Below are positions 1 through 64,000 of a stretch of DNA of 64,000 nucleotides, in pieces (position 1 is the first letter of the stretch; each line of letters begins with the position of its first letter). Source of the DNA: Peribacillus sp. ACCC06369. GTDB lineage: Bacteria > Bacillota > Bacilli > Bacillales > DSM-1321. The notes beneath the pieces are model-generated. The model was given only the letters and a program-made list of their open reading frames with translations, ran no database searches and was not told where the DNA came from. The position numbers and the translations under genes were made by a program. The stretch covers positions 1,426,001 through 1,490,000 of the forward strand of contig NZ_JAUCEN010000002.1 in assembly GCF_030348945.1 (NCBI RefSeq), written 5' to 3'.

Positions 1-261
1 GAGGAACTACCGAAAGGATTAGCTCAAGATACCTTAAAGATTATATGGAATGTAATACTGGTATTAAAAAAAGCTCCCTTTTCAACAGAGGAAGTCGTAA
101 ATGTGGCGGGTATATCCAGGGTATCAGTAAGGAAATATTTAAAATTCATGAAGGATATCGGTGTCCTTGATGTTAAGGTAATCTATGGAACGGTAGGCCG
201 ACCAGTATCCCAACACAAGTTTAATGATGACAAGAGCCATATTATTCAACGTTATCTGTAA
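1..261 (+). CDS. C-terminal part of CitT/DcuR/MalR-type response regulator
   Basis: The window opens inside this gene; only the last 86 codons are present. They encode a helix-turn-helix output domain of the kind found in CitB/DcuR-family two-component regulators: a TLKIIWNVI helix, then EEVVNVAGISRVSVRKYLKF (recognition helix) and GRPVSQHKF near the end. The receiver domain lies outside the window. It directly precedes a malic-family enzyme and an AEC carrier. In B. subtilis the MalK/MalR system (YufL/YufM) activates malate genes including ywkA, so a malate-responsive regulator is likely. Family assignment rests on sequence pattern, the ligand on context. Confidence 0.8.
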   Translation, partial: EELPKGLAQDTLKIIWNVILVLKKAPFSTEEVVNVAGISRVSVRKYLKFMKDIGVLDVKVIYGTVGRPVSQHKFNDDKSHIIQRYL

Positions 262-288
262 GCAGCCAAATGGCTGCTTACTTTTTTT
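261..288 (+). terminator. Intrinsic terminator of the response regulator gene
   Basis: Seven-base-pair stem AGCAGCC/GGCTGCT with a four-base loop, followed by TTACTTTTTTT. It begins at the last base of the stop codon. Confidence 0.85.
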
Positions 289-558
289 AATTACATAATA
301 CTAAAATTAGTTAAATAAGCTAGTGTCCTCCGTAAATGACTACTAAGATATAGACTGGCGATTGAGTTATTAAAAAAATTTCTCACAAGATTGAACAAAT
401 AAGCAGTAATGAGGAAATATTTAAGTTTTTATGTGCTGTATATTTATTTTCCTTTTTACAGTTTTCTTTTAGTAATTACACTTCCCCAGGGAAGAATATA
501 CTCTATTGCCTGGTAATGATCATTTTTAAATATACATCTTTAGGAAGAGGGAACGTCT

Positions 559-2253
559 ATGACAGCTTATGAAAAGACAAAAAAGGGTTTGGAAACAACT
601 TTAAGAGGAAAAGGTGTTCTGTCAAACCCCTTTATTAATAAAGGGGTTGCTTTCACTAAGGAAGAAAGAAATGAACTAGGATTGGTAGGCTTGCTACCAT
701 CCCAGGTGCTTACTCTTGAGGAACAAGTAAAAAGAGCTTATGAACAATTCTCCACTCAACCTAGCAATATTCGGAAGAATGGAATGTTATATGATTTATT
801 TAATAGGAATGTGGTACTGTTTTACCGTCTACTTAAAGACCATCTAAGTGAAATACTGCCGATCATTTACACACCTACTGTAGGAGAGGCCATTCAACAG
901 TACTCCCAAGAATATCACCGTCCAGGAGGTCTATACCTTTCTATTGATAATATGGAGGGAATGGAAGATGCATTTAAAAACCTGGACCTTTCATCTGATG
1001 ATATCGATTTAATCGTTGTTACAGATTCTGAAAGTATTCTTGGAATCGGGGATCAGGGAGTTGGTGGAATTAACATTGCCATTGGCAAATTGGCAGTCTA
1101 CACAGCAGCTGCGGGAATTGATCCAAGCAGGGTGCTACCTATTGTCCTGGATGTTGGGACAGACAATGAAAGCCTGATTAGTGATCCACTGTATATTGGT
1201 AACAGGTTTGGGCGTGTTCGCGGTGATGAATACACCGAATTCATTGATTTATTTGTTAAAAAGTCTCAAGCCTTCTTCCCAAATGCATTACTTCACTGGG
1301 AAGACTTTGGAAATATAAATGCACGAAATATAATCGATAATTATGGCGACAAAATTCTCACTTTTAATGATGATATACAAGGTACAGGTGCAGTAACACT
1401 AGCCGCCGTAATGTCTGCCTTACAAGTAACTGGTGTTCCTTTAAAGGAACAAAGGGTTGTTGTTTTTGGTCCAGGTGCAGCAGGAATCGGTAATGCTGAT
1501 CAAATGGTTGAAGCCATGATCCTAGATGGCGTTTCCAGAGAAGAGGCATATGGTCACTTTTGGGCCGTCGATTATCGTGGATTGTTGATAGATGACATTC
1601 CAGATGTTTTGAAATTCCAAAAGTCGTATTGCCGGAAAGCTGAAGAAGTCGAGGAATGGAATCGGAATGAAGTCGGAATCATTCCATTATTAGAGGTAAT
1701 AAAAAAGGTTAAACCAACCATCTTAATCGGCACATCTGGTCAGACAGGGGCATTCTCAGAAGAAGTTGTAAAAGAAATGGCAAAGCACGTGGAACATCCT
1801 ATTATTATGCCGATGTCAAATCCGACTCCCTTAGCGGAAGCTGTTCCTGAAGACCTAATAAAGTGGACTCAAGGTAAAGCCTTAATAGCGACAGGAAGCC
1901 CGTTTGATGATGTTGACTATAATGAGGTGATTTATACAATCGGACAATCTAATAATGCATATATTTTCCCAGGACTTGGACTTGGTGCAATTGTCGCAAA
2001 AGCAACAAAAATCTCTAAGGGCATGCTTGCAGCAGCCTCATCTGCTGTTTCAAGATTATCGGATAGCAGTAAGCATGGTGCTTCTTTACTCCCTTCAATC
2101 AAACAATTGCAAGAGGTTTCTAAATCTGTAGCCATTGAAGTGGCAAAGACAGCCATCGAAGAAGGAATTGCGAAAGCAGATATAACAGATATTGAAAAAG
2201 CAATAACAGATTCCATGTGGAAGCCGGAGTACAAAACTATTCATGGGAAATAA
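559..2253 (+). CDS. maeA: NAD-dependent malic enzyme family protein (malic or malolactic)
   Basis: A 564-residue member of the malic enzyme family, which decarboxylates L-malate to pyruvate (or to lactate in malolactic enzymes). Visible motifs are YTPTVGEA (about 104-111), the glycine-rich GIGDQGVGG (162-170), catalytic-type Lys in IGKL (177), the metal-binding WEDFG (247-251) and DDIQGTG (271-277), and the nucleotide motif FGPGAAG (303-309). The residue that is Arg in E. coli MaeA and human ME2 (TDGER-I) is Ser here (TDSES-I, about 159). In malolactic enzymes this Arg is also absent, so the product could be lactate. The ATG follows an AGGAAGAGGG ribosome site. The AEC carrier downstream gives the same pair as B. 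subtilis ywkA-ywkB. The family is certain; the exact reaction is not. Confidence 0.88.
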
Positions 2254-2374
2254 AGCCAGCTTATATTGTTGTCACAAAAGAAAGGGAATCCGTTTTAGGG
2301 GAATCTCCGTATAAGTCAGCCTTAGTAGAATCTTTTAAATTGGACAATTTTTTGGAAAGAGAAGTGCATCTCTA

Positions 2375-3322
2375 GTGAATATTGGGAATATATTTTTAAC
2401 ATTAATACCAATCTTTTTTACAATTATTATTGGTTATTTGGGTGGCTATTTTAAAATTTTTAATTCAGAATCCTCCAAAGGGCTTAATACGTTAGTTACA
2501 AAATTTGCTTTACCTGCACACTTATTCATTGGGATCACAACAACCTCAAAACAAACCTTAATTAATCAATGGTCATTTTTCTTAACTATGACCATAGGTG
2601 TTATTGGCTTTTACATTATCCTTTTAATAGTGGCTCGTTTGGTGTTTAAATACGATTTGACTGCAGCATCTATGTTTTCATTAAACGCAACTCAGCCAGC
2701 CTTTGCTTTTATGGGGATTTCTGTATTAGGCAGTTTGTTTGGGGCGCAAGAGATAGCTATACCTATTGCGATTACGGGTATTGTGGTGAATGCCCTTCTG
2801 GATCCATTAGCAACAATAGTTGGTACGGTCGGACAATCCAGATTGGGTAAATCTAAAGATGAAAAAACAAACATTCTGGGTATCGTTTTGCATGGTCTTA
2901 GCGAACCGCTTGCATGTATTCCTTTACTTGCTGTTGTATTAACACTATTAGGGTTCCAGGCACCGGATATCATAAAAAATGCGCTTGATCAAATTGGGTC
3001 AGTGACATCTGGGGTTGCATTATTTGCTGTAGGTGTAACCGTGGGTATCCGTAAGATTAGCTTACGGCCAATTGCTTTTGGTATTTCCATTTTAAAAGTT
3101 GTGGCTATTCCATTATATATGATGCTGGTCGCTCATCTAATTGGCCTTGATCATGCAGATACAATTAAAGCTATTTTGCTAGTATCATTTCCAGGATCTG
3201 CTGTAGCAGCAATGATTTCAACTAGATTTGATTCGTTATCAACTGAGACAGCATCTTCATTTGTAATTAGTACCATTCTATCTTTAATTACATTACCTAT
3301 CTATATATCCTTGTTAATGTAG
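2375..3322 (+). CDS. ywkB: AEC (auxin efflux carrier) family transporter, YwkB-like
   Basis: A 315-residue, very hydrophobic protein with about ten predicted membrane helices in two halves, starting MNIGNIFLTLIPIFFTII and ending with a helix near STILSLITLPIYISLL. The length and the C-terminal TETASSFVISTI region are typical of bacterial AEC carriers, several of which move malate or other organic acids. Translation starts at GTG 2375 with a GGAAAGAG upstream. It follows the malic-family gene by about 120 bases with no terminator between, so co-transcription and malate transport or efflux are the simplest reading. Substrate is inferred from context only. Confidence 0.82.
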   Translation: MNIGNIFLTLIPIFFTIIIGYLGGYFKIFNSESSKGLNTLVTKFALPAHLFIGITTTSKQTLINQWSFFLTMTIGVIGFYIILLIVARLVFKYDLTAASMFSLNATQPAFAFMGISVLGSLFGAQEIAIPIAITGIVVNALLDPLATIVGTVGQSRLGKSKDEKTNILGIVLHGLSEPLACIPLLAVVLTLLGFQAPDIIKNALDQIGSVTSGVALFAVGVTVGIRKISLRPIAFGISILKVVAIPLYMMLVAHLIGLDHADTIKAILLVSFPGSAVAAMISTRFDSLSTETASSFVISTILSLITLPIYISLLM

Positions 3323-3330
3323 CCTTCTAA

Positions 3331-3360
3331 GTATCCATCCTTCTTGGATGGATACTTTTC
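3331..3360 (+). terminator. Intrinsic terminator after the malate genes
   Basis: Perfect ten-base-pair stem GTATCCATCC/GGATGGATAC with a TTCTT loop, followed by TTTTC. Confidence 0.85.
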
Positions 3361-4115
3361 AACGAAAGTTTGTGAAATACTTAACAAACTTATTGTATAA
3401 CATTATACTTTTTTTGAAAAGAGGAGATGTTGGCCATTTTTATTTAAGGCTATGTTAAAGGTGAAGGTAAATTAATAAAATAGATAGATAGTTTAAAGGG
3501 TTTGCATGGCGTTTGATTAAAGGTGTAAGTCCAGGAAAATGCGTCGCAAATAGTATCAATTGCAAAAATTGGCTATTAATCAAAATAAGATTATAATAAA
3601 AGGATTTTTGTAATTACATATTCGAATGCAGCAGTTGATGAATTTAAAAGTCTAAATCTTCGGTGTACAGGAATCATTTTTTTACTTACAAGACGTAGTT
3701 TGTACACATTAAAAATTTTTATTAATCGCTAAGTTAAAAAGCCAAATTATCTGATGATTAGGAACGGTTTGCAGTTCATTTAGGTGGGACTGCGACATAC
3801 TGAAAGGGTTGTAGGGACATCGGTATTGGATAAAGACAGGGCCTTTGGGGGCTAAGCAAAGAAGAGGATTTATATCTTAGGGTATACTAGGCCGAACCTA
3901 TACGAAGCGAAGTATGGGTTTTCGTTTTGTGATAAAAAGGAAATGAAGAATCGAATCCTACTAAAATAGATTATTATTCCTTTGACAATCTCCTGAAACT
4001 CCTTTATATTTAGCTAGTAACTTTAGTGCTTAAAAGCGTTTCAGTAATTATGAGGAGTGAAAAGGTCAGATCCTTACCTCAGAGAATACACAACATGAAA
4101 GCGGGGAAATACATC
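3361..4115. other. Long intergenic stretch, no recognised gene
   Basis: About 750 bases without a convincing gene. Short open stretches on the plus strand are broken by stops; for example 3808-3975 reads as coding-like sequence with one in-frame TAA at 3853-3855. I could not assign these to a family. No riboswitch was recognised. The NhaC frame itself extends upstream to GTG 4026, but that part lacks a well placed ribosome site. It may hold an eroded gene or an unusually long leader for the antiporter. Confidence 0.4.
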
Positions 4116-5495
4116 ATGCGTCTTGAAGATGCAAAGCTAAAACTCTCCTTACCTGAAGCAATCGGGGTTTTGGCAGTTCTTTTCTTAATCATTGCAATTG
4201 GTATCATACATTATGGACTGGCCCCCCATATTCCAATAATAGCTGCTATCCTATTTCTATTTGTTTATGGAAAGATCAAGAAGCTGCCATTTTCGATTAT
4301 GGAGGCGGCTATCGTCAAAGGTGCAGTTTCTGGTATGGGAGCTATCTATATATTCTTTTTCATTGGAATGCTAATTTCGATCTGGATGGCAAGCGGGACG
4401 ATCCCTACCATCATGTACTATGGGTTTGACTGGATTTCTGGTGAATATTTCTATGCGGTCACATTTCTGGTGTGTTCGCTAATTGGGCTCTGTATCGGGA
4501 GTTCACTTACAACATCAGCCACGATCGGAGTTGCTTTCATAGGTATGGCGGCGGCGATGGATTTATCGTTGGCAATTACAGCCGGTGCAATCATTTCAGG
4601 TGCATTTCTTGGGGATAAAATGTCTCCATTATCCGACTCGACCAACCTTGCTTCGGGAACGGTTGGAGTACCATTATTTGAACATATTAATAATATGCAG
4701 TGGACAACGATTCCAGGTTTTTTAATATCACTTATCATCTTTTACTTCCTTTCACCGAATGTCAAACTGGCTCGTGTTGAGGAGGTTGAAGCCATGACCA
4801 AAGCCTTGGAAATGGAAACGAACATTAGCATATTGAGTTTGATTCCGTTTGTCATCGTTCTAGTCATGGCTTTGAAAAAGGTGTCGGCGATTCCGACATT
4901 GTCAGCAGGAATCGTTTCGGCGGCTGTCATTGCTTTCATACAAACGCCAAGTTTGACCGTTGCAAAAGTAGCTGATATCTTATATGGCGGTTTTGTACTT
5001 AAGAGTGGAATGGATCAACTTGACTCAATCCTATCGCGGGGTGGCATTGAAAGTATGATGTTCTCCGTTTCGATGGTGTTGTTGGCATTGGCGATGGGCG
5101 GACTATTGTTTGAATTAGGAGTCATCCCTTCTATTTTAAATGCGGTCCAGGATTCATTGACGAGTGTAGCGAAAGTGATTTCAGCTACCGTATTTGCAGG
5201 AATCAGCGTGAATTTCCTAGTGGGGGAACAGTATTTGTCAGTTATACTGCCTGGGAAAGCCTTTCAGCAGAAATATGAAGATTTAGGCTTACAGCCAAAA
5301 ACGCTTGGGAGGGTACTTGAAGATGCGGGAACGGTTGTGAATCCTCTGGTTCCTTGGGGTGTCTGCGGTGTATTCTTGACACAGGTATTGGGTGTTTCAA
5401 CCCTTGAATATGCCCCATTTGCCTTCTTTTGCTTACTTTGCCCTTTGCTTAGTTTGATTTCGGGCTTTACGAAAATAGGTATCCATTATAAATGA
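4116..5495 (+). CDS. NhaC-family Na+/H+ antiporter
   Basis: A polytopic membrane protein of about 459 residues with roughly eleven to twelve helices. Family-typical stretches are GSSLTTSATIGVAFIG, FLGDKMSPLSDSTNLA (the charged, Ser/Asp-rich segment of NhaC carriers) and GTVVNPLVPWGVCG near the C terminus. NhaC proteins exchange Na+ for H+; some relatives exchange malate for lactate (MleN), which is of interest here because malate genes lie upstream. ATG 4116 was chosen because GCGGGG is nine bases upstream; the frame is open from GTG 4026. It stands alone between its terminator and the long leader. Family confident, substrate not. Confidence 0.85.
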   Translation: MRLEDAKLKLSLPEAIGVLAVLFLIIAIGIIHYGLAPHIPIIAAILFLFVYGKIKKLPFSIMEAAIVKGAVSGMGAIYIFFFIGMLISIWMASGTIPTIMYYGFDWISGEYFYAVTFLVCSLIGLCIGSSLTTSATIGVAFIGMAAAMDLSLAITAGAIISGAFLGDKMSPLSDSTNLASGTVGVPLFEHINNMQWTTIPGFLISLIIFYFLSPNVKLARVEEVEAMTKALEMETNISILSLIPFVIVLVMALKKVSAIPTLSAGIVSAAVIAFIQTPSLTVAKVADILYGGFVLKSGMDQLDSILSRGGIESMMFSVSMVLLALAMGGLLFELGVIPSILNAVQDSLTSVAKVISATVFAGISVNFLVGEQYLSVILPGKAFQQKYEDLGLQPKTLGRVLEDAGTVVNPLVPWGVCGVFLTQVLGVSTLEYAPFAFFCLLCPLLSLISGFTKIGIHYK

Positions 5496-5497
5496 AA

Positions 5498-5530
5498 AAA
5501 CAGGCGGTCGTTTCGACTGCCTGTTTTTTT
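5498..5530 (+). terminator. Intrinsic terminator of the antiporter gene
   Basis: Stem CAGGCGGTCG/CGACTGCCTG with a TTT loop, preceded by A-run and followed by TTTTTTT. Confidence 0.85.
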
Positions 5531-5560
5531 ATATGAACTTCCATAACCTTGAGAGAAGGG

Positions 5561-5595
5561 AAAAACCCCCTGACATGAACTGCAAAGTCAGGGGG
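5561..5595 (-). terminator. Intrinsic terminator of the ftsW-like gene
   Basis: Nine-base-pair stem CCCCCTGAC/GTCAGGGGG; reading leftward on the minus strand it is followed by TTTTT. Confidence 0.8.
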
Positions 5596-5611
5596 TAAAG
5601 AAGTTGATCGC

Positions 5612-6805
5612 TTATTTTGAAGACGCAATCTCATCTTTTGGGATGGACACGACCTTTTCTTTCTGTTCAAGTAAATTCATTCGCATTACGACATTTTGGA
5701 AAATGCCCATTGAAAGCATGAGTAGCAGTAAGGAAGATCCCCCATAACTGATGAATGGAAGAGTGATCCCTGTAATTGGGATAAGTCCAGTCACTCCGCC
5801 AACGTTGATGCCAACTTGAATGCCGATCATGGATGAGATGCCTATCAATAAAAGACTTCCAAATGGATCTTTGCATTTTGCTGAAAGTACATATCCCCTT
5901 AGGACGATAAAACCAAGTGTCAATAGAACGAATCCCACTCCGAATATCCCGAGCTCTTCTGCAATGACAGACATGATGAAATCAGTATGTGATTCAGGCA
6001 AGTACCCGTATTTTTGTACACTGTCACCAAGTCCCACTCCAGTAAGGCCACCGGATCCTATTGCGAATAATGAATTCACGAGTTGATACCCGCTTTCTCC
6101 TGCCGTTCCAAAAGGATCAGCAAACCCCGTAAAACGAGACACCTTATTTTCAGAGAGAATGGATGAGAAATTTCCTGTAACGAGTACTCCTAATGCAAAT
6201 ATGGCAACGAATATCGCAGTAATCAAAGAGAGTTTGAATATACTCTTAAAGGACATCCCGGATGAAATGATCATGGTACTTGAAATCAGGAAAATGACAG
6301 CTGCCGTTCCATAGTCAGGCTGTATACCGATTAAAAAACAGATGAATACCAGAAAGAAAATCGGGGGGATGACGGCTTTATCAATACTATTGATACGATC
6401 CTGCCTTTTTCCGTAAATGGCTGCAAGATAAATGATCATGGCTAATTTGGAAAATTCCGCAGGTTGGATCGATTTAGACCCTACCTTGAACCAACTTGTG
6501 GCATTTCCTGCTGTGTGGCCGAAGATAAATAGCAGCAAAAGGATACCGGCCATTCCAAACATCATAGACATCAAGAACATTTTGTTTTTGTACATCTTAT
6601 AAGGAAGAATCATCGTGACAATCATTGCCAGGAATGAAATGAGAAAGGCCGTTTTTTGTTTCTCAAAGAAGAAATCCATGGGCTGGCCGTATCGAGCAAC
6701 AGCAGTAATCATACTCGAACTGTAAATCATGACTAAACCAAACAAACAGAGTAATACGACAGCGATGAAAATAGGGAAGTCGTATGCTTTAATTATTCTT
6801 TTCAC
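5612..6805 (-). CDS. ftsW: FtsW/RodA/SpoVE family (SEDS) peptidoglycan glycosyltransferase
   Basis: A membrane protein of 397 residues with about ten helices. SEDS proteins polymerise lipid II into glycan strands together with a class B penicillin-binding protein. Diagnostic stretches are SIQPAEFSKLA, GIQPDYGTA with the catalytic Asp (about 164), YLPESHTDFIM, EELGIFG and ITGITLPFISYGGSS. Overall similarity is to Bacillus FtsW rather than RodA. GTG 6805 is preferred: GAGGTGAG lies eight bases upstream, whereas the other GTG at 6817 overlaps that site. The neighbours are not the ylaN/pycA context usual for Bacillus ftsW, so this may be a second copy specialised, for example, for sporulation. 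Confidence 0.88.
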   Translation of the reverse strand: MKRIIKAYDFPIFIAVVLLCLFGLVMIYSSSMITAVARYGQPMDFFFEKQKTAFLISFLAMIVTMILPYKMYKNKMFLMSMMFGMAGILLLLFIFGHTAGNATSWFKVGSKSIQPAEFSKLAMIIYLAAIYGKRQDRINSIDKAVIPPIFFLVFICFLIGIQPDYGTAAVIFLISSTMIISSGMSFKSIFKLSLITAIFVAIFALGVLVTGNFSSILSENKVSRFTGFADPFGTAGESGYQLVNSLFAIGSGGLTGVGLGDSVQKYGYLPESHTDFIMSVIAEELGIFGVGFVLLTLGFIVLRGYVLSAKCKDPFGSLLLIGISSMIGIQVGINVGGVTGLIPITGITLPFISYGGSSLLLLMLSMGIFQNVVMRMNLLEQKEKVVSIPKDEIASSK

Positions 6806-7080
6806 TTGTGCGCTCACCTCAAATATGTATGCGCGAAAAAATCGCCTTCTTATATAGTAACGGAAAATCGGTTATATAGATAATAATTTTTATTCGATAA
6901 TATGAATTTATCCTCCATTACCCAACATTAAACACTAAAACCTGATAAACTTGTCTGCCGGATTTCTTTTTTGCTTATAGCCGAATTCGGATTCCTATAC
7001 ATTACCTTCGATAGCAAACGTGAATACTCCTTTTAATAAAGAAAACTTTTTACTATATATTCCATTTTTGCGGTGCTGAT

Positions 7081-7698
7081 ATGTGGAGAAGATTACTATT
7101 CAATGGTGAGAGGGATGGATTTCATGAGCATAACTACTTTTTAAAGCAGAAGAGATTCTATCGAAATAATCTCGGGATTGTTAAGAACCAAACAGGGGAA
7201 ACGATTAAATTCGATGGTCCCCATTTCATCCTTGATTTTATTGATAGCCTAAGCTTCCTCCCTATTTTCCATATATCCCATCGGAGAGAGAAACGGTAGT
7301 GAACCTGGTTCCGATCAATAATATTATACAGGCTACTGTGTGTCTGGCATTATATAAAGAGGGTGCAGGGAAAACCTATCATTTAACTGATTCCACTTCT
7401 GTACGGCGAGTGCAATTTATGAACTTTTCGTTGATGAATCTGTATAAGAAAAGACCAAAAGACATATACAATGGTACTAAGCAATGGGCTCTTATCTATA
7501 CGTCTTTATGGGCCTATTTAGGAGTGGAAAAAGAAACCCTTGATTATTGCACTTGAAATGGGCGTTTTGACAAGACTGCAGCCAAAAAGGATTTACTTCT
7601 GGAATGGTATGTCCTGATTTCAGGGAAGGGATTCCGGCTATGGTCGGTTAATATTCAAAGTATAAAAATGATTATGAATACCATATAAAAATAAGGTA
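7081..7698 (+). pseudogene. Decayed NAD-dependent epimerase/thioester-reductase-like SDR
   Basis: Remnant of the C-terminal half of an extended SDR. Fragments in order are TGETIKFDGPHFILDFIDSL (about 7195-7255), then after a frameshift near 7299 NLVPINNIIQAT and EGAGKTYHLTD (7302-7395), VEKETLDYCT with a TGA in place of a codon near 7554, GRFDKTAAKKDLL in the same frame, and after a second shift CPDFREGIPAMV (about 7609-7644) and a further shifted SKYKNDYEYHI. The NAD-binding N terminus is missing. Intact relatives read continuously through these motifs, so at least three frameshifts and one nonsense change have accumulated. It precedes an aldehyde dehydrogenase, a likely former partner. Confidence 0.8.
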
Positions 7699-7716
7699 AA
7701 AGCGAGGGGAGTAGTT

Positions 7717-9276
7717 ATGGAAAAAATACATGACAAGTGGGAAGTGTTTTCTCCGGCAACAGGTGAGAAGATCGCGGAAATCGATCCAACGCCATTGACG
7801 TCGATACCTCATATATATAAGAAATCAAGACATGCGTTCAAAGCATGGTCGAATCTTCCCATCAAGGAAAGGCTGCACTATTTAAAACGTCTTCGTTTAT
7901 TGATGGTTGAAAAAATGGATGAAATTGCGGAAGTCATTTCAAAAGATACGGGAAAAGTGAAAATTGAAGCACTGGTTGCTGACATCATGCCAACCATTGA
8001 TGCAATCAAGCATATCGAGAAACATGCAGTGAAAACTCTTTCCGGACAGAAGGTAACCACTCCACTCATATTAATTGGTAAAAAATCATATGTCCATTAT
8101 ATGCCCCGGGGAACGATTCTCGTCATTTCCCCATGGAATTATCCGCTTCAGCTATCGATGGTCCCCATTCTTAATGCTCTAGCAGCGGGAAATACAGTCA
8201 TCGCCAAGCCATCAGAAGTAACTCCATTAGTTGGGGTTTGCATCGAAAATCTGTTTCTTGAAGCAGGTTTCCCAGAGGGAACGATACAATTTGCCCATGG
8301 GGGAAAAGAATTGGGTGCAGAGTTGACTGAGCGAAAACCGGATTATATATTTTTTACTGGGTCTGTAAGGACCGGAAAAATGATTGGTGAGGTGGCAGCA
8401 AGACAACTGATCCCAACGACTCTGGAGCTTGGCGGGAAGGATCCGATGATCGTTTTGCATGATGCTAACCTGGAACGGGCAGTGAACGGGGCTCTTTGGG
8501 GGGCTTTTACGAACAGCGGGCAGGTTTGCATGAGTGTTGAAAGGGTTTATGTAGAACGTACTGTTTATAAGGAATTCCTAATGCTTCTTAAAGAAAAAAC
8601 GAAGTCCATGAGGCAGGGAATGCAATTAAAGGATGATATCGGTTCAATGACTTTCCCGGCACAGGTTGATGTTGTGGCTGGACACCTGGAGGACGCACTG
8701 ACTAAGGGGGCGATAATTGAAACAGGAACACCTCCGAAAGAGTGGAAAAGGGGACAGACCCATTTCATTCCGCCGACGATTCTGTCCAAAGTCGATCATT
8801 CCATGAAAATCATGAAAGAAGAAACGTTCGGACCCGTGTTGCCCGTTATGCCTTTCGACACGGAGGAGGAAGTGATCGCCCTAGCAAATGAAAGTGAATA
8901 TGGACTTAATTCGAGCGTTTGGACGATGGACGGGGAAAAAGCAAGCCGGATTGCGTCACAGTTAGTAACAGGAGCGGTGACGATCAATGATGTGCTAATT
9001 ACTGTTGCTAATCATCATTTACCATTTGGCGGTGCCAAACAAAGTGGCATTGGCCGCTATCATGGCGAGCATGGATTGAAGATTTTCTGTCATGAAAAAG
9101 CGGTCATGGTCGATAAAGGTAAAAAGAATTCAGAAATCCAATGGTATCCATATGAGGGGAAATACACGAGTTTTTTATCGCTGTTTCAGAACTACTTTTC
9201 TGCAAGACCGAACTGGATTCGTTTTGGCAAAGAATATTTGCAATTGATTAAATTAACCAAAGGGAAACGAAAATGA
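7717..9276 (+). CDS. Aldehyde dehydrogenase family protein, possibly long-chain aldehyde type
   Basis: A 519-residue NAD(P)-dependent aldehyde dehydrogenase. The NAD-site segment ISPWNYPLQLSM (about 146-157), ELGGKDPMIV with the catalytic Glu, and NSGQVCMSVERVYV with the nucleophilic Cys are all present, as is the LPFGGAKQSGIGRYHG segment. The C terminus extends about 50 residues beyond the usual core and carries basic and aromatic residues, as in fatty aldehyde dehydrogenases. ATG 7717 follows GCGAGGGGAG. The reductase pseudogene ends about 20 bases upstream, so this gene may have lost its operon partner. Substrate is inferred and uncertain. Confidence 0.87.
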   Translation: MEKIHDKWEVFSPATGEKIAEIDPTPLTSIPHIYKKSRHAFKAWSNLPIKERLHYLKRLRLLMVEKMDEIAEVISKDTGKVKIEALVADIMPTIDAIKHIEKHAVKTLSGQKVTTPLILIGKKSYVHYMPRGTILVISPWNYPLQLSMVPILNALAAGNTVIAKPSEVTPLVGVCIENLFLEAGFPEGTIQFAHGGKELGAELTERKPDYIFFTGSVRTGKMIGEVAARQLIPTTLELGGKDPMIVLHDANLERAVNGALWGAFTNSGQVCMSVERVYVERTVYKEFLMLLKEKTKSMRQGMQLKDDIGSMTFPAQVDVVAGHLEDALTKGAIIETGTPPKEWKRGQTHFIPPTILSKVDHSMKIMKEETFGPVLPVMPFDTEEEVIALANESEYGLNSSVWTMDGEKASRIASQLVTGAVTINDVLITVANHHLPFGGAKQSGIGRYHGEHGLKIFCHEKAVMVDKGKKNSEIQWYPYEGKYTSFLSLFQNYFSARPNWIRFGKEYLQLIKLTKGKRK

Positions 9277-9354
9277 GATCCAATAATAAAAAAAGATTGT
9301 TATTTTCATAACGAGCGCGTATACTATCAATATACTTAATAACTGATTTTCCTT

Positions 9355-9489
9355 TTCAAAGGGGAGTAGCGTTAGGGTTCGCCCTAAAACAAAGTCGTCA
9401 TTACGTGAATGGAAACATTCATCGGCTTTGTTGACATGTTTTCATGTTCAGCAAGACCTTTGCCTATACGGCAGAGGTCTTTTTATTTT
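9355..9489 (+). ncRNA. yybP-ykoY (Mn2+) riboswitch with expression-platform terminator
   Basis: The leader contains the hallmark segments of the yybP-ykoY aptamer: GGGGAGTAGCGTT at 9361, GCCCTAAAACAAAGTCGTCA (9380-9399), the complementary CGGCTTTGTTGACA at 9423 and AGCAAGACCTTTGCC at 9450. The last segment forms a terminator stem, AGACCTTTGCC/GGCAGAGGTCT, followed by TTTTATTTT. This class binds Mn2+ and in B. subtilis controls ykoY, a TerC gene; the gene here is its orthologue, 46 bases downstream. Mn2+ binding should favour antitermination. Confidence 0.93.
9454..9489 (+). terminator. Riboswitch-controlled terminator
   Basis: Eleven-base-pair stem with a TATAC loop and a T-rich tail; its 5' arm overlaps the conserved 3' end of the aptamer, as expected of a transcriptional switch. 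Confidence 0.85.
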
Positions 9490-9535
9490 GCCATTGCCGA
9501 TAGGGAGGGAATAAAAACTATTGGAGGTTGAATGG

Positions 9536-10318
9536 ATGGAAGCATCAATATTATTGGAATACGGCTGGGTCCTTCTTATCTTGGTTGGATTGGAAGGGAT
9601 ACTTGCTGCGGATAATGCAGTTGTCATGGCTGTCATGGTTAAGCATTTACCAAAAGAACAACAGCGAAAAGCCTTGTTTTATGGTCTGATGGGAGCTTTT
9701 GTTTTCCGCTTTGCAAGTTTATTCCTTATTTCCTTTCTTATCGACGTGTGGCAAATTCAAGCAATCGGTGCGATTTATTTACTTTTCATTGCTTTTCAGA
9801 ACATTTACAAAAAATACGCTGTTAAAGGTGAGAAGGAAATCACAAAGCCTAAAAAGCAATCTGGCTTCTGGATGACCGTGGTAAAGGTTGAAGCGGCTGA
9901 TATAGCTTTCGCAATCGATTCCATGTTGGCTGCCGTAGCACTGGCTGTTACACTTCCTGCAACAGGCTGGATGAAAGTCGGCGGTATAGACGGAGGGCAA
10001 TTCGCTGTCATGTTCCTCGGCGGTATGATTGGTTTGATCATTATGCGATTTGCAGCAAATGCATTCGTGAAGTTGCTTCATCAGCGTCCTTCACTCGAAA
10101 CGGCAGCATTTTTGATTGTGGGTTGGGTTGGAGTGAAATTGGCGGTACACACACTCGCGCACCCTTCACTGGCTGTCATCGATCATCATTTCCCTGAATC
10201 AACTCTTTGGAAATCGATTTTTTGGACCGTATTGATTGGAATTGCGGCAGGTGCATGGATCATTTCAAGCAAAAAAGAAAAAAAAGCGAAAGAAGAGAAA
10301 AAAATACAGGAAGCTTAA
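9536..10318 (+). CDS. ykoY: TerC family integral membrane protein, YkoY-like (Mn2+ export)
   Basis: A TerC/YkoY membrane protein of 260 residues with about seven helices. The conserved acidic membrane motifs are visible: GLEGILAADNAVVMAVMV in the first helix and KVEAADIAFAIDSMLA later. TerC proteins in Bacillus help move Mn2+ out or load exoenzymes with Mn2+. ATG 9536 lies seven bases after GGAGGT; a TTG fifteen bases upstream overlaps that site. The preceding Mn2+ riboswitch directly supports manganese-linked function and regulation. A Lys-rich tail ends the protein. Confidence 0.93.
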   Translation: MEASILLEYGWVLLILVGLEGILAADNAVVMAVMVKHLPKEQQRKALFYGLMGAFVFRFASLFLISFLIDVWQIQAIGAIYLLFIAFQNIYKKYAVKGEKEITKPKKQSGFWMTVVKVEAADIAFAIDSMLAAVALAVTLPATGWMKVGGIDGGQFAVMFLGGMIGLIIMRFAANAFVKLLHQRPSLETAAFLIVGWVGVKLAVHTLAHPSLAVIDHHFPESTLWKSIFWTVLIGIAAGAWIISSKKEKKAKEEKKIQEA

Positions 10319-10325
10319 AAAAACA

Positions 10326-10352
10326 GGCGTGCTTGTCACGCCTATTTTTTTT
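10326..10352 (+). terminator. Intrinsic terminator after ykoY
   Basis: Stem GGCGTG/CACGCC with a CTTGT loop, followed by TATTTTTTTT. Confidence 0.88.
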
Positions 10353-10671
10353 GCTTTTTAATGTATTTATGGAGTGACCCTCAAAAGAGCAGGTAAGTTT
10401 ACGAATGATATGTTAAAAGATGTGAATATTAAATTCCGGTTAGAAAAATGACAATTGTCCCATTGGATTGCAAAAAAATCCGTAAAAAGATATTTTACTG
10501 TAATTGCACTGTAATAAACGAGAAAAAACTAAGTATTTTATCATGTTGATATATTATGTGATTTCATTTATATCGCAAAAATAGTTCTTTTGGTACTGTC
10601 TTTTAGACTCCCTCCGCTTAAGATAAGTATGTTGATGCGTATTTTATGTTCAACAGGAGCGAGGTGAGCAA
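10353..10671 (+). promoter_or_regulatory. sigI upstream region with candidate promoters
   Basis: No gene in these 320 bases. A sigma-A-like pair TTGATA (10546-10551) and TATATC (10569-10574) has a 17-base spacer. An ACCCTC (10377-10382) followed 19 bases later by CGAA (10402-10405) resembles the ACCCCC/CGAA elements of SigI promoters, but the spacing is uncertain. B. subtilis sigI is heat-induced and autoregulated. The start site of sigI has GCGAGGTGAG. Confidence 0.35.
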
Positions 10672-11415
10672 ATGCTTGGTTTGTTGTTTACAGCATTCAA
10701 AAAAAAGCGTTCTTTAGAAGAAACCGTATTGAAAATTCAAGAAGGCGATATAAGCCTTCGTAATGATACTATAGAGTCGTTCAAACCTTTTATTGCGAAG
10801 ACCGTCTCATCGGTTTGCAGACGTTACATATACGAATCAGATGATGAATTTAGTATTGGAATGATTGCTTTTAATGAGGCAATCGATAAATATTCCCCGG
10901 AAAAAGGCCGTTCTTTATTGGCATTTGCCGAAACCCTCGTTAGACGAAGGGTTATTGATTATTTAAGAAGCCAGTCGAAACGAAAAGAAGTATTATTGGA
11001 TTTGACTCTGAATGATGATAATGATCAAAGCCATATATATATCGATAATGAAAATTCCATCAATGAGTACGAGAAGCAAAAGGAATCGGAAAGAAGAAAA
11101 GAAGAAATTCACCTTTATATAAGCCATCTACAGGATTTTGGTCTGTCATTTGAGGATTTAGTTGAAAACTCTCCAAAACATGCGGATGCAAGGAAGGGAG
11201 CCATCATGATCGCTAAATTGTTAATGGAAGATGACGAACTGAAAGAAATCCTGTTTGCAAAAAAGCGGCTGCCAGTAAAGCAGCTCGAAGGAAAAGTGGA
11301 TGTAAGCAGAAAAACGATTGAACGGAACAGAAAGTACATCATTGCTGTTGCAATCATAATAAACGGAGATTTTTTGTACTTGAATGATTATATAAAAGGG
11401 GCTATCAATGGATGA
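10672..11415 (+). CDS. sigI: RNA polymerase sigma factor SigI
   Basis: A 247-residue alternative sigma factor. Region 2 is recognisable at about residues 40-110 (DEFSIGMIAFNEAIDKYSPE, then ETLVRRRVIDYLRSQSKRKE). The C-terminal half has the SigI-specific DNA-binding segment ending in a helix-turn-helix-like KVDVSRKTIERNRKYIIAVA. The next gene overlaps it by four bases (ATGA) and encodes the matching anti-sigma factor, as in B. subtilis. SigI responds to heat and cell-wall stress. Confidence 0.95.
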   Translation: MLGLLFTAFKKKRSLEETVLKIQEGDISLRNDTIESFKPFIAKTVSSVCRRYIYESDDEFSIGMIAFNEAIDKYSPEKGRSLLAFAETLVRRRVIDYLRSQSKRKEVLLDLTLNDDNDQSHIYIDNENSINEYEKQKESERRKEEIHLYISHLQDFGLSFEDLVENSPKHADARKGAIMIAKLLMEDDELKEILFAKKRLPVKQLEGKVDVSRKTIERNRKYIIAVAIIINGDFLYLNDYIKGAING

Positions 11416-12695
11416 AAAAAGGAGTTATTCTTTCAGTTAATAAGCGATTTGTAACCCTATTGACCCCCGAGGGTGAATTTCTAAAAGCCAAAAGGCAGGA
11501 ACGGGCATATGAAGTGGGTGAGGAAATCACCTTTTCACCTGCTAAACAAAAGTTCACTTTAGCCTTTTCCAATTTTCATTCATCTTTCAAAAAAAAGGCC
11601 GTGCTAAGCATTGCTTCCACCTTCCTGATTCTATTTTCGATTCTTCCATCCTATTTCTCTGGGTCTGTTTCGGCATATATGACAATAGATGTGAATCCAA
11701 GCATTGAGTTGGAGCTTGACGATCATTTAGAAGTTCTCAAACTTACTGGCTTAAATGAAGACGGCAAGCTTGTGATTGGTCAGCTGAAGGATTGGAAAGG
11801 CAAGGATATTAAGACTGTTACAGTCCGAATCGTTGAAACCACGAAGCAACTCGGTTATTTGAAAGGAAATAAACAAATAGTCGTTTCCACTACATTATTG
11901 GATAAGAATAAAAAACTGGATAGGAATTTAAAAGAAGAGATAAAAGAAATAGCTGAGCAGGATAATGTTACTAAAACAAAGATGAAAGTGATTCAGGCAA
12001 CAAAAAGCGATCGTGACCAAGCAAGGGAACAAGGCATATCCACAGGTAAGTATGTTGAAAAGAAGTTGAATGAAGATAAAGAAAAGGTAAAGGTCAATAT
12101 GAGGGAACCTGCACCGGATAAAAAAGTCGAGGAAAAGGTTGATATTCCGAAAGTGAAGAGCGAAACGCTGAGTACAGAAAACAAATCGGATGGCGAAAAG
12201 GAAATAGAGAACAATGCAAATGCAATAAAACAAAAGCCGTCAAACGAAGTCAAACCAACTGAACGGAAAAACCTGGGAACACAAACTGCCCAAAATAAGG
12301 AACAAACTGATAGTAAAGCTGAAAATGGAAAACGGAATGAGGTAAATGGCTTCAAGGAAAGAAGCAGGGAGCCAAAAATAAAATCTGATCGCAATCAAAA
12401 CAACCAATCAAAGGACAAGCATAAAAATGAAAAGTATGTTAAAAAGTTCGATAAGAAAAGAGTTCCATTGGTCAAAGAAAAGAATAATGACGATCCAGTA
12501 AAGTATGAAAAAAAAAATAAGCAAGTAAAGCAAGTAAAGCAAGTAAAGCAAGTAGAGCAAGTAAAGCAAGTAAAGCAAGTAAAGCAAGTAAAACAAGTAA
12601 AACAAGTAAAACAAGTAAAACAAGGTAAGCAAGATTGGAATAAGTCGAAAAGGGATAAGGGTAATAATGGACATGGGAATGAACGCAATAAGTAA
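11412..12695 (+). CDS. rsgI: Anti-sigma factor RsgI with long repeat-containing extracellular tail
   Basis: A 427-residue membrane-bound anti-sigma factor for SigI. The N-terminal 50 residues form the cytoplasmic RsgI domain (MKKGVILSVNKRFVTLLTPE). One membrane helix follows at about 62-84, then a conserved periplasmic segment starting YMTIDVNPSIELELD (about 89-103). From residue 200 the tail is low-complexity, Lys/Asn/Gln-rich, and includes a run of KQV triplets at about 373-408. B. subtilis RsgI also has a disordered tail, involved in sensing and regulated proteolysis. The 4-base overlap with sigI indicates translational coupling. Confidence 0.94.
   Translation: MKKGVILSVNKRFVTLLTPEGEFLKAKRQERAYEVGEEITFSPAKQKFTLAFSNFHSSFKKKAVLSIASTFLILFSILPSYFSGSVSAYMTIDVNPSIELELDDHLEVLKLTGLNEDGKLVIGQLKDWKGKDIKTVTVRIVETTKQLGYLKGNKQIVVSTTLLDKNKKLDRNLKEEIKEIAEQDNVTKTKMKVIQATKSDRDQAREQGISTGKYVEKKLNEDKEKVKVNMREPAPDKKVEEKVDIPKVKSETLSTENKSDGEKEIENNANAIKQKPSNEVKPTERKNLGTQTAQNKEQTDSKAENGKRNEVNGFKERSREPKIKSDRNQNNQSKDKHKNEKYVKKFDKKRVPLVKEKNNDDPVKYEKKNKQVKQVKQVKQVEQVKQVKQVKQVKQVKQVKQVKQGKQDWNKSKRDKGNNGHGNERNK
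12519..12630 (+). repeat. 9-bp tandem repeat inside rsgI
   Basis: About twelve copies of a nine-base unit (GTAAAGCAA, changing to GTAAAACAA in the later copies) encode KQV repeats, with one EQV and a terminal KQG. The gradient of G to A variants across the array suggests slippage expansion. Because the unit is nine bases, copy-number change keeps the reading frame. Confidence 0.9.
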
Positions 12696-12723
12696 AAAGA
12701 GTCCAGCACGCAGCTGGACTCTT
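12694..12723 (-). terminator. Intrinsic terminator of the spore protein gene
   Basis: Stem AGAGTCCAGC/GCTGGACTCT with a short loop between two convergent genes; the T-run (TTTTTACTT) is on the minus strand, so it mainly serves the spore protein gene. Confidence 0.8.
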
Positions 12724-12751
12724 AGCCATGGATATTCAATTGTGTTAGGAA

Positions 12752-12943
12752 TTATTGACCTTTAAGTTGAGATTGTGCTTGTTGTACAAGACGTTTCGTA
12801 ATTTCGCCGCCAACTGAACCATTGGCACGTGCTGAAGTATCCGAACCTAATTGTACACCAAACTCTGATGCAATTTCATATTTGATTTGTTCTAATGCTT
12901 GTTCGATTCCAGGAACAAGAAGGTTGTTACTGCTGTTAGCCAT
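12752..12943 (-). CDS. sspD: Alpha/beta-type small acid-soluble spore protein, SspD-like
   Basis: A 63-residue protein that saturates and protects spore DNA and is degraded at germination. It has the family's two conserved blocks: [16 protein letters not shown], containing the Glu-Ile/Glu-Phe region cut by the GPR protease, and [18 protein letters not shown]. The ATG follows a GGGGAG ribosome site. The position after rsgI matches B. subtilis sspD. Expression in the forespore under sigma G is expected from the family; I did not find a clear sigma G promoter. Confidence 0.95.
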
Positions 12944-13183
12944 TTGAATCTCCCCTTTACTTTTTCAACGGCTTTTGCCGCTGTAATGATAGTATAAGTA
13001 GAATGAGGAGTTTTACTTATATGAGCGGCATCAAACTTATTGGTAAACCTACCTTTTTGTTGAAAGTAAGCCAGTTTTAAAAGAGAATGGAAAAAAGAAT
13101 GAAAAAAGGGTAAACTAGATTATTAATGGTTATGTGTTCCACCTACATACATAATCATAAAGGAGTAAGAAAGGAAACTCTTT

Positions 13184-14536
13184 ATGTTTGCTATCAAAAA
13201 AATATTATCAAAGTTAACACCAGCTCAGCTTATCGTCGGTTATTATTTTTTGGCCGTCAGTATCTCGACCGTACTGTTGAGTCTCCCGGTTGCTCTTAAG
13301 CCAGGCGTAGAATTTGAATTCATGGATGCTTTATTCACAGCCGTAAGTGCAGTAAGTGTAACAGGCCTAACAGTTGTTAGTTTGCCCGAAGTGTATAATG
13401 AGGTAGGCTATTTCATTCTAATGTTTGTTCTCCAATTTGGCGGTATTGGCATAATGACACTTGGTACGTTTTTCTGGTTGATTTTGGGTAAGAAAATCGG
13501 CTTGAAGGAAAGACAATTGATCATGACAGATCAAAACCAATCGAATCTTTCGGGGCTTGTTAAATTATTGATTCAAATCATTCAGATATTTGTCGTAATT
13601 GAAATGATTGGGGCTCTAGTTTTAGGCATTTACTTTCTGGATTATTTTCCAAACTGGAAAGAAGCCTTTTTAAATGGTTTATTTTTAGCCGTAAGTGCCA
13701 CCACGAATGCTGGTTTTGATATTACCGGTATTTCAATGATTCCATTTAAAGACGATTATTTTGTACAGTTCATCACGATTATCCTGCTTACCCTTGGAGC
13801 CATTGGGTTTCCTGTCTTGATTGAGCTGAAAGAGTTTTTGTCCAATCGTGCCCGTACTTATAAGTTTCATTTTTCTTTGTTCACGAAGCTGACATCAGTC
13901 ACTTTCTTTTCCCTTATCATTGGGGGAACGATCCTGATTTACCTGTTGGAAATGAATGGTTTATTTAAAGATAAAAGCTGGCATGAATCGTTCTTTTACT
14001 CTTTATTTATGTCTTCTAATACGCGAAGCGGCGGATTAGCAACAATGAATGTGAGCGATTTCTCGGAACCGACCCTTTTATTGATGAGCATATTGATGTT
14101 TATTGGGGCATCCCCTAGCTCAGTCGGAGGAGGTATCCGGACAACAACCCTGGCAATAATGATTCTCTTTTTATGGAATTTCATGAGGGGAAGGCGTTCC
14201 ATTAAAGTGTTCAAGCGGGAGATTCATCCCGATGATATTCGAAAGGCAACTGCAGTTATGATCATGGGATCGCTCCTTTGCATAATGGCGGTCTTCATTT
14301 TATCGATTACTGAGAATTTTACTTTGATGCAAATCATTTTTGAAGTATGTTCGGCTTTTGGTTCAGTTGGCCTCTCGATGGGAATCACGCCTGAACTCAG
14401 TAATACCGGTAAAATTGTCATAATGATCATTATGTTTATTGGCCGTGTCGGGATAACATCCCTTCTGTATATCATAGGCCATAAAGAAGTTACGGAAAAT
14501 TTCCATTATCCAAAGGAACGCGTCATCATTGGATAA
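13184..14536 (+). CDS. ktrD: Ktr potassium uptake system membrane subunit KtrD
   Basis: A 450-residue TrkH/KtrB-type K+ channel-like transporter. Four pore-loop repeats carry the selectivity-filter motifs: AVSVTGLTV, ATTNAGFDITG, SSNTRSGGLATM and SAFGSVGLSMG. The end FHYPKERVIIG is nearly identical to B. subtilis KtrD. KtrD pairs with the cytoplasmic regulator KtrC, which is not encoded nearby, as in B. subtilis. The ATG follows AAAGGAG (spacing slightly long). No c-di-AMP riboswitch was recognised upstream. Confidence 0.92.
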   Translation: MFAIKKILSKLTPAQLIVGYYFLAVSISTVLLSLPVALKPGVEFEFMDALFTAVSAVSVTGLTVVSLPEVYNEVGYFILMFVLQFGGIGIMTLGTFFWLILGKKIGLKERQLIMTDQNQSNLSGLVKLLIQIIQIFVVIEMIGALVLGIYFLDYFPNWKEAFLNGLFLAVSATTNAGFDITGISMIPFKDDYFVQFITIILLTLGAIGFPVLIELKEFLSNRARTYKFHFSLFTKLTSVTFFSLIIGGTILIYLLEMNGLFKDKSWHESFFYSLFMSSNTRSGGLATMNVSDFSEPTLLLMSILMFIGASPSSVGGGIRTTTLAIMILFLWNFMRGRRSIKVFKREIHPDDIRKATAVMIMGSLLCIMAVFILSITENFTLMQIIFEVCSAFGSVGLSMGITPELSNTGKIVIMIIMFIGRVGITSLLYIIGHKEVTENFHYPKERVIIG

Positions 14537-14557
14537 ATGAATTAAGTTGAACAGTGA

Positions 14558-14583
14558 CCTTTCCATCGAGGAAAGGTTTTTTG
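14558..14583 (+). terminator. Intrinsic terminator after ktrD
   Basis: Stem CCTTTCC/GGAAAGG with an ATCGA loop, followed by TTTTTTG. Confidence 0.88.
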
Positions 14584-14735
14584 TCTTGTTTGCAGGAATC
14601 ATGAATAAAATGTTGAAATTTACCTATGAGTGGGTTTTTACCATTGTTATATACAGTATATGATTAATTTGCCCCCTTGCTTGCTGGAATTCGATCGGAT
14701 GAAGTTTAAATCATTTTGGTAAGGAGGTGGAAGAT

Positions 14736-16070
14736 GTGATGAAATATATTGGAAGGATTATTGTCCCTGTCCTTTTTTTTATATTGATATTGCCCTATTT
14801 AGGATGGCTGGGTCATGAAGAACGGAGGTTTTCCGCCTTTGCAGCAATATATTTAATCACCATTTTATCCATAGCTTGGTGTTTGGGTGCTATCTATGAT
14901 AATAAACGGAAAACGATTGCTTTATTGCAAGATAGCGAAGGACGCTATCGCATTTTCTCCAAGTACTCTAAAGAATTGGTCAATAGCTTCAATGAGGTTA
15001 TTTTCCAAACGGATGATAAAGGAAAATGGTTGTATTTAAACCCAGCATGGAAATCGATGAGTGGTGCAACCGTGAATGAGTCTCTAGGGCTTCACTTTTC
15101 TAAATATATGGATAACACTTCTTATCAAGACGTATTAAGGGTCTTTGCGGAATCCTTTCATCGAGGAAATAAATATTTTCGTGCGGACATTAAACTAAAT
15201 GCGAAAAAAGGGACAAGTTGGGTTGAAGCATTCGTTAAACTAATTTACGATGATGCTGGGAAATTCATAGGGACGGCAGGCATTATTTCTGAAATTAATG
15301 AACGTAAACATGCGGAAGAGAAGCTCGTGAGCCTAAACGAACATTTGGCGATCACATCAAGCAAGTTATCAACGGCCGCCCAACTGGCGGCAGGGATTGC
15401 ACATGAGGTCAGGAATCCGATGACAGCTATAATGGGTTTTGTAAAATTGATTAAAGATGGCGGTGCCGATAAACAGGAATACTATGATATTATTTTTTCG
15501 GAAATAAATCGAATCGAGCAAGTCCTGAATGAACTCTTGCTGCTGTCGAAACCTGCCGAGGCGGTTTTTCTAGAGAAGGATTTAAAGGAAAGCTGCAATC
15601 ATGTCATAACCCTGTTGGAGACAAACGCCGTATTGAACAATATTCAAATTCATAAAAATTATGATACAGAACCCATTTTCATTTACTTTGATGAAAACCA
15701 AATCAAGCAAGTACTAATAAACATGATAAAAAATTCCATAGAATCGATGCCGGATGGCGGAAATATTTTTGTGAGCATATATGAAAAATATGGGGAAGTT
15801 TTTGTAAGCATTTTGGATGAAGGGGAAGGTATTCCGGAAAACTCCCTTCAAAAGGTGGGAGAACCATTTTTCACGACGAAATCATCAGGAACAGGATTGG
15901 GTCTTTCCGTTTGTTTTAAAATCATTGAAAAGCATGGAGGGAAAGTTTTTATCACAAGTGAACTAAAAAAAGGTACGAAAATCGTATGTGTATTTCCTAT
16001 AGTCCAACCAAAGGAACACAGGGGAAATGAAAATGTACAAGGACTAAAGCGACATGAAAAAAAGATTTAA
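14736..16070 (+). CDS. Membrane PAS sensor histidine kinase, sporulation kinase-like
   Basis: A kinase of about 444 residues. Two N-terminal hydrophobic helices (near 5-22 and 35-52) come first, then a PAS domain (about 85-190, with NEVIFQTDDKGKWLYLNPAW), a HisKA domain with AAGIAHEVRNPMTAIMGF (phospho-acceptor His), and an ATPase domain with N, G1 (DEGEGIPE) and G2 (GTGLGLSVCFKI) boxes. The HisKA segment resembles KinA-KinE, which feed phosphate to Spo0F. GTG 14736 lies eight bases after AGGAGG; ATG 14739 is equally possible. No response regulator is adjacent, as is usual for phosphorelay kinases. Confidence 0.88.
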   Translation: MMKYIGRIIVPVLFFILILPYLGWLGHEERRFSAFAAIYLITILSIAWCLGAIYDNKRKTIALLQDSEGRYRIFSKYSKELVNSFNEVIFQTDDKGKWLYLNPAWKSMSGATVNESLGLHFSKYMDNTSYQDVLRVFAESFHRGNKYFRADIKLNAKKGTSWVEAFVKLIYDDAGKFIGTAGIISEINERKHAEEKLVSLNEHLAITSSKLSTAAQLAAGIAHEVRNPMTAIMGFVKLIKDGGADKQEYYDIIFSEINRIEQVLNELLLLSKPAEAVFLEKDLKESCNHVITLLETNAVLNNIQIHKNYDTEPIFIYFDENQIKQVLINMIKNSIESMPDGGNIFVSIYEKYGEVFVSILDEGEGIPENSLQKVGEPFFTTKSSGTGLGLSVCFKIIEKHGGKVFITSELKKGTKIVCVFPIVQPKEHRGNENVQGLKRHEKKI

Positions 16071-16073
16071 TTA

Positions 16074-16103
16074 TTGAAAAAATCGGAAAATTGTGTATAT
16101 ACT
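16074..16103 (+). promoter_or_regulatory. Candidate sigma-A promoter of the acyl-CoA cluster
   Basis: TTGAAA (16074-16079), an 18-base spacer and TATACT (16098-16103). The palindromic operator lies about 17 bases downstream of the -10, where a repressor would block transcription. Confidence 0.6.
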
Positions 16104-16115
16104 GTAAAAGAAAGA

Positions 16116-16133
16116 ACATACTAACCGGTTAGT
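16116..16133 (+). promoter_or_regulatory. Probable TetR-family operator 1
   Basis: Contains the perfect 14-base palindrome ACTAACCGGTTAGT (16120-16133), preceded by ACAT. The same 18 bases, with one substitution, occur at 20442-20459 before the second half of the cluster. A TetR regulator is encoded between the two sites. The length and symmetry are typical of TetR operators. Confidence 0.75.
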
Positions 16134-16156
16134 CAGTTTAAAAGGAGGAATTCAAT

Positions 16157-17386
16157 TTGAACTTTGAACATACTCAAAAGGTGAAAAATTTGGAAAAGAA
16201 GTTAACGGAATTCATGGAAAAGTACGTATATCCAAATGAATCCGTATACCAAAAGCAGCTCGAAGCACAGAAGAGCCGCTGGAGTGAAATACCACCGATT
16301 TTAACTGAATTAACGGCAAAAGCAAAAGAAGAAGGATTATGGAATTTATTTTTACCTGATAGCGGTTATGGGGCGGGTTTAACAAATCTAGAATATGCAC
16401 CGCTTTGTGAAATCATGGGGAGGTCGATGATAGGACCTGAAATCTTCAACTGTAACGCACCGGACACGGGCAATATGGAAGTGTTGGTGAGATACGGTTC
16501 AGATGAACATAAAGAACGCTGGCTGAAACCGTTGCTTGCTGGGGAAATCCGCTCATGCTTCTCGATGACAGAACCGGAAGTGGCGTCTTCCGATGCGACC
16601 AATATCGAGTGCAGGATTGAAAAGGCAGGTAATGAGTATGTCATAAACGGCCGGAAATGGTGGTCGTCAGGAGCAGGCGATCCCCGATGCAAGATTGCCA
16701 TCGTTATGGGTAAGACAGATCCTGAAGCGTCCAAGCATGAACAACAGTCAATGATTCTTGTACCGCTGGATACACCGGGTGTGAAAATCGAGAGAATGCT
16801 CCCAGTGTTTGGTTATGATCATGCTCCGCATGGCCATGCCGAAATCAATTTTGAAAATGTGAGGGTTCCGGCATCGAATATACTATGGGGTGAAGGCAAA
16901 GGGTTTGCGATTGCCCAGGGAAGACTCGGACCTGGAAGGATACATCACTGCATGAGGCTTATCGGCGCTGCTGAAAGAGCACTTGAAGAATTATGTAAGC
17001 GTATTCAAAATCGTGTCGCTTTTGGTAAACCTTTGGCGAGACAAGGTGTGATCATGGAATGGGTGGCCGATTCACGGATTGAAATCGAACAAGCAAGACT
17101 TCTGACTTTAAAAGCTGCCTATATGATGGATACAGTCGGGAACAAGGAAGCCAAGGCGGAGATAGCCATGATAAAAGTAGTGGCACCAAATATGGCATTG
17201 AAAGTGCTGGACAGGGTCATTCAAGGATTTGGAGCTGCAGGTATTTCCGATGATTTCCCTTTTGCTGCACATTGGGCAAATGCACGGACGTTAAGGCTTG
17301 CTGATGGCCCGGATGAAGTGCACCGCTCACAAGTGGCTAAAATAGAACTTCGAAAATACCAACAAAAGCATGAGGTGAAAATATGA
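16157..17386 (+). CDS. ACAD10/ACAD11-like acyl-CoA dehydrogenase family protein
   Basis: A 409-residue flavoprotein of the acyl-CoA dehydrogenase superfamily. It carries the signatures of the ACAD10/11 branch: [10 protein letters not shown] (167-176), [13 protein letters not shown] (255-267) and LADGPDEVH (381-389), where ordinary members have a YEG-type catalytic Glu. In mammals this branch eliminates phosphate from 4-phosphorylated acyl-CoA after the linked kinase domain acts; in Pseudomonas the related LvaC acts in levulinate breakdown. Here the kinase is a separate gene at 22.6 kb. TTG 16157 follows AAAGGAGG by eight bases. The next gene overlaps by four bases. The branch is confident; the substrate is inferred. 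Confidence 0.9.
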
Positions 17387-18156
17387 AAGTTACCGACCTA
17401 TTCGATCTGACTGGAAAGACGGCGATCATTACCGGTGGAGGGAGAGGATTGGGAGAACAAATAGCTACCGGCTTTGCTGAAGCAGGGGCTAATGTCGTTC
17501 TTTGTTCAAGGAAGAAGGAAGCATGCGACGAAGTTGCTTCGCAAATCGAAAAGCTTGGGGTCAGGGCGCTTTCCTTCAAGTGCGATATCACCAATCCGTC
17601 GGATGTACAGGAAGTTGTTAACGAAACTTACCGGGAATTCGGTACGATAGACATTTTAGTAAACAACAGCGGGGCATCCTGGGGGGCTCCGGCCGTCGAC
17701 ATGCCCCTTGAAGCCTGGCAGAAGGTGATGAATGTCAATGTAACCGGAACCTTTATCATGAGCCAGACTGTAGGCAGGGTCATGATTGAGCAGGGACGGG
17801 GGAAAATCATAAACATCGCTTCCGTCGCCGGATTAGGAGGGACTGACCCGAGGGTGCTCGATACGGTCGGATATAATACGAGTAAAGGGGCGGTCATTAC
17901 TTTAACAAAGGATTTAGCCGTTAAGTGGGGTCAGCATAATATCAATGTTAATGCAATCGCACCAGGATTCTTTCCGACAAAAATGACGAAAGGGGTTCTC
18001 GAGCAAGGAAAGAGTCCTATCTTGGATTCCACTCCGCTAAGAAGGTTAGGGAGTGATGATGATTTAAAAGGGGCAGCGGTTTTCCTGGCATCAAAGGCAT
18101 CTGATTACGTGACTGGAAATATCTTGATTGTTGATGGGGGTTCACATGCAATGTAA
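17383..18156 (+). CDS. Short-chain dehydrogenase/reductase
   Basis: A 257-residue classical SDR. It has the TGGGRGLGE nucleotide motif (about 17-25), NNSGASWG, the catalytic Ser in [16 protein letters not shown] with catalytic Tyr and Lys, and APGFFPTKM. Its start overlaps the previous stop (ATGA), so it is translationally coupled to the ACAD11-like gene. It could interconvert keto and hydroxy acyl-CoA in this pathway, as LvaD-type reductases do for 4-keto acids; that role is inferred from the neighbours. Confidence 0.87.
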
Positions 18157-18190
18157 AGAAAAGTAAGTAAATATGGCTGGAGGGTATGTA

Positions 18191-19804
18191 ATGATGAAAG
18201 AAAAAAAATGGCTGTCCGTTTATCCCGATTCAATTTCAAAGGAAATAAAAGTTCCTGAGTTTCCGATGCAAAGAATCCTTCAAAATGCATGTCAGGCCTA
18301 TCCAAACAATACAGCTATTACTTTTTTTGGACGAAAGATATCTTATCAGGAACTTTTTCATGCATCGCAAGCCTTTGCTTCAGCCCTGCAAAAAAAAGGC
18401 GTCCAAAAAGGTGATCGTGTCGCCATCATGCTACCTAACTGTCCCCAATACGTCATTGCATACTATGGATCTTTGACGACAGGAGCAATTATCACCCAAA
18501 TCAATCCAATGCTGGTTGAAAGGGAGTTGCAGCATATCTTACAGGACTCCGGTGCCGAAACGATCGTGGTTTTGGATGGATTATATCCGAAAGTGAAAAG
18601 TGTCCAGCAGCATGCAAATGTGAAAAATATTATCGCCGTAAGCCTGCGGCCATCAGATGCAGATTTCCAGCCTGATGTTTCATTTGACCAATTCATGAAG
18701 TCAGGGGACGGAAAAATCAATCCAGTATCATTCGATCCGGAAAATGATATCGCCGTTCTTCAGTATACAGGAGGAACGACTGGCCGTTCAAAAGGAGCTA
18801 TGCTGACTCACAGAAATATTCTGGCTAACGTCGTTCAATCATATGAATTCTTCAAGCATGAATTAAAATTGGGAGCTGAAAGAACGTTGTCGGTCATCCC
18901 GCTTTTCCATGTTTTTGGAATGACGTCCGCAATGAACCTATCCGTTTATATTGCTGGTGACTCAATCATGCTGCCAAGGTTTGAGATAGAAGAAGTGCTT
19001 GAAACGATAAAGCGAGAACAGCCAACCACTTTTCCTGGTGTACCGACCATGTATGTAGCGTTGACGAATCATCCAAAGGCAGAAGAATATGGAATGGGAT
19101 CAATTCAGGTCTGTAACAGCGGAAGTGCACCGATGCCTGTGGAACTGCTACGTGAGTTTGAACGAAAATCAGGTGCGAAGATATTGGAAGGCTACGGTCT
19201 TACGGAAGCTTCGCCAACAACGCATTGTAACCCGGTATTTGCTGAAAGGAAGCCTGGGAGCGTCGGGATTGGTATCCCTTCGACTGAATATAAAGTGATG
19301 GACCTAGGGGACGGGACAAAAGAAGTGCCCACTGGCGAAATGGGGGAATTGGTCGTCAAAGGACCTCAAGTGATGAAAGGTTACTGGAATATGCCTGAGG
19401 AAACTGCGGTCACTCTTAGGGATGGTTGGCTTTATACGGGGGATATCGCCAAAGTTGATGAAGAAGGGTACCTCTATATTGTCGACAGGAAAAAAGATTT
19501 GATCATCGCAAGTGGGTTTAATATATATCCGCGTGATGTGGAGGAAGTTCTCTATGAACATCCTGCTGTCCAGGAAGCGGTTGTCGTCGGGGTTCCGGAT
19601 GCTTACCGAGGGGAGTCGGTTAAAGCGGTGCTTGTACTTAAAAATAATAAAAAGGCAAGTGAACGGGAAATCATTGATTACTGCCGTGCAAACCTATCGG
19701 CCTATAAAGTTCCGAATTTTGTTGAATTTCGTGAAGAGTTACCGAAAACAAATGTCGGAAAGATTTTAAGGCGAGCTTTAAGGGAAGAACTTTCCAGGAA
19801 ATAA
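18191..19804 (+). CDS. Long-chain-fatty-acid-CoA ligase family protein
   Basis: An acyl-CoA synthetase of about 537 residues in the AMP-forming ligase family. The phosphate loop YTGGTTGRSKGAM, the EGYGLTEASPTTH segment, the YTGDIAKVDEEGYLYIVDR hinge region and the C-terminal lysine region PKTNVGKILRR are intact. It should activate the incoming carboxylic acid to its CoA thioester and thereby start the pathway. ATG 18191 was chosen: GGAGGG lies seven bases before it, while the ATG at 18173 precedes that site. It is the third gene of the first transcription unit. Confidence 0.9.
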   Translation: MMKEKKWLSVYPDSISKEIKVPEFPMQRILQNACQAYPNNTAITFFGRKISYQELFHASQAFASALQKKGVQKGDRVAIMLPNCPQYVIAYYGSLTTGAIITQINPMLVERELQHILQDSGAETIVVLDGLYPKVKSVQQHANVKNIIAVSLRPSDADFQPDVSFDQFMKSGDGKINPVSFDPENDIAVLQYTGGTTGRSKGAMLTHRNILANVVQSYEFFKHELKLGAERTLSVIPLFHVFGMTSAMNLSVYIAGDSIMLPRFEIEEVLETIKREQPTTFPGVPTMYVALTNHPKAEEYGMGSIQVCNSGSAPMPVELLREFERKSGAKILEGYGLTEASPTTHCNPVFAERKPGSVGIGIPSTEYKVMDLGDGTKEVPTGEMGELVVKGPQVMKGYWNMPEETAVTLRDGWLYTGDIAKVDEEGYLYIVDRKKDLIIASGFNIYPRDVEEVLYEHPAVQEAVVVGVPDAYRGESVKAVLVLKNNKKASEREIIDYCRANLSAYKVPNFVEFREELPKTNVGKILRRALREELSRK

Positions 19805-19870
19805 GAAGGAAGTACGAAAGCGTATGATATCAATTCAGCTGAAATTTTAACAGATTGCGAGGATGCATAC

Positions 19871-20434
19871 ATGAAAGAAAAAATGACAGAACATAGCATA
19901 CGCTTATTTGAAAAGAAGGGCTTTAGTGAAACGTCGATTTCTGATATCGTCGAATCGGTCGGGGTGACGAAGGGAACGTTTTATTACTACTTTACGAGCA
20001 AAGAGCAGTTGCTTATGGATATTCATCTAGCATATATAGACGAGTTGCTTAGTGAGCAGGAAATAATCATTTTGGATCCTGGGAAAAGCTGTAAGGATAA
20101 GCTTTTCGATATGGTATATATGCTCTTAAAAAGCATCAAAACCAAAAAATCCAGCGCCACGGTCTTTTTCCGTGAAATGAAAAATCTAAGTGACGAAAAA
20201 CTTGCACAAGTCCTTCCTAAGAGGGATGATTTCCGTAATAAAATCGAGCAAGTGCTGATAGAAGGCATCGAGAGCGGAGAACTACGTTCCAATCTCGATG
20301 CATCCATCATCTCTTTTGCTATTTTGGGTGTGACCAATTGGAGCTATCATTGGTTTGACCCAGAAGGTGAAAAAAACGAACAGGAAGTGGCAGCCATTTT
20401 TATGGAGATGATTCTGCATGGAATTGAAGCGTGA
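19871..20434 (+). CDS. TetR/AcrR family transcriptional regulator
   Basis: A 187-residue repressor-type protein. The N-terminal helix-turn-helix is clear: FEKKGFSETSISDIVESVGV then TKGTFYYYFTSKEQLL. The C-terminal two thirds is the ligand and dimer domain, ending WFDPEGEKNEQEVAAIFMEM. It lies between the two halves of the acyl-CoA cluster and 12 bases before the second operator. Its probable sites are the palindromes at 16120 and 20446, so it would control both halves, likely relieved by an acyl-CoA as for FadR-type TetR proteins. Its own gene would be in the first regulated unit, giving autoregulation. Confidence 0.9.
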   Translation: MKEKMTEHSIRLFEKKGFSETSISDIVESVGVTKGTFYYYFTSKEQLLMDIHLAYIDELLSEQEIIILDPGKSCKDKLFDMVYMLLKSIKTKKSSATVFFREMKNLSDEKLAQVLPKRDDFRNKIEQVLIEGIESGELRSNLDASIISFAILGVTNWSYHWFDPEGEKNEQEVAAIFMEMILHGIEA

Positions 20435-20441
20435 CTAGGTT

Positions 20442-20459
20442 ACATACTAACCAGTTAGT
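20442..20459 (+). promoter_or_regulatory. Probable TetR-family operator 2
   Basis: ACATACTAACCAGTTAGT matches operator 1 in 17 of 18 bases. The core ACTAACC/AGTTAGT (20446-20459) is an imperfect 14-base palindrome. It sits between the tetR stop and the hydroxyacyl-CoA dehydrogenase start, suggesting a second regulated promoter there. Confidence 0.75.
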
Positions 20460-20477
20460 AGAGGGGAGATGGATGGC

Positions 20478-21365
20478 ATGACCGACAAGCAAATTCAATC
20501 AATAACCGTAATCGGGGCTGGGCAGATGGGGCATCAAATTGCGATGCTTGCTGCACTTGGAGGTTACGAAACGATTCTTCAGGATGTTCAGGAAAAAGCG
20601 TTGAATGCAGCCAAAGAAAAATTGGACGTCATTTTGACTAAATGGGTCCAAAAAGGAAAATTGTCTGAAGATCGAAAATTGGCGGCATTTAGCCGTCTTC
20701 AATATACTACCGATTTGGAGAAAGCGGCCAGTGGAGCTGATTTGATCATTGAAGCGGTTGTTGAAAAACTTGATGTGAAGCAGGAAGTTTTCGCTAAACT
20801 GGAGCAATTGGCACCAACAGAAACCATTTTTGCAACGAATAGTTCAACGATTGTCAATAGCCTGCTGTCAGGTGTGACGAATCGTCCGGATAAGTTCATT
20901 AATATGCATTTCTTCTTCCCGCCTCTAATAATGGATTGTGTTGAAATTGTAATGAGTGATCAAACTTCTGAAGAAACCGCTAAGCTTGCGATGGAAGTCA
21001 CAGAGAAAATGAATAGGACAGGAGTTTTGTTGAGGAAAGAAATATCGGGATTTGTAGCCAATCGAATTTTGGGAGCGTTACAGCGTGAGGCCCTATATTT
21101 GTATGAAGAAGGAATTGTGGATTATAAGGATATCGATTTAATTTGCAGGAAAGCGTTAGGCCATCCCGTCGGTCCATTTGAACTGATGGATTTATCAGGT
21201 ATTGATGTAGGATATTTTGTCATGCAGCAACGATACAATGAAACTGGAAATCCAGAAGACAAGCCAAATGCTTGTATAGAAGAAAAGGTTAACAAAGGAC
21301 ATTTAGGAAGGAAAACAGGAAAAGGTTGGTATGATTATCCAAATCAAGGAGTGAAGAATCGATGA
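20478..21365 (+). CDS. 3-hydroxyacyl-CoA (3-hydroxybutyryl-CoA) dehydrogenase
   Basis: A 295-residue NAD-dependent dehydrogenase. It has the Rossmann motif VIGAGQMGHQIAM near the N terminus, the catalytic-type FINMHFFFPP with its His, ATNSSTI, and the C-terminal helical domain with ISGFVANRILGAL and GPFELMDLSGID. It oxidises 3-hydroxyacyl-CoA to 3-ketoacyl-CoA. ATG 20478 was chosen because GAGGGGAG lies ten bases upstream and abuts the other ATG at 20469. It overlaps the following crotonase by four bases. Confidence 0.92.
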   Translation: MTDKQIQSITVIGAGQMGHQIAMLAALGGYETILQDVQEKALNAAKEKLDVILTKWVQKGKLSEDRKLAAFSRLQYTTDLEKAASGADLIIEAVVEKLDVKQEVFAKLEQLAPTETIFATNSSTIVNSLLSGVTNRPDKFINMHFFFPPLIMDCVEIVMSDQTSEETAKLAMEVTEKMNRTGVLLRKEISGFVANRILGALQREALYLYEEGIVDYKDIDLICRKALGHPVGPFELMDLSGIDVGYFVMQQRYNETGNPEDKPNACIEEKVNKGHLGRKTGKGWYDYPNQGVKNR

Positions 21366-22141
21366 CACAGTTAATTAGAGTGGAAAAAGAAAATAAGCTT
21401 GCGATCATAACCATTGATAATCCTCCATTAAACGTAATCAGCAAACAGGTATTCAAAGAATTGGGAGAAATATTCACTGAACTTTCAAAGAATTCTGAAA
21501 CTGTAGCAGTACTCTTAACGGGTGCAGGCAATATCGCATTTGCGGCTGGTGCTGATATAAAAGAATTCCCTAACATGATGGGAAACCCGAATATGAAAGA
21601 ATTGGTAAGGGAAAGTCATGCCGTCTTAACCAAAATAGACATGTTCCCTAAACCTACGATAGCTGTATTAAATGGCCTGACTTTAGGCGGCGGATGCGAA
21701 TTGGCTCTGTCCTGTGATATGCGTGTCGCTGAAACACAGGTGCAAATTGGGCTGCCGGAAGTGAAATTAGGCTTATTTCCTGGTGCTGGCGGTACACAGC
21801 GTTTGTCCAGACTTGTAGGGAACGCAAAAGCAAAGGAGATTATATTCACCGGTGATCCGCTTGATGCCAAAGAAGCGGAAAAGATCGGGCTTGTCAATAA
21901 AGTCGTCGAGCAAGGCTGCGGTTTATCGGAAGCGAAAATCTTGGCTTCAAGAATGACGAGGCACTCTTTACAAGCACTTTCAAGAATCAAGAAGGCGATT
22001 AATGAAGGAAGTGAGGCAACGCTTGAACAAGGACTAGAGCTAGAAACGAATCTTTTTGAAGAAATCTTCCAAACTGAAGATGTTAAAGAAGGGGTTTCCG
22101 CTTTTCTGGATAAGCGTAAACCTGCTTTTGTACATCGTTAA
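21362..22141 (+). CDS. Enoyl-CoA hydratase (crotonase family)
   Basis: A 259-residue crotonase. It has the oxyanion-hole segment AAGADIKEF and both hydratase glutamates, in GGGCELALSCD and LPEVKLGLFPGAGGTQRL. It should hydrate 2-enoyl-CoA to 3-hydroxyacyl-CoA, the substrate of the dehydrogenase immediately upstream. The ATGA overlap with that gene indicates coupling. Confidence 0.92.
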   Translation: MTQLIRVEKENKLAIITIDNPPLNVISKQVFKELGEIFTELSKNSETVAVLLTGAGNIAFAAGADIKEFPNMMGNPNMKELVRESHAVLTKIDMFPKPTIAVLNGLTLGGGCELALSCDMRVAETQVQIGLPEVKLGLFPGAGGTQRLSRLVGNAKAKEIIFTGDPLDAKEAEKIGLVNKVVEQGCGLSEAKILASRMTRHSLQALSRIKKAINEGSEATLEQGLELETNLFEEIFQTEDVKEGVSAFLDKRKPAFVHR

Positions 22142-22156
22142 ACAAGGAGGGGTAAT

Positions 22157-22558
22157 ATGCATGAATTTGAAGTCAACGTCCGTTTTTCAGAAACGGATGC
22201 TTTGGGCCACATCAATAACACAAGCTATTTCATTTACCTCGAAGAAGCCCGCATGAAATTTTTTGAAGCCTTGGGGCTAGCGACGAAAGTCGAATCGTGG
22301 AATTTTTTGTTAGCCTCCACAAAATGCGACTTTATTGCTCAGGGATATTTCAATCAACTCTTGACCATTCGTTCATCTTTGACGAAGGTGGGGACGAAAA
22401 GCTGTGAAATGGTCCATGATATTCTCTGTTCACAAACTGGTGAAGTAATTGCCAAGGGGAGTGCAGTTTTAGTCTGTTTCAATTTTTTGAATCAAAATAG
22501 TGAACCTATTCCTGAAAAGATTAAAGAAAAGCTCATCTCACATCTTGTTCATAATTAG
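22157..22558 (+). CDS. Hotdog-fold acyl-CoA thioesterase
   Basis: A 133-residue protein of the 4-hydroxybenzoyl-CoA thioesterase/YbgC type. The signature VRFSETDALGHINNTSYFIY near the N terminus contains the catalytic-type Asp followed by GHINN. It would hydrolyse an acyl-CoA, perhaps relieving CoA sequestration when the pathway stalls. It begins 15 bases after the hydratase with an AAGGAGG site. Confidence 0.88.
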   Translation: MHEFEVNVRFSETDALGHINNTSYFIYLEEARMKFFEALGLATKVESWNFLLASTKCDFIAQGYFNQLLTIRSSLTKVGTKSCEMVHDILCSQTGEVIAKGSAVLVCFNFLNQNSEPIPEKIKEKLISHLVHN

Positions 22559-22588
22559 AATGATAAAAGTCTAAAGGAGTGGAGGAAC

Positions 22589-23650
22589 ATGGTTGACGAT
22601 ACGATTCCTGTTCGGCCTGGAGAGGAACTGAATGTTCATTCATTAGAAGGCTTCCTAAGAAAAAATGTTTTGGACCTTCCAAATGAACCGTTAGAATTGC
22701 AACAATTTTCCACAGGTTATTCAAATTTGACCTATCAGCTGAAAATGGGGGAGTGGGAGGCAGTCCTCAGAAGGCCGCCGCTTGGTCCTGTCGCTCCAAA
22801 GGCACATGATATGAAGCGTGAACATCATATTCTGGCCTCAATCAACCCATATTTTCAAGCCGCTCCCGAGCCAATTCTATTCTCGGATGATGAGTCTATT
22901 GCTGGGGCCCCTTTTTTCCTAATGGAAAGGAAACATGGAATTGTAATAGACAATGAGTTTCCCAAAGGAATCGAGCCTACTCCTGAAAGGTGCCGACAGC
23001 TTTCTTATGTCATGGTCGATCGGCTTGCTGACCTACACTCGATCCCACATGAGAAAACGGGTTTAGTGGAAATCTCCAAACCGGAGGGATTCATTGAAAG
23101 ACAAGTAAACGGTTGGATTTCCCGTTATGAGAGAGCAAAGACAGATGAAATAGAAGAAGTGCGGCCGCTTATCGAATATTTGCAACAGAATATCCCGAAA
23201 CATAGCCAGACTTCAATTATCCATTATGACTATAAGATCAATAATGCCATGTTTAACCATGACCTTACAGAGATGGTAGGTTTATTTGATTGGGAAATGT
23301 CCACCGTTGGTGATCCGTTAGCCGATCTAGGAGTTGCTTTAAGCTACTGGACGGAAAGCGGTGACCCGGAACCTATCAAAATCGGTGTGGGTCAAGCGTC
23401 CGTCACGACTTTAACTGGTTTCCTGACAAGAAGGGAATTTATCGAGACGTATGCAGCAAGAAGCGGCAGGGATGTTTCCAACGTCGATTTTTATTTAACC
23501 TTTGGTTACTTTAAGTTAGCTGTCATCCTTCAGCAAATCTATTACCGATATAAAAAAGGCCAGACTAATGACCCCCGTTTTTCCAATCTCGGAAAAACGG
23601 TTAAAAGCTTAATCAGCCATGCAGCAAATGTAGCTGCGAAGGAAGTTTAA
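22589..23650 (+). CDS. ACAD10/ACAD11-type acyl-CoA kinase (APH phosphotransferase family)
   Basis: A 353-residue protein with the aminoglycoside-phosphotransferase kinase fold. The nucleotide-lobe segment VLRRPPLGPVAPKAHDMKRE (59-78) is characteristic of the ACAD10/11 N-terminal domain. The catalytic loop IIHYDYKINNAMF has the expected His212, Asp214 and Asn219, and the metal motif is FDWEMSTVGDPLADLG with Asp234. In mammals and in the Pseudomonas lva operon such kinases phosphorylate the 4-hydroxyl of 4-hydroxyacyl-CoA. An antibiotic kinase role is unlikely in this operon. ATG 22589 follows GGAGTGGAGG. Confidence 0.88.
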   Translation: MVDDTIPVRPGEELNVHSLEGFLRKNVLDLPNEPLELQQFSTGYSNLTYQLKMGEWEAVLRRPPLGPVAPKAHDMKREHHILASINPYFQAAPEPILFSDDESIAGAPFFLMERKHGIVIDNEFPKGIEPTPERCRQLSYVMVDRLADLHSIPHEKTGLVEISKPEGFIERQVNGWISRYERAKTDEIEEVRPLIEYLQQNIPKHSQTSIIHYDYKINNAMFNHDLTEMVGLFDWEMSTVGDPLADLGVALSYWTESGDPEPIKIGVGQASVTTLTGFLTRREFIETYAARSGRDVSNVDFYLTFGYFKLAVILQQIYYRYKKGQTNDPRFSNLGKTVKSLISHAANVAAKEV

Positions 23651-23654
23651 TAAT

Positions 23655-24413
23655 ATGGAGTATGTACAAAACATTCATTTGTTATTAAAAAAAGAAGAGA
23701 TAGATGGGGAAAAGCTTCAAGAAGGGGAAAAAGTTGCAGTCGTCCTGGATGTGTTATTAGCGACCACAACGATTATTTCAGCACTTCATGATGGAGCACG
23801 CCAGGTGATTCCTGTCATGGATCCAATTGATGCCTTAGTGAAAAGCCAGGAATTGGGCCATGGAGATACTCTAGTGGCAGGTGAACTTAAAGCAAAGCCG
23901 GTTGAAGATTTGATGTACCCAAGTCCGACGCTATTGAGTAAGTTGGTACACGGCAAAACACTAATACTGTCTACGACTAACGGAACGGTAGCGTTGAGAA
24001 ATTCTGCCGCTGCCAAAAAGGTTTACATCGCTTCTTTGCTGAATAATCCGTCTGTTGCGGAAAAAATAAAAAAACATCATAAAACAGAAACGATCGTCAT
24101 CGTTTGTTCGGGAAACTCAGGTGAATTCAGTCTGGAAGACTTTTATGGTGCAGGCCATTTGATAGATTGCCTGATTGCTGGATCACAAGATCCATTCATG
24201 CTCAACGATGCAGCAAAGGCTGCAATTGCGCTTTATCGCACGAATAGCGAAAATGCCCTTGATATCTTGCAATCATCATATGTCGGACAGCTGTTTGACA
24301 AACACAGCTTGATCGCCGATTTGGAATTGGCGGCCCAAAAAGGTTCGATAGATCTTGTTCCGGAGTTGGTGGATGGAAGAATCGAGGCGGAATTGAAAAG
24401 GCAGGAAACGTAG
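23655..24413 (+). CDS. 2-phosphosulfolactate phosphatase (ComB) family protein
   Basis: A 252-residue protein of the ComB family, Mg2+-dependent acid phosphatases known from coenzyme M and sulfolactate synthesis. Family-like stretches are AVVLDVLLATTTIISALHDG (29-48), LVAGELKAKPVED, STTNGTVAL, VCSGNSGEFSLEDFYGAGHL and a conserved acidic centre. It starts four bases after the kinase stop, in the middle of an acyl-CoA operon with no other sulfolactate gene, so its substrate is probably not phosphosulfolactate. A phosphorylated pathway intermediate is an attractive but untested alternative. Confidence 0.82.
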   Translation: MEYVQNIHLLLKKEEIDGEKLQEGEKVAVVLDVLLATTTIISALHDGARQVIPVMDPIDALVKSQELGHGDTLVAGELKAKPVEDLMYPSPTLLSKLVHGKTLILSTTNGTVALRNSAAAKKVYIASLLNNPSVAEKIKKHHKTETIVIVCSGNSGEFSLEDFYGAGHLIDCLIAGSQDPFMLNDAAKAAIALYRTNSENALDILQSSYVGQLFDKHSLIADLELAAQKGSIDLVPELVDGRIEAELKRQET

Positions 24414-24442
24414 TAACAAAATCCAGATATGAGGTGAAGGGA

Positions 24443-25222
24443 ATGAGGTTTTCACAGTCAATAGCGGTGGTGACAGGTGCAGGTTCTGGTATTGGGAAAG
24501 CTACAGCGATGCGCTTATCGGACGAAGGGGCAAAAGTGTTGTTGGTAGGGCGGACGAAAGGAAAGCTGGAGGAAGCGGCAGCTGAAATCAATGCCAGGCA
24601 CACGATTCCCATGGCCGATATTTTCCCTGCGGATGTAACCGTCGAGGAAGATGTAAAAGAGCTGTCCATGTATGTGAAGGAACAATATCGTGACCTTCAC
24701 ATCCTAATCAATAACGCAGGTGGATCAAAGTCCTCGAAGCTTTTGGATACATCTGCAGCTGATTGGGATATGATTCAACATGTCAATTTGAAAAGTGTCT
24801 ATTTAGTTTCCAAATACTTAGGGAAAGTGATGGAAGAAGGAGCGAACAGTGGAAATGAAGGTTCTATCAACAGGGCAATCGTGAATGTGGCTTCACTGTC
24901 AGGACATCAGGCAGGGGCCTTCATCCCGCATTACAGCTCTGCTAAGGCAGGGGTCATCAGTTTAACGAAATCATTGGCACTAGAACTCGCTGCAGTCGGC
25001 ATTCGGGTCAATTCCGTATCTCCGGGGTTTATTGAAACGCCATTAACGGAGGATGGATTGCAGAATGAAAAATTCGTAAAGTCCATTCAGAGGAACACGG
25101 CACTGGAAAGAGTGGGGAAAGCGGAGGAAATCAGTAATGTCATTACCTTTGCTGCTTCTCCGGAGGCTTCCTATATGACTGGGACAGATATATTGGTGGA
25201 TGGCGGCTGGTTGATCAAATAG
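24443..25222 (+). CDS. Short-chain dehydrogenase/reductase
   Basis: A 259-residue classical SDR. Motifs are VVTGAGSGIGKATA, LINNAGGSKSSK, NVASLSGHQAG with catalytic Ser, HYSSAKAGVISLTKS with Tyr and Lys, and VSPGFIETPLTEDG. It is the second SDR of the cluster and may act on a different oxidation state or chain position. ATG 24443 follows GAGGTGAAGGG; the GTG at 24434 overlaps that site. It lies 29 bases downstream of the ComB-like gene. Confidence 0.88.
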   Translation: MRFSQSIAVVTGAGSGIGKATAMRLSDEGAKVLLVGRTKGKLEEAAAEINARHTIPMADIFPADVTVEEDVKELSMYVKEQYRDLHILINNAGGSKSSKLLDTSAADWDMIQHVNLKSVYLVSKYLGKVMEEGANSGNEGSINRAIVNVASLSGHQAGAFIPHYSSAKAGVISLTKSLALELAAVGIRVNSVSPGFIETPLTEDGLQNEKFVKSIQRNTALERVGKAEEISNVITFAASPEASYMTGTDILVDGGWLIK

Positions 25223-25239
25223 AAAAAGGGGATGGGTAA

Positions 25240-26019
25240 ATGTTAAAAGAACACTTGTTGACAGAAGTTATCGATAATGTATTGATCCTGACGTTGAATC
25301 GTCCTGAAAGCCTGAATGCATTTAGTCCTGATATGATTGCAAATTTAACGAGAACGATTAAGGATGTTAAACAAACGCCACATATAAGGGCTGTCATCAT
25401 CAAAGGGGCGGGTCGGTCATTCACTGCAGGAGGAGACGTTAAGTCGATGGGGAAGGCATCTGCAGGTCAATTGTATGATCATGTTGGCAGAATGAACGAA
25501 TGCATTTTGGCTCTCGATGCATCTGAGGTTCCCGTTATCGCTGCCGTCCATGGATTTGCGGCAGGGGCCGGTTTCAATTTGGCACTCGCTTGTGATTTGA
25601 TAGTGGCTTCCGATGATAGTCAATTTGCCATGAGTTTTTCACAGGTAGGCCTGATTTCAGATGGAGGGGGTTCGTATTTTTTACCAAAGTTAGTAGGCCC
25701 CCACCTTGCAAAGCAGCTCTTCTTTTCAGCAGAGCCGATTTCTGCGGAACGCTTATACCAGTTAGGTGTAATTAATTATTTATATCCACTCAATCAACTT
25801 GAAGAAGAAACATTGAAACTAGCGGAAAAGCTTTCAAATGGTCCAACAAAAGCATATGGAATGATGAAAAAACTCGTTAGCCATTCATTTACGGCTACAT
25901 TGGATGAAATACTCGAACAGGAGCGAATCACGCAAACCTTGATGGCTTCCACAGAAGATCATCTAGAGGGGGTGGCAGCATTCAAAGAGAAAAGAAAACC
26001 GGGATTTACGGGGAATTAA
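25240..26019 (+). CDS. Crotonase family protein, PaaG-like (enoyl-CoA isomerase/hydratase)
   Basis: A 259-residue crotonase. It has FTAGGDVKSMG for the oxyanion hole, but both hydratase glutamates are absent: the first region reads AAGAGFNLALACD and the second SFSQVGLISDGGGS. This pattern, with Asp in the second region, resembles PaaG-type delta-isomerases rather than hydratases. It may shift a double bond so that the other crotonase in the operon can hydrate it. It follows the SDR by 17 bases with an AAAAGGGGATGGG site. Confidence 0.85.
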   Translation: MLKEHLLTEVIDNVLILTLNRPESLNAFSPDMIANLTRTIKDVKQTPHIRAVIIKGAGRSFTAGGDVKSMGKASAGQLYDHVGRMNECILALDASEVPVIAAVHGFAAGAGFNLALACDLIVASDDSQFAMSFSQVGLISDGGGSYFLPKLVGPHLAKQLFFSAEPISAERLYQLGVINYLYPLNQLEEETLKLAEKLSNGPTKAYGMMKKLVSHSFTATLDEILEQERITQTLMASTEDHLEGVAAFKEKRKPGFTGN

Positions 26020-26035
26020 TAAGGGGGGAACAATG

Positions 26036-27013
26036 ATGAGAGCTATTCAATTTGAAGAATACGGCGGACCGGAAGTACTGAAAATGACTGAAATGGAAAG
26101 GCCCGTGCCAACTGGGCATGAAGTTCTGATTGAAATCGATTGTGTCGGCGTCAATTATGCGGATACAGCCAGGAGGGAAGGACAATATGTAGTACCTACG
26201 CCGCTTCCGTTCATTCCAGGTGCGGAAGTGGCGGGCGTAGTGGTGGAAGTTGGTGGAAAGGTGACTAAAATCAAACCTGGCACAAGGGTCGTGAGTTTAA
26301 TTGAATCGGGTGGGTATTCAGAATATGCCCTATCTGATGAATTCTCTGCCATTCCGCTTCCTGATGCCATTAAGTTCCATGAAGCTGTTGCCTTACCCCT
26401 TCAAGGCCTGAGCGCCTATCATATTCTAAAGACAATGGGGCGCATGCAACAGGGGGATACGGTATTGGTCCATGCTGCAGCAGGGGGAGTGGGAACGATT
26501 GCAGTCCAGCTGGCCAAAATCTTCGGGGCTGGAAAAGTGATTGCAACTGCCAGCACAATGGAAAAGTTGGAGCTAGCTAAAGAGATGGGGGCAGATGAAC
26601 TTATCGATTATACCAAAGAAGGATGGGAACTGAAAGTCCGTGAAGCCACGGGAGGAAAGGGAGTCGACGTGGCGCTGGAAATGGCTGGAGGGGATATTTT
26701 CAAGAAAACATTGAAATGTTTGGCACCATTTGGCCGTCTTGTCGTTTTTGGTAATGCCAGCCGAGAGCCTTATACGATGAACCCACAGCAATTAATGAAG
26801 CGCAATCAATCCGTCGTAGGTTTTTTCCTGCCACAGATCATGAAACACCCAGATTTGCTGTTGCCTAGCATTGAAGACCTTTTTTCTTACGTGGCGTCAG
26901 GGGAGCTTAAGCTAACTATCGGCGGCATATATCCGATTGAAAAGGCCGCGGATGTCCATGAAGAAATGAACGCCCGTCAAACGAAAGGCAAGTTGATTTT
27001 GCAGGTTAAATGA
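26036..27013 (+). CDS. Quinone oxidoreductase-like zinc-independent MDR protein
   Basis: A 326-residue medium-chain dehydrogenase/reductase of the NADPH:quinone oxidoreductase type. It shows FEEYGGPEVLKM, GVNYADTARREG, the NADPH motif HAAAGGVGTIAVQLAK and GGKGVDVALEMAGG, and lacks the zinc-binding cysteines of alcohol dehydrogenases. It is the last gene of the cluster and could reduce an enone or enoyl thioester. ATG 26036 fits the GGGGGG ribosome site better than the adjacent ATG 26033. Confidence 0.88.
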   Translation: MRAIQFEEYGGPEVLKMTEMERPVPTGHEVLIEIDCVGVNYADTARREGQYVVPTPLPFIPGAEVAGVVVEVGGKVTKIKPGTRVVSLIESGGYSEYALSDEFSAIPLPDAIKFHEAVALPLQGLSAYHILKTMGRMQQGDTVLVHAAAGGVGTIAVQLAKIFGAGKVIATASTMEKLELAKEMGADELIDYTKEGWELKVREATGGKGVDVALEMAGGDIFKKTLKCLAPFGRLVVFGNASREPYTMNPQQLMKRNQSVVGFFLPQIMKHPDLLLPSIEDLFSYVASGELKLTIGGIYPIEKAADVHEEMNARQTKGKLILQVK

Positions 27014-27017
27014 TAGT

Positions 27018-27049
27018 AAGGGGTGTATACCTAAGCGATACACCCCTTG
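27018..27049. terminator. Stem-loop at the end of the acyl-CoA cluster
   Basis: Eleven-base-pair stem AAGGGGTGTAT/ATACACCCCTT between convergent genes. Neither strand has a U-run after it, so it may act as a weak terminator or 3'-end stabiliser. Confidence 0.5.
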
Positions 27050-27083
27050 GCTAATAAGTGGATTTCACTTCCTTAAGAACCAC

Positions 27084-27419
27084 TCAATCCGTTTCAACGC
27101 TAACATCTTTATCAGGATGCATAAAGAGAGGTTGCGGCGCTCTTTTAGCCTCTAACAGTTCACGGTTTTCGGTTGAATTCCAGCCTATATCATTGGTGGG
27201 GTGTATCCATTCGTCTCCAGCCATGATTTCCGGGTCGGTATCTTCGCTCCAATTTTCGAGTGGTGAGTTTTCAGATGCATATTTACTGTCTCCAATGACG
27301 ACTCCGTAATCATTGACGAATGGAGCTTGTGGTTTTATGCCGGTTCCTTTAAAGCTTGGCGCGTTAATTTGGTGGGGTTGTGTATCGTCGACAATTGGTG
27401 AATCCAATTTCTTCTTCAT
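27084..27419 (-). CDS. DUF3905-like hypothetical protein
   Basis: An 111-residue acidic soluble protein without signal or membrane segment. The core HQINAPSFKGTGIKPQAPFV, YGVVIGDSKYASENSPLE and AGDEWIHPTNDIGWN is what I recall of the Bacillus DUF3905 family, whose function is unknown. The minus-strand ATG has a GGGAGAT ribosome site. It faces the acyl-CoA cluster and is not part of it. Two small genes diverge from it upstream. Confidence 0.75.
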   Translation of the reverse strand: MKKKLDSPIVDDTQPHQINAPSFKGTGIKPQAPFVNDYGVVIGDSKYASENSPLENWSEDTDPEIMAGDEWIHPTNDIGWNSTENRELLEAKRAPQPLFMHPDKDVSVETD

Positions 27420-27542
27420 ATAGTATCTCCCTTTCCGTTTTACGGTTATTTTTCTCGTCTGTCCCTATATTATCCCTGAATAATTTTCGACTGTTTTACC
27501 CCATTCTAAAAATGTAAACTATATTAAAAGGGGTGGATGAAA

Positions 27543-27701
27543 ATGAAACGGAAAGCCAATGTTGATGGTGCTGTCAAAGCAAGCAAAACGCCAAAAAGGA
27601 ACCAAGCTGAAAATGAGTTTTCCAATGAGTTCGCATTAGGGGAAAACGCAATGAAAGGTGCTAACCGCAATTCGAAGCAAGGCAGAAAAGGAAGAAGTTA
27701 A
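27543..27701 (+). CDS. Small basic hypothetical protein (52 aa)
   Basis: A 52-codon gene beginning MKRKANVDGAVKAS and ending NSKQGRKGRS, rich in Lys, Asn, Arg and Ala, with a short acidic-aromatic centre (ENEFSNEFALGEN). AGGGGTGG lies seven bases upstream of ATG 27543. Composition resembles minor small acid-soluble spore proteins, but I do not recognise a named family. Its TAA shares a base with the ATG of the next gene. Confidence 0.65.
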   Translation: MKRKANVDGAVKASKTPKRNQAENEFSNEFALGENAMKGANRNSKQGRKGRS

Positions 27702-27844
27702 TGGATAAAGAAAAACGGAACTCACAGGAAAATATAGGGGAACATGTACGGACTGAATTTGGAATCGAATTCAGTGGCGATATGAACGCGACCAAAATTT
27801 ATGAAATATTGGCAAAAGAAAATAAAAAACGTGATAATAAATAA
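27701..27844 (+). CDS. Small hypothetical protein (47 aa), coupled to the previous gene
   Basis: A 47-codon gene starting MDKEKRNSQENIGEHV and containing EFGIEFSGDMNATKIYEI. It is charged and soluble, with a predicted C-terminal helix. The start overlaps the upstream stop (TAATG), and GGAAGAAG before it provides a ribosome site. No family was recognised. Translation coupling argues that both small genes are real. Confidence 0.65.
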   Translation: MDKEKRNSQENIGEHVRTEFGIEFSGDMNATKIYEILAKENKKRDNK

Positions 27845-27884
27845 AAAAGTAAAAAGGACGGGCCCATTACTGGGGTCCGTCCTT
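27844..27884 (-). terminator. Terminator between convergent genes
   Basis: Stem AAGGACGG/CCGTCCTT with further GGCCC/GGGGT pairing. On the minus strand it is followed by TTTTTACTTTTTT, so it mainly serves the radical SAM gene; it may act on both strands. Confidence 0.8.
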
Positions 27885-27888
27885 ATCT

Positions 27889-29649
27889 TTAAAAAATGAT
27901 GCTTCCGGATTTTGAGAGTGGGAAGACGGTTGAGCCCTTACCACTCGGATCAAAATAGGCAAGCATGATCGATGGTTTCTCGACGATTGTCCCCTCCGTT
28001 AAATACGTTTCCAGATCAAAGGGAAGTGCCTCGAGCAATGTGTGTTTGTGTATTTCTTTTTCATTAAGTGCCAAAGCGGTGAAAGAGGATCCAAGCTGAT
28101 CAGGCTTATTCAGGATATCTTCATAAATCTCTTTCCGGCCATGTTTATCAAGTGAAGCTTCCCACCAAGGTTTACGTGGTTTGTATTTTTGATTCAAGAA
28201 ATAATCCAATTTCATGAGTCCGATTATGTTTTTCAGTTCAACAGATTCGCGGGAAGCCAAAAACTGCTGTAAACGTCTAAATAAGTCTTCAAGCTGATGT
28301 CCGATTCGTGACCAGCCCTGTTGATCCCAATAGGTACCGAAATCTTGAAAGAAGTCGAATGGTGATTGAAATACCGTTTTGATTAGATATTCCGTGGTAT
28401 GATCCATTCTATGATCGTTCCAGTATTTTTCAAGGACATCTTCAACTTGTTTAATGCGGACAATATCATCGAAGGATAATACATTATTTCCTAGGATTTC
28501 GTAGGGAGCATGATCACTATATATATATTGGTGTTCATCGGCACGTATCCTTAAGCCTGTACCACGGAGCATCTTTAAGAAGCCAAGCTGCATCTCTTCG
28601 GGTCTGAGCTCGAAGACATCATTGAAGGTCTTTCTAAAGGAATGGTAATCTTCTTCAGGCAAACCGGCAATCAGGTCTAAATGCTGATCAATTTTTTGCC
28701 CTTCTTTAACCATTGTGACTGTCCGGGTCAGTTTTTCGAAATTTTGCCTTCTCATAACCAGATCATTCGTATGGTCATTCGTTGATTGTACCCCGATTTC
28801 AAAGCGGAACAATCCTGCAGGGGCATTATCGTTCAAGAACTGGATAACTTCCGGACGCATGATGTCCGCAGTGATTTCAAACTGGAATACCACACCGGGC
28901 AGATGTTCATCAATTAGGAATTGAAACATTTCCATGGCATAGCTTCGGCTAATATTGAAGGTTCGGTCAACGAACTTAATGGTCTTTGCACCATTAGCCA
29001 TAAGGTATCTGATATCTTCTTTAATCTTTTCACGATCAAAATACCTGACACCCACTTCAATCGATGAGAGACAAAATTGGCAGCTGAATGGGCACCCTCG
29101 GCTAGTTTCGATATAGGTGACACGTTTAGATAGATCACTACGATCTTCTTCCAAACGGTATGGTGTAGGCAGCGATTTCAAATCAACCTTGCCGTTCTGA
29201 GGCTGGATGATTTTTTTTCCGTTCTGTCGATACGCAATGCCGCCGACCTTTTTATAGTCGTTCGCACCTTCAATTTCAGATAATAGAGCCTTGAAGGTGA
29301 CTTCACCTTCTCCAATTACGATAAAATCAGCCCCGGGAATCTTATCTAGCCATTCACCAACATCATATGTGACTTCAGGTCCGCCGAGAATGATAACCAA
29401 TTCTGGATTGATCTTCTTCAGCATGGCTACAACTTTCATTGTTTCCTCGATGTTCCAAATATAACAGCTGAATCCTATAACATCAGGTTTTTTGGAATAA
29501 AGGTCACCAACGATGTTCATGATTGGATCTTTGATCGTATATTCTGCCAGCTGTACATCATAATCTGGCTGGGCATAAGCCTTTAAATAGCGAATGGATA
29601 GCGATGTATGGATATATTTTGCATTAAGAGTACTGATAATAATATTCAT
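27889..29649 (-). CDS. B12-binding domain-containing radical SAM protein
   Basis: A protein of 586 residues. The N terminus (to about 130) is a cobalamin-binding-type Rossmann domain with SLSIRYLKAY and IILGGPEVTYD. The radical SAM core follows with ETSRGCPFSCQFCLSS, the three cysteines that bind the 4Fe-4S cluster. A DUF4080-like C-terminal domain completes it. Members methylate or rearrange unactivated carbons; no substrate can be named. ATG 29649 matches the family start (MNIIISTLNAKYIH). An AAAGGAG lies 26 bases upstream, separated by a small GGCG/CGCC hairpin that could bring it closer; the frame is open further upstream. Confidence 0.85.
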   Translation of the reverse strand: MNIIISTLNAKYIHTSLSIRYLKAYAQPDYDVQLAEYTIKDPIMNIVGDLYSKKPDVIGFSCYIWNIEETMKVVAMLKKINPELVIILGGPEVTYDVGEWLDKIPGADFIVIGEGEVTFKALLSEIEGANDYKKVGGIAYRQNGKKIIQPQNGKVDLKSLPTPYRLEEDRSDLSKRVTYIETSRGCPFSCQFCLSSIEVGVRYFDREKIKEDIRYLMANGAKTIKFVDRTFNISRSYAMEMFQFLIDEHLPGVVFQFEITADIMRPEVIQFLNDNAPAGLFRFEIGVQSTNDHTNDLVMRRQNFEKLTRTVTMVKEGQKIDQHLDLIAGLPEEDYHSFRKTFNDVFELRPEEMQLGFLKMLRGTGLRIRADEHQYIYSDHAPYEILGNNVLSFDDIVRIKQVEDVLEKYWNDHRMDHTTEYLIKTVFQSPFDFFQDFGTYWDQQGWSRIGHQLEDLFRRLQQFLASRESVELKNIIGLMKLDYFLNQKYKPRKPWWEASLDKHGRKEIYEDILNKPDQLGSSFTALALNEKEIHKHTLLEALPFDLETYLTEGTIVEKPSIMLAYFDPSGKGSTVFPLSKSGSIIF

Positions 29650-29812
29650 GTTAAAGGGCGTAAAAGAAACGCCTGGCTCCTTTCGTGTACATGTCTTTTT
29701 AAGCCAACAAGCACCAACGAGTAATTTTACCATAGCGTGCTGCATTTGAAAAATGAGTTATTGGTAAGAACGGAAATCTTTTCAGCTTGAGAGACGAAAT
29801 GGAATTGCTTTT

Positions 29813-29849
29813 AAAAAACGGATAAAGCAGAAAATGCTTTATCCGTTTT
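29813..29849 (-). terminator. Intrinsic terminator of the acyltransferase gene
   Basis: Twelve-base-pair stem ACGGATAAAGCA/TGCTTTATCCGT; on the minus strand it is followed by TTTTTTAAAA. Confidence 0.88.
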
Positions 29850-29852
29850 CTT

Positions 29853-30878
29853 TCAAAATGCTTGTTTTATATACTCTTTTGTTTTAGACATGAAACGCTT
29901 TGGTTTTGTCGCCTTCAACTCGATGATCGGCTGGGCCATTGTAGCGATCATTTCGCTTGACAATAACACGGTGATCAAGAAAGAGAGGCCGGCGAGCATG
30001 ATAAAGCTCTCTGTGTTGCTGAAGTAGTCCTGTAGGGTGCTTTCCCTGAAGAAACGGATGAAGAATCCGTGCAACAGATACACATATAGGGTTTGTTTAC
30101 CCCAATTCGTAAAGAAATATTGTCCGCGCGGGATGAATGAAAGGAAGCTGAACACTGAAATTATGCTCAATCCATAAAATCCGAGGCGTTTAAACATGGA
30201 TATGATTGTCGCATCTTCAAGCTCGGCATATGGTTTCGAACCGAGCAGCCATTTATAATTGATATCGGTATTTAAATAAAACCCGATAAAAATCACTAAC
30301 ATAACACTAAGTGAAGCAAAACGAACCTTGGGTGTGAATAGTTTTTTTAAATGGTCTTTGCTTAAATGGTACCCGATTAAAAACATCGGGAAAAAAACGA
30401 ATGTCCTCGAGAGACTAAGGTAATTGGAAATATGGTCAATATACCCAATCAATAATGCGAGTAAAATGGATAAACCTATGCCTATTGATGGCTTTAGCTT
30501 TGAAAAACCAAGTAGCATTATGTTCCAACAGAATAAACTGATCAAGAACCAAAGCGACCATTGGGGATCAAGCAAGTCTACAGTGATTGCAGAGCGTTCA
30601 TATAAGAAATAATAGTAAACGGTATATATCAATTGGAAAATGAGGTAAGGTAAAATCAGTTTTTTTGTAATTTTGGCTAAATACCCTTTTTGATAAAAGC
30701 CTTTAGCAAAGAACCCTGAAACAAGGATAAAGGCAGGCATGTGAAAGGAATAAATGGTTTTATATATAGCGTAAATCGTTTCACTGTCATGTATATACGT
30801 ATTTAGCAAATGTCCAAAGACGACAAAAGCCATGAGAATGAACTTGGCGTTATCGAAGAAAAAATCACGTTGTTTCAT
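29853..30878 (-). CDS. ykrP: Membrane acyltransferase family protein, YkrP-like
   Basis: A membrane protein of 341 residues with about ten helices, of the acyltransferase-3 family that O-acylates exported sugars. The N-terminal FFFDNAKFILMAFVVFGHLL carries the conserved Asp and His, and FHMPAFILVSGFFAKGF follows. ATG 30878 is preceded by GGAGG; the ATG at 30890 overlaps that site. In B. subtilis ykrP lies beside kinE, and the same divergent pairing is seen here. Confidence 0.85.
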   Translation of the reverse strand: MKQRDFFFDNAKFILMAFVVFGHLLNTYIHDSETIYAIYKTIYSFHMPAFILVSGFFAKGFYQKGYLAKITKKLILPYLIFQLIYTVYYYFLYERSAITVDLLDPQWSLWFLISLFCWNIMLLGFSKLKPSIGIGLSILLALLIGYIDHISNYLSLSRTFVFFPMFLIGYHLSKDHLKKLFTPKVRFASLSVMLVIFIGFYLNTDINYKWLLGSKPYAELEDATIISMFKRLGFYGLSIISVFSFLSFIPRGQYFFTNWGKQTLYVYLLHGFFIRFFRESTLQDYFSNTESFIMLAGLSFLITVLLSSEMIATMAQPIIELKATKPKRFMSKTKEYIKQAF

Positions 30879-31156
30879 AGTTGCCTCCATTTAATGAATT
30901 TTTAAGGTAGCAAGAAAGCATTGTTATTCCTTATACCCTAAATACGTAGTATTAAATCAATATTTATTAAATTTAGTATAATAGCCTTAAATAAAGCTTA
31001 ACGCGAAGTTTTAAATGATTCAACATACTATAATTTGACATATAGGATAATTTTGGATTTAGATGATTGCATCGATTTTCGAAATTACCGAGGAAAATCT
31101 AGATGGGTGTCGAATAAAAAGATTGGTAAGGATGGGTTTTGATAAGGGGTGTCAAT

Positions 31157-33316
31157 ATGAATATCGGTTACGAGAATGAAACGGAATATAAACAGGAAAT
31201 TTTAAAATTGAATAAGCAGATCGAAGGGTTTTTGAACATTTTCAATTCAATGTCAGAGCCTTTTATTAGGGTTGATGAGGAACTAAGGCTCACATATGTC
31301 AATGATGCGGCCTGTGCCCTGCTGGAAACATCTAAAGATCAGCAGGAGTCCATGAAGATAACTGATTTTCTCGAGGTCATCGCTTTAAATAATCAGGATG
31401 AGTCCGGTTCCCCCAAAAAACCGATTGAAAGTGAAAGGCAGATGATCCAGCTTCATACCGGAGCCCTTAAACAAATAGAGTTTATGAGTATGGGGGCTCC
31501 TTCCGAAGGACAGCAATTTTATCGTTTGGCGGATGTGACCTTGGATGTTTCTTCGTCCCGGGAAACAAGAATGTCAAGGCAGATGTTTTTGGACATTTTT
31601 GATACGGCCATAGAAAGCATTATACTATTCGACAGTTCAGGAATAATCATGGAAGTGAACCATGCCTTTATCCATATCATGGGCATCCCCAAAAAAGAGA
31701 TTGTTGGAATGAATATGAGGGACCTCATTTCACCAGAATATAAGGCATATTGGGACGAGAGCATACAAAGGGCCTTTGTTGAGTCGAACTTCAAAGGTGA
31801 GGTAGAGATAATGATCGGGGATGAACTCCATCATTTTACTTTTTCCATAAGTTCAACGGTAGGAAATGAATTATACATGTCGGTACTTCGAAGAATTACA
31901 GAATCAAATTTAATAGAAAAGAAGTTAGAGACGAGCGAACGGATTTTTGCGGAATTATTCGACCAGTCCATGGATGCGATCATATTCTGGAATGATGACG
32001 GAATCATTTTTCGTGTCAATCAATCAGCATGTAAAATATTTGAATCCAGCAGAGAGGAATTGATAGGCAGCTATATTTGGAAATACGTGTACAGCAACAA
32101 CCATCATTTTGGGCAGATGATGGAAACGTTTGAAAGGGACACCCAAGTGAGGGGGGAACTTATTTATAAAATGCCGAATCACCAAATAAAATTACTTGAA
32201 TTGACTGCCAAAAAACATGAAGGTGATGGGTATAACGTAACAATCTTTCGAAATGTCAGTGAGCGCTGGCTGATTGAGAAGGAATTAAGGGATAGTGAGA
32301 AGAAATTCAGGAAGATTTTTGAGGGAACATTAGACGGCTTGATATTATGGAACAATGAAGGGTTCACCGATATTAATGAAGCGGGTCAGAAGATATTGGA
32401 AATATCGAAGCATAAACTGCTATCTTTATCTGTTAAGGAATTCATTGAGAAAATCCCTGAAAATGCTCCTGCCTTAAACGGGCATATTGAAAATGTTTAC
32501 AAGCATGAGGTCTACTCATCCATCATTCCGATAACATTCGAAGATGGAAGAGTTAAGCATATTGAATTTTTAACCAGGAAAAATTTATATTCGAACCTGA
32601 ATCTGAGTATTTTCCGTGATGTAAGTAAAAATCTCGAAATGCAGGAACAGATCCGGAAATCGGATACTTTAAATGTCGTTGGCGAACTGGCGGCAGGGAT
32701 TGCTCACGAAATCAGGAATCCAATGACTGCATTAAAAGGGTTTATCCAGTTGCTTGAGGATGGCGTCAAGGGGGAATTTTCCACATATTTTCATGTGATT
32801 ACATCTGAAATTAAGCGAATCGAAACGATTATCACGGAATTTTTAGTACTGGCAAAGCCACAGGCGCTTAAAGTTTTCAAACAGGATGTTCATACCATTT
32901 TGAGGGAGACACTGGAATTACTGGCCGCCCAGGCCCTGCTGGAAAATATTCAATTCGAGACAGACTTCGAAGAAGATGAGTTTAAGGTTTTATGTGAAGC
33001 GAACCAATTAAAGCAAGTGTTCATCAACATCATCAAAAATGCATTGGAAGTCATGCCGGATGGCGGATCTGTTCATATTAAAACAATCCGATTTTCAGAG
33101 AAATATGTTTGTATTTCAATTACCGATCAAGGCATGGGGATCTCAACGGAAATGCTGAAAAAATTAGGTGAACCTTTTTATACGACGAAGGACAAGGGAA
33201 CCGGACTGGGGCTTATGGTCAGCTATAAAATCATTGAAGAGCACAATGGCTATATAGAAGTGGAAAGCGAAGTGGATAAAGGAACGAGCTTTCATATTTA
33301 TCTGCCATTCGAGTAA
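31157..33316 (+). CDS. kinE: Soluble multi-PAS sensor histidine kinase, KinE-like
   Basis: A cytoplasmic kinase of 719 residues. Four PAS-type domains precede the HisKA domain; recognisable starts are FNIFNSMSEPFIRVDEELRL, FDTAIESIILFDSSGII, FDQSMDAIIFWNDDGII and FEGTLDGLILWNNEGF. HisKA has AAGIAHEIRNPMTALKGF, and the ATPase domain ends with DKGTGLGLMVSYKI. There is no membrane helix. Length and adjacency to ykrP match B. subtilis KinE, which contributes to the Spo0F-Spo0A phosphorelay. ATG 31157 follows AAGGGGTG. Confidence 0.9.
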   Translation: MNIGYENETEYKQEILKLNKQIEGFLNIFNSMSEPFIRVDEELRLTYVNDAACALLETSKDQQESMKITDFLEVIALNNQDESGSPKKPIESERQMIQLHTGALKQIEFMSMGAPSEGQQFYRLADVTLDVSSSRETRMSRQMFLDIFDTAIESIILFDSSGIIMEVNHAFIHIMGIPKKEIVGMNMRDLISPEYKAYWDESIQRAFVESNFKGEVEIMIGDELHHFTFSISSTVGNELYMSVLRRITESNLIEKKLETSERIFAELFDQSMDAIIFWNDDGIIFRVNQSACKIFESSREELIGSYIWKYVYSNNHHFGQMMETFERDTQVRGELIYKMPNHQIKLLELTAKKHEGDGYNVTIFRNVSERWLIEKELRDSEKKFRKIFEGTLDGLILWNNEGFTDINEAGQKILEISKHKLLSLSVKEFIEKIPENAPALNGHIENVYKHEVYSSIIPITFEDGRVKHIEFLTRKNLYSNLNLSIFRDVSKNLEMQEQIRKSDTLNVVGELAAGIAHEIRNPMTALKGFIQLLEDGVKGEFSTYFHVITSEIKRIETIITEFLVLAKPQALKVFKQDVHTILRETLELLAAQALLENIQFETDFEEDEFKVLCEANQLKQVFINIIKNALEVMPDGGSVHIKTIRFSEKYVCISITDQGMGISTEMLKKLGEPFYTTKDKGTGLGLMVSYKIIEEHNGYIEVESEVDKGTSFHIYLPFE

Positions 33317-33811
33317 TGAAGATAAGTGGAAGGAATATTCTAGACCTTTGCTCAGCAATCAGAAAGCATTCAAAATTCTTTTAGTAAATGGGGGATCCTT
33401 ATTCAATGGATTCCTTTTTTCTGTTTCCATTTTATATCATTTTCATCTTGGAATCACAATTGACGTTGTACTATCGAAAAAATATTGCGCTAATTAAAGG
33501 GATATTCCATCTTTTTATTCATTGATAAATTTGTCGTTGTTTGCTAATGTGGTAAACTGCTAAAGTATTTTGAACGGAAACTAACAATGGAAATAAAATG
33601 AAGACCTTTCGAATCGAATGTCCGGAGCTGGCTTTTTCGTATCAAATCATTAAGAGGATTATGGTTCGGAATTTCCGTCATATCCTGTCTGCTGGTGGGT
33701 CAAGCTTTATCGCAATTTAAGAAGTTTTGTCTTTTTTTGCGAATCTATTTACATATAAGGCATATTTTGTAATACTTCTTTTTATGATGTAACTTTAAAA
33801 GGGCAGGAGTA
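33317..33811. other. Intergenic region between kinE and spo0E
   Basis: About 490 bases without a gene. A weak stem-loop ending in TTTTTT at 33391-33420 may terminate kinE. The rest is AT-rich; I see no open frame with a ribosome site and no recognised RNA. Confidence 0.5.
33391..33420 (+). terminator. Weak terminator after kinE
   Basis: GGATCC/GGATTCC stem with one bulged base and a nine-base loop, followed by TTTTTT. Confidence 0.4.
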
Positions 33812-34066
33812 GTGAATGTAGTTATGAATTCTAGGTGTGCAACGGAAATTTGTTCTGAGATTCGAATGAAGCGTTGGGAAATGATGGAGTTGGCAAAAAT
33901 GTATGGAATAGGTCATGAGTATACCCTTCGCCAAAGCGAGCAACTTGATAAACTTATAAATGAGTATTTGATCCTTCAACATCATTCTTCAGTGGAAGTG
34001 AGAAATAAGCGGGAAGAAATGGTTGTTATTGTACAGAAGCCCTTTAATGATGATTTTACATTTTAA
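33812..34066 (+). CDS. spo0E: Spo0E-like aspartyl-phosphate phosphatase
   Basis: An 84-residue protein of the Spo0E family, which dephosphorylates Spo0A~P and so holds back sporulation. The helical hairpin is clear: IRMKRWEMMELAKMYG, then the signature SEQLD (42-46; SQELD in B. subtilis) followed by KLINEY. Two starts are possible, GTG 33812 and ATG 33824; both fit a GGCAGGAG site poorly. Position after kinE and length agree with B. subtilis spo0E. Confidence 0.88.
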   Translation: MNVVMNSRCATEICSEIRMKRWEMMELAKMYGIGHEYTLRQSEQLDKLINEYLILQHHSSVEVRNKREEMVVIVQKPFNDDFTF

Positions 34067-34076
34067 ATGGACCTGA

Positions 34077-34331
34077 ATGCATGCATCACTTCTTAAATTA
34101 GCGGTAGGAGAGATAAGCACCTTTTGGGTTATTGAACAGGTAGTAAATGAACTTTACAAACATTTCATGAAAACAATTCAAGAAAGATCATATACAAAAG
34201 ACGATCATTATCTTTTGAATAACTATTGCTTTGAGGTATACATCGAGGGGGAGGTCACCAGAAGGTGTCCTTCATGCATCGGGAACGTCAATGTCAAGCG
34301 GGATTTGTTTAGAAGCAGGTATTTAACTTAA
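34077..34331 (+). CDS. Small hypothetical protein with CxxC motif
   Basis: An 84-residue open frame ten bases after spo0E. The middle is helical (WVIEQVVNELYKHFMKTIQE) and the C terminus reads RRCPSCIGNVNVKRDLFRSR, with one CxxC pair that could bind a metal as a dimer. ATG 34077 lacks a good ribosome site, so the true start may be internal or the gene may be translated by coupling. No family recognised. Low-to-moderate confidence that it is expressed. Confidence 0.5.
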   Translation: MHASLLKLAVGEISTFWVIEQVVNELYKHFMKTIQERSYTKDDHYLLNNYCFEVYIEGEVTRRCPSCIGNVNVKRDLFRSRYLT

Positions 34332-34347
34332 TGTATTACACTGATTA

Positions 34348-34386
34348 ATAAAAAAGTAAGGGCTGACTCACTTAATGGAGCCAGCC
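34348..34386 (-). terminator. Terminator of the ZIP transporter gene
   Basis: Stem GGCTGACTC/GAGCCAGCC with one mismatch; followed on the minus strand by a T-rich tract. Confidence 0.7.
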
Positions 34387-34401
34387 ATGGTCAGGTCTGG
34401 A

Positions 34402-35133
34402 TTACAAAATTTCCAATAATATTACCATGAACAAAAGACCGACAATGAAGGAATAGGTTGAGGTGCGTTCATTACCATCCCCATGGCTTTCAGGAATCAA
34501 TTCCTTATAAACGATGAAAAGCATGGCTCCCGCAGCGAAAGCTAAGCCGTATGGAACCAGGAACCCAATGTAAGAGGTTAAATAATAACCCAATAAGCCC
34601 GTAATTATTTCGATGGTACCGGTCAAGGTTGCTATCAGGAACGCTGTGAATTTACCGATTTTTTGATTAATTAAAAACAAGGCGACAAGTAACCCTTCCG
34701 GGGCATTTTGCAGGCCGATGGCAAATGCGATCAAGTTACCTGTATCAGCTGTATCCGAGGCGTAACTGACACCTACAGAAAGACCCTCTGGGATATTATG
34801 GAGTGTAATGGCAGTGATGATAAGCAAAGCCTTTTCATCGAACTGAATACCACTTTTCGTATGGCTGAGATCGATATGCGGAATGTTTTTTTCCATGATC
34901 GTTAATGTCATTACCCCGAGAAAAACCCCAATGACAAGCTGAATATACCCTCCGGTGGCTAAAGACTCCGGAATCAGGCTCAATAACGAAGCAGCCATCA
35001 TGATACCAGCGGTAAATGCCAGAAGCGTGTCTCTGAAACGATGTGTGATTGAACCTTGAATGAACAAGATCGGTAACGCACCGAACCCTGTAGACATAGC
35101 AGATAGGATGCTGCCTAATAAAACTCCACTCAT
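34402..35133 (-). CDS. ZIP family metal transporter
   Basis: A 243-residue membrane protein with about eight helices. The two metal-site motifs of ZIP transporters are present: LHNIPEGLSVG in helix four and QNAPEGLLVA in helix five. A short metal-ligand loop (HIDLSHTK) lies between helices three and four. It probably imports Zn2+, Fe2+ or Mn2+; the specific ion cannot be told. It is a single gene with its own terminator. Confidence 0.88.
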   Translation of the reverse strand: MSGVLLGSILSAMSTGFGALPILFIQGSITHRFRDTLLAFTAGIMMAASLLSLIPESLATGGYIQLVIGVFLGVMTLTIMEKNIPHIDLSHTKSGIQFDEKALLIITAITLHNIPEGLSVGVSYASDTADTGNLIAFAIGLQNAPEGLLVALFLINQKIGKFTAFLIATLTGTIEIITGLLGYYLTSYIGFLVPYGLAFAAGAMLFIVYKELIPESHGDGNERTSTYSFIVGLLFMVILLEIL

Positions 35134-35268
35134 ATATTTCTCCTTTGTATGGTACTTATCATTACTTATTTGTAAACCTTTGGGCGAAACAATAATTTAT
35201 TGTATTGAGGTGATAAAAAATAGGTTCCAGGAAAAAACCATTTTGAAGTCATTCATGTTTTCTGCGAA

Positions 35269-36492
35269 TCATTCTTCTGCATACCATTTTTTCAATGTTA
35301 GATCAGTCGGCAGCAATATGCTGATGATCCCAAGCAATGGCAGGAATCCCACTATCTTAATCATGGATTCGATTCCGATTATATCTGCGATGGCACCCAA
35401 TGAAACGGATCCAATGGCACCCATTCCAAAGGCTAACCCTACAGTCAAGCCGGCCATTGTTCCGACTTTTCCCGGGACCAATTCCTGTGCGTAAATTACA
35501 GTGACAGAAAAACTGCTCATTATAATGAACCCAGCCATCAATAATAAGATAAAAGCGGCTGTAGGAGGTACGAATGGTAAAAGTGCGGTTATTGGCATGC
35601 TTGCAGCGAAAGAAAAGAAAATTACATTTTTACGACCGAATCTATCCGCAAGCGGGCCACCGAAAAACGTACCTACAGCTCCAGCGGCTAAAAAGGCAAA
35701 TAGGAAAATCTGAGCGGATTTTATCGTGAATGAATGCTGCTCGATCAAATAAAAACTATAAAAGTTCGTCATGCACGATACATACCAGGAACGGGCAAAA
35801 ATAATGAATAAAATTAATACCAAGGCTTTGGCCACTTTATGGGACCGTTCTTTATTGATTACTTTTGCAGCAAGCTTTTTAGGCTGGAAGTGAACTAATT
35901 TTTGAGAATACCACTTGGCAATATACAGCAATAGGATAACGGCCGTTAAGGCAACCAAGGCAAACCAGAGTGCGCCTTTTTGACCGAAAGGAACAAGTAC
36001 GATGGCTGTGATGAGTGGGGCAAGGGCTTGCCCGCTATTTCCGCCAACCTGATAAATTGATTGTGCCAGGCCTCTTTTAGGGCCGCCTGCCATGTAGGCA
36101 ACCCTAGAACCTTCCGGATGGAAAATGGCTGACCCAAAGCCCATCAAGATGACTGCACCAAGGATAACGGTATAGTTTGGGGCAATTGCAAGTATGATGA
36201 CCCCTATTAAAGTACTGGTCAATCCAATGGGCAATGCATAGGGAAGGGGCTTTTTATCTGTATAGAACCCAACTGCCGGCTGCAGAAGGGATGAGACGAT
36301 ATTCAGGCAGAATGCAATCATCCCGAGCTGTGTATACGTTAGCGACATTGATTTCTCCAGGATTGGGAACATGGCCGGAACTACGGCCTGAAGTGAATCA
36401 TTCATTAAATGGCAGATGCCTATGATGATCATGATTTTCAGAGTCATATCTTGTTTTTGCGGGTTTGTTTTAATGGCAGCGATACTTCCCAT
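35269..36492 (-). CDS. MFS transporter, fosmidomycin-resistance (Fsr) type
   Basis: A 407-residue major facilitator protein with twelve helices. The N-terminal half has HLMNDSLQAVVPAMFPILEK, LQPAVGFYTDKKPLP (the inter-helix 2-3 motif), and GFGSAIFHPEGSRVAYM, the features of the Fsr family. Fsr exports the isoprenoid inhibitor fosmidomycin in E. coli; the natural substrate here is unknown. ATG 36492 follows GAAGAAGGA. No terminator was found at its end. Confidence 0.87.
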   Translation of the reverse strand: MGSIAAIKTNPQKQDMTLKIMIIIGICHLMNDSLQAVVPAMFPILEKSMSLTYTQLGMIAFCLNIVSSLLQPAVGFYTDKKPLPYALPIGLTSTLIGVIILAIAPNYTVILGAVILMGFGSAIFHPEGSRVAYMAGGPKRGLAQSIYQVGGNSGQALAPLITAIVLVPFGQKGALWFALVALTAVILLLYIAKWYSQKLVHFQPKKLAAKVINKERSHKVAKALVLILFIIFARSWYVSCMTNFYSFYLIEQHSFTIKSAQIFLFAFLAAGAVGTFFGGPLADRFGRKNVIFFSFAASMPITALLPFVPPTAAFILLLMAGFIIMSSFSVTVIYAQELVPGKVGTMAGLTVGLAFGMGAIGSVSLGAIADIIGIESMIKIVGFLPLLGIISILLPTDLTLKKWYAEE

Positions 36493-36638
36493 ATGTATAT
36501 GTCCTTCTTCCTGATTAAGAATTTTACCTATTCAATAAATAGATTCATTAAGCATGTCCCGTATGCATGACACCTTATAAAATAAATTGAATCGTTCTCT
36601 AGTCTTCATTTTTTAAAATTAAACCCTTCAATTTATAA

Positions 36639-38129
36639 CTAAGGATGGTCTTTTATTAAAGGTAAGCTGATTGTAACGGTTGTACCGTTTAGAGGTTTAC
36701 TTGAAAACTCGATGGTTCCGTTAAAAGATTCAATTATTCGTTTACATACGAATAGCCCTAATCCGGTTCCTTCCTTTTTCGATGTATAAAAGGGATCGAA
36801 GACTTTACCGATATCTTTTTCATTCAGTCCATGACCGTTGTCGATAATTATGATTTTAGCCCATTCATTTTCATGATGAATCCGGATCCTTAACTTTCCC
36901 CCAACTTCCATTGCCTCGAAACCGTTTTTGGCAATGTTGAGAATGACTTGTTTGAGTTGGTCCTTTGTACAATGAACCCTGATCGGTTCCTTTACGATGT
37001 TCCATTCCACTTCTATATTGAAGTGACGTGCTTCTGATTCTATTATTGGTCTCAATTCAGCAATGATACTGCGAATATCATATAAGGATAAAGTCTGGGG
37101 CATGGGTTTCCCTAAAATCAAAAATTCGCTCACTATACTATTGATCCGTTCAATTTCCTTCATGATGACAGAGTAATAAAACTGATCTTGTTCTTCTGGG
37201 TGTTTTTCAACCAGTAATTGTACCAGCCCCTTTATGCCGGTAAGTGGATTTTTTATTTCATGTGCCGTACTGGCAGCCAATGTACCGACAAAATCTATTT
37301 TTTGCTTATCGTTTAATAACTTTTGGTTTTTGGTATTCCTGCGAACGATCAGTTCCTCCATGACGCTATAGATCATGTGAGTAAAAAAGAAGGTGAAAAA
37401 GACAAGTATTAAAAGGACATTTATGTTATTTGTATTAATCCTGTCGGGCATCTTGACCGAAAGAGTCCAATCCACTTCTGTTAAAGGAACATCCACCCAT
37501 GTTGAATGTCCAGTGAATTCTTCGGTATTTATATCTAGAATTCGGGTTTTATCGCTTGTTTCCAAGATAAAGGCATGACCAGGGCTGAGCATTTTTAATG
37601 TTTTTTCCATATGATCGAGCCTAATATGTACCAATAAAAACCCTTGCGCCTTTTTATCATGATCCAGGATGGGAGCAAAAATGGAAATATAATCGAAATC
37701 AGGTTTATATGGATCCTTTGTTCCTATAACAACGGCTTTTTGAGTTTTTACTGCAAGCTCAATATCATCCTGTTCAATTAAAGAGTAATGATGGAAATAT
37801 TTATTCGTCCCTGAGATGGAAACGCCATCCTGGTTTAGCCAATATACTCCGGCATACCTGGAATCTGTATCTTTGATCCATTTCATAAGAAGTTCGGTTT
37901 TTTTATCATCCATATAAAGAACCGAACTGCTAAGGCTAAGCAGCTTTTCCTTCGTTTCACTTATAACTTGATCTATGTATTCTTGATAAACGGTTCCCGC
38001 CCATTCAGCTTTTTCCTGTCTTTCTTTTTGAATGGAACGTTCTAAATTCGTCCAATAAATGATTGACAAAATAATTAATGGTAAAATAACAATAAGTAGA
38101 TATGCGGTGAATTTATGCCTTGTTTTCAT
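36639..38129 (-). CDS. kinD: Membrane sensor histidine kinase with dCache domain, KinD-like
   Basis: A kinase of 496 residues. One N-terminal membrane helix (AYLLIVILPLIILSIIYW) is followed by an extracellular sensor domain of about 210 residues with cache-like features (AGVYWLNQDGVSISGTN), then a second helix (INVLLILVFFTFFFTHMIY). HisKA has AASTAHEIKNPLTGIKGL, and the ATPase domain ends KEGTGLGLFVCKRI. Layout and length match B. subtilis KinD (YkvD), and the next gene is the MarR orthologue YkvE, as there. ATG 38129 (MKTRHKF) was chosen from the family start; the frame is open to 38192. Confidence 0.88.
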   Translation of the reverse strand: MKTRHKFTAYLLIVILPLIILSIIYWTNLERSIQKERQEKAEWAGTVYQEYIDQVISETKEKLLSLSSSVLYMDDKKTELLMKWIKDTDSRYAGVYWLNQDGVSISGTNKYFHHYSLIEQDDIELAVKTQKAVVIGTKDPYKPDFDYISIFAPILDHDKKAQGFLLVHIRLDHMEKTLKMLSPGHAFILETSDKTRILDINTEEFTGHSTWVDVPLTEVDWTLSVKMPDRINTNNINVLLILVFFTFFFTHMIYSVMEELIVRRNTKNQKLLNDKQKIDFVGTLAASTAHEIKNPLTGIKGLVQLLVEKHPEEQDQFYYSVIMKEIERINSIVSEFLILGKPMPQTLSLYDIRSIIAELRPIIESEARHFNIEVEWNIVKEPIRVHCTKDQLKQVILNIAKNGFEAMEVGGKLRIRIHHENEWAKIIIIDNGHGLNEKDIGKVFDPFYTSKKEGTGLGLFVCKRIIESFNGTIEFSSKPLNGTTVTISLPLIKDHP

Positions 38130-38285
38130 GTTTGTCACTACTTTAGCTTTTATTTCAAGTATATCAAAATGAGTGATTAAACAATAGTGCATACTAAACA
38201 GGGCAGATTGACAAAAAAGTCATAATGTCATATAATAACTTTTAATTCAAGATATTTTAATTAAAAACTTTAAGGTTGTGAAGTT

Positions 38286-38723
38286 ATGGAGAATAATAAC
38301 ATCCAACAGTCTTTGAAACTGTTTATAGTGATGTCTAGAGCACATAGATCTATCAATGATGTGGTAAATAAACATATAGCCGAAGAGGGTTTGAATCCAA
38401 CTGAGTTTGCAGTACTGGAATTACTTTATCATAAAGGCGATCAGCCTCTTCAGCAAATAGGAGGAAAAATCCTGCTAGCGAGCGGCAGCATTACCTATGT
38501 CGTGGATAAACTTGAACAGAAGGATTATCTACAGAGAATAGCATGTAAAGAGGATCGCCGTGTAACCTTTGCAAAAATTACGGAAAAAGGAAAAGCCTTC
38601 ATTGAAGGGGTATTTCCCGAGCATGAAAAAAGAATCGATGATATCATGAGTGTACTTACGCAAGATGAAAAGGAAACCGTGATAGAATTGCTTAAAAAGA
38701 TTGGGTATTCCGCTCAAAATTAG
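38286..38723 (+). CDS. ykvE: MarR family transcriptional regulator, YkvE-like
   Basis: A 145-residue winged-helix regulator. The DNA-binding region runs LNPTEFAVLELLYHKGDQP, QQIGGKILLASGSITYVVDK, and the wing CKEDRRVTFAKITEKG. MarR proteins usually repress until a small ligand or oxidant releases them; a Cys in the wing region could be redox-sensitive. It diverges from kinD and has its own terminator. No target gene can be assigned from this window. Confidence 0.87.
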   Translation: MENNNIQQSLKLFIVMSRAHRSINDVVNKHIAEEGLNPTEFAVLELLYHKGDQPLQQIGGKILLASGSITYVVDKLEQKDYLQRIACKEDRRVTFAKITEKGKAFIEGVFPEHEKRIDDIMSVLTQDEKETVIELLKKIGYSAQN

Positions 38724-38731
38724 CTTAAGAA

Positions 38732-38768
38732 CCAGCACCCGGAGTTTACTGCAGGTGCTGGTTTTTTT
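38732..38768 (+). terminator. Intrinsic terminator after the MarR gene
   Basis: Stem CCAGCACC/GGTGCTGG followed by TTTTTTT. Confidence 0.88.
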
Positions 38769-38955
38769 ATGGTTAATAAAACCTAATTTGTTTCAAGGAC
38801 ATGAAGGTTTTTAATACCGTTGTGGCGAATTAAATTATATTACGATAACCGCTATTAATGAGAATGTCTCTTGAAAGTGATTTCGATTGGTGGATAACAT
38901 TAATTTGGATTATACATGAAAAAAATGTCGTTATATCATGAGAAGGAGTGTACAT

Positions 38956-40650
38956 ATGAAATTTAATGAGTATGAATATAAACGTCCTGAAATGGATGAG
39001 ATTAAAAACCGGTTCATGAACGCTTTGGAAAAGTTTACGGATGCTGGAAATGCTGATGAACAAATAAAAGCCATGGAAGAAATAAATGAAATTCGAAATT
39101 ATGTAGGTACGATGTTTAATTTGGTATATATTCGACATTCCATTGATACCAATGATGAATTTTATAAAGCGGAGAATGATTATTTAGATGACTTCTCCCC
39201 TGAAATGGAAGAATTAACATCAAAATTTTACAATGAACTCGTTCGCTCGAATTATCGTCAGGAGCTTGAGGTGAAATGGGGAAATCAACTATTTGACTTG
39301 GCAGAAGCCCAACTTAAAACCTTTTCACCCGAAATCATACCGCAACTGCAAAAAGAAAATAAATTATCGAGTGAATATTCGCAATTAATTGCCTCTGCAA
39401 AAATTCACTTTGATGGAAAAGAGCTGACACTTGCCCAGCTTCAGCCTTTTATGGAGTCGGCGGACCGTGAGTTAAGGAAAAATGCAAGTCGGGCATATTA
39501 CGGTTTCTTTGAAGAAAAGCAGGTGGATTTGGATCGCATATTCGATGAACTTGTCAAGGTGAGGCATGAGATCTCGATAGCGCTAGGCTATGGAAACTTT
39601 GTGGAGCTTGGGTATTATCGAATGACAAGGACTGATTATGATGCTGATATGGCTGCTGCATTCCGCAAACAGGTTAAAAAGGAAGTGGTACCGCTTGTTA
39701 CCCGGCTGAAGGGACGACAGCGCGAACGTCTTGGTTTGGAGAATTTAAACTATTATGATGAGAATTTTCATTTCAAGACTGGTAATGCCGTTCCAAAGGG
39801 CGATGCGGAGTGGATCATCGAAAATGGGAAAAAGATGTACCAAGAGCTCTCGCCTGAAACGAATGAGTTTTTCAATTATATGATAGCTAATGACCTGATG
39901 GATCTTGTGGCGAAGAAAGGAAAAGAAAGCGGGGGCTACTGTACTTTTATAGAAGACTATAAAGCTCCATTCATCTTTTCCAATTTCAATGGTACTTCCG
40001 GGGATATAGATGTTTTAACACATGAGGCAGGACATGCGTTCCAAGTGTATCGCAGCCGTAATCTCGACATTCCTGAGTATTATTGGCCCACATATGAAGC
40101 CTGTGAAATCCATTCGATGAGTATGGAATTCCTAACTTGGCCATGGATGGAGCTATTTTTCAAGGAAGATACGGAAAAGTATAAGTTTTCCCATTTAAGT
40201 GGTGCTCTCACATTCCTCCCGTATGGGGTAGCTGTTGATGAATTTCAGCATTTTGTTTATGAAAATCCTGAAGCCTCCCCCCTTGAAAGAAAGCAGGCTT
40301 GGCGTAAAATCGAGATGGAATATTTGCCACATCGTGATTATGAAGGGAATGAATACCTGCAGAATGGCGGGTATTGGCAGCGGCAAAGCCACATTTATCA
40401 GTCGCCTTTTTATTATATCGACTATACATTGGCCCAAATTTGCGCTTTCCAATTCTGGAAAAGGTCAGCTGAAAAAGATGAAACGGCTTGGAAGGATTAT
40501 TTGAATCTGTGTCAACTTGGAGGCAGCAAGTCCTTCCTTGATCTCGTTGAATCTGCGAATCTGAAATCTCCATTTGTTGACGGGACAGTACAGTCGGTCG
40601 TTAAGGTGATAGACGAATGGCTTTCCACTGTCGATGATAAAGCATTATAA
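38956..40650 (+). CDS. M3 family oligoendopeptidase
   Basis: A zinc metallopeptidase of 564 residues in the thimet oligopeptidase/PepF family, which degrades short peptides in the cytoplasm. The zinc site is LTHEAGHAFQVY (HExxH), with the third ligand Glu about 25 residues on in ACEIHSMSMEF. ATG 38956 (MKFNEYEYKRP) follows AGAAGGAGTG; the ATG at 38938 lies upstream of that site. It is a single gene with a strong terminator. Confidence 0.92.
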   Translation: MKFNEYEYKRPEMDEIKNRFMNALEKFTDAGNADEQIKAMEEINEIRNYVGTMFNLVYIRHSIDTNDEFYKAENDYLDDFSPEMEELTSKFYNELVRSNYRQELEVKWGNQLFDLAEAQLKTFSPEIIPQLQKENKLSSEYSQLIASAKIHFDGKELTLAQLQPFMESADRELRKNASRAYYGFFEEKQVDLDRIFDELVKVRHEISIALGYGNFVELGYYRMTRTDYDADMAAAFRKQVKKEVVPLVTRLKGRQRERLGLENLNYYDENFHFKTGNAVPKGDAEWIIENGKKMYQELSPETNEFFNYMIANDLMDLVAKKGKESGGYCTFIEDYKAPFIFSNFNGTSGDIDVLTHEAGHAFQVYRSRNLDIPEYYWPTYEACEIHSMSMEFLTWPWMELFFKEDTEKYKFSHLSGALTFLPYGVAVDEFQHFVYENPEASPLERKQAWRKIEMEYLPHRDYEGNEYLQNGGYWQRQSHIYQSPFYYIDYTLAQICAFQFWKRSAEKDETAWKDYLNLCQLGGSKSFLDLVESANLKSPFVDGTVQSVVKVIDEWLSTVDDKAL

Positions 40651-40694
40651 AAGATAATGTTTTAATGATTCGGTAATCATTTGGATGCTTTAAT

Positions 40695-40728
40695 AAAACG
40701 CTTGGGGATTACTCCTTAAGCGTTTTTT
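40695..40728 (+). terminator. Intrinsic terminator after the oligoendopeptidase gene
   Basis: Stem AAAACGCTT/AAGCGTTTT with a 14-base loop, followed by further T. Confidence 0.85.
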
Positions 40729-40951
40729 AATCTTTCCTCCGTTCAGAAGGTTTGGTACAAAAGTTTTGCTAAAGCCTCACAGAGAAATTCGAAATAGGTG
40801 AACAGGGAAATTCAGACCAAACAATGATAGGAAAGTTAACTAACTCTTTAATGCCATAAAGTCCAGGGGAAAACAGCCGACGAAAGGAATATTGCTCGGC
40901 TTGTCTTAAATGTCTCTTCCTTACATATAAATGTAGGGAGGAGGGGAGAGT

Positions 40952-41995
40952 ATGCTGTCAAGGTGGTCAGGGATTTTCCAGATTGCAGCGGTTTATGTAG
41001 GAACAGTCGTCGGTGCAGGTTTTGCAACTGGAAAAGAGATTGTCGAGTTTTTTACCCGTTATGGCTTCTATGGCTTTATTGGGATTTTAATAGCAGGTTA
41101 TATTTTCATTTTCACTGGAACTAAAATCATGCTCATTTCCGCAAGGATCAGGGCTTCTTCTTATGAGGAGTTCAATCAATTTCTTTTTGGAAAGAAAATT
41201 GCAGGAATCATCAACATCTTTTTCCTTATCATGCTGTTAGGGGTGACGGCTGTCATGATTTCGGGTTCAGGCGCGGTTTTCGAAGAACAACTTGGCGTGC
41301 CGAAAAGTATAGGGAGCTGGTCCACGATCATCCTGGCTTCCTTGGTCTTGATGATGGGAATGCGCGGTGTATTCACTGTAAACTCTTTTGTTGTACCAAT
41401 CATGATCAGTTTCAGTTTGATCCTTTTTTTCTCGACTTTGGGAAATGGAGAGTTCTTCAAGACACTTACAAAAGTGCCAGATGAAGTGATTACCCTGAAA
41501 ATGATTTTGTCACCATTTGCCTATACAGCCTTTAACCTGGCCTTGGCACAGGCTGTGCTGGTTCCTGTTGCCTATGAAGTCCGAGATGAGAAGGTCATTA
41601 AACATGGTGCAATCCTTGGGGGAATATTCCTGACCATCATTTTATTAACGGGGCATTTTTCACTTATGACACTCCCTGATGTGAATAATTATGAAATTCC
41701 TTCGGCGGTTATTATGAGAACGGCAGCCAGTCAGTTATATTGGATGTTCATTTTGGTGATTTATGGGGAGATATTCACTTCGGTCATCGGAAACATATAT
41801 GGATTACAGAGGCAAATAAGCAGTTATATTAAAATGCCAAGCATGCTGATCATAGCGGTGATTTTTTTAATTGCTTTAATCATAAGTGAATTTGGATATG
41901 GAAGGTTATTAGGATATATTTATCCGGTTTTTGGATACATAAGCCTGCTTTTTTTAATGCTTGTCTGGAAAAGCAAGGCAGGGAAGGAGAAATGA
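40952..41995 (+). CDS. ykvI: YkvI family membrane protein (APC-type transporter fold)
   Basis: A 347-residue integral membrane protein with about ten helices. The first helix has the unwound glycine motif YVGTVVGAGFATGKEIVEF, typical of LeuT-fold transporters. Length and sequence match B. subtilis YkvI, whose substrate is unknown. ATG 40952 follows GGGAGGAGGGGAG. The 215 bases upstream contain a small AGCCGA/TCGGCT hairpin near 40876-40902 but no recognised riboswitch. Confidence 0.87.
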   Translation: MLSRWSGIFQIAAVYVGTVVGAGFATGKEIVEFFTRYGFYGFIGILIAGYIFIFTGTKIMLISARIRASSYEEFNQFLFGKKIAGIINIFFLIMLLGVTAVMISGSGAVFEEQLGVPKSIGSWSTIILASLVLMMGMRGVFTVNSFVVPIMISFSLILFFSTLGNGEFFKTLTKVPDEVITLKMILSPFAYTAFNLALAQAVLVPVAYEVRDEKVIKHGAILGGIFLTIILLTGHFSLMTLPDVNNYEIPSAVIMRTAASQLYWMFILVIYGEIFTSVIGNIYGLQRQISSYIKMPSMLIIAVIFLIALIISEFGYGRLLGYIYPVFGYISLLFLMLVWKSKAGKEK

Positions 41996-41998
41996 AGA

Positions 41999-42025
41999 AC
42001 GGGGGGCATGACCTTAGCCCCCCGT
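41999..42025. terminator. Stem-loop between ykvI and the lipoprotein gene
   Basis: Perfect nine-base-pair stem ACGGGGGGC/GCCCCCCGT between convergent genes; no clear U-run on either strand. Confidence 0.5.
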
Positions 42026-42039
42026 ACCTGAATGGATGT

Positions 42040-42666
42040 TCATCCTTTCATCAGCGTCATAGCCATCTGTAGAAAAGCATCCCGGTAATCCTTATCTTTT
42101 TTTGTGAACATAGTTAAGCGGACGGGTGCTTTTTCATCCTTGAGCAATATGGAAGTAATCACATCATCCCCACTTTTCACTTCAAATCCCATACCGTTCT
42201 CGACATCAAGAGCTGGATCCACAATCGTGTCTGAAAGGCTTTTCAGCTGGGCTTGAACATTTTTCTCCACTTCATCCCAATTAACATCAGCCGTCAATAA
42301 TTCGATTCTCATATAAATGGAGTCATCTTCAGTCAGGAACACGATGTCTTTTCCTGGTTCTTCGGCACTTAATTTAAATTGTTGCAAAACATAGAGGCTG
42401 AACGGTTGATTATCACTTCTTTTTAAGAACGCTGTTTTTTCTATTGCTTTCCCGTTAATTGTATATTGCAGGTTTTGCTCCATCAGTCTTACTTTGTTGT
42501 TGTTTCCGTTATTGCCATTATCTCCATGTGAAGTATTGCCTTCGTTCTCCTCGTTCACAGAATCTTCCTGTGGTTGGTCTGCATTTTCGTCTGCGGTCGT
42601 ACCGCAGCCAGTCAGCAGAAAAGCGGCGAATGCGGCACAGCCAATATAACGTGTCCAACTAGTCAT
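42040..42666 (-). CDS. Hypothetical lipoprotein
   Basis: A protein of 208 residues with a lipoprotein signal: a hydrophobic stretch then LTGCG, the Cys being the lipidation site. An acidic, Asn/Gly-rich linker (residues about 25-60) precedes a compact domain of about 150 residues with FVLTEDDSIYMRIELL-like beta structure (the sequence reads FLTEDDSIYMRIELL). No family recognised; it is predicted to sit on the outer face of the membrane. ATG 42666 follows GAGGGAAA; the upstream ATG at 42699 has no such site. Confidence 0.8.
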   Translation of the reverse strand: MTSWTRYIGCAAFAAFLLTGCGTTADENADQPQEDSVNEENEGNTSHGDNGNNGNNNKVRLMEQNLQYTINGKAIEKTAFLKRSDNQPFSLYVLQQFKLSAEEPGKDIVFLTEDDSIYMRIELLTADVNWDEVEKNVQAQLKSLSDTIVDPALDVENGMGFEVKSGDDVITSILLKDEKAPVRLTMFTKKDKDYRDAFLQMAMTLMKG

Positions 42667-42817
42667 GTCATTTCCCTCGTCTTTCTGATAGAATTCCAAT
42701 ATTCCTATAAAAGATATCCCAGCAATCAGACATGCTGGTGATTTTCCCTTTAATAAAATGACGTTATGAATTGAAAGTTGTTACAAAAAAGCAGGAGCCG
42801 AAATTGGCATGATTACT

Positions 42818-42858
42818 AAAAAGTGAAAACGGAATGGTCATTGAGAAACCATCCCGTT
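42818..42858 (-). terminator. Terminator of ykvS
   Basis: Stem AACGGAATGGT/ACCATCCCGTT with one mismatch; followed on the minus strand by TTTTCACTTTTT. Confidence 0.75.
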
Positions 42859-42871
42859 TGATTACATTGAA

Positions 42872-43048
42872 TTATCCTATGATTTTATAATTTTTATGGT
42901 TGACGACGGTTTTCTGCTCAAGTTCCAAATCACGATAATTTTCCATATACGTGACGTCCACGATTACTGAGTTCTCGTTCACTTTCTCGACGATTCCTTT
43001 TAAGCCTTCTCTAAATTCAATGATATTTCCGACTTCCGCTTTCTTCAT
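42872..43048 (-). CDS. ykvS: YkvS family (DUF2187) protein
   Basis: A 58-residue protein of the DUF2187 family, with the beta-barrel-like pattern VGNIIEFREGLKGIVEKV, NSVIVDVTYMENYRDLE and KTVVNHKNYKIIG. Function unknown. ATG 43048 lies eight bases after AAAGGA; the ATG at 43057 is too close to that site. Confidence 0.9.
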   Translation of the reverse strand: MKKAEVGNIIEFREGLKGIVEKVNENSVIVDVTYMENYRDLELEQKTVVNHKNYKIIG

Positions 43049-43503
43049 GGTAATCATCCTTTCCCATTTCGTTTTACAATGATCAAAAAGTAACTATGGA
43101 GTAATTGGATTATTCGAACATCTTGCCGTTTAGATTTTGACGTGGGGAGTGCAAGTAAGAGAATTGGATATCTCTTTTGTCGGTACAGTAAGCTAAACTT
43201 TTAAAGGGAGTAGCAATTCTTGTAAAGGAGCAGTTGTAATGAAATGGCATAATTTGGTATATCTTGAAAACGCAGTTATGCGTACCAGTATGTAATCCTA
43301 TGTACAAAAAATGCCAATCATTTCACATTATGATATTTTACTATACAGTTTGCACTATTTTAAAGCATACGTAAAGAAATATGTAGCAAGTGAGCCTCAA
43401 AAAATTCTGATTTATATTAAGTGGCATGCTTATGATAAAATGGAAACGGAATTTCTCCTGTCTGATTATGGATAGAATATTTAAAAATTAGGAGGATAAT
43501 ATT
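43049..43503. other. Intergenic region with one possible micro-ORF
   Basis: About 450 bases with little coding signal. The only candidate is an 18-codon frame at 43241-43297 (+) preceded by AAAGGAG with eight-base spacing (MKWHNLVYLENAVMRTSM). It resembles no family I know and may be a remnant. Confidence 0.35.
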
Positions 43504-43698
43504 ATGAATGCTGAAGAAGCGAAAGATGTACTCGATAAACTGGCAAATCGGGAAATGGATGAATTCAGGATAACAAAAGAAGAATTTTTAGCTTTTCGTG
43601 AGTTTCTTATAAAAAGGGAAGACTTTAAATATTTTCGGGGGAATGCTCTCCATAACGGTGAAATAATTTATACTTATTTAGAAGAAGCGAGAAGTTAA
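43504..43698 (+). CDS. Small hypothetical protein (64 aa)
   Basis: A 64-residue, charged, helical soluble protein beginning MNAEEAKDVLDKLANREMDE. ATG 43504 has a strong TTAGGAGGA ribosome site and the gene ends before a perfect stem-loop, both signs of a real gene. I do not recognise the family. A role linked to the oppositely oriented sigma-like gene next door is possible but unsupported. Confidence 0.7.
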   Translation: MNAEEAKDVLDKLANREMDEFRITKEEFLAFREFLIKREDFKYFRGNALHNGEIIYTYLEEARS

Positions 43699-43712
43699 TG
43701 GACTGATATTTT

Positions 43713-43738
43713 AGGGTGGCTCATGAGTGAGCCACCCT
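43713..43738. terminator. Stem-loop between convergent small genes
   Basis: Perfect eleven-base-pair stem AGGGTGGCTCA/TGAGCCACCCT. It overlaps the last codons of the sigma-like gene on the minus strand. No strong U-run on the plus side. Confidence 0.6.
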
Positions 43739-44092
43739 ATCTTCATTATTTACAATGGGGAAGGCCTCTTCGTGGATTGAAAAAGGATCTTTAATCTCTA
43801 GTATGAAGGAATCAAATGGTTCGGTGCAGGTTTCATATTTATGATGATGCTTTAATTCGTTCAAGATTTTGCCTTTGATTACAGTATAGGCATAGTTAGA
43901 GAATTGTCCGTATTCCTCATTGAAATTCCCGATTGATTCCCATAAAGCAATCAAACCTACTTGGAAAAATTCTTCTTTATTCTTATAGATGGATAGTGAG
44001 CGGATAATATGATGGATCATCGGGGTAAATTCAGTCTTTAGAGCTGAGAAATCTTCCATTGAGCAAGCTACCTTTAGAAAGTGCACTTTCAT
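43721..44092 (-). CDS. Sigma-70 region-2-like protein lacking region 4
   Basis: A 123-residue protein whose centre matches sigma-factor region 2: EEFFQVGLIALWESIGNFNE followed by FSNYAYTVIKGKILNELKHH. About 35 unrelated residues follow and the frame stops inside a stem-loop, so region 4 (the -35 binding domain) is absent. B. subtilis has a comparable split system (SigO with RsoA), but no region-4 partner is visible here. It may be a co-regulator, or a truncated sigma gene. The start ATG 44092 follows a GGGAAT-like site and is uncertain. Confidence 0.7.
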   Translation of the reverse strand: MKVHFLKVACSMEDFSALKTEFTPMIHHIIRSLSIYKNKEEFFQVGLIALWESIGNFNEEYGQFSNYAYTVIKGKILNELKHHHKYETCTEPFDSFILEIKDPFSIHEEAFPIVNNEDRVAHS

Positions 44093-44525
44093 GTATTCCC
44101 GGGTGCTTCTACCATAAATAATTCGTTCGGCTATAGCGAAAGGGCATAACGGAGAAATGTAAGGGATAAAACGTTTGTTTTCAGGCGCTGAACCAGAAAC
44201 TTATTGAAAGGGAAAGGAAGATTCAGAAGTATGGAGAGTACTTTTGAATATGGGTTTGAACAAATGAAAGACACATCCGAATATTGGATGTGCCGATACC
44301 ATTCACTCATTCTTGTTTCGATAGATTTATCGCAATTCAATGAATCATCATTTAGTTTAAACATCAGCAATAGCTCAAAGTCCACTTTCACAGGTAGCTC
44401 AAGAAGTGGGGGGGAGAAAAGCTGAAACAAAATGCTTCATTCCTTTCGTATTTCAATATGTATCCCCCTAAACATTTATGATTGTGAGTTCCAAAGTGGA
44501 GATGTTGATAAAACAATTGTTTTTT
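44093..44525. other. Intergenic region, no supported gene
   Basis: About 430 bases. Frames on both strands overlap near 44131-44430 but neither has a good start, homology or composition. No RNA recognised. Confidence 0.45.
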
Positions 44526-45350
44526 TTAACTCTGCGATTTTCGGAATCCAGCTTCCTGTGCGTCTTGTTCGGTACAAAACATTTCTTCCGGTTTAGTTAT
44601 TTCGTAATATTGGCCCGAAGGAATGTGATATATTTTATTGCCTCTAGAGTTTATATTCCCTTTAATTTCTGGGTTATTGCAAGATGAATGGACAGTGGTT
44701 TTTTTCTCTGATTCTTCTCCGGACTTCGAATCATCAAACCCTTTTGAAGTTGCATAGTTTTCAATTGACCAAATCCCGATTTCTTCTTTTTGGGCTTGTT
44801 TCTGCATATCTTCCAATTCATCAAGATATTTAGTGTTCGGTGCATAAACATAGGCTACCCTGGCCAGTCCTTTTTCAAGCAGTAGTTTATTAACCATTTT
44901 TCCATCAACATAAAAATAGGCCAGCAGCCGGCCATATTTATCTCTTTCACCAATGCCGGTTTCTACTTCCACTTTAGAGCCCTCAGGCATTAAATCCTTG
45001 GTGAACTTGCTTGCTTCAGGTCCAAAAGGCTGAACGGGCTTGGAGGGGTGCACGGTTTCTGGGGTATCTACCAAAAGGAGCCTGACCGTTTCTTCATTTC
45101 CATTTGGCATTTTGATTTTTACTGTATCTCCATCGACAACCCTGACGATCTCGGCTGTGAATGTCCTGCCTTTCTCTTCTTTGGAAGAATTCGTACTGGA
45201 TTGAATATCTTCATTGGACATTGAATCTTCCTGTTTCGATTCATTGATCAAGTTATCTGATGCGGCCTGACAGCCAGTCAAAGTGATCAGGCTTATGGCA
45301 GTCAGGAGAAAAACAGGCAGATAAGAATGTAAAAAGGAATTTCTGTTCAT
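44526..45350 (-). CDS. Thermonuclease (SNase) family lipoprotein
   Basis: A 274-residue secreted nuclease-type protein. A lipoprotein signal ends at LTGCQ (about 25-29), then a Ser/Glu-rich linker. The nuclease domain (about 65-200) has VDGDTVKIKM, RLLLVDTPET, RDKYGRLLAYFYVDG and GLARVAYVY, which supply the calcium and catalytic Asp/Arg/Glu residues. A C-terminal module (about 225-270) with IKGNINSRGNKIYHIPSGQ and two Cys resembles Ada-like metal-binding or wall-associated domains of Bacillus nucleases such as YncB. It likely scavenges extracellular DNA or RNA. Confidence 0.9.
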   Translation of the reverse strand: MNRNSFLHSYLPVFLLTAISLITLTGCQAASDNLINESKQEDSMSNEDIQSSTNSSKEEKGRTFTAEIVRVVDGDTVKIKMPNGNEETVRLLLVDTPETVHPSKPVQPFGPEASKFTKDLMPEGSKVEVETGIGERDKYGRLLAYFYVDGKMVNKLLLEKGLARVAYVYAPNTKYLDELEDMQKQAQKEEIGIWSIENYATSKGFDDSKSGEESEKKTTVHSSCNNPEIKGNINSRGNKIYHIPSGQYYEITKPEEMFCTEQDAQEAGFRKSQS

Positions 45351-45540
45351 GATAAGTCCTCCATTTCAAAGGTGTTTTCGTTTTCCATGTCCATCAAGGG
45401 TATATTCGGCAGGAATAATTCTAACCTATAAAAAAGCGAAAGAAAATGAAATAACATTAAAATTTTCATATGCATCGCTATCCGATATCATGATAGTTTC
45501 TTATAATGATAAGGTGGAGTAAGGGAGGCAGGCGTGATAA

Positions 45541-46173
45541 ATGATGTTTAGGCTTGAAAAAATTAGGTATAAAGGCATCCTGCATATTGATGGTTTGAAA
45601 ATATCCGGTGGCATGGTTACTTGCTTGACAGGGGAAAGCGGAGCAGGAAAAACATCACTTCTACGATTATTGAACAGGATGGATGACCCGGATAGCGGTT
45701 CAATCTATTATCAAGATCAGTTGCTGGATAATTTCAACCCGATAGAGCTCCGACGTAAAGTCACAATGCTTTCTCAGACACCGTTCACTTTTCCGGGAAC
45801 GATTGAAGAAAATCTCCAGCTGGGCCTGGAATTGACAGAACGGGAAAAAAAGGATAAAGCCGAATTGGTGAAAGCACTTGAAACCGTACAATTGCAGAAG
45901 TCTTTAGATGAGGGGGCGGAAAATCTTTCTGGAGGGGAGAAACAAAGGCTGGCACTAGCGAGATTACTTTTATTGAGACCAGAAGTGTATTTACTGGATG
46001 AGCCGACTTCGGCTCTCGATGAGGAAACCGAGCTAAGGGTCATGAGCCGTTTTTTAGACGAAGTAAAGCGGGAAAAAGGAACGGTCATCATGATTACCCA
46101 TTCAAAACAGCTTGCGGACATATGTGCTGAAAAGATGATCGTTCTGAAAAAGGCCAAGGAGGCTGACTATTAA
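45541..46173 (+). CDS. yjkB: ABC transporter ATP-binding protein, FetA/YjkB-like
   Basis: A 210-residue ATPase. The Walker A is GESGAGKTS, the Q-loop is near MLSQTPF, the ABC signature is LSGGEKQRLALARL and Walker B is VYLLDEPTSALDE; the switch His is in ITHSK. It overlaps the next gene, a UPF0014 permease, by one base (TAATG). The pair matches B. subtilis yjkB-yjkA and E. coli FetA-FetB, which has been linked to iron export. Confidence 0.9.
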   Translation: MMFRLEKIRYKGILHIDGLKISGGMVTCLTGESGAGKTSLLRLLNRMDDPDSGSIYYQDQLLDNFNPIELRRKVTMLSQTPFTFPGTIEENLQLGLELTEREKKDKAELVKALETVQLQKSLDEGAENLSGGEKQRLALARLLLLRPEVYLLDEPTSALDEETELRVMSRFLDEVKREKGTVIMITHSKQLADICAEKMIVLKKAKEADY

Positions 46174-46958
46174 TGGAGGGTAATGGGATAATAGATATTG
46201 AGTTCTGGCGACTTTGTGCAGCCTATGTCTTTGTTGTAGTCCTGCTCATTATCGTTAAATGGCGAGGGATTTCACGGGAAAAGCAAATCATGCTCGCTAC
46301 GGTACGGATGACGGTCCAACTCATTCTTGCCGGATATGTTTTGACATATATCTTTGAAAATCCTCACCCTTTACTTTCTTTAGGATTTCTATGTGCAATG
46401 GCTTTGTTCTCCATCCATAATATTTTTAAGCAAGTGCCCCATACGCTCAATAAGAAAATTAAAAGGATGGTCATCCTAAGTATGTTGTCAGGTCCCATGG
46501 CTGCCTTGTTTTATTTTAATGTGGTCGTGATCCATTTCACGCCATGGTATGAGCCCAGGTATTTCATTCCAATAGCAGGGATGATCGTGGGGAATGCAAT
46601 GACTGGTGTGACATTAGCACTTAAAAACCTCCATGATGGGATTAGCAGTAATCGTGAAAAAGTAGAAGCGATGTTGATGCTTGGAGCGACTCCAGCAAGG
46701 GCTGTGAAGAAATATGTGGATGCTGCATTCGACTCGGCAGTCCTCCCGACTTTGAACAATATGCTCGGGATGGGAATTATTTTCCTTCCAGGAATGATGA
46801 CAGGGCAAATCCTGTCGGGAATAAGCCCACTCATCGCAATTGAATACCAGATTGCCATACTTATCGGAATTCTCGGGAGTGTTTCATTAACGGTCGTCCT
46901 TTTCATTATGCTTAGTTTCAGAGCCTTTTTTACCAAAAATGCACAGCTTTCCATTTAA
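46173..46958 (+). CDS. yjkA: UPF0014/FetB family ABC permease
   Basis: A 261-residue membrane protein with about seven helices of the UPF0014 (FetB) family. Conserved segments are VRMTVQLILAGYVL, GMIVGNAMTGVTLAL and the coupling-region LMLGATPARAVKKY followed by GIIFLPGMMTGQILSG. It forms the transmembrane part of the transporter encoded with the preceding ATPase. Metal export is inferred from E. coli FetAB. Confidence 0.9.
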   Translation: MEGNGIIDIEFWRLCAAYVFVVVLLIIVKWRGISREKQIMLATVRMTVQLILAGYVLTYIFENPHPLLSLGFLCAMALFSIHNIFKQVPHTLNKKIKRMVILSMLSGPMAALFYFNVVVIHFTPWYEPRYFIPIAGMIVGNAMTGVTLALKNLHDGISSNREKVEAMLMLGATPARAVKKYVDAAFDSAVLPTLNNMLGMGIIFLPGMMTGQILSGISPLIAIEYQIAILIGILGSVSLTVVLFIMLSFRAFFTKNAQLSI

Positions 46959-46984
46959 TTATTGAAGAATCTGAAAAGTAATGG

Positions 46985-47013
46985 TTGCAGTTCTATCTAT
47001 ATTTTTGTACTAT
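46985..47013 (+). promoter_or_regulatory. Candidate sigma-A promoter of ptsHI
   Basis: TTGCAG (46985-46990), a 17-base spacer and TACTAT (47008-47013), about 145 bases before ptsH. No GlcT antiterminator (RAT) site was recognised in the leader. Confidence 0.5.
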
Positions 47014-47158
47014 TTTTTAGGTACCAGATAGTTTTGGTTTGTTTGTTGGGGATGATAATGCTATTCTGATAAGGAAAAGGGCATTTCTTTACTGATTGGT
47101 TAGAGAACACCCCTTACATAACCTATTTTGTTAATTTATCTAAAGGAGATTGATTTAT

Positions 47159-47425
47159 ATGGTGGAAAAAACATTTACAGTAACTGCAGAAACAGGAATA
47201 CATGCTCGGCCGGCTACATTGCTGGTACAAGCTGCTGGAAAATTCGATTCAGAAATAAACCTTGCTTATAAAGAGAAAAAAGTGAACCTTAAATCCATTA
47301 TGGGTGTAATGTCACTAGGTATTGGCAAAGGGGCAGAGATTACGATTTCTGCTGAAGGAAGCGATGAAAATGATGCACTGAACACACTTGCTGAAACGTT
47401 GAATAGAGAAGGATTAGCAGAATAA
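47159..47425 (+). CDS. ptsH: Phosphocarrier protein HPr
   Basis: An 88-residue PTS protein. ETGIHARPA carries the phosphorylated His15, and [17 protein letters not shown] carries the regulatory Ser46 that HPr kinase modifies for catabolite repression. ATG 47159 follows AAAGGAGA. It overlaps ptsI by one base (TAATG). ptsG, which precedes ptsH in B. subtilis, is not next to it here. Confidence 0.97.
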
Positions 47426-49143
47426 TGTCCACTTTGATTAGTGGAATAGCAGCTTCAAACGGAATAGCCATCGCTAAAGCCTATCGACTGACTGAGCCAG
47501 ATTTATCGATTGAAAAAAGAAGCATAGAAGATGTCGGGGCGGAAATATCCCGTTTTAAGGAAGCTATTCAAAAGTCAACAGTTGAATTGGAGATAATCAG
47601 GGAAAAAGCCGAAAAGGACTTAGGGGCCGATAAAGCCGCTATTTTTGACGCGCACCTGCTTGTTTTGGCTGATCCGGAACTTATCACTCCAATTCAAGAT
47701 AAAATACAATCGGAAAACGTCAACGCTGAGTTTTCCTTAAATGAAACCGCAAGCATGTTCATTACGATGTTTGAACAAATGGATAATGAATACATGAAGG
47801 AACGTGCAGCGGATATCCGTGACGTTACGAAACGGGTGTTGTCACATCTTTTAGGTGTTCATATTCCAAATCCAAGCATGATTGCTGAAGAAGTGATCAT
47901 CATTGCGGAGGATTTGACTCCTTCCGATACAGCACAATTGAATCCGGCTTACGTCAAAGGATTTACGACCGATATCGGTGGACGTACATCCCATTCAGCC
48001 ATAATGGCGCGTTCATTGGAAATTCCAGCAGTCGTTGGAGCAAAGTCAGTAACCTCGTCCATTGAAAATGGTGACTTGGTCATTATTGATGGCTTAAAGG
48101 GTGAAGTGCACATCAATCCTACTCCTGAACTCGTGAAACGCTACGAAGAGGAACAGGAAGCATATGCTTTGCAAAAGGCTGAGTGGGCGAAACTGGTTCA
48201 TGAACAAACTGTTACAAAAGATGGTCATCATGTGGAATTGGCTGCCAATATCGGTACGCCGAAAGATCTAGAGGGCGTTCATCAAAATGGCGGTGAAGGC
48301 ATCGGGTTATACCGTACGGAATTTCTTTATATGGGCAGAAATGACTTTCCGAGTGAAGAAGAACAGTTCGAGGCATACAAAGCGGTGCTGGAAGGAATGT
48401 CAGGAAAGCCTGTAGTCGTCAGAACGCTTGACATAGGCGGAGACAAGGAGTTACCTTATCTAGAGCTTCCTAAGGAAATGAATCCTTTCCTTGGTTACCG
48501 TGCGATTCGCCTCTGCTTAAATGAGCAGGAGATTTTCCGGACCCAGCTCCGTGCCCTGCTTCGTGCAAGCATTTACGGTGATTTGAAAATCATGTTCCCG
48601 ATGATTGCAACATTAGCTGAATTCCGCGAAGCAAAAGCCGTCTTGGCTGAAGTTAGACAGGAATTGCTTGATAATGGTGTTCAAGTTGCCGAAAAAATTG
48701 AAGTCGGAATTATGGTTGAAATCCCTTCAACTGCTGTGATGGCTGATATATTTGCTAAGGAAGTCGATTTCTTCAGCATAGGCACTAATGACTTGATTCA
48801 GTATACGATGGCCGCTGACCGAATGAATGAGAGAGTATCTTATTTATACCAACCATATAATCCAGCGATTTTACGCCTTGTTAAAATGGTTATAGATGCA
48901 GCTCATAAAGAAGGGAAATGGGCCGGGATGTGCGGTGAAATGGCTGGAGATGAAGTGGCTATCCCGATCTTGATCGGAATGGGCCTTGATGAATTCTCAA
49001 TGAGTGCCACTTCCATTTTAAAAGCACGTTCCTTAATCAGCCAACTTTCGCTTGAAGAGATGAAAAAACTATCTCAGGAAGTTTTAGTGCTGGATACGAA
49101 TGATAATGTGAAAGAAGCGGTAGTTAACGCTTTGAAGCAATAA
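47425..49143 (+). CDS. ptsI: PTS enzyme I (phosphoenolpyruvate-protein phosphotransferase)
   Basis: A 572-residue cytoplasmic enzyme that phosphorylates HPr from phosphoenolpyruvate. The active-site His lies in [20 protein letters not shown] (about 186-205). The C-terminal PEP-binding barrel shows [38 protein letters not shown] and GMCGEMAGD. Translation is coupled to ptsH. A terminator follows. Confidence 0.97.
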
Positions 49144-49159
49144 ATAAATGATATAAACG

Positions 49160-49189
49160 GCACCCCATCCCCTTCGGATCGGGTGCTTT
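49160..49189 (+). terminator. Intrinsic terminator after ptsI
   Basis: Stem GCACCC..GGGTGC extended by CATCC/GGATC pairing around a CCTTC loop, followed by TTTCC. Confidence 0.75.
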
Positions 49190-49464
49190 CCTGTAATTTA
49201 TTCTTAACATTTTGCTAAAGAATGTTTATTGCAACAAAATGGGGGTAAATAAAAAGCAAGCACAGTTGTTTGGTTCTATTAGGGCAGCTGACATTCTCAT
49301 TTCCCCCTTTGTCGCCGGTTGGTTTATCCAACCGGCAATTTTTTGAGTTTAACCACAGGGAATAAAAAAAACCAGAGAATGATTATTCAGATTTTTCACA
49401 TTTCGATTATGACGATATAATGGAATTATTATTTTATTTTACGAAATGGAGGATATGATATTTT
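49190..49464 (+). other. Intergenic region with a second strong terminator; possible small RNA
   Basis: No gene in about 275 bases. A strong terminator-like hairpin lies at 49314-49344 well beyond the ptsI terminator, with GGGGG (49241-49245) and CCCCC (49303-49307) able to pair upstream of it. This layout would fit a short untranslated RNA of about 140 bases, though I see no convincing promoter. Confidence 0.3.
49314..49344 (+). terminator. Strong stem-loop terminator upstream of the SDR gene
   Basis: Nine-base-pair stem GCCGGTTGG/CCAACCGGC with a TTTAT loop, then AATTTTTT. Confidence 0.8.
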
Positions 49465-50250
49465 ATGGAATTACATTTGGAAAAGAAAAATGCTTTGATT
49501 TTAGCTTCAAGCCAAGGTTTGGGAAAGGCGATGGCAGCAGAATTGGTAAAAGAAGGAGCAAATGTCATGCTAGCCAGCCGTGATGGTGAAAAGCTTGCCG
49601 CCGTGCAAAGGGAATTATCACAGCTTGGGGCTGGTAAAGTGGCTTATATGGTAACGGATATAACAAAGGCTGAAGATATTAAAAGCTTGGTTGGGAAAAC
49701 TGTTGAAGAGTTGGGCGGTATCGACATTCTTATTAATAACGCCGGTGGGCCCCCAGGGGGATCATTTACAGATTTCAATGATGAAGAATGGCAACAATCT
49801 TTCGAACTTAATTTACTAAGCTTCATAAGGACGATTCGTGAGAGCTTGCCGCATCTAAAAAAACAGGGCGGAAAAATCGTAAATATTGCATCTTCATCCA
49901 TTAAGGAACCGATTCCTGGATTGATATTATCGAATACATTCCGGACTGCAATCGTGGGGTTGTCAAAGACGTTAGCTTCCGAGTTAGCTCCAGACCGGAT
50001 TTTGGTCAATACAGTTGGTCCTGGAAGGATTGCAACGGACCGCGTTCAGCACCTTGATAAAATGAATGCAGAAAAACAAGGCGTCTCACCTGAGAAGGTC
50101 ACTGAACAATCCATCAATAAAATCCCACTTGGCCGTTATGGGGAACCCGAGGAATTTGCCAAGTTCGTTACTTTCCTTGTTTCAGGTGCTAATACATATT
50201 TAACTGGCCAGTCCTATTTAGTTGACGGAGGAATGATAAAGTCCATTTAA
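49465..50250 (+). CDS. Atypical SDR (BKR-like) lacking the catalytic Tyr and Lys
   Basis: A 261-residue SDR-fold protein. The nucleotide motif is altered (ASSQGLGKA in place of TGxxxGxG) and the catalytic YxxxK is replaced by Ser156 and Arg160 in ILSNTFRTAIVGLSK; only the Ser of NIASSSI and the NNAGG turn remain. A known subgroup of 3-ketoacyl-ACP-reductase-like SDRs has this pattern, so it is a family trait and not a defect of this copy. Its reaction is unknown. It lies 33 bases upstream of ykwC and probably shares its transcript. Confidence 0.85.
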   Translation: MELHLEKKNALILASSQGLGKAMAAELVKEGANVMLASRDGEKLAAVQRELSQLGAGKVAYMVTDITKAEDIKSLVGKTVEELGGIDILINNAGGPPGGSFTDFNDEEWQQSFELNLLSFIRTIRESLPHLKKQGGKIVNIASSSIKEPIPGLILSNTFRTAIVGLSKTLASELAPDRILVNTVGPGRIATDRVQHLDKMNAEKQGVSPEKVTEQSINKIPLGRYGEPEEFAKFVTFLVSGANTYLTGQSYLVDGGMIKSI

Positions 50251-50283
50251 CGTTTTAAACAAAATGATTGGGAGGAATTTGCA

Positions 50284-51156
50284 GTGACGCAATCGAACGA
50301 TGTGATCGGATTCATAGGTTTGGGAGTTATGGGAAAAAGTATGGCGGCCAATTTACTTAAAGCAGGATTTGAGGTATTCGTTTATACAAGGACGGAAGCA
50401 AAGGCAAGTGAACTTCTCTCACTGGGTGCAAAGTGGGCATCTGAACCTAAGGAAATCGCACAGAAAGCAAATGTGATCATTTCAATGGTAGGATATCCTA
50501 GCGATGTGGAAGAAATTTATCTTGGGGAAAATGGTCTTATCAAGAATGGGAAAAAAGGAGCCCATTTAATCGATATGACTACCTCCACACCATCCTTGGC
50601 CGTGAGAATAGCAGAGGAAGCCAAGAAAAGAGGAATGGAATCATTGGATGCACCGGTTTCTGGAGGGGATATCGGTGCTCGTGATGCGAAGCTTACGATA
50701 ATGGTTGGCGGCGATAGTGAGGCGTTTGAAGCGGTCCGGCACATTTTTGATACCCTGGGCAGTAATGTTGTCCACCAAGGCCCTGCTGGGTCAGGACAGC
50801 ATACGAAAATGTGCAATCAAATTGCCATTGCATCTAATATGATCGGAGTAACTGAAGCGATTTCTTATGCCAAAAAGGCGGGGTTGGATCCGGACCAGGT
50901 TCTGAGAAGCATATCATCGGGTTCTGCCGGAAGCTGGTCACTGTCCAATCTTGTGCCGCGAATGGTCAAAGGGGATTTTGAACCAGGTTTTTATATCAAG
51001 CATTTTATTAAGGATATGAAAATTGCACTTGATGAAGCTGAAAGGATGGGAATGGAGGCTCCGGGGTTAAGCCTGAGCAAATCCCTATATGAGGGGCTGG
51101 CAGAAGCTGGTGAGGAAAATAGCGGTACCCAGGCATTATATAAACACTATAATTAA
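50284..51156 (+). CDS. ykwC: 3-hydroxyisobutyrate dehydrogenase family protein, YkwC-like
   Basis: A 290-residue beta-hydroxyacid dehydrogenase. The NAD motif FIGLGVMGKSMAANLLKAGF is near the N terminus, followed by the substrate motif DAPVSGGDIGARD and the catalytic Lys in GSGQHTKMCNQ. It closely matches B. subtilis YkwC. Substrate unknown; 3-hydroxypropionate or tartronate semialdehyde types are in the family. GTG 50284 follows GGGAGGAA. Confidence 0.9.
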   Translation: MTQSNDVIGFIGLGVMGKSMAANLLKAGFEVFVYTRTEAKASELLSLGAKWASEPKEIAQKANVIISMVGYPSDVEEIYLGENGLIKNGKKGAHLIDMTTSTPSLAVRIAEEAKKRGMESLDAPVSGGDIGARDAKLTIMVGGDSEAFEAVRHIFDTLGSNVVHQGPAGSGQHTKMCNQIAIASNMIGVTEAISYAKKAGLDPDQVLRSISSGSAGSWSLSNLVPRMVKGDFEPGFYIKHFIKDMKIALDEAERMGMEAPGLSLSKSLYEGLAEAGEENSGTQALYKHYN

Positions 51157-51221
51157 GTGCTAGCATATCTTTTTCATGAATAAGCTGATAGCGACAGCCT
51201 TTACAAAAAGGAGTGATCGTT

Positions 51222-51587
51222 ATGGGCGAATTCGATGATATCAATATGAAATTCCAGGAATTAGAAGATGGTCGATATATTGTCAGGATTGAAGGGTATA
51301 AACGCGAGAAAACCATTCATCAAACAAAGCCCATTCGTTGGGATCTGAAATTAATGAATGAAAGTCCGCTAATCTTGCCGGTGAAATTCAGTCATATCGA
51401 AACGAATGCCGGCTTCCAGATCCTGATGCGCGAATTGAAAAGTTTAGGTCTTTCAAAGCCGCGCTCCGCAAAGGAATTTGAAGAAGTGATGGCTGATTTA
51501 CTTGGGTCCATCGTTGAAGTGAGCCTTACCACGACGAATAAGGAAGAGGGATATCGGGAAATTCGTTTTTTACGGAGATTGTATTAG
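51222..51587 (+). CDS. Uncharacterised protein, 121 aa
   Basis: A soluble, charged protein of 121 residues with alternating beta strands (MKFQELEDGRYIVRIEGYKR, RWDLKLMNES) and a helical part (ELKSLGLSKPRSAKEFEEVM). The pattern loosely recalls phage DUF669 proteins, but I would not assign it. ATG 51222 follows AAAGGAGTG; the GTG at 51213 is inside that site. A good terminator follows, supporting a real gene. Confidence 0.65.
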   Translation: MGEFDDINMKFQELEDGRYIVRIEGYKREKTIHQTKPIRWDLKLMNESPLILPVKFSHIETNAGFQILMRELKSLGLSKPRSAKEFEEVMADLLGSIVEVSLTTTNKEEGYREIRFLRRLY

Positions 51588-51640
51588 TTGTCCGACATGG
51601 TGTAATGCAATCAGTAGCTGAAATCTTCGAGAATAGGAAA

Positions 51641-51676
51641 GTGGCCTTCAATGGTTTTATTGAAGGCCACTTTTTT
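51641..51676. terminator. Bidirectional terminator
   Basis: Perfect twelve-base-pair stem GTGGCCTTCAAT/ATTGAAGGCCAC with TTTTTT on the plus strand; also close to the end of patA on the minus strand. Confidence 0.9.
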
Positions 51677-51687
51677 GTCCGGTTCAA

Positions 51688-52830
51688 TCAAGCTAAAAAT
51701 GCTTCTATACGGTCCAAAGCCTTTTCAAGGGTTTCCATTGAATAGGCATAGGATATCCTAAAGTACCCTTCGCCAAGTGGAGAGAAAGCATCTCCAGGGA
51801 CTACCGCCACTTTTTCCTGTTTAACAAGCTTGAGGCAAAAGTCGAGGGAGGTGGTGTAGCCTTTCGGAAGCTTTATAAAGAAATAAAAGGCACCATTTGG
51901 TTTGATTATTTCCAGTTTCATCGCTTGTAAACGACTGTATACGTATTCACGTCTCCGTGCATACTCTGTCTTCATGGGAATGGCATCATCCTTACCTGCG
52001 GTCAAGGCAGCCAACGCAGCTCTCTGCGATATGGAGGAGGCACAAGTCACATTGTATTGATGGACCTTCAGGATATGCTGAGACACGGCTGCAGGCGCAA
52101 ACAGAAGGCCGATTCTCCACCCGGTCATGGAATGGGACTTGGACAAACCGTTCAGGACGATGGTTTGTTCTTTTAAGAACGTGGCAATCGATACATGTTC
52201 CTGATCGAATACAAGTTCACTGTATATTTCATCCGCCAATATAAAGATGTCCTTGCCCCTTACCAGTTCGGCAATGTCCAATAATTCTTTGGAAGACAAC
52301 GTAACCCCAGTCGGATTCGATGGATATGGCAGGACGATGCAACGAGTTTGATCAGTTATGTACTTTTCAATTATATCTGCAGTCAAACGAAATCCATTTT
52401 TTGTTGTATCGGCATAAATCGGGTTTGCACCGCACATTTTGATGATGGGTTCGTATCCTGGATAGACCGGCCCTGGTAATATTACTTCGTTCCCTGGGAT
52501 GAGGATCGTTCGAAAGGTAATGTCAATGCCTTCACTTGCACCCGAGGTCACTATAACTTCATTCGATGGATCATAACTAAGCTTGTATTTATCCTTTACA
52601 TATTCAGAAGCAGCTTCCCTTAATTCCTGATAGCCGGCATTGTGAGTATAAACGGTATAATTATTATCGATTGCTTGTTTTGCCGCTTCTTTAATATGCA
52701 TTGGAGTTGGAAAGTCAGGCTGTCCTATCGTTAAGGAAATGGTGCCTTCGATTTCAGCGACCATATTGTAGAATTTACGGATCCCTGATATTTGAACTTC
52801 TTTTACTAGAGGGTTTATTAAATGTTCCAC
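51688..52830 (-). CDS. patA: N-acetyl-LL-diaminopimelate aminotransferase PatA-like
   Basis: A 380-residue fold-type I PLP aminotransferase. It has SLTIGQPDFPTP, TSGASEGIDITFR, PYPSNPTGVTLS and the PLP-Lys in NGLSKSHSMTGWRIG, and ends with RISYAYSMETLEKA. It matches B. subtilis PatA, which takes part in lysine/diaminopimelate synthesis through the acetylase route. The position before cheV also matches. The neighbouring dap genes are not in this window. Confidence 0.9.
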   Translation of the reverse strand: MEHLINPLVKEVQISGIRKFYNMVAEIEGTISLTIGQPDFPTPMHIKEAAKQAIDNNYTVYTHNAGYQELREAASEYVKDKYKLSYDPSNEVIVTSGASEGIDITFRTILIPGNEVILPGPVYPGYEPIIKMCGANPIYADTTKNGFRLTADIIEKYITDQTRCIVLPYPSNPTGVTLSSKELLDIAELVRGKDIFILADEIYSELVFDQEHVSIATFLKEQTIVLNGLSKSHSMTGWRIGLLFAPAAVSQHILKVHQYNVTCASSISQRAALAALTAGKDDAIPMKTEYARRREYVYSRLQAMKLEIIKPNGAFYFFIKLPKGYTTSLDFCLKLVKQEKVAVVPGDAFSPLGEGYFRISYAYSMETLEKALDRIEAFLA

Positions 52831-52988
52831 TATGAATATCCTCCCTTTTCATACTTCATGAGATTATGTACTATGTTTGACGGATTCATTCTATTTTATC
52901 ATTTAGTTTGGATGGGGGAGAAATACTTTTTGAGATTAATGAAATAAAGGTATAATGAATGATAAGAAAAATTTGAGGGTTGATACAT

Positions 52989-53963
52989 ATGATAAGGACT
53001 TGCGCAATTACTTCTAACCAAGAAGTCAGTTTTGGTTTGCCGCTATCAGAAATGGATAATACGGATATCGAGTGGTATTGGGTGGATTTTTCCAACCCCA
53101 CAAACAAGGAGATCGAACTTTTATCCAATCATTTTCACTTTCATCCGCTGGCAATTGAAGACTGCCTGGATGATTTTAACCAACGTCCCAAAATGGATTT
53201 TTATGAGGACTACCAATTTCTTGTGATTCATGCTCTCAGGCAGAAGGTATTTAGAGCAGTTGAATTGGATATGTTTGTTGGTGAAAAATGGATTGTCACT
53301 TTTCATAAGGAAGAAATGCTTGAACTTGAAAAGGTGTGGGAAGAAATTCCTGGAAATAAAATGTTGAAGCAAGGTCCCTTTTTCTTGATGCACAGGATAA
53401 TTGACAGGATCGTCGATGAATTTTTCCCTCCTGTGTATAAAATGGAAAGCGAATTGGGGAGCATTGAGGACAATACTGAAAATGAAACGATAAACGAATT
53501 GATGGATCAGCTATTCGATTTACGAACGGATATGTCCAGGCTCCGTCGGACCATTTTACCGATGCGTGATTTATTATACAGGATGATTTCATCAGAGCGT
53601 CTGAATTACTTAAAAGATCAGCACCTGTATTTTACTGATGTGTACGATCATCTTCTTAAATTAACTGAAATGCTGGAATCTTACCGAGATTTCTCCTCCG
53701 ATATCCGGGATAGTTATTTGTCGGTGAACTCTAATAATATGAATTCAACGATGATGACATTGACTGTAATCACTACAATTTTCATGCCGCTGACCTTCAT
53801 AGTAGGCGTATATGGGATGAATTTTCAATACATGCCGGAATTGAATTGGCACTATGGCTATTTCCTCGTCCTTGGAATGATGGGCGGAATTGCTTTGATG
53901 ATGTTTTTATTCTTTGTTAAAAAAGGTTGGCTCACTCCAAGGAAAAGGTCACGAAAGAGCTGA
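52989..53963 (+). CDS. corA: CorA family magnesium transporter
   Basis: A protein of 324 residues. A large cytoplasmic domain is followed by two C-terminal membrane helices, the first ending in the ion-selectivity motif YGMNFQYMPEL. CorA pentamers import Mg2+ and sometimes Co2+. A basic tail (KKGWLTPRKRSRKS) ends the protein. ATG 52989 follows GAGGG; TTG 52980 is an alternative nine bases upstream. Confidence 0.92.
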   Translation: MIRTCAITSNQEVSFGLPLSEMDNTDIEWYWVDFSNPTNKEIELLSNHFHFHPLAIEDCLDDFNQRPKMDFYEDYQFLVIHALRQKVFRAVELDMFVGEKWIVTFHKEEMLELEKVWEEIPGNKMLKQGPFFLMHRIIDRIVDEFFPPVYKMESELGSIEDNTENETINELMDQLFDLRTDMSRLRRTILPMRDLLYRMISSERLNYLKDQHLYFTDVYDHLLKLTEMLESYRDFSSDIRDSYLSVNSNNMNSTMMTLTVITTIFMPLTFIVGVYGMNFQYMPELNWHYGYFLVLGMMGGIALMMFLFFVKKGWLTPRKRSRKS

Positions 53964-54059
53964 AAACAACTAACTGACTTGCTGCTTTAATGATACCGGT
54001 ATTCATTTGAGTATTTTTTGCAAAATACCAAATTTATGAATATGAGATTTGTTGATATG

Positions 54060-54400
54060 GGAGTACTGGCTATTGGTAATCCATAGGAAAGAGAAGAGTA
54101 TGCTGGGTCTTGGTTACGCTTTAGCGTGAATATCATTAATGGGAGATGAATTCCTCGTAATGGCAAGGAAGGTTCGGTAAAATACTCCTGACTAGTAAAG
54201 TGACCGATTTAAATGGAGAACGAATAGGGTTTTGAAGGGCTACAGGGCATTATTTTGCGACGATCCTATCAGCTTTTATGTCAGTTATATAATCGCGGGG
54301 GTTGGACCGGAGAACAGGCCTTCATGATATGATTGCCGGAACGGCAATAGTGAAAAATGATCAAAGGGACCAGTATGGGTCCCTTTTTTGTTTTGCTTGA
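54060..54400 (+). pseudogene. RDD family membrane protein pseudogene
   Basis: From 54149 one frame reads NSS*WQGRFGKILLTSKVTD, then LNGERIGF*RATGHYFATIL, SAFMSVI*SRGLDRRTGLHD and MIAGTAIVKND up to 54361. These are the conserved C-terminal segments of RDD proteins (GKxLLGxKVTD.NGERI, RATGRYFAK, GLHDMIAGT), interrupted by three in-frame stops but with no frameshift. Traces upstream to about 54060 look similar but are less clear. It has its own terminator at 54363. Nonsense changes alone suggest recent loss. Confidence 0.8.
54363..54389 (+). terminator. Terminator of the RDD pseudogene
   Basis: Stem AAAGGGACC/GGTCCCTTT with an AGTATG loop, followed by TTT. Confidence 0.85.
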
Positions 54401-54592
54401 ATAGATGATAATCACTTCTTGATTCTTTTTTATCTTTGCTCTAAACAAAAGACATAATTAACCGAATTATTAGGTATGAGTTCATTTATAAAACCATGTT
54501 AGGTCTATGTATCCAAGAGCAGGACTTGCCTGCCCGGTTAAATGAATGATGGAATTATAAAATGTAAATGTAAGAGAAGGGCGAGATGAAAA

Positions 54593-55498
54593 TTGGAAGC
54601 AAATAAAGGGATATTACTTGAAAGTGGAACAAATGAGCTTGAAATAGTGGAATTCGGCATCGGAAGGAATAAATTCGGCATTAACGTAATTAAGGTGAAG
54701 GAAATCATTAATCCTGTCCCCATCACGCTTGTACCTCATTCCCATCCAAATGTGGAGGGGATCATTGAGCTTCGCGGTGAAGTCCTGCCAGTTGTGAATG
54801 TAGCGGATGCTTTAGGGTTTCCGCCATCAGAAACTCCTGAGCAGGATAAATTCATTGTGGCTGAATTCAATCAGCAAAAAGTGGTCTTCCATGTCCATAC
54901 GGTAACACAGATCCATCGTATTTCCTGGTCTCAAATCGAAAAGCCGTCGGATATGTACCAAGGCCTTGAAAGTCAGATTATCGGAGTAATAAAATTAAAT
55001 AGCGAAATGTTACTGTTACTCGATTTTGAAAAAATAGTGGTCGAAATCAATCCGGAATCAGGGATAAACATCCAGCAGGTTAAAAAGCTCGGTAACAGGC
55101 AAAACTCAGATAAGAAAATCCTGATTGCAGAAGATTCTCCATTACTGAGAAAGCTGCTGTACGATACACTGTCAGAGGCTGGATTCAAGTACTTGGAGTT
55201 TTATGAGAATGGACTTGATGCAATCAATTATCTGGAGAATTTGATTGCATCAGGAAAAGTGGTCGAAGAAGAAGTGCAATTGGTGATTACCGATATTGAG
55301 ATGCCCCAAATGGATGGTCATCATTTGACTAGAAGAATAAAGGAAAGCGGTGAACTCGCAGTATTGCCGGTGATTATTTTCTCTTCTTTGATTACGGACA
55401 GCTTGCGTCATAAAGGTCAAGTCGTAGGTGCTGACGCACAAATCAGCAAACCTGAAATTACGGAGCTTATAAATTTGATAGACAGATTTGCATTATAA
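54593..55498 (+). CDS. cheV: Chemotaxis coupling protein CheV
   Basis: A 301-residue protein joining a CheW-like domain (about 15-150, with FGINVIKVKEIINPV and IIELRGEVLPVVNVADALG) to a receiver domain (about 175-300) with the acidic pocket ILIAEDSPLLRKLL, the phospho-acceptor Asp in VITDIEMPQMDGH and the conserved Lys in ISKPE. It links chemoreceptors to CheA and adapts by phosphorylation. TTG 54593 is the only suitable start in frame; an AAGGGCGAGA site lies upstream. The position after patA matches B. subtilis. Confidence 0.93.
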   Translation: MEANKGILLESGTNELEIVEFGIGRNKFGINVIKVKEIINPVPITLVPHSHPNVEGIIELRGEVLPVVNVADALGFPPSETPEQDKFIVAEFNQQKVVFHVHTVTQIHRISWSQIEKPSDMYQGLESQIIGVIKLNSEMLLLLDFEKIVVEINPESGINIQQVKKLGNRQNSDKKILIAEDSPLLRKLLYDTLSEAGFKYLEFYENGLDAINYLENLIASGKVVEEEVQLVITDIEMPQMDGHHLTRRIKESGELAVLPVIIFSSLITDSLRHKGQVVGADAQISKPEITELINLIDRFAL

Positions 55499-55504
55499 AT
55501 GTGA

Positions 55505-55540
55505 AAACGGGCCGATGAGGCATTACCTCACGGCCCGTTT
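55505..55540. terminator. Terminator between cheV and ykyB
   Basis: Ten-base-pair stem AAACGGGCCG/CGGCCCGTTT between convergent genes. Confidence 0.8.
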
Positions 55541-55560
55541 GATTTATCCGAAATAAATAC

Positions 55561-56067
55561 TTAATACTTGGAACCTTTTCCTAAAAAGGAAGATGGGAAT
55601 GGATTGTGAAAAGGTTGCTTGACCGACCCACGCCCGTAAGACCTTTTCTCGGTATTGGTAGGGTTCGGTTGTTTTTCACCTGCTTGTCCAACGTAAGATT
55701 GCAGGATTTGTTTGGCCTTGGATAATGACAACGACGCTTTAGGGTTCCGTATGGATGCTGCCCGGCTGCCGAGGTGGGGTAGTTTTTTCAAATCTTCCTT
55801 AGTGGGAGGTAAATGAAAAACATATGATCCGCATTCAACGATCACGTCGGATTGTTGTGCTGCAAAGCGAGGGTTATCGGAGAAATGAAGTCCAATCTTC
55901 TTCGCTTTTCCTTCTTGCATAAGCTTGTTTAATGCGAGCCGCTTTAAATTATATAAATTCTTTGGCTCCAACGCAGTCTTTGCATGCTTATTAACAATAA
56001 ACACGGCTTGGGCAAGGGAGTTAATCGAAAACTCATCCCTTTCAGAATGTCCTTTCGTTTGGTTCAT
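55561..56067 (-). CDS. ykyB: YkyB-like protein
   Basis: A 168-residue basic soluble protein with the pattern INSLAQAVFIVNKHAKTALE, YNLKRLALNKLMQEGKAKKI and LHFSDNPRFAAQQSDVIVEC, as in B. subtilis YkyB, of unknown function. The tail from about 120 is Lys/Gly/Asn-rich and probably disordered. The position between cheV and the ykuE region matches B. subtilis. Confidence 0.88.
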   Translation of the reverse strand: MNQTKGHSERDEFSINSLAQAVFIVNKHAKTALEPKNLYNLKRLALNKLMQEGKAKKIGLHFSDNPRFAAQQSDVIVECGSYVFHLPPTKEDLKKLPHLGSRAASIRNPKASLSLSKAKQILQSYVGQAGEKQPNPTNTEKRSYGRGSVKQPFHNPFPSSFLGKGSKY

Positions 56068-56315
56068 TATGGAAACTCCTTTTCTAAATAAGGTTAGAAG
56101 GGATGTTACAGAACTCCTTCAATAAAAACCTGTTTTTATATTGGTTGAAATAGAGACGTGTGTGCCAATTAGGCTGAAAATAGTAAAATAATAATGCATG
56201 TACATCTCTAGGGTATGACAATCATTTCCCAACACTTTACCAACTATTCATTTTCATATTATACCACTTCAAAATATATAAGGAAGTAAAATTCAATCGA
56301 GCGCCTTTTGGGATA

Positions 56316-56344
56316 AGAAAAAGAAGGCGTTTAATGACGCCTTC
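56316..56344 (-). terminator. Terminator of the Tyr/Pro-rich protein gene
   Basis: Stem GAAGGCGT/ACGCCTTC; followed on the minus strand by TTTTTCTT. Confidence 0.75.
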
Positions 56345-56354
56345 TGTCCAATCC

Positions 56355-56714
56355 TTATTGAGTGTATATATTGATATTTTCAGATACCCCAGCCTGTGCC
56401 TGTGCTCCGAATTGTTGTGGGTAGCCCTGAAAACCTTGATACGCAGGGTAAGCAGGATAAGCGGGATAAGGAGGGTAAGCTGGCGGGTATGGAAGAGGAT
56501 ATGGAGGATAGACAGGTGGACGGTTATTGAATAGCAACGGTCCAATTGCCAATCCTGCAACAAAAGCTACAGGCGCCAATAGAGGAAAGAAAGGAAAGAA
56601 GCGCTCGTCATTCCAATATTCAGGTCCATATTCATTCCCATATGCATTTCTGTATTCGTTCTGTAGCATTATGGTTTGAGGATAGTGGTAGTAAGGATAA
56701 TGCTGTGTTTGCAT
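56355..56714 (-). CDS. Tyr/Pro-rich repeat protein, possible spore coat protein
   Basis: A 119-residue protein with three parts: a Tyr-rich N terminus (QTQHYPYYHYPQTIMLQNEY), a hydrophobic segment (LLAPVAFVAGLAIGPLLF, about 45-62) and a C-terminal tract of YPPYP/AYPAYP repeats (about 68-93) followed by a Gln/Ala region. Such composition is common in spore coat and exosporium proteins of Bacillaceae and would allow tyrosine cross-linking. The hydrophobic segment could instead anchor it in a membrane. No named family. ATG 56714 follows GGAGG. Confidence 0.72.
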   Translation of the reverse strand: MQTQHYPYYHYPQTIMLQNEYRNAYGNEYGPEYWNDERFFPFFPLLAPVAFVAGLAIGPLLFNNRPPVYPPYPLPYPPAYPPYPAYPAYPAYQGFQGYPQQFGAQAQAGVSENINIYTQ

Positions 56715-56831
56715 AATTAGCCTCCTTTTCTCTAATTCTTTACATAGTATGGATTTTTATTAGAAAAGAGCCTGTTTCATCCTAATCTGTTATAATGAAT
56801 CTACTTGTGAGAAAAATTTGAGGTGACTGTA

Positions 56832-57212
56832 ATGGAACGGTTTAAAAGCATTTTTGCCGTCGGTTTTGGAGGAGCGACGGGAGCGATATTACGTTATTGC
56901 GTGATCTTGACTACTGGCCATTCCTTCTTTCCGTTTGGAACCCTCTTAATAAATATAGTAGGCAGCTTTTTACTTGGAATGATTAATGGCTATTTCGCCT
57001 CGAAAAAGAAATCATTTTTGTTTTTAGCGCTGGGCAGCGGGTTTTGCGGCGGTTTCACCACGATGTCCACATTTTCCCAGGAAGTGGTGGATCTACTGCA
57101 GACTTCTCTGCCTTTTGCAGGACTGTATCTTGGGGCCACGCTTTTCTTTGGTTTGGTTGCCGGTTTCCTCGGACTGGGCCTTTTTAATAGACGGAGAGGT
57201 GAGCCCCTTTGA
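56832..57212 (+). CDS. crcB: Fluoride ion channel CrcB/Fluc, first subunit
   Basis: A 126-residue, four-helix membrane protein of the CrcB/Fluc family, which lets toxic fluoride leave the cell. Conserved segments are GATGAILRY, PFGTLLINIVGSFLLGM (with the pore Asn) and GGFTTMSTFSQE. ATG 56832 follows GAGGTGA. The second copy overlaps its stop, as in the dimeric arrangement where two different subunits form one channel. No fluoride riboswitch was found upstream. Confidence 0.93.
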   Translation: MERFKSIFAVGFGGATGAILRYCVILTTGHSFFPFGTLLINIVGSFLLGMINGYFASKKKSFLFLALGSGFCGGFTTMSTFSQEVVDLLQTSLPFAGLYLGATLFFGLVAGFLGLGLFNRRRGEPL

Positions 57213-57580
57213 TTGAAGCCCTTTCAGTTTTTATAGGAGGTTTTTTGGGAGCGGCCTCTAGATATGTCTTGCAGATTATTTTTAATAGGCTATTGCCAGC
57301 AGTCTCGATACCCTTTAGTATTTTATTGATTAACCTTATAGGTTCTTTCGGTTTAGGAATGGTATTTCCACAGAAAGAAAGCTGGGCTTTATCTTTGCAG
57401 GTTTTCCTGATAATAGGTTTCCTGGGAGCCTTTACGACCTTTTCTACATTCAGTATGGAAACACTCGAACTTATAAGAAAACACCGTTATATAGATAGCC
57501 TGATCTATATGACGGTGTCGGTTTTAGGTTGTATCGGCACTTTCCTTTGCGGCTACTTAAGTATGGCAAAGCCTTTATGA
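57209..57580 (+). CDS. crcB: Fluoride ion channel CrcB/Fluc, second subunit
   Basis: A 123-residue CrcB/Fluc protein with GGFLGAASRYVLQ, PFSILLINLIGSFGLGM and GAFTTFSTFSMET. TTG 57209 overlaps the TGA of the first copy (TTGA), with GAGAGGTGAG upstream, indicating translational coupling. Paired CrcB genes are frequent in Firmicutes. Confidence 0.92.
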   Translation: MIEALSVFIGGFLGAASRYVLQIIFNRLLPAVSIPFSILLINLIGSFGLGMVFPQKESWALSLQVFLIIGFLGAFTTFSTFSMETLELIRKHRYIDSLIYMTVSVLGCIGTFLCGYLSMAKPL

Positions 57581-57733
57581 CGATCGTTACTGGTAAAAAA
57601 ACCTGGTTTTCTCAAATATAATTCTAATGCTATAATTCATAGGAATCCATTACGGATGATTTAGGCAAGAAGCTGTTTTGGTCGAACAGGTTTTGTTAAT
57701 GAGTCTGGCGGAATTCCCCTGTGTTATACACTA

Positions 57734-58597
57734 TCATTTTTTTGCCTGGAATTCGTAAACCGTCAACTCAGGACGAGAAAGAAAACGATATGGGAGCCGG
57801 GTAGTGCCAAGCCCTCTATTAACATGTAATGTTAACGAGTCAATTTCATACGTGCCTTCTCGGTACTTTTCAGCGTAGGGGGGAGTTACAAGGGCTCCTG
57901 CAAAGGGAATTTGTACTTGACCTCCATGACTGTGACCGCTTATTTGATACTGGATGTCGTAATTCCTTGATGTATCGGCAAGGTCAGGGGCATGCGAAAG
58001 CATAATGGTGAACACTTCTTCTGGGATGCCTGCAAGGGCTTTTTCAAAATCAGGTTTTCCAAGCATGGCATCATCAACACCGGCAATGCATATTTCTTCA
58101 GCCGTTAATAAGGTAATCTTAGTTGAGGTATTTTGCAACATGGTAAATTGTGATTTCTTCATGATATCGCTGTAAATTTCTGAGCCATATCCCCCATGAT
58201 CATGGTTACCGTAGATGCTGAATTTTCCAAGTGGTGCTTTAAGCTGATTCAATACAGAAGGGATTTTCTGCTGAGCCTTGTACTTATTAGGATGGTCCAT
58301 TAAATCTCCGGTAAATAAAATGACATCCGGGTCCAGTTGGTTTATCTTATTGACAATTGCTTGTAAATCTTTAAGCTGAAATTGAAAGCCTAAATGCGTA
58401 TCACTGAATTGGATCATTTTCATGCCATGAAAACCTTTTGGAATAAGGGGATGGCTGATTACAATATGCTTGGTTTCTAACCATTTCGGCTCCAGATTAT
58501 GAGCATAATAGCTTCCGCCAATACCTAAACCGGTTACGGTAGCCAATGTACCAAGGCTTTTCTTTAAAAATGTTCTTCTGGATATGGGTTTATTCAA
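57734..58597 (-). CDS. ykuE: Tat-exported metallophosphoesterase, YkuE-like
   Basis: A calcineurin-type phosphoesterase of 287 residues. The N terminus has a twin-arginine signal, ISRRTFLKKSLG. The metal motifs are QFSDTHLG, LFTGDLMDH, YGNHDHGG, MLSHAPDLAD and SGHSHGGQVQIP. TTG 58597 gives the same length as B. subtilis YkuE (a Tat substrate exported by TatAyCy) and has AGGTTGAT upstream; the frame stays open to 58696. The gene order with ykyB and ykuI also matches. Confidence 0.92.
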   Translation of the reverse strand: MNKPISRRTFLKKSLGTLATVTGLGIGGSYYAHNLEPKWLETKHIVISHPLIPKGFHGMKMIQFSDTHLGFQFQLKDLQAIVNKINQLDPDVILFTGDLMDHPNKYKAQQKIPSVLNQLKAPLGKFSIYGNHDHGGYGSEIYSDIMKKSQFTMLQNTSTKITLLTAEEICIAGVDDAMLGKPDFEKALAGIPEEVFTIMLSHAPDLADTSRNYDIQYQISGHSHGGQVQIPFAGALVTPPYAEKYREGTYEIDSLTLHVNRGLGTTRLPYRFLSRPELTVYEFQAKK

Positions 58598-58757
58598 ATT
58601 AATCAACCTATCTAATATAAAAATGTTACTTCCTAATACTAACAAACAATATACATAAAATGAAGAAAATATCTTCTGTACGCATATGAAAAACATGTAA
58701 ACTGGGGTTTAATGAAACCGTATCCGGTTTGAAATTGAACATCTATACGGAGGTAAC

Positions 58758-60617
58758 ATGATGACCGAACCAATGTTTATTACACTGATTATACTTCTAT
58801 GCGCTATTGCGCTTTTTATACAAGGGAAATTTCGCGCCGATTTAATTGCACTTAGTGCACTAGCCATCCTGGGTTTACTGGGGATACTTACATTGGATGA
58901 ACTGGTGGCCGGGTTTGCGAATCAAGTGGTAATCATGCTAGCTGGGCTATTTATCGTCGGTGCCGGCCTGTTAAATTCAGGAATAGTGGAAAAGGCAGGA
59001 AATAAGTTGTTAGGTTTATGTGGGGGCAGTGAATGGAAATCGCTGCTTATCGTGATGCTGACAGCTGGAATATTAAGTGCATTTTTAAGTGGAACAGGAA
59101 TTGTTTCCATACTGCTACCTCTCGTTATGAGCATGGCTTTACAACAAAAAACAAGTCCGACAAGGTATTTATTGCCCCTTGCCTATGCAAGCAGTATTGG
59201 CGGGCTATTAACGCTTACCGGTACCCCTTCCAATATGATTGTTGCTGATGTATTAAGGCAAAACGGAATAGGAACATTATCATTTTTTGACTTTACACCT
59301 GTGGGCTTGATCGCTTTTGCGGCAGGGTTATTCTTCATGTTGACACTTGGACGCCTCTTGCTACCTGAGAAAACGATTGCCGCGAACAATAGTGTAAAGG
59401 GACTGTCCGCAGGGGAGCTTGCCGGCATGTACAAAGTATATGACCGGTTGCATTATCTTCATATACCCGCTACTTCCGATATTGTTGGAGAAAGGCTGTC
59501 GGACCTTCAGCTTCCTATCCAGTATGAATTGACTTTGATTGAAATCCAACGGAAGCCAAAGGATAAGCAATTGCCGCTGTTGCAAAGGCAGTTGACGATT
59601 TCAGCCAGAGCGGATGAGGTTCTTCATCCTGAAGATATCATTTTGGTGTTTGGAGAAGAAGAAGCAGTTGAGAGATTGGCTCTTAACTATGAACTGGAGT
59701 TTAAACATTTCAATACCGAACAAATAAAAAAACATTTTCTTAGCAGTAGGTTTGGATTGACGGAAATATTGATCGTGCCCAATTCGGATTATGAAAACCA
59801 AACCTTGATAGATGTGCATTTTCGTGAGAAATACCAATGTAATGTGCTGGCAATCAATCGGAACGGTGAATATATTCAAGCGGATGTCGGGACGGAACGA
59901 CTGAAACCGGGAGATGCAATCCTGATTCATGGAGAATGGGAGAACATTGAGCGGATTTCCACTGATTTACAGGATGTCATCGTTATTGGAAGTACCTCGG
60001 AAGATGGCTCTCCGGTCAACTCCAAGGGCAAGGCATGGATTGCCTTGGGAATCACTGCATTTATGGTCATTCTTTTATCAATGGAGTCCATCCCAGCTGT
60101 ACTATCGGTAGTGACCGCAGCATTGTTGATGGTGATCACCGGATGTGTCCGTTCTATGGAGGATGCTTACCAAAAGATTAACTGGGAACCTGTACTATTG
60201 ATTGCCGCTATGTTCGGAATAACGGCTGCATTGGATAATACCGGTGGAGTGAGGATGATAAGTGATTGGCTTGCCGTTTTATTCAGTAATATCGGGGCAC
60301 ACGGCATATTAGCTGTCTTTTACCTACTGACACTTATCCTAAGCCAATTCATCCCCTATGGAGCTGCGACGGTAATCATGACGCCCATTGCCCTTACATC
60401 TGCAGTGAATCAAGGGATAGATCCTCTTCCTGTGTTTTTATGCCTTGCCGTTGCTGGCAGTTTAGCGCTATCCACTCCAAGGGTGGCCACTACCAACGCG
60501 CTTGTCATGACAGCAGGTGATTACAAGTATAAGGATTTTATCATGATCGGGATATCCATACAGATTTTCATTGGCGTTATCATGGTGATCACGATTCCAT
60601 GGTTCTTCCCTTTTTGA
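58758..60617 (+). CDS. SLC13 family transporter with two RCK-C (TrkA-C) domains
   Basis: A 619-residue membrane protein. Helices surround two cytoplasmic TrkA-C type domains (about 220-300 and 310-400), with the SLC13 motifs TGTPSNMIVADVL in the first half and SQFIPYGAATVIMTPIALTS and STPRVATTNALVM in the second. Relatives carry sulfate, phosphate or dicarboxylates with Na+; the substrate here cannot be told. It follows GGAGG at the start and ends before a terminator. The gene is not part of the B. subtilis ykuE-ykuI order. Confidence 0.87.
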   Translation: MMTEPMFITLIILLCAIALFIQGKFRADLIALSALAILGLLGILTLDELVAGFANQVVIMLAGLFIVGAGLLNSGIVEKAGNKLLGLCGGSEWKSLLIVMLTAGILSAFLSGTGIVSILLPLVMSMALQQKTSPTRYLLPLAYASSIGGLLTLTGTPSNMIVADVLRQNGIGTLSFFDFTPVGLIAFAAGLFFMLTLGRLLLPEKTIAANNSVKGLSAGELAGMYKVYDRLHYLHIPATSDIVGERLSDLQLPIQYELTLIEIQRKPKDKQLPLLQRQLTISARADEVLHPEDIILVFGEEEAVERLALNYELEFKHFNTEQIKKHFLSSRFGLTEILIVPNSDYENQTLIDVHFREKYQCNVLAINRNGEYIQADVGTERLKPGDAILIHGEWENIERISTDLQDVIVIGSTSEDGSPVNSKGKAWIALGITAFMVILLSMESIPAVLSVVTAALLMVITGCVRSMEDAYQKINWEPVLLIAAMFGITAALDNTGGVRMISDWLAVLFSNIGAHGILAVFYLLTLILSQFIPYGAATVIMTPIALTSAVNQGIDPLPVFLCLAVAGSLALSTPRVATTNALVMTAGDYKYKDFIMIGISIQIFIGVIMVITIPWFFPF

Positions 60618-60626
60618 TAAGGCATT

Positions 60627-60658
60627 AGGCATTGTTCCATATATGGACAATGCCTTTT
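60627..60658 (+). terminator. Intrinsic terminator after the SLC13 gene
   Basis: Stem AGGCATTGTTCC/GGACAATGCCT followed by TTTTC. Confidence 0.8.
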
Positions 60659-60828
60659 CAATGGAGAATCATTCAGTTTCATTCAAAAGGATCCGAAAGA
60701 TCAGCGAATTTTAATTGGCTGAAAAAAGAGTTATATAGTAGGAATTAAAATTATTTATTATCAATGCTAGAAACTAATGGTATAATTTTGGCATATTGGT
60801 GTTTTCGTAATTAGGGGGAAGATGCATC

Positions 60829-62034
60829 ATGGATACAGAAAAGATATTAAAGAATTTAGACAAGGTGACACCATTCTTTCAACCGATTTTCAGTGCAGAT
60901 CAACATCAGGTAATCGGGTATGAAATTCTAGGGCGCTATGAGGAACAAGCGGAATATAAAAGCCTTGGCCCTTTTTTTCACGATTCTGCAGTTCCGGAAG
61001 AGTACAGGGTGGAAGTGGATAATTACGTACTTGAAATTGCCTTAGAGAGAATAAAAGACTATGGTGAAGATTTTCTTATCTTTATCAACAGAGATCCTAA
61101 TTTGCTTATGCTGGATCATGGCGAAGAATTCATGGAGATTTTACATCGTCATTTCCAACCAGAGGAAATGCACCGGATCGTGCTGGAATTATCAGACACG
61201 ATCAGTCCGGAAAACTTCGATCCTTTGCAGCATGTGCTTGCTTACTTTAAAACATATGGGATTAAGATAGCTTTAGATCATTTAGGGCAAGATACCCAAT
61301 TAGACCGAATCGCACAGATTTCTCCGAATATTTTAAAAGTGAACCTGGACCAGCTTCGCATTTCAGGTGGAGATGCCTATCAGGTCATCCTGTTTTCTCT
61401 AACCATGCTAGCACGAAAAATCGGCGCCAATTTACTTTTTGAGAACATTGAGTCCGAATACCAACTTCGTTTCGCATGGAAGAACGGGGGACGATATTAT
61501 CAAGGATACTTTTTGGCGAAACCGCACGGCGAGTTCATTAATAAAGATTTACTTCGTGAAAAGTTCCATCAAGAATGTCAGTCCTTCATTTCACTCGAGA
61601 CCAAGAAGCTTGAAGCCGTTTATCAAAAGACTTTTCAATTCAACGAAAATATGCAAAATTTCTTAAAACAGGAAAAGCGAGTTGGCACCCATGAAGAGTT
61701 TCTCGGTATTTTGGCGAAAAAATGGGATTCCATATGTTTTCGGCTTTATATTTGTGATGAAGAGGGGTATCAAAAATCACCCAATATCCTCCATAAGGAC
61801 AAGCAATGGGTAGCCCAACCGAGTTATTTGAATAAAAATTGGAGCTGGAGACCTTATTTTCTCGAAAATATCGTAAAGATGCGTAATGAGAAAAAAGGGA
61901 TTTTATCCGATTTATACAGTGATATCGAAACGGGAGAAACCATCCGGACCTTTTCATATCCCCTGAATAATAAAGAATACATTTTCTTTGATCTTTCGTA
62001 TAGTTATTTATATGAAAATGAAGCCCTATTATAG
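60829..62034 (+). CDS. ykuI: YkuI-like degenerate EAL domain protein (c-di-GMP effector)
   Basis: A 401-residue cytoplasmic protein matching B. subtilis YkuI: an EAL domain (about 15-245) and a PAS-like C-terminal domain, ending YSYLYENEALL. The EAL position reads YEILGRYE; FINRDPNLLMLDHGEEF is shared with YkuI. Catalytic positions look altered: the LEITE-type Glu is LELSD, and the D-D-F-G segment is LDHLGQ, with KVNLD for KID. B. subtilis YkuI binds c-di-GMP without degrading it, so a receptor role is likely. The position fits the B. subtilis order. Confidence 0.9.
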   Translation: MDTEKILKNLDKVTPFFQPIFSADQHQVIGYEILGRYEEQAEYKSLGPFFHDSAVPEEYRVEVDNYVLEIALERIKDYGEDFLIFINRDPNLLMLDHGEEFMEILHRHFQPEEMHRIVLELSDTISPENFDPLQHVLAYFKTYGIKIALDHLGQDTQLDRIAQISPNILKVNLDQLRISGGDAYQVILFSLTMLARKIGANLLFENIESEYQLRFAWKNGGRYYQGYFLAKPHGEFINKDLLREKFHQECQSFISLETKKLEAVYQKTFQFNENMQNFLKQEKRVGTHEEFLGILAKKWDSICFRLYICDEEGYQKSPNILHKDKQWVAQPSYLNKNWSWRPYFLENIVKMRNEKKGILSDLYSDIETGETIRTFSYPLNNKEYIFFDLSYSYLYENEALL

Positions 62035-62109
62035 TAAGACGATTCATGTATACAATCGCTTAAAATGTGTAACGATAAGCAGAAATGATGCGCTTGGAGG
62101 AGACATATT

Positions 62110-62337
62110 TTGAGCACGTACATCTGGATTCTAATCATGATCGTTACTGTAATGGCGTTATATCTGCTCTTTTATACTTATTCTGTAGCAAGGGCACAGA
62201 AAGTGAAAGCCAGATATGATTCGACTATCGATGATTCAGTTAAAGAACATCCTTATTTAAAGAACCCGATATTCGTTTCACTTTTTGTTGGAACGATTTT
62301 GGTTGCCGGTTTTATTTTGTACTATGCTTTTCAATGA
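62110..62337 (+). CDS. Small two-helix membrane protein
   Basis: A 75-residue protein with two membrane helices (about 4-25 and 53-73) around a charged loop (KARYDSTIDDSVKEHPYLKN), suggesting a hairpin with the loop on one side. TTG 62110 lies eight bases after GGAGG. I do not recognise a family. It follows ykuI by 75 bases and could be co-transcribed; the terminator at 62343 ends the unit. Confidence 0.72.
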   Translation: MSTYIWILIMIVTVMALYLLFYTYSVARAQKVKARYDSTIDDSVKEHPYLKNPIFVSLFVGTILVAGFILYYAFQ

Positions 62338-62342
62338 TCGTA

Positions 62343-62379
62343 AGAAGGAGATTTCAATATCATGAAATCTTCTTTTTTA
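62343..62379 (+). terminator. Terminator after the small membrane protein gene
   Basis: Stem AGAAGGAGATTTC/GAAATCTTCT with one bulge, followed by TTTTTAT. Confidence 0.75.
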
Positions 62380-62518
62380 TTGTGAAGAATAGGCAATAGC
62401 ATCAAGATCTCGAGGATAATATGATTTTGTAGTTTGGCTTTGTTCTTGACGGGTAATGAAAGACATAGGCAGAAATCCGAACCATTAGGAGAAATTCTTT
62501 TACTAGGAGATGATTGGA

Positions 62519-62998
62519 ATGAGTAAATATTTAGTTGCATGTCTTGCCAGTGTCCTTTTATTTTTAGGAGGAGGGTTCACAGCTTCAGCGGAGGGCTTAC
62601 ATAGAGAGGAAGTACTATCTTTAGTACGAGCTGCAGCGGAGAATCAAGGTTCGATCAGTGAGGAAGTTCGTACGAAGGAAGAGATTGAAGGGAAGTTGGA
62701 TACACATTTCACAGGTGAGTTCATCGAGAAGTTTGTTAAATCGAATGTAGTGAAAGTCGATGGCGGTTATACCGCATTTGGTTCAGACTTCGCTCCCTAT
62801 TATATCCCATTTTTCAGTTACGATAAGAATACGGAAATAGTATATGGGAAAAACGGCGAGTTCATTTATGTTCAAGAGGAATTCAAAGACACAGGGGACG
62901 GACCTGTATCTATGGGTAAGCATCTTGAATCAGTTACATTGAAAAAGGAAGATGACGTTTGGAAGGTAATGGACGTAAAGTATGAAGTGAAAAAATGA
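62519..62998 (+). CDS. Exported hypothetical protein
   Basis: A 159-residue protein with a signal peptide (KYLVACLASVLLFLGGGF then ASA, cleavage about residue 22). The mature part holds HREEVLSLVRAAAENQG and TGEFIEKFVKSNVVKVDGGY, and ends in a positively charged tail. It looks like a small secreted or cell-surface Bacillus domain but I cannot name its family with confidence. ATG 62519 follows AGGAGATGATTGG; the ATG at 62510 is inside that site. Confidence 0.75.
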   Translation: MSKYLVACLASVLLFLGGGFTASAEGLHREEVLSLVRAAAENQGSISEEVRTKEEIEGKLDTHFTGEFIEKFVKSNVVKVDGGYTAFGSDFAPYYIPFFSYDKNTEIVYGKNGEFIYVQEEFKDTGDGPVSMGKHLESVTLKKEDDVWKVMDVKYEVKK

Positions 62999-63054
62999 AA
63001 TAAGGTACTTTAAAAGAAAGTATTTCAAAATTGAAAAGTATGGAGACTAAAATG

Positions 63055-63092
63055 AAAAAGTCTAGAGGAGGAAAAGCTTCTCTAGACTTTTT
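63055..63092. terminator. Bidirectional terminator
   Basis: Stem AAAAAGTCTAGAG/CTCTAGACTTTTT with a 12-base loop between convergent genes. Confidence 0.88.
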
Positions 63093-63093
63093 G

Positions 63094-63327
63094 TTATATA
63101 TTCAGTTCTTTCTTTATTTCGTCCAGTTCAAAACCAATGATGGCTTTCCCATCGATTACGACCGTTGGTGTGGAATAGGCGCCGTATTTATTCGTTAGTT
63201 CTTTACGTGCATGTCCATCTGCTTTAATATCTTTTTCTTTGTATACGACATTATTATCATCAAAGAACATTTTCATGATTTTGCAGGGAGGGCAATCAGG
63301 TTGGGTATAAAGCGTAACGTCTTTCAT
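63094..63327 (-). CDS. Glutaredoxin family protein
   Basis: A 77-residue thioredoxin-fold protein with the redox motif CPPC in YTQPDCPPCKIMKMFF and the cis-Pro segment STPTVVIDGKAIIGF. It probably reduces disulfides or protein thiols in the cytoplasm. ATG 63327 follows GGAGG. Bacillaceae usually use bacillithiol, so its reductant is uncertain. It faces the exported protein gene and shares the terminator. Confidence 0.9.
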   Translation of the reverse strand: MKDVTLYTQPDCPPCKIMKMFFDDNNVVYKEKDIKADGHARKELTNKYGAYSTPTVVIDGKAIIGFELDEIKKELNI

Positions 63328-63420
63328 TTCATTCCTCCATGTATGCTTTAGGTAGGGTTTACTTTTTCATTATAGAGAATGCCAAGACATTTGAATAGGA
63401 AAAGACCTTAAAGGACCCTC

Positions 63421-64000
63421 CTACCTATCCTTTTCCTGCTTTACTAGATAGTCTATCAAACCCATGGAGCAAACATTTAGGTCCATGGCAATTATTTCAA
63501 AAACAGGATGATCGGTGGTGATTCCTTTTTCGCCTAAATGAATCGCGACTTCCGTGAAAATATTTTTACTGGTTGCTGCCACTTGTTCCTCAAAGCTAGC
63601 AAATTCCCTATATGCCGATTTGGCAGTCTCCACAAATTTGGGCAGCCAGTAATGAAGTTGTTTATATACTTCCTTAGGATTTTCCGATACCCCGTAATGG
63701 CCAAAATATATACGCTCGACGCCGATGCTCTCGTACAATTCCGCTGCAGCAAGCATCGCATCTGGGTTAAATTGGTTTGGTGATGTGGACGGTAAGTAAA
63801 ATTCGAAACCTTCTTCATCGAGTTCACGATAATAGATGCCTACGGTGTCACCTGAAAACATGCCTTTTGAAACGGAATCGAAAATGCTTAAATGATGGTT
63901 TGCGTGTCCTGGGGTGTCATAAAAGGTCAATGAGGAATTATCACTTGTTTTTAGGGAATCCCCATCATGTTTAGTAAGCATTCTATCAAATGGTATAGGT
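63421..64000 (-). CDS. MBL-fold metallo-hydrolase, N terminus beyond the window
   Basis: The C-terminal 193 residues of a metallo-beta-lactamase-fold protein; the frame is still open at the window end (PIPFDRMLTKHDGDS), so the HxHxDH active site lies outside. Visible are FYDTPGHANHHLSIFD and FSGDTVGI, containing later metal-ligand positions. A C-terminal helical region of unknown role ends at 63421. Glyoxalase-II-like or phosphorylcholine-hydrolase-like activity is possible; no substrate can be given. Confidence 0.85.
   Translation of the reverse strand, partial: PIPFDRMLTKHDGDSLKTSDNSSLTFYDTPGHANHHLSIFDSVSKGMFSGDTVGIYYRELDEEGFEFYLPSTSPNQFNPDAMLAAAELYESIGVERIYFGHYGVSENPKEVYKQLHYWLPKFVETAKSAYREFASFEEQVAATSKNIFTEVAIHLGEKGITTDHPVFEIIAMDLNVCSMGLIDYLVKQEKDR

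Follow-up and report, generated by a model that had tools for sequence, protein, structure and literature searches.

The window analysed here, a stretch of 64,000 nucleotides from Peribacillus sp. ACCC06369, carries a cluster of 12 proteins at positions 16157-27013, all of them encoded by open frames. The features of the cluster are as follows:

16120-16133, no strand: perfect palindrome ACTAACCGGTTAGT on the 5' side of the first operon, probably an operator
16157-17386, forward: acyl-CoA dehydrogenase (ACAD) of the ACAD10/11-LvaC, phosphate-eliminating type, 55.6% identical to the ACAD domain of mouse ACAD11
17383-18156, forward: short-chain dehydrogenase SDR1, a possible 4-oxo/4-hydroxyacyl reductase (NCBIfam NF006070, 405.7 bits; cut-off 279)
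18173-19804, forward: AMP-forming acyl-CoA ligase of long-chain type (AMP-binding; NF004837, 494 bits; cut-off 476)
19871-20434, forward: TetR-family regulator, a distant FadR relative (TetR_N and TetR_C_24; FadR model below its cut-off)
20446-20459, no strand: second palindrome ACTAACCAGTTAGT, ahead of the second operon
20469-21365, forward: 3-hydroxyacyl-CoA dehydrogenase (Pfam scan)
21362-22141, forward: enoyl-CoA hydratase ECH1 (Pfam scan)
22157-22558, forward: 4HBT-type acyl-CoA thioesterase (PF13279, 75 bits; cut-off 25.5)
22589-23650, forward: APH-fold kinase, proposed as a 4-hydroxyacyl-CoA kinase (catalytic residues; tree grouping support 0.978)
23655-24413, forward: ComB-like phosphatase of a kinase-linked subfamily (PF04029; Leu35 where canonical ComB has Arg)
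24434-25222, forward: short-chain dehydrogenase SDR2
25240-26019, forward: enoyl-CoA hydratase/isomerase ECH2
26033-27013, forward: zinc-type quinone/enoyl reductase-like oxidoreductase (PIG3-like)

The cluster probably consists of two operons, and the TetR-family regulator would control this catabolic gene set. The palindrome, allowing at most two mismatches, occurred twice in the 64 kb against 0.11 expected. Of 67 related loci, 44 also contained palindrome-like sites at the same tolerance, at any position, as counted without a shuffle control. An earlier note on this DNA had placed the dehydrogenase and kinase genes correctly and had listed the ligase, two SDRs, two crotonases, the 3-hydroxyacyl-CoA dehydrogenase and the thioesterase as companions; all of these were found, but the regulator, the ComB-like phosphatase and the quinone oxidoreductase had been omitted. 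Its claim that the cluster contains no thiolase also holds, as Pfam scans detected none among the 12 proteins; elsewhere in the genome there are 11 Thiolase_N matches, nine of them strong. The long-chain look of the ligase agrees with its NF004837 score; we counted this ligase type, which bears on the chain length of the substrate, against the pathway proposed below. Among 52 orthologous loci, SDR1 was found in 50, the quinone-oxidoreductase-like gene in 39, and ComB as the next gene downstream of the kinase in 39, a rough ranking given that the identity cut-off differs per gene and some loci stop at contig ends.

The assignment of the dehydrogenase to the ACAD10/11 type was strongly borne out. 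Its nearest solved structures are 4hr3 (488.6 bits), human ACAD11 (477.5) and mouse ACAD11 (467.7), and the next ACAD scored 151. R256, R261, H264, R267 and D383 align with R626, R631, H634, R637 and D753 of mouse ACAD11, matches that take into account that the PDB chain is numbered one lower than in the paper. Thus, R626, H634, R637 and the catalytic D753, by which we recognise the ACAD10/11-LvaC type, all have a counterpart; PMC12440821 presents the phosphate-site residues as shown to matter, in addition to the catalytic Asp. The motifs KWWSSGAG (residue 167) and LADGPDEVH (residue 381), read earlier as signatures of this branch, are both present. Across 163 kinase loci, the window included, an ACAD above 150 bits was found in 125, and every one of these has the phosphate site (RRHCMRD in 116, Ala for Cys in seven and Ser for Cys in two), which occurs in 4 of the 61 other ACADs of the same loci and in none of 16 frames drawn from 12 further ACAD loci in the genome. 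In the remaining 38 loci, the DNA examined contained no ACAD exceeding 150 bits, which we counted against the pathway reading.

The kinase is related to ACAD11 more distantly. D214, N219 and R171 align with the catalytic D220 and N225 and the substrate-region R176 of mouse ACAD11, to which the kinase is 31% identical; R86 of the paper is a Phe at that chain number, and no match could be assigned in the kinase. In the phylogenetic tree, inferred without ACAD10, LvaA and LvaC, the clade of the window kinase and the ACAD10/11-type clade are sisters, with supports of 0.956 and 0.989 and of 0.978 for the node that joins them, set apart from seven other APH-family kinases of the same genome. These seven, out of nine other APH matches with the two weak ones left out, served as the outgroup, in place of a panel of established resistance kinases. 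The proposed ACAD10/11 type of the kinase is therefore upheld by its catalytic residues and its separation from the seven APH kinases, but the kinase is a sister of that clade rather than a member. Likewise, the motif VLRRPPLGPVAPKAH, regarded earlier as a branch signature, is present at residue 59 but marks the sister clade, as mouse ACAD11 reads VLRKKPPGSLLPKAH at the same place. Clustering with antibiotic or sugar kinases, which the earlier note had named as the refuting outcome, was not seen, and the tree with this outgroup makes such an identity unlikely.

Our main reading, to which we assign a probability of about 0.62, is that a TetR-controlled cluster feeds 4-hydroxy fatty acids, or 4-keto fatty acids after reduction, into beta-oxidation, with the ComB-like protein as a part of the system. 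The ligase would make the CoA ester, an SDR would set the 4-hydroxyl, and the kinase would phosphorylate it. The dehydrogenase would then eliminate the phosphate, using FAD transiently, to yield the 2-enoyl-CoA, from which the hydratases and the 3-hydroxyacyl-CoA dehydrogenase would carry on beta-oxidation, with thiolases supplied from elsewhere in the genome. This pathway reading is supported by the sequence comparisons, which establish the genes, their residues, the linkage and the division into ComB subfamilies; each reaction, the 4-position, the action of the regulator and the part played by the ComB-like protein are inferred. The known versions handle 4-hydroxy acids, including products of oxidised lipids, in mammals (PMC11342911) and levulinate in Pseudomonas (PMC6692424). 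The cluster shares with mammalian ACAD10/ACAD11 identical phosphate-site and catalytic residues in the ACAD, as well as an APH-fold kinase in which the catalytic Asp and Asn also agree. It differs in its separate genes, its sister-clade kinase, a ComB-like partner where ACAD10 has a HAD domain, and the ligase, SDRs, hydratases, thioesterase and TetR regulator surrounding the pair. The separation is less remarkable than the earlier note stated because split bacterial versions are already in print, namely the lva operon and a Burkholderia pair that can stand in for the ACAD10 domains in vitro (PMC11342911). The ComB-like partner is the less expected part.

DUF6285, the LvaB family, was absent from Pfam scans of the 12 cluster proteins, and a profile built from DUF6285 loci had no match in window positions 14001-29000 (frames of at least 80 aa). 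DUF6285 matches, two in ten genomes and seven in 59 Pseudomonas genomes, led to eight loci. Their kinases share about 22-26% identity with the window kinase; six of these loci have an ACAD at about 32-34% identity with the RRHCMRD site, and two have none above 150 bits. In a search for the ACAD across the 59 Pseudomonas genomes, no kinase was found beside it in any of the 15 loci inspected (from 14 genomes; ten of these loci span only 4.2 kb), nor beside a 52% identical ACAD in two Pseudomonas genomes. According to PMC6692424, the Pseudomonas putida lva operon (lvaABCDE) likewise unites a ligase, an SDR, a kinase and an LvaC-type ACAD. As the earlier note had said, however, the gene sets differ: the 12 proteins include no DUF6285, LvaR-type regulator or symporter, and the cluster adds beta-oxidation genes, the thioesterase and the ComB-like gene.

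The ComB-like gene, absent from the earlier note, is the most informative and a less expected member of the cluster. It starts 4 bases after the kinase and is the sole gene of the genome in PF04029, the family of the 2-phosphosulfolactate phosphatase ComB. The protein scores 205 bits against PF04029 (cut-off 26.4), has the conserved core, and is confidently predicted to fold (mean pLDDT 91.1). Among 120 genomes of the order, the kinase occurs in 60, PF04029 in 60 and both in 55 (Fisher value 6e-22, which ignores shared descent). Moreover, 50 of 72 PF04029 genes lie within 10 kb of the kinase, all on its strand, and in 46 of the 50 the gap is at most 262 bases. ComB is not indispensable, as 19 of 69 kinase genes in these genomes have none within 10 kb. 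In the tree, every ComB-bearing locus falls within a single clan, and 18 of its 54 tips lack both this partner and the histidine-phosphatase relative described below; the kinase-ComB pairing may thus have arisen once.

The protein resembles canonical ComB (1vr0, 2yyv) in its family and in most invariant core residues but differs in having Leu35 for the Arg of the DxxRA motif, in lacking a ComA among the 12 cluster proteins, and in its linkage to the kinase-ACAD pair. Its sequence type is unlike that of ComB copies adjoining ComA; the canonical comparison group comprised seven ComB genes, and all three examined for an adjoining ComA had one. Gene context and sequence type make a relic of sulfolactate synthesis unlikely. 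From these analyses, the ComB-like protein appears to belong to the kinase-ACAD pathway, where its most likely job would be to remove phosphate from 4-phospho intermediates unused by the dehydrogenase, either as the CoA ester or as the free phospho-acid released by the thioesterase, which would keep CoA from being trapped. We counted against the pathway reading that the ACAD should remove the phosphate itself, so that a phosphatase would not evidently be needed.

Of 78 loci from other phyla, 30 carry an unrelated relative of histidine phosphatases in the position that ComB holds beside the kinase, and 39 lack both partners; none of 154 loci contains both. A search of open-licence papers turned up one phosphatase gene beside such a kinase: in the levulinate cluster of one Pseudomonas citronellolis strain, a histidine phosphatase family gene adjoins the kinase in place of lvaB and was suggested to remove phosphate (PMC6692424), whereas the pattern reported here involves a ComB-like protein and was counted over many genomes. 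The kinase of ACAD10 also bears a phosphatase-fold domain, of the HAD family. These parallels, together with LvaB of Pseudomonas, suggest that a partner which clears or senses the phospho-intermediate recurs beside these kinases. More speculatively, and with more doubt than confidence, we propose that 4-hydroxyacyl-CoA kinases repeatedly recruited phosphatase-fold partners of unrelated descent (a fused HAD in ACAD10, a histidine phosphatase in many phyla, ComB in Bacilli and Rubrobacteria), each minus one canonical active-site or motif residue. The partner might be a general brake or proofreader acting on the phospho-intermediate and the pathway a three-part system of which this part went unrecognised, an overlooked third part at which the gene set of the window hints. 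The incomplete HAD domain of ACAD10 has so far been explained only as kinase restraint. With a partner that is a protein of its own in bacteria, the way in which cells keep phospho-intermediates from building up could be tested in vitro.

The losses raise a possible but rather unlikely alternative, in which the ComB-like protein is a regulatory or structural subunit that binds and restrains or activates the kinase and is no phosphatase. Arg35 is missing in all 58 ComB copies of kinase loci outside the window, and Ser replaces the second catalytic His in all 32 of the kinase-linked histidine-phosphatase relatives. The ACAD10 HAD domain is further described as keeping one Asp of DxD and restraining the kinase (PMC11342911), and LvaB as binding LvaA and being essential (PMC6692424, citing Rand 2017); the frequent position of ComB directly after the kinase also fits a subunit. 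However, the same 58 copies all retain D32, G76, E77, T108, N109, G110 and N130 in a confidently predicted fold, a core that a pure regulator need not keep, and the parallel between ComB and the histidine phosphatase could be coincidence.

It is unlikely, but conceivable, that the kinase, the ACAD and the ComB-like protein apply the same phosphorylation and elimination chemistry to another hydroxylated acyl-CoA (branched, terpenoid or with some other chain). The sister-clade position of the kinase and its low identity to ACAD11, the prevalence of SDR1 and the quinone-oxidoreductase-like gene, and the long-chain ligase would agree with this, but the ACAD retains in full the phosphate site that in mouse ACAD11 is positioned for a 4-phosphate. 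A last reading, in which a standard APH-type resistance or sugar kinase adjoins a standard beta-oxidation cluster and ComB is a sulfolactate enzyme, has the automatic names of relatives (aminoglycoside phosphotransferase) and the ComB family name in its favour and is very improbable in view of the tree position, the ACAD phosphate site, the ComA-less cluster with its divergent ComB type and the kinase-ComB linkage across the order.

Returning to the 4-hydroxyacyl-CoA pathway, the partner role, if true, would give a checkable function to many loosely named genes: in the kinase search alone, 7760 of 8000 scored candidates matched at E <=1e-20, and the automatic names among the matches listed were mostly phosphotransferase or aminoglycoside phosphotransferase.

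The cluster at 16157-27013 is probably a further member of a known pathway, and the altered phosphatase-like protein linked to its kinase makes it a variant that merits testing. According to the available text of the published accounts, the mammalian kinase-dehydrogenase fusions ACAD10 and ACAD11 phosphorylate 4-hydroxyacyl-CoA and then eliminate the phosphate (PMC11342911, PMC12440821), and a Burkholderia kinase and acyl-CoA dehydrogenase (ACAD) can substitute for the ACAD10 domains in vitro (PMC11342911). In the window (contig 2, bases 1426001-1490000; genome size 5.6 Mb), we found twelve plus-strand genes, all as intact frames, including those of the hydroxy-acid cluster described in the earlier note.

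Features of the cluster, in order
16120: palindrome ACTAACCGGTTAGT, 5' of the first gene
Genes 1-4 (+): acyl-CoA dehydrogenase (16157-17386), SDR1, CoA ligase, TetR regulator
20446: palindrome ACTAACCGGTTAGT, between gene 4 (TetR regulator) and gene 5 (3-hydroxyacyl-CoA dehydrogenase)
Genes 5-8 (+): 3-hydroxyacyl-CoA dehydrogenase, ECH1 (enoyl-CoA hydratase), 4HBT-type thioesterase, APH-fold kinase (22589-23650)
Genes 9-12 (+): ComB-like phosphatase (PF04029; 23655-24413), SDR2, ECH2, zinc-type oxidoreductase

One of the two palindrome copies is perfect and the other carries a single change. At up to two mismatches, the 64 kb contain 2 matches against 0.11 expected, and two or more matches occurred in 1 of 100 shuffles. 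We read the cluster as two operons that would share one TetR regulator, with the palindromes as putative operators.

The dehydrogenase is of the ACAD10/ACAD11 type, just as had been proposed. Its top solved relatives are 4hr3 (488.6 bits), human ACAD11 (477.5) and mouse ACAD11 (467.7), the next ACAD scoring 151, and an alignment of 387 residues gives 55.6% identity with the mouse ACAD11 domain. The available text of PMC12440821 describes the phosphate as held by R626, H634 and R637 of mouse ACAD11, with D753 as the catalytic base. After correction for a shift of one between the paper and chain numbering, these residues correspond to R256, H264, R267 and D383 of the window dehydrogenase, and the general ACAD arginine, mouse R631, to R261. 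An ACAD above 150 bits was present in 125 of 163 related-kinase loci (window counted), with the phosphate site in all 125; within the locus DNA examined, the other 38 contained no ACAD above this score. The site occurred in 4 of 61 other ACADs of the related-kinase loci, one further ACAD ending at that point, and in none of 16 frames from the twelve other ACAD loci of the window genome, one of these frames having part of the site.

The kinase, which had been assigned to the same type, matches mouse ACAD11 D220, N225 and R176 with D214, N219 and R171 and is 30.9% identical to it over 330 residues; its best match is 94% identical, and the closest named relatives, Peribacillus proteins, reach 92% or less. 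In a FastTree phylogeny of 140 tips, from which LvaA, LvaC and ACAD10 were absent, the window kinase and PDB 9o56 fall into a 114-member clade of kinases that spans many phyla. The sister clade of this group has 11 tips and comprises mouse ACAD11, 3dxp and nine kinases from the class to which a Pseudomonas genome belongs. Jointly, the two clades are separated from the other APH matches of the genome, seven out of nine of which were included, and from eight DUF6285-linked kinases, DUF6285 being the family of LvaB (local supports 0.956 and 0.989 for the two clades and 0.978 for their union). The catalytic residues and the joint grouping apart from seven other APH kinases uphold the assignment in part; because of the sister-clade placement, however, the window kinase is, judged by the tree, akin to the ACAD10/11 kinases yet outside them.

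In several loci (L246, L247, L268-L271), a DUF6285 gene adjoins a divergent kinase, and the ACAD is about 32-34% identical to that of the window, with the full ACAD11-type phosphate site RRHCMRD. These loci may represent another arrangement of the same chemistry. Of 59 Pseudomonas genomes (G223-G280, G120; loci L287-L303), 57 encode an ACAD with 65% or higher identity to that of the window. Inspection of 15 such loci (14 genomes; ten loci spanning just 4.2 kb) revealed no adjacent kinase, and in these genomes the two genes may therefore reside at distant sites.

The ComB-like gene, which the earlier note had not listed, starts four bases past the kinase stop and is the sole PF04029 gene in the genome. 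The closest solved relative of its product is ComB 1vr0 (E 1.9e-35), and the fold is predicted with confidence (mean pLDDT 91.1, ten-sequence alignment). Among 120 genomes of the order, with kinases counted at E up to 1e-60, the kinase occurs in 60 (69 genes) and PF04029 in 60 (72 genes); 55 have both, five the kinase alone and five PF04029 alone. Of the 72 PF04029 genes, 50 have a kinase at a distance of 10 kb or less, always on the same strand and in 46 cases with a gap of at most 262 bases, and 19 of the 69 kinase genes have no PF04029 gene within 10 kb. Among 67 loci fetched, 52 are orthologous (kinase identity of 54% or more); at cut-offs not the same for every gene, they contain ComB in 42 (the directly following gene in 39), ACAD and SDR1 in 50 each, ligase in 37 and thioesterase in 35.

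The arginine of the DxxRA motif is present in all nine members of the canonical ComB group (seven from the order, 1vr0 and 2yyv). The 50 kinase-locus copies, including the window's, have Leu (45), Phe (4) or Met (1) instead; outside the window and with nine copies from named genomes added, the arginine is absent from 58 of 58 (Leu 51, Phe 5, Ile 1, Met 1). D32, G76, E77, T108, N109, G110 and N130 are kept in all 58 and D162 in 57, the remaining row being gapped; the canonical residues D222 and C226 are likewise mostly altered. We infer a core that could still be functional or ligand-binding, with an altered substrate. Within the sampled genomes, both the linkage and the residue changes are solid.

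Most of what departs from this linkage is explained by the 22 PF04029 genes far from a kinase, of which 20 were fetched. Five of the 20 are of the kinase-linked sequence type despite having no kinase nearby: two adjoin an ECH2 homologue, two are isolated, and one is near an ACAD, SDR1 and thioesterase resembling those of the window cluster. All five genomes carry the kinase at another place. Eight have the canonical Arg, and three of the four with neighbours scanned adjoin ComA; at the fourth (L149), the gene lies between CbiQ transporter and nucleoside phosphorylase genes, with no ComA on either side. The other seven (L157-L163) form a third type, in which this Arg is Ser and core Glu77 is Arg; GH18 or amidohydrolase genes are nearby in the two loci with neighbours scanned. 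In the five genomes where no kinase was matched, the five PF04029 genes are of the canonical-Arg or Ser type.

Partners in other phyla were sought in a scan of named genomes, in which 78 of the best 80 of 569 kinase loci were analysed. A histidine-phosphatase relative is present in 30 of the 78 (the four that were scanned are PF00300); in 27 it lies less than 800 bases from the kinase, one of these being an over-long frame that overlaps the kinase frame. ComB occurs in nine (seven Bacillota, two Rubrobacter-type genomes). The two were found together in none of the 78, nor in any of the 154 loci of all three locus sets. Such partners are not universal: 39 of the 78 loci have neither. In the ACAD10/11-type loci, a histidine phosphatase was found in one of nine, 8 bases from the kinase. 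In all 32 relatives compared, the first of the catalytic His residues is conserved, as are the two Arg positions checked, and Ser occupies the position aligned with the second catalytic His, as located by solved phosphoserine phosphatase 1, CobC and phosphoglycerate mutase-type chains.

According to the available text of PMC6692424, LvaB is essential in P. putida and binds LvaA, and P. citronellolis has a histidine phosphatase family gene in the place of lvaB, beside the lvaA homologue; its product may dephosphorylate 4-phosphovaleryl-CoA, as the authors suggested. There, the histidine phosphatase adjoins the kinase, whereas in the window cluster the ComB-like gene does. Searches of open-licence literature brought up no paper about ComB adjoining such kinases, and the available text of PMC11342911, PMC12440821 and PMC6692424 contains no tally of phosphatase partners and no mention of lost residues.

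For the pathway and its linked phosphatase-like protein, we infer the following function from the gene set. A 4-keto or 4-hydroxy acid would be converted to 3-ketoacyl-CoA via the ligase, SDR, kinase, phosphate-eliminating ACAD, hydratase and 3-hydroxyacyl-CoA dehydrogenase; thiolases are found outside the cluster, with nine strong matches elsewhere in the genome. A kinase outpacing the ACAD would trap CoA as 4-phosphoacyl-CoA, and a thioesterase acting on the latter would create a dead-end phospho-acid. Such a free phospho-acid, 4-P-OH-C6, was measured in mammalian cells (PMC11342911, available text). The remedy could be either a phosphatase regenerating the hydroxy acid or a partner protein slowing the kinase. 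The ComB family acts on phospho-hydroxy acids, and we rank disposal by the ComB-like protein slightly above regulation on account of the conserved ComB core, which also speaks against a partner that merely slows the kinase. Such regulation, somewhat behind, is favoured by the lost second catalytic His of the histidine-phosphatase relatives and by the HAD domain of ACAD10, where one Asp of DxD is missing, phosphatase activity is negligible and the kinase is restrained (PMC11342911, available text).

A GC-rich, terminator-like hairpin, seen by eye, lies directly 3' of the last cluster gene (27013-27045), followed on the minus strand by a B12-binding radical SAM protein (27889-29745; several models matched below cut-off). 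PAS-histidine kinases flank the cluster at 14727-16070 and 31139-33316, both with sporulation-kinase models among their below-cut-off matches.
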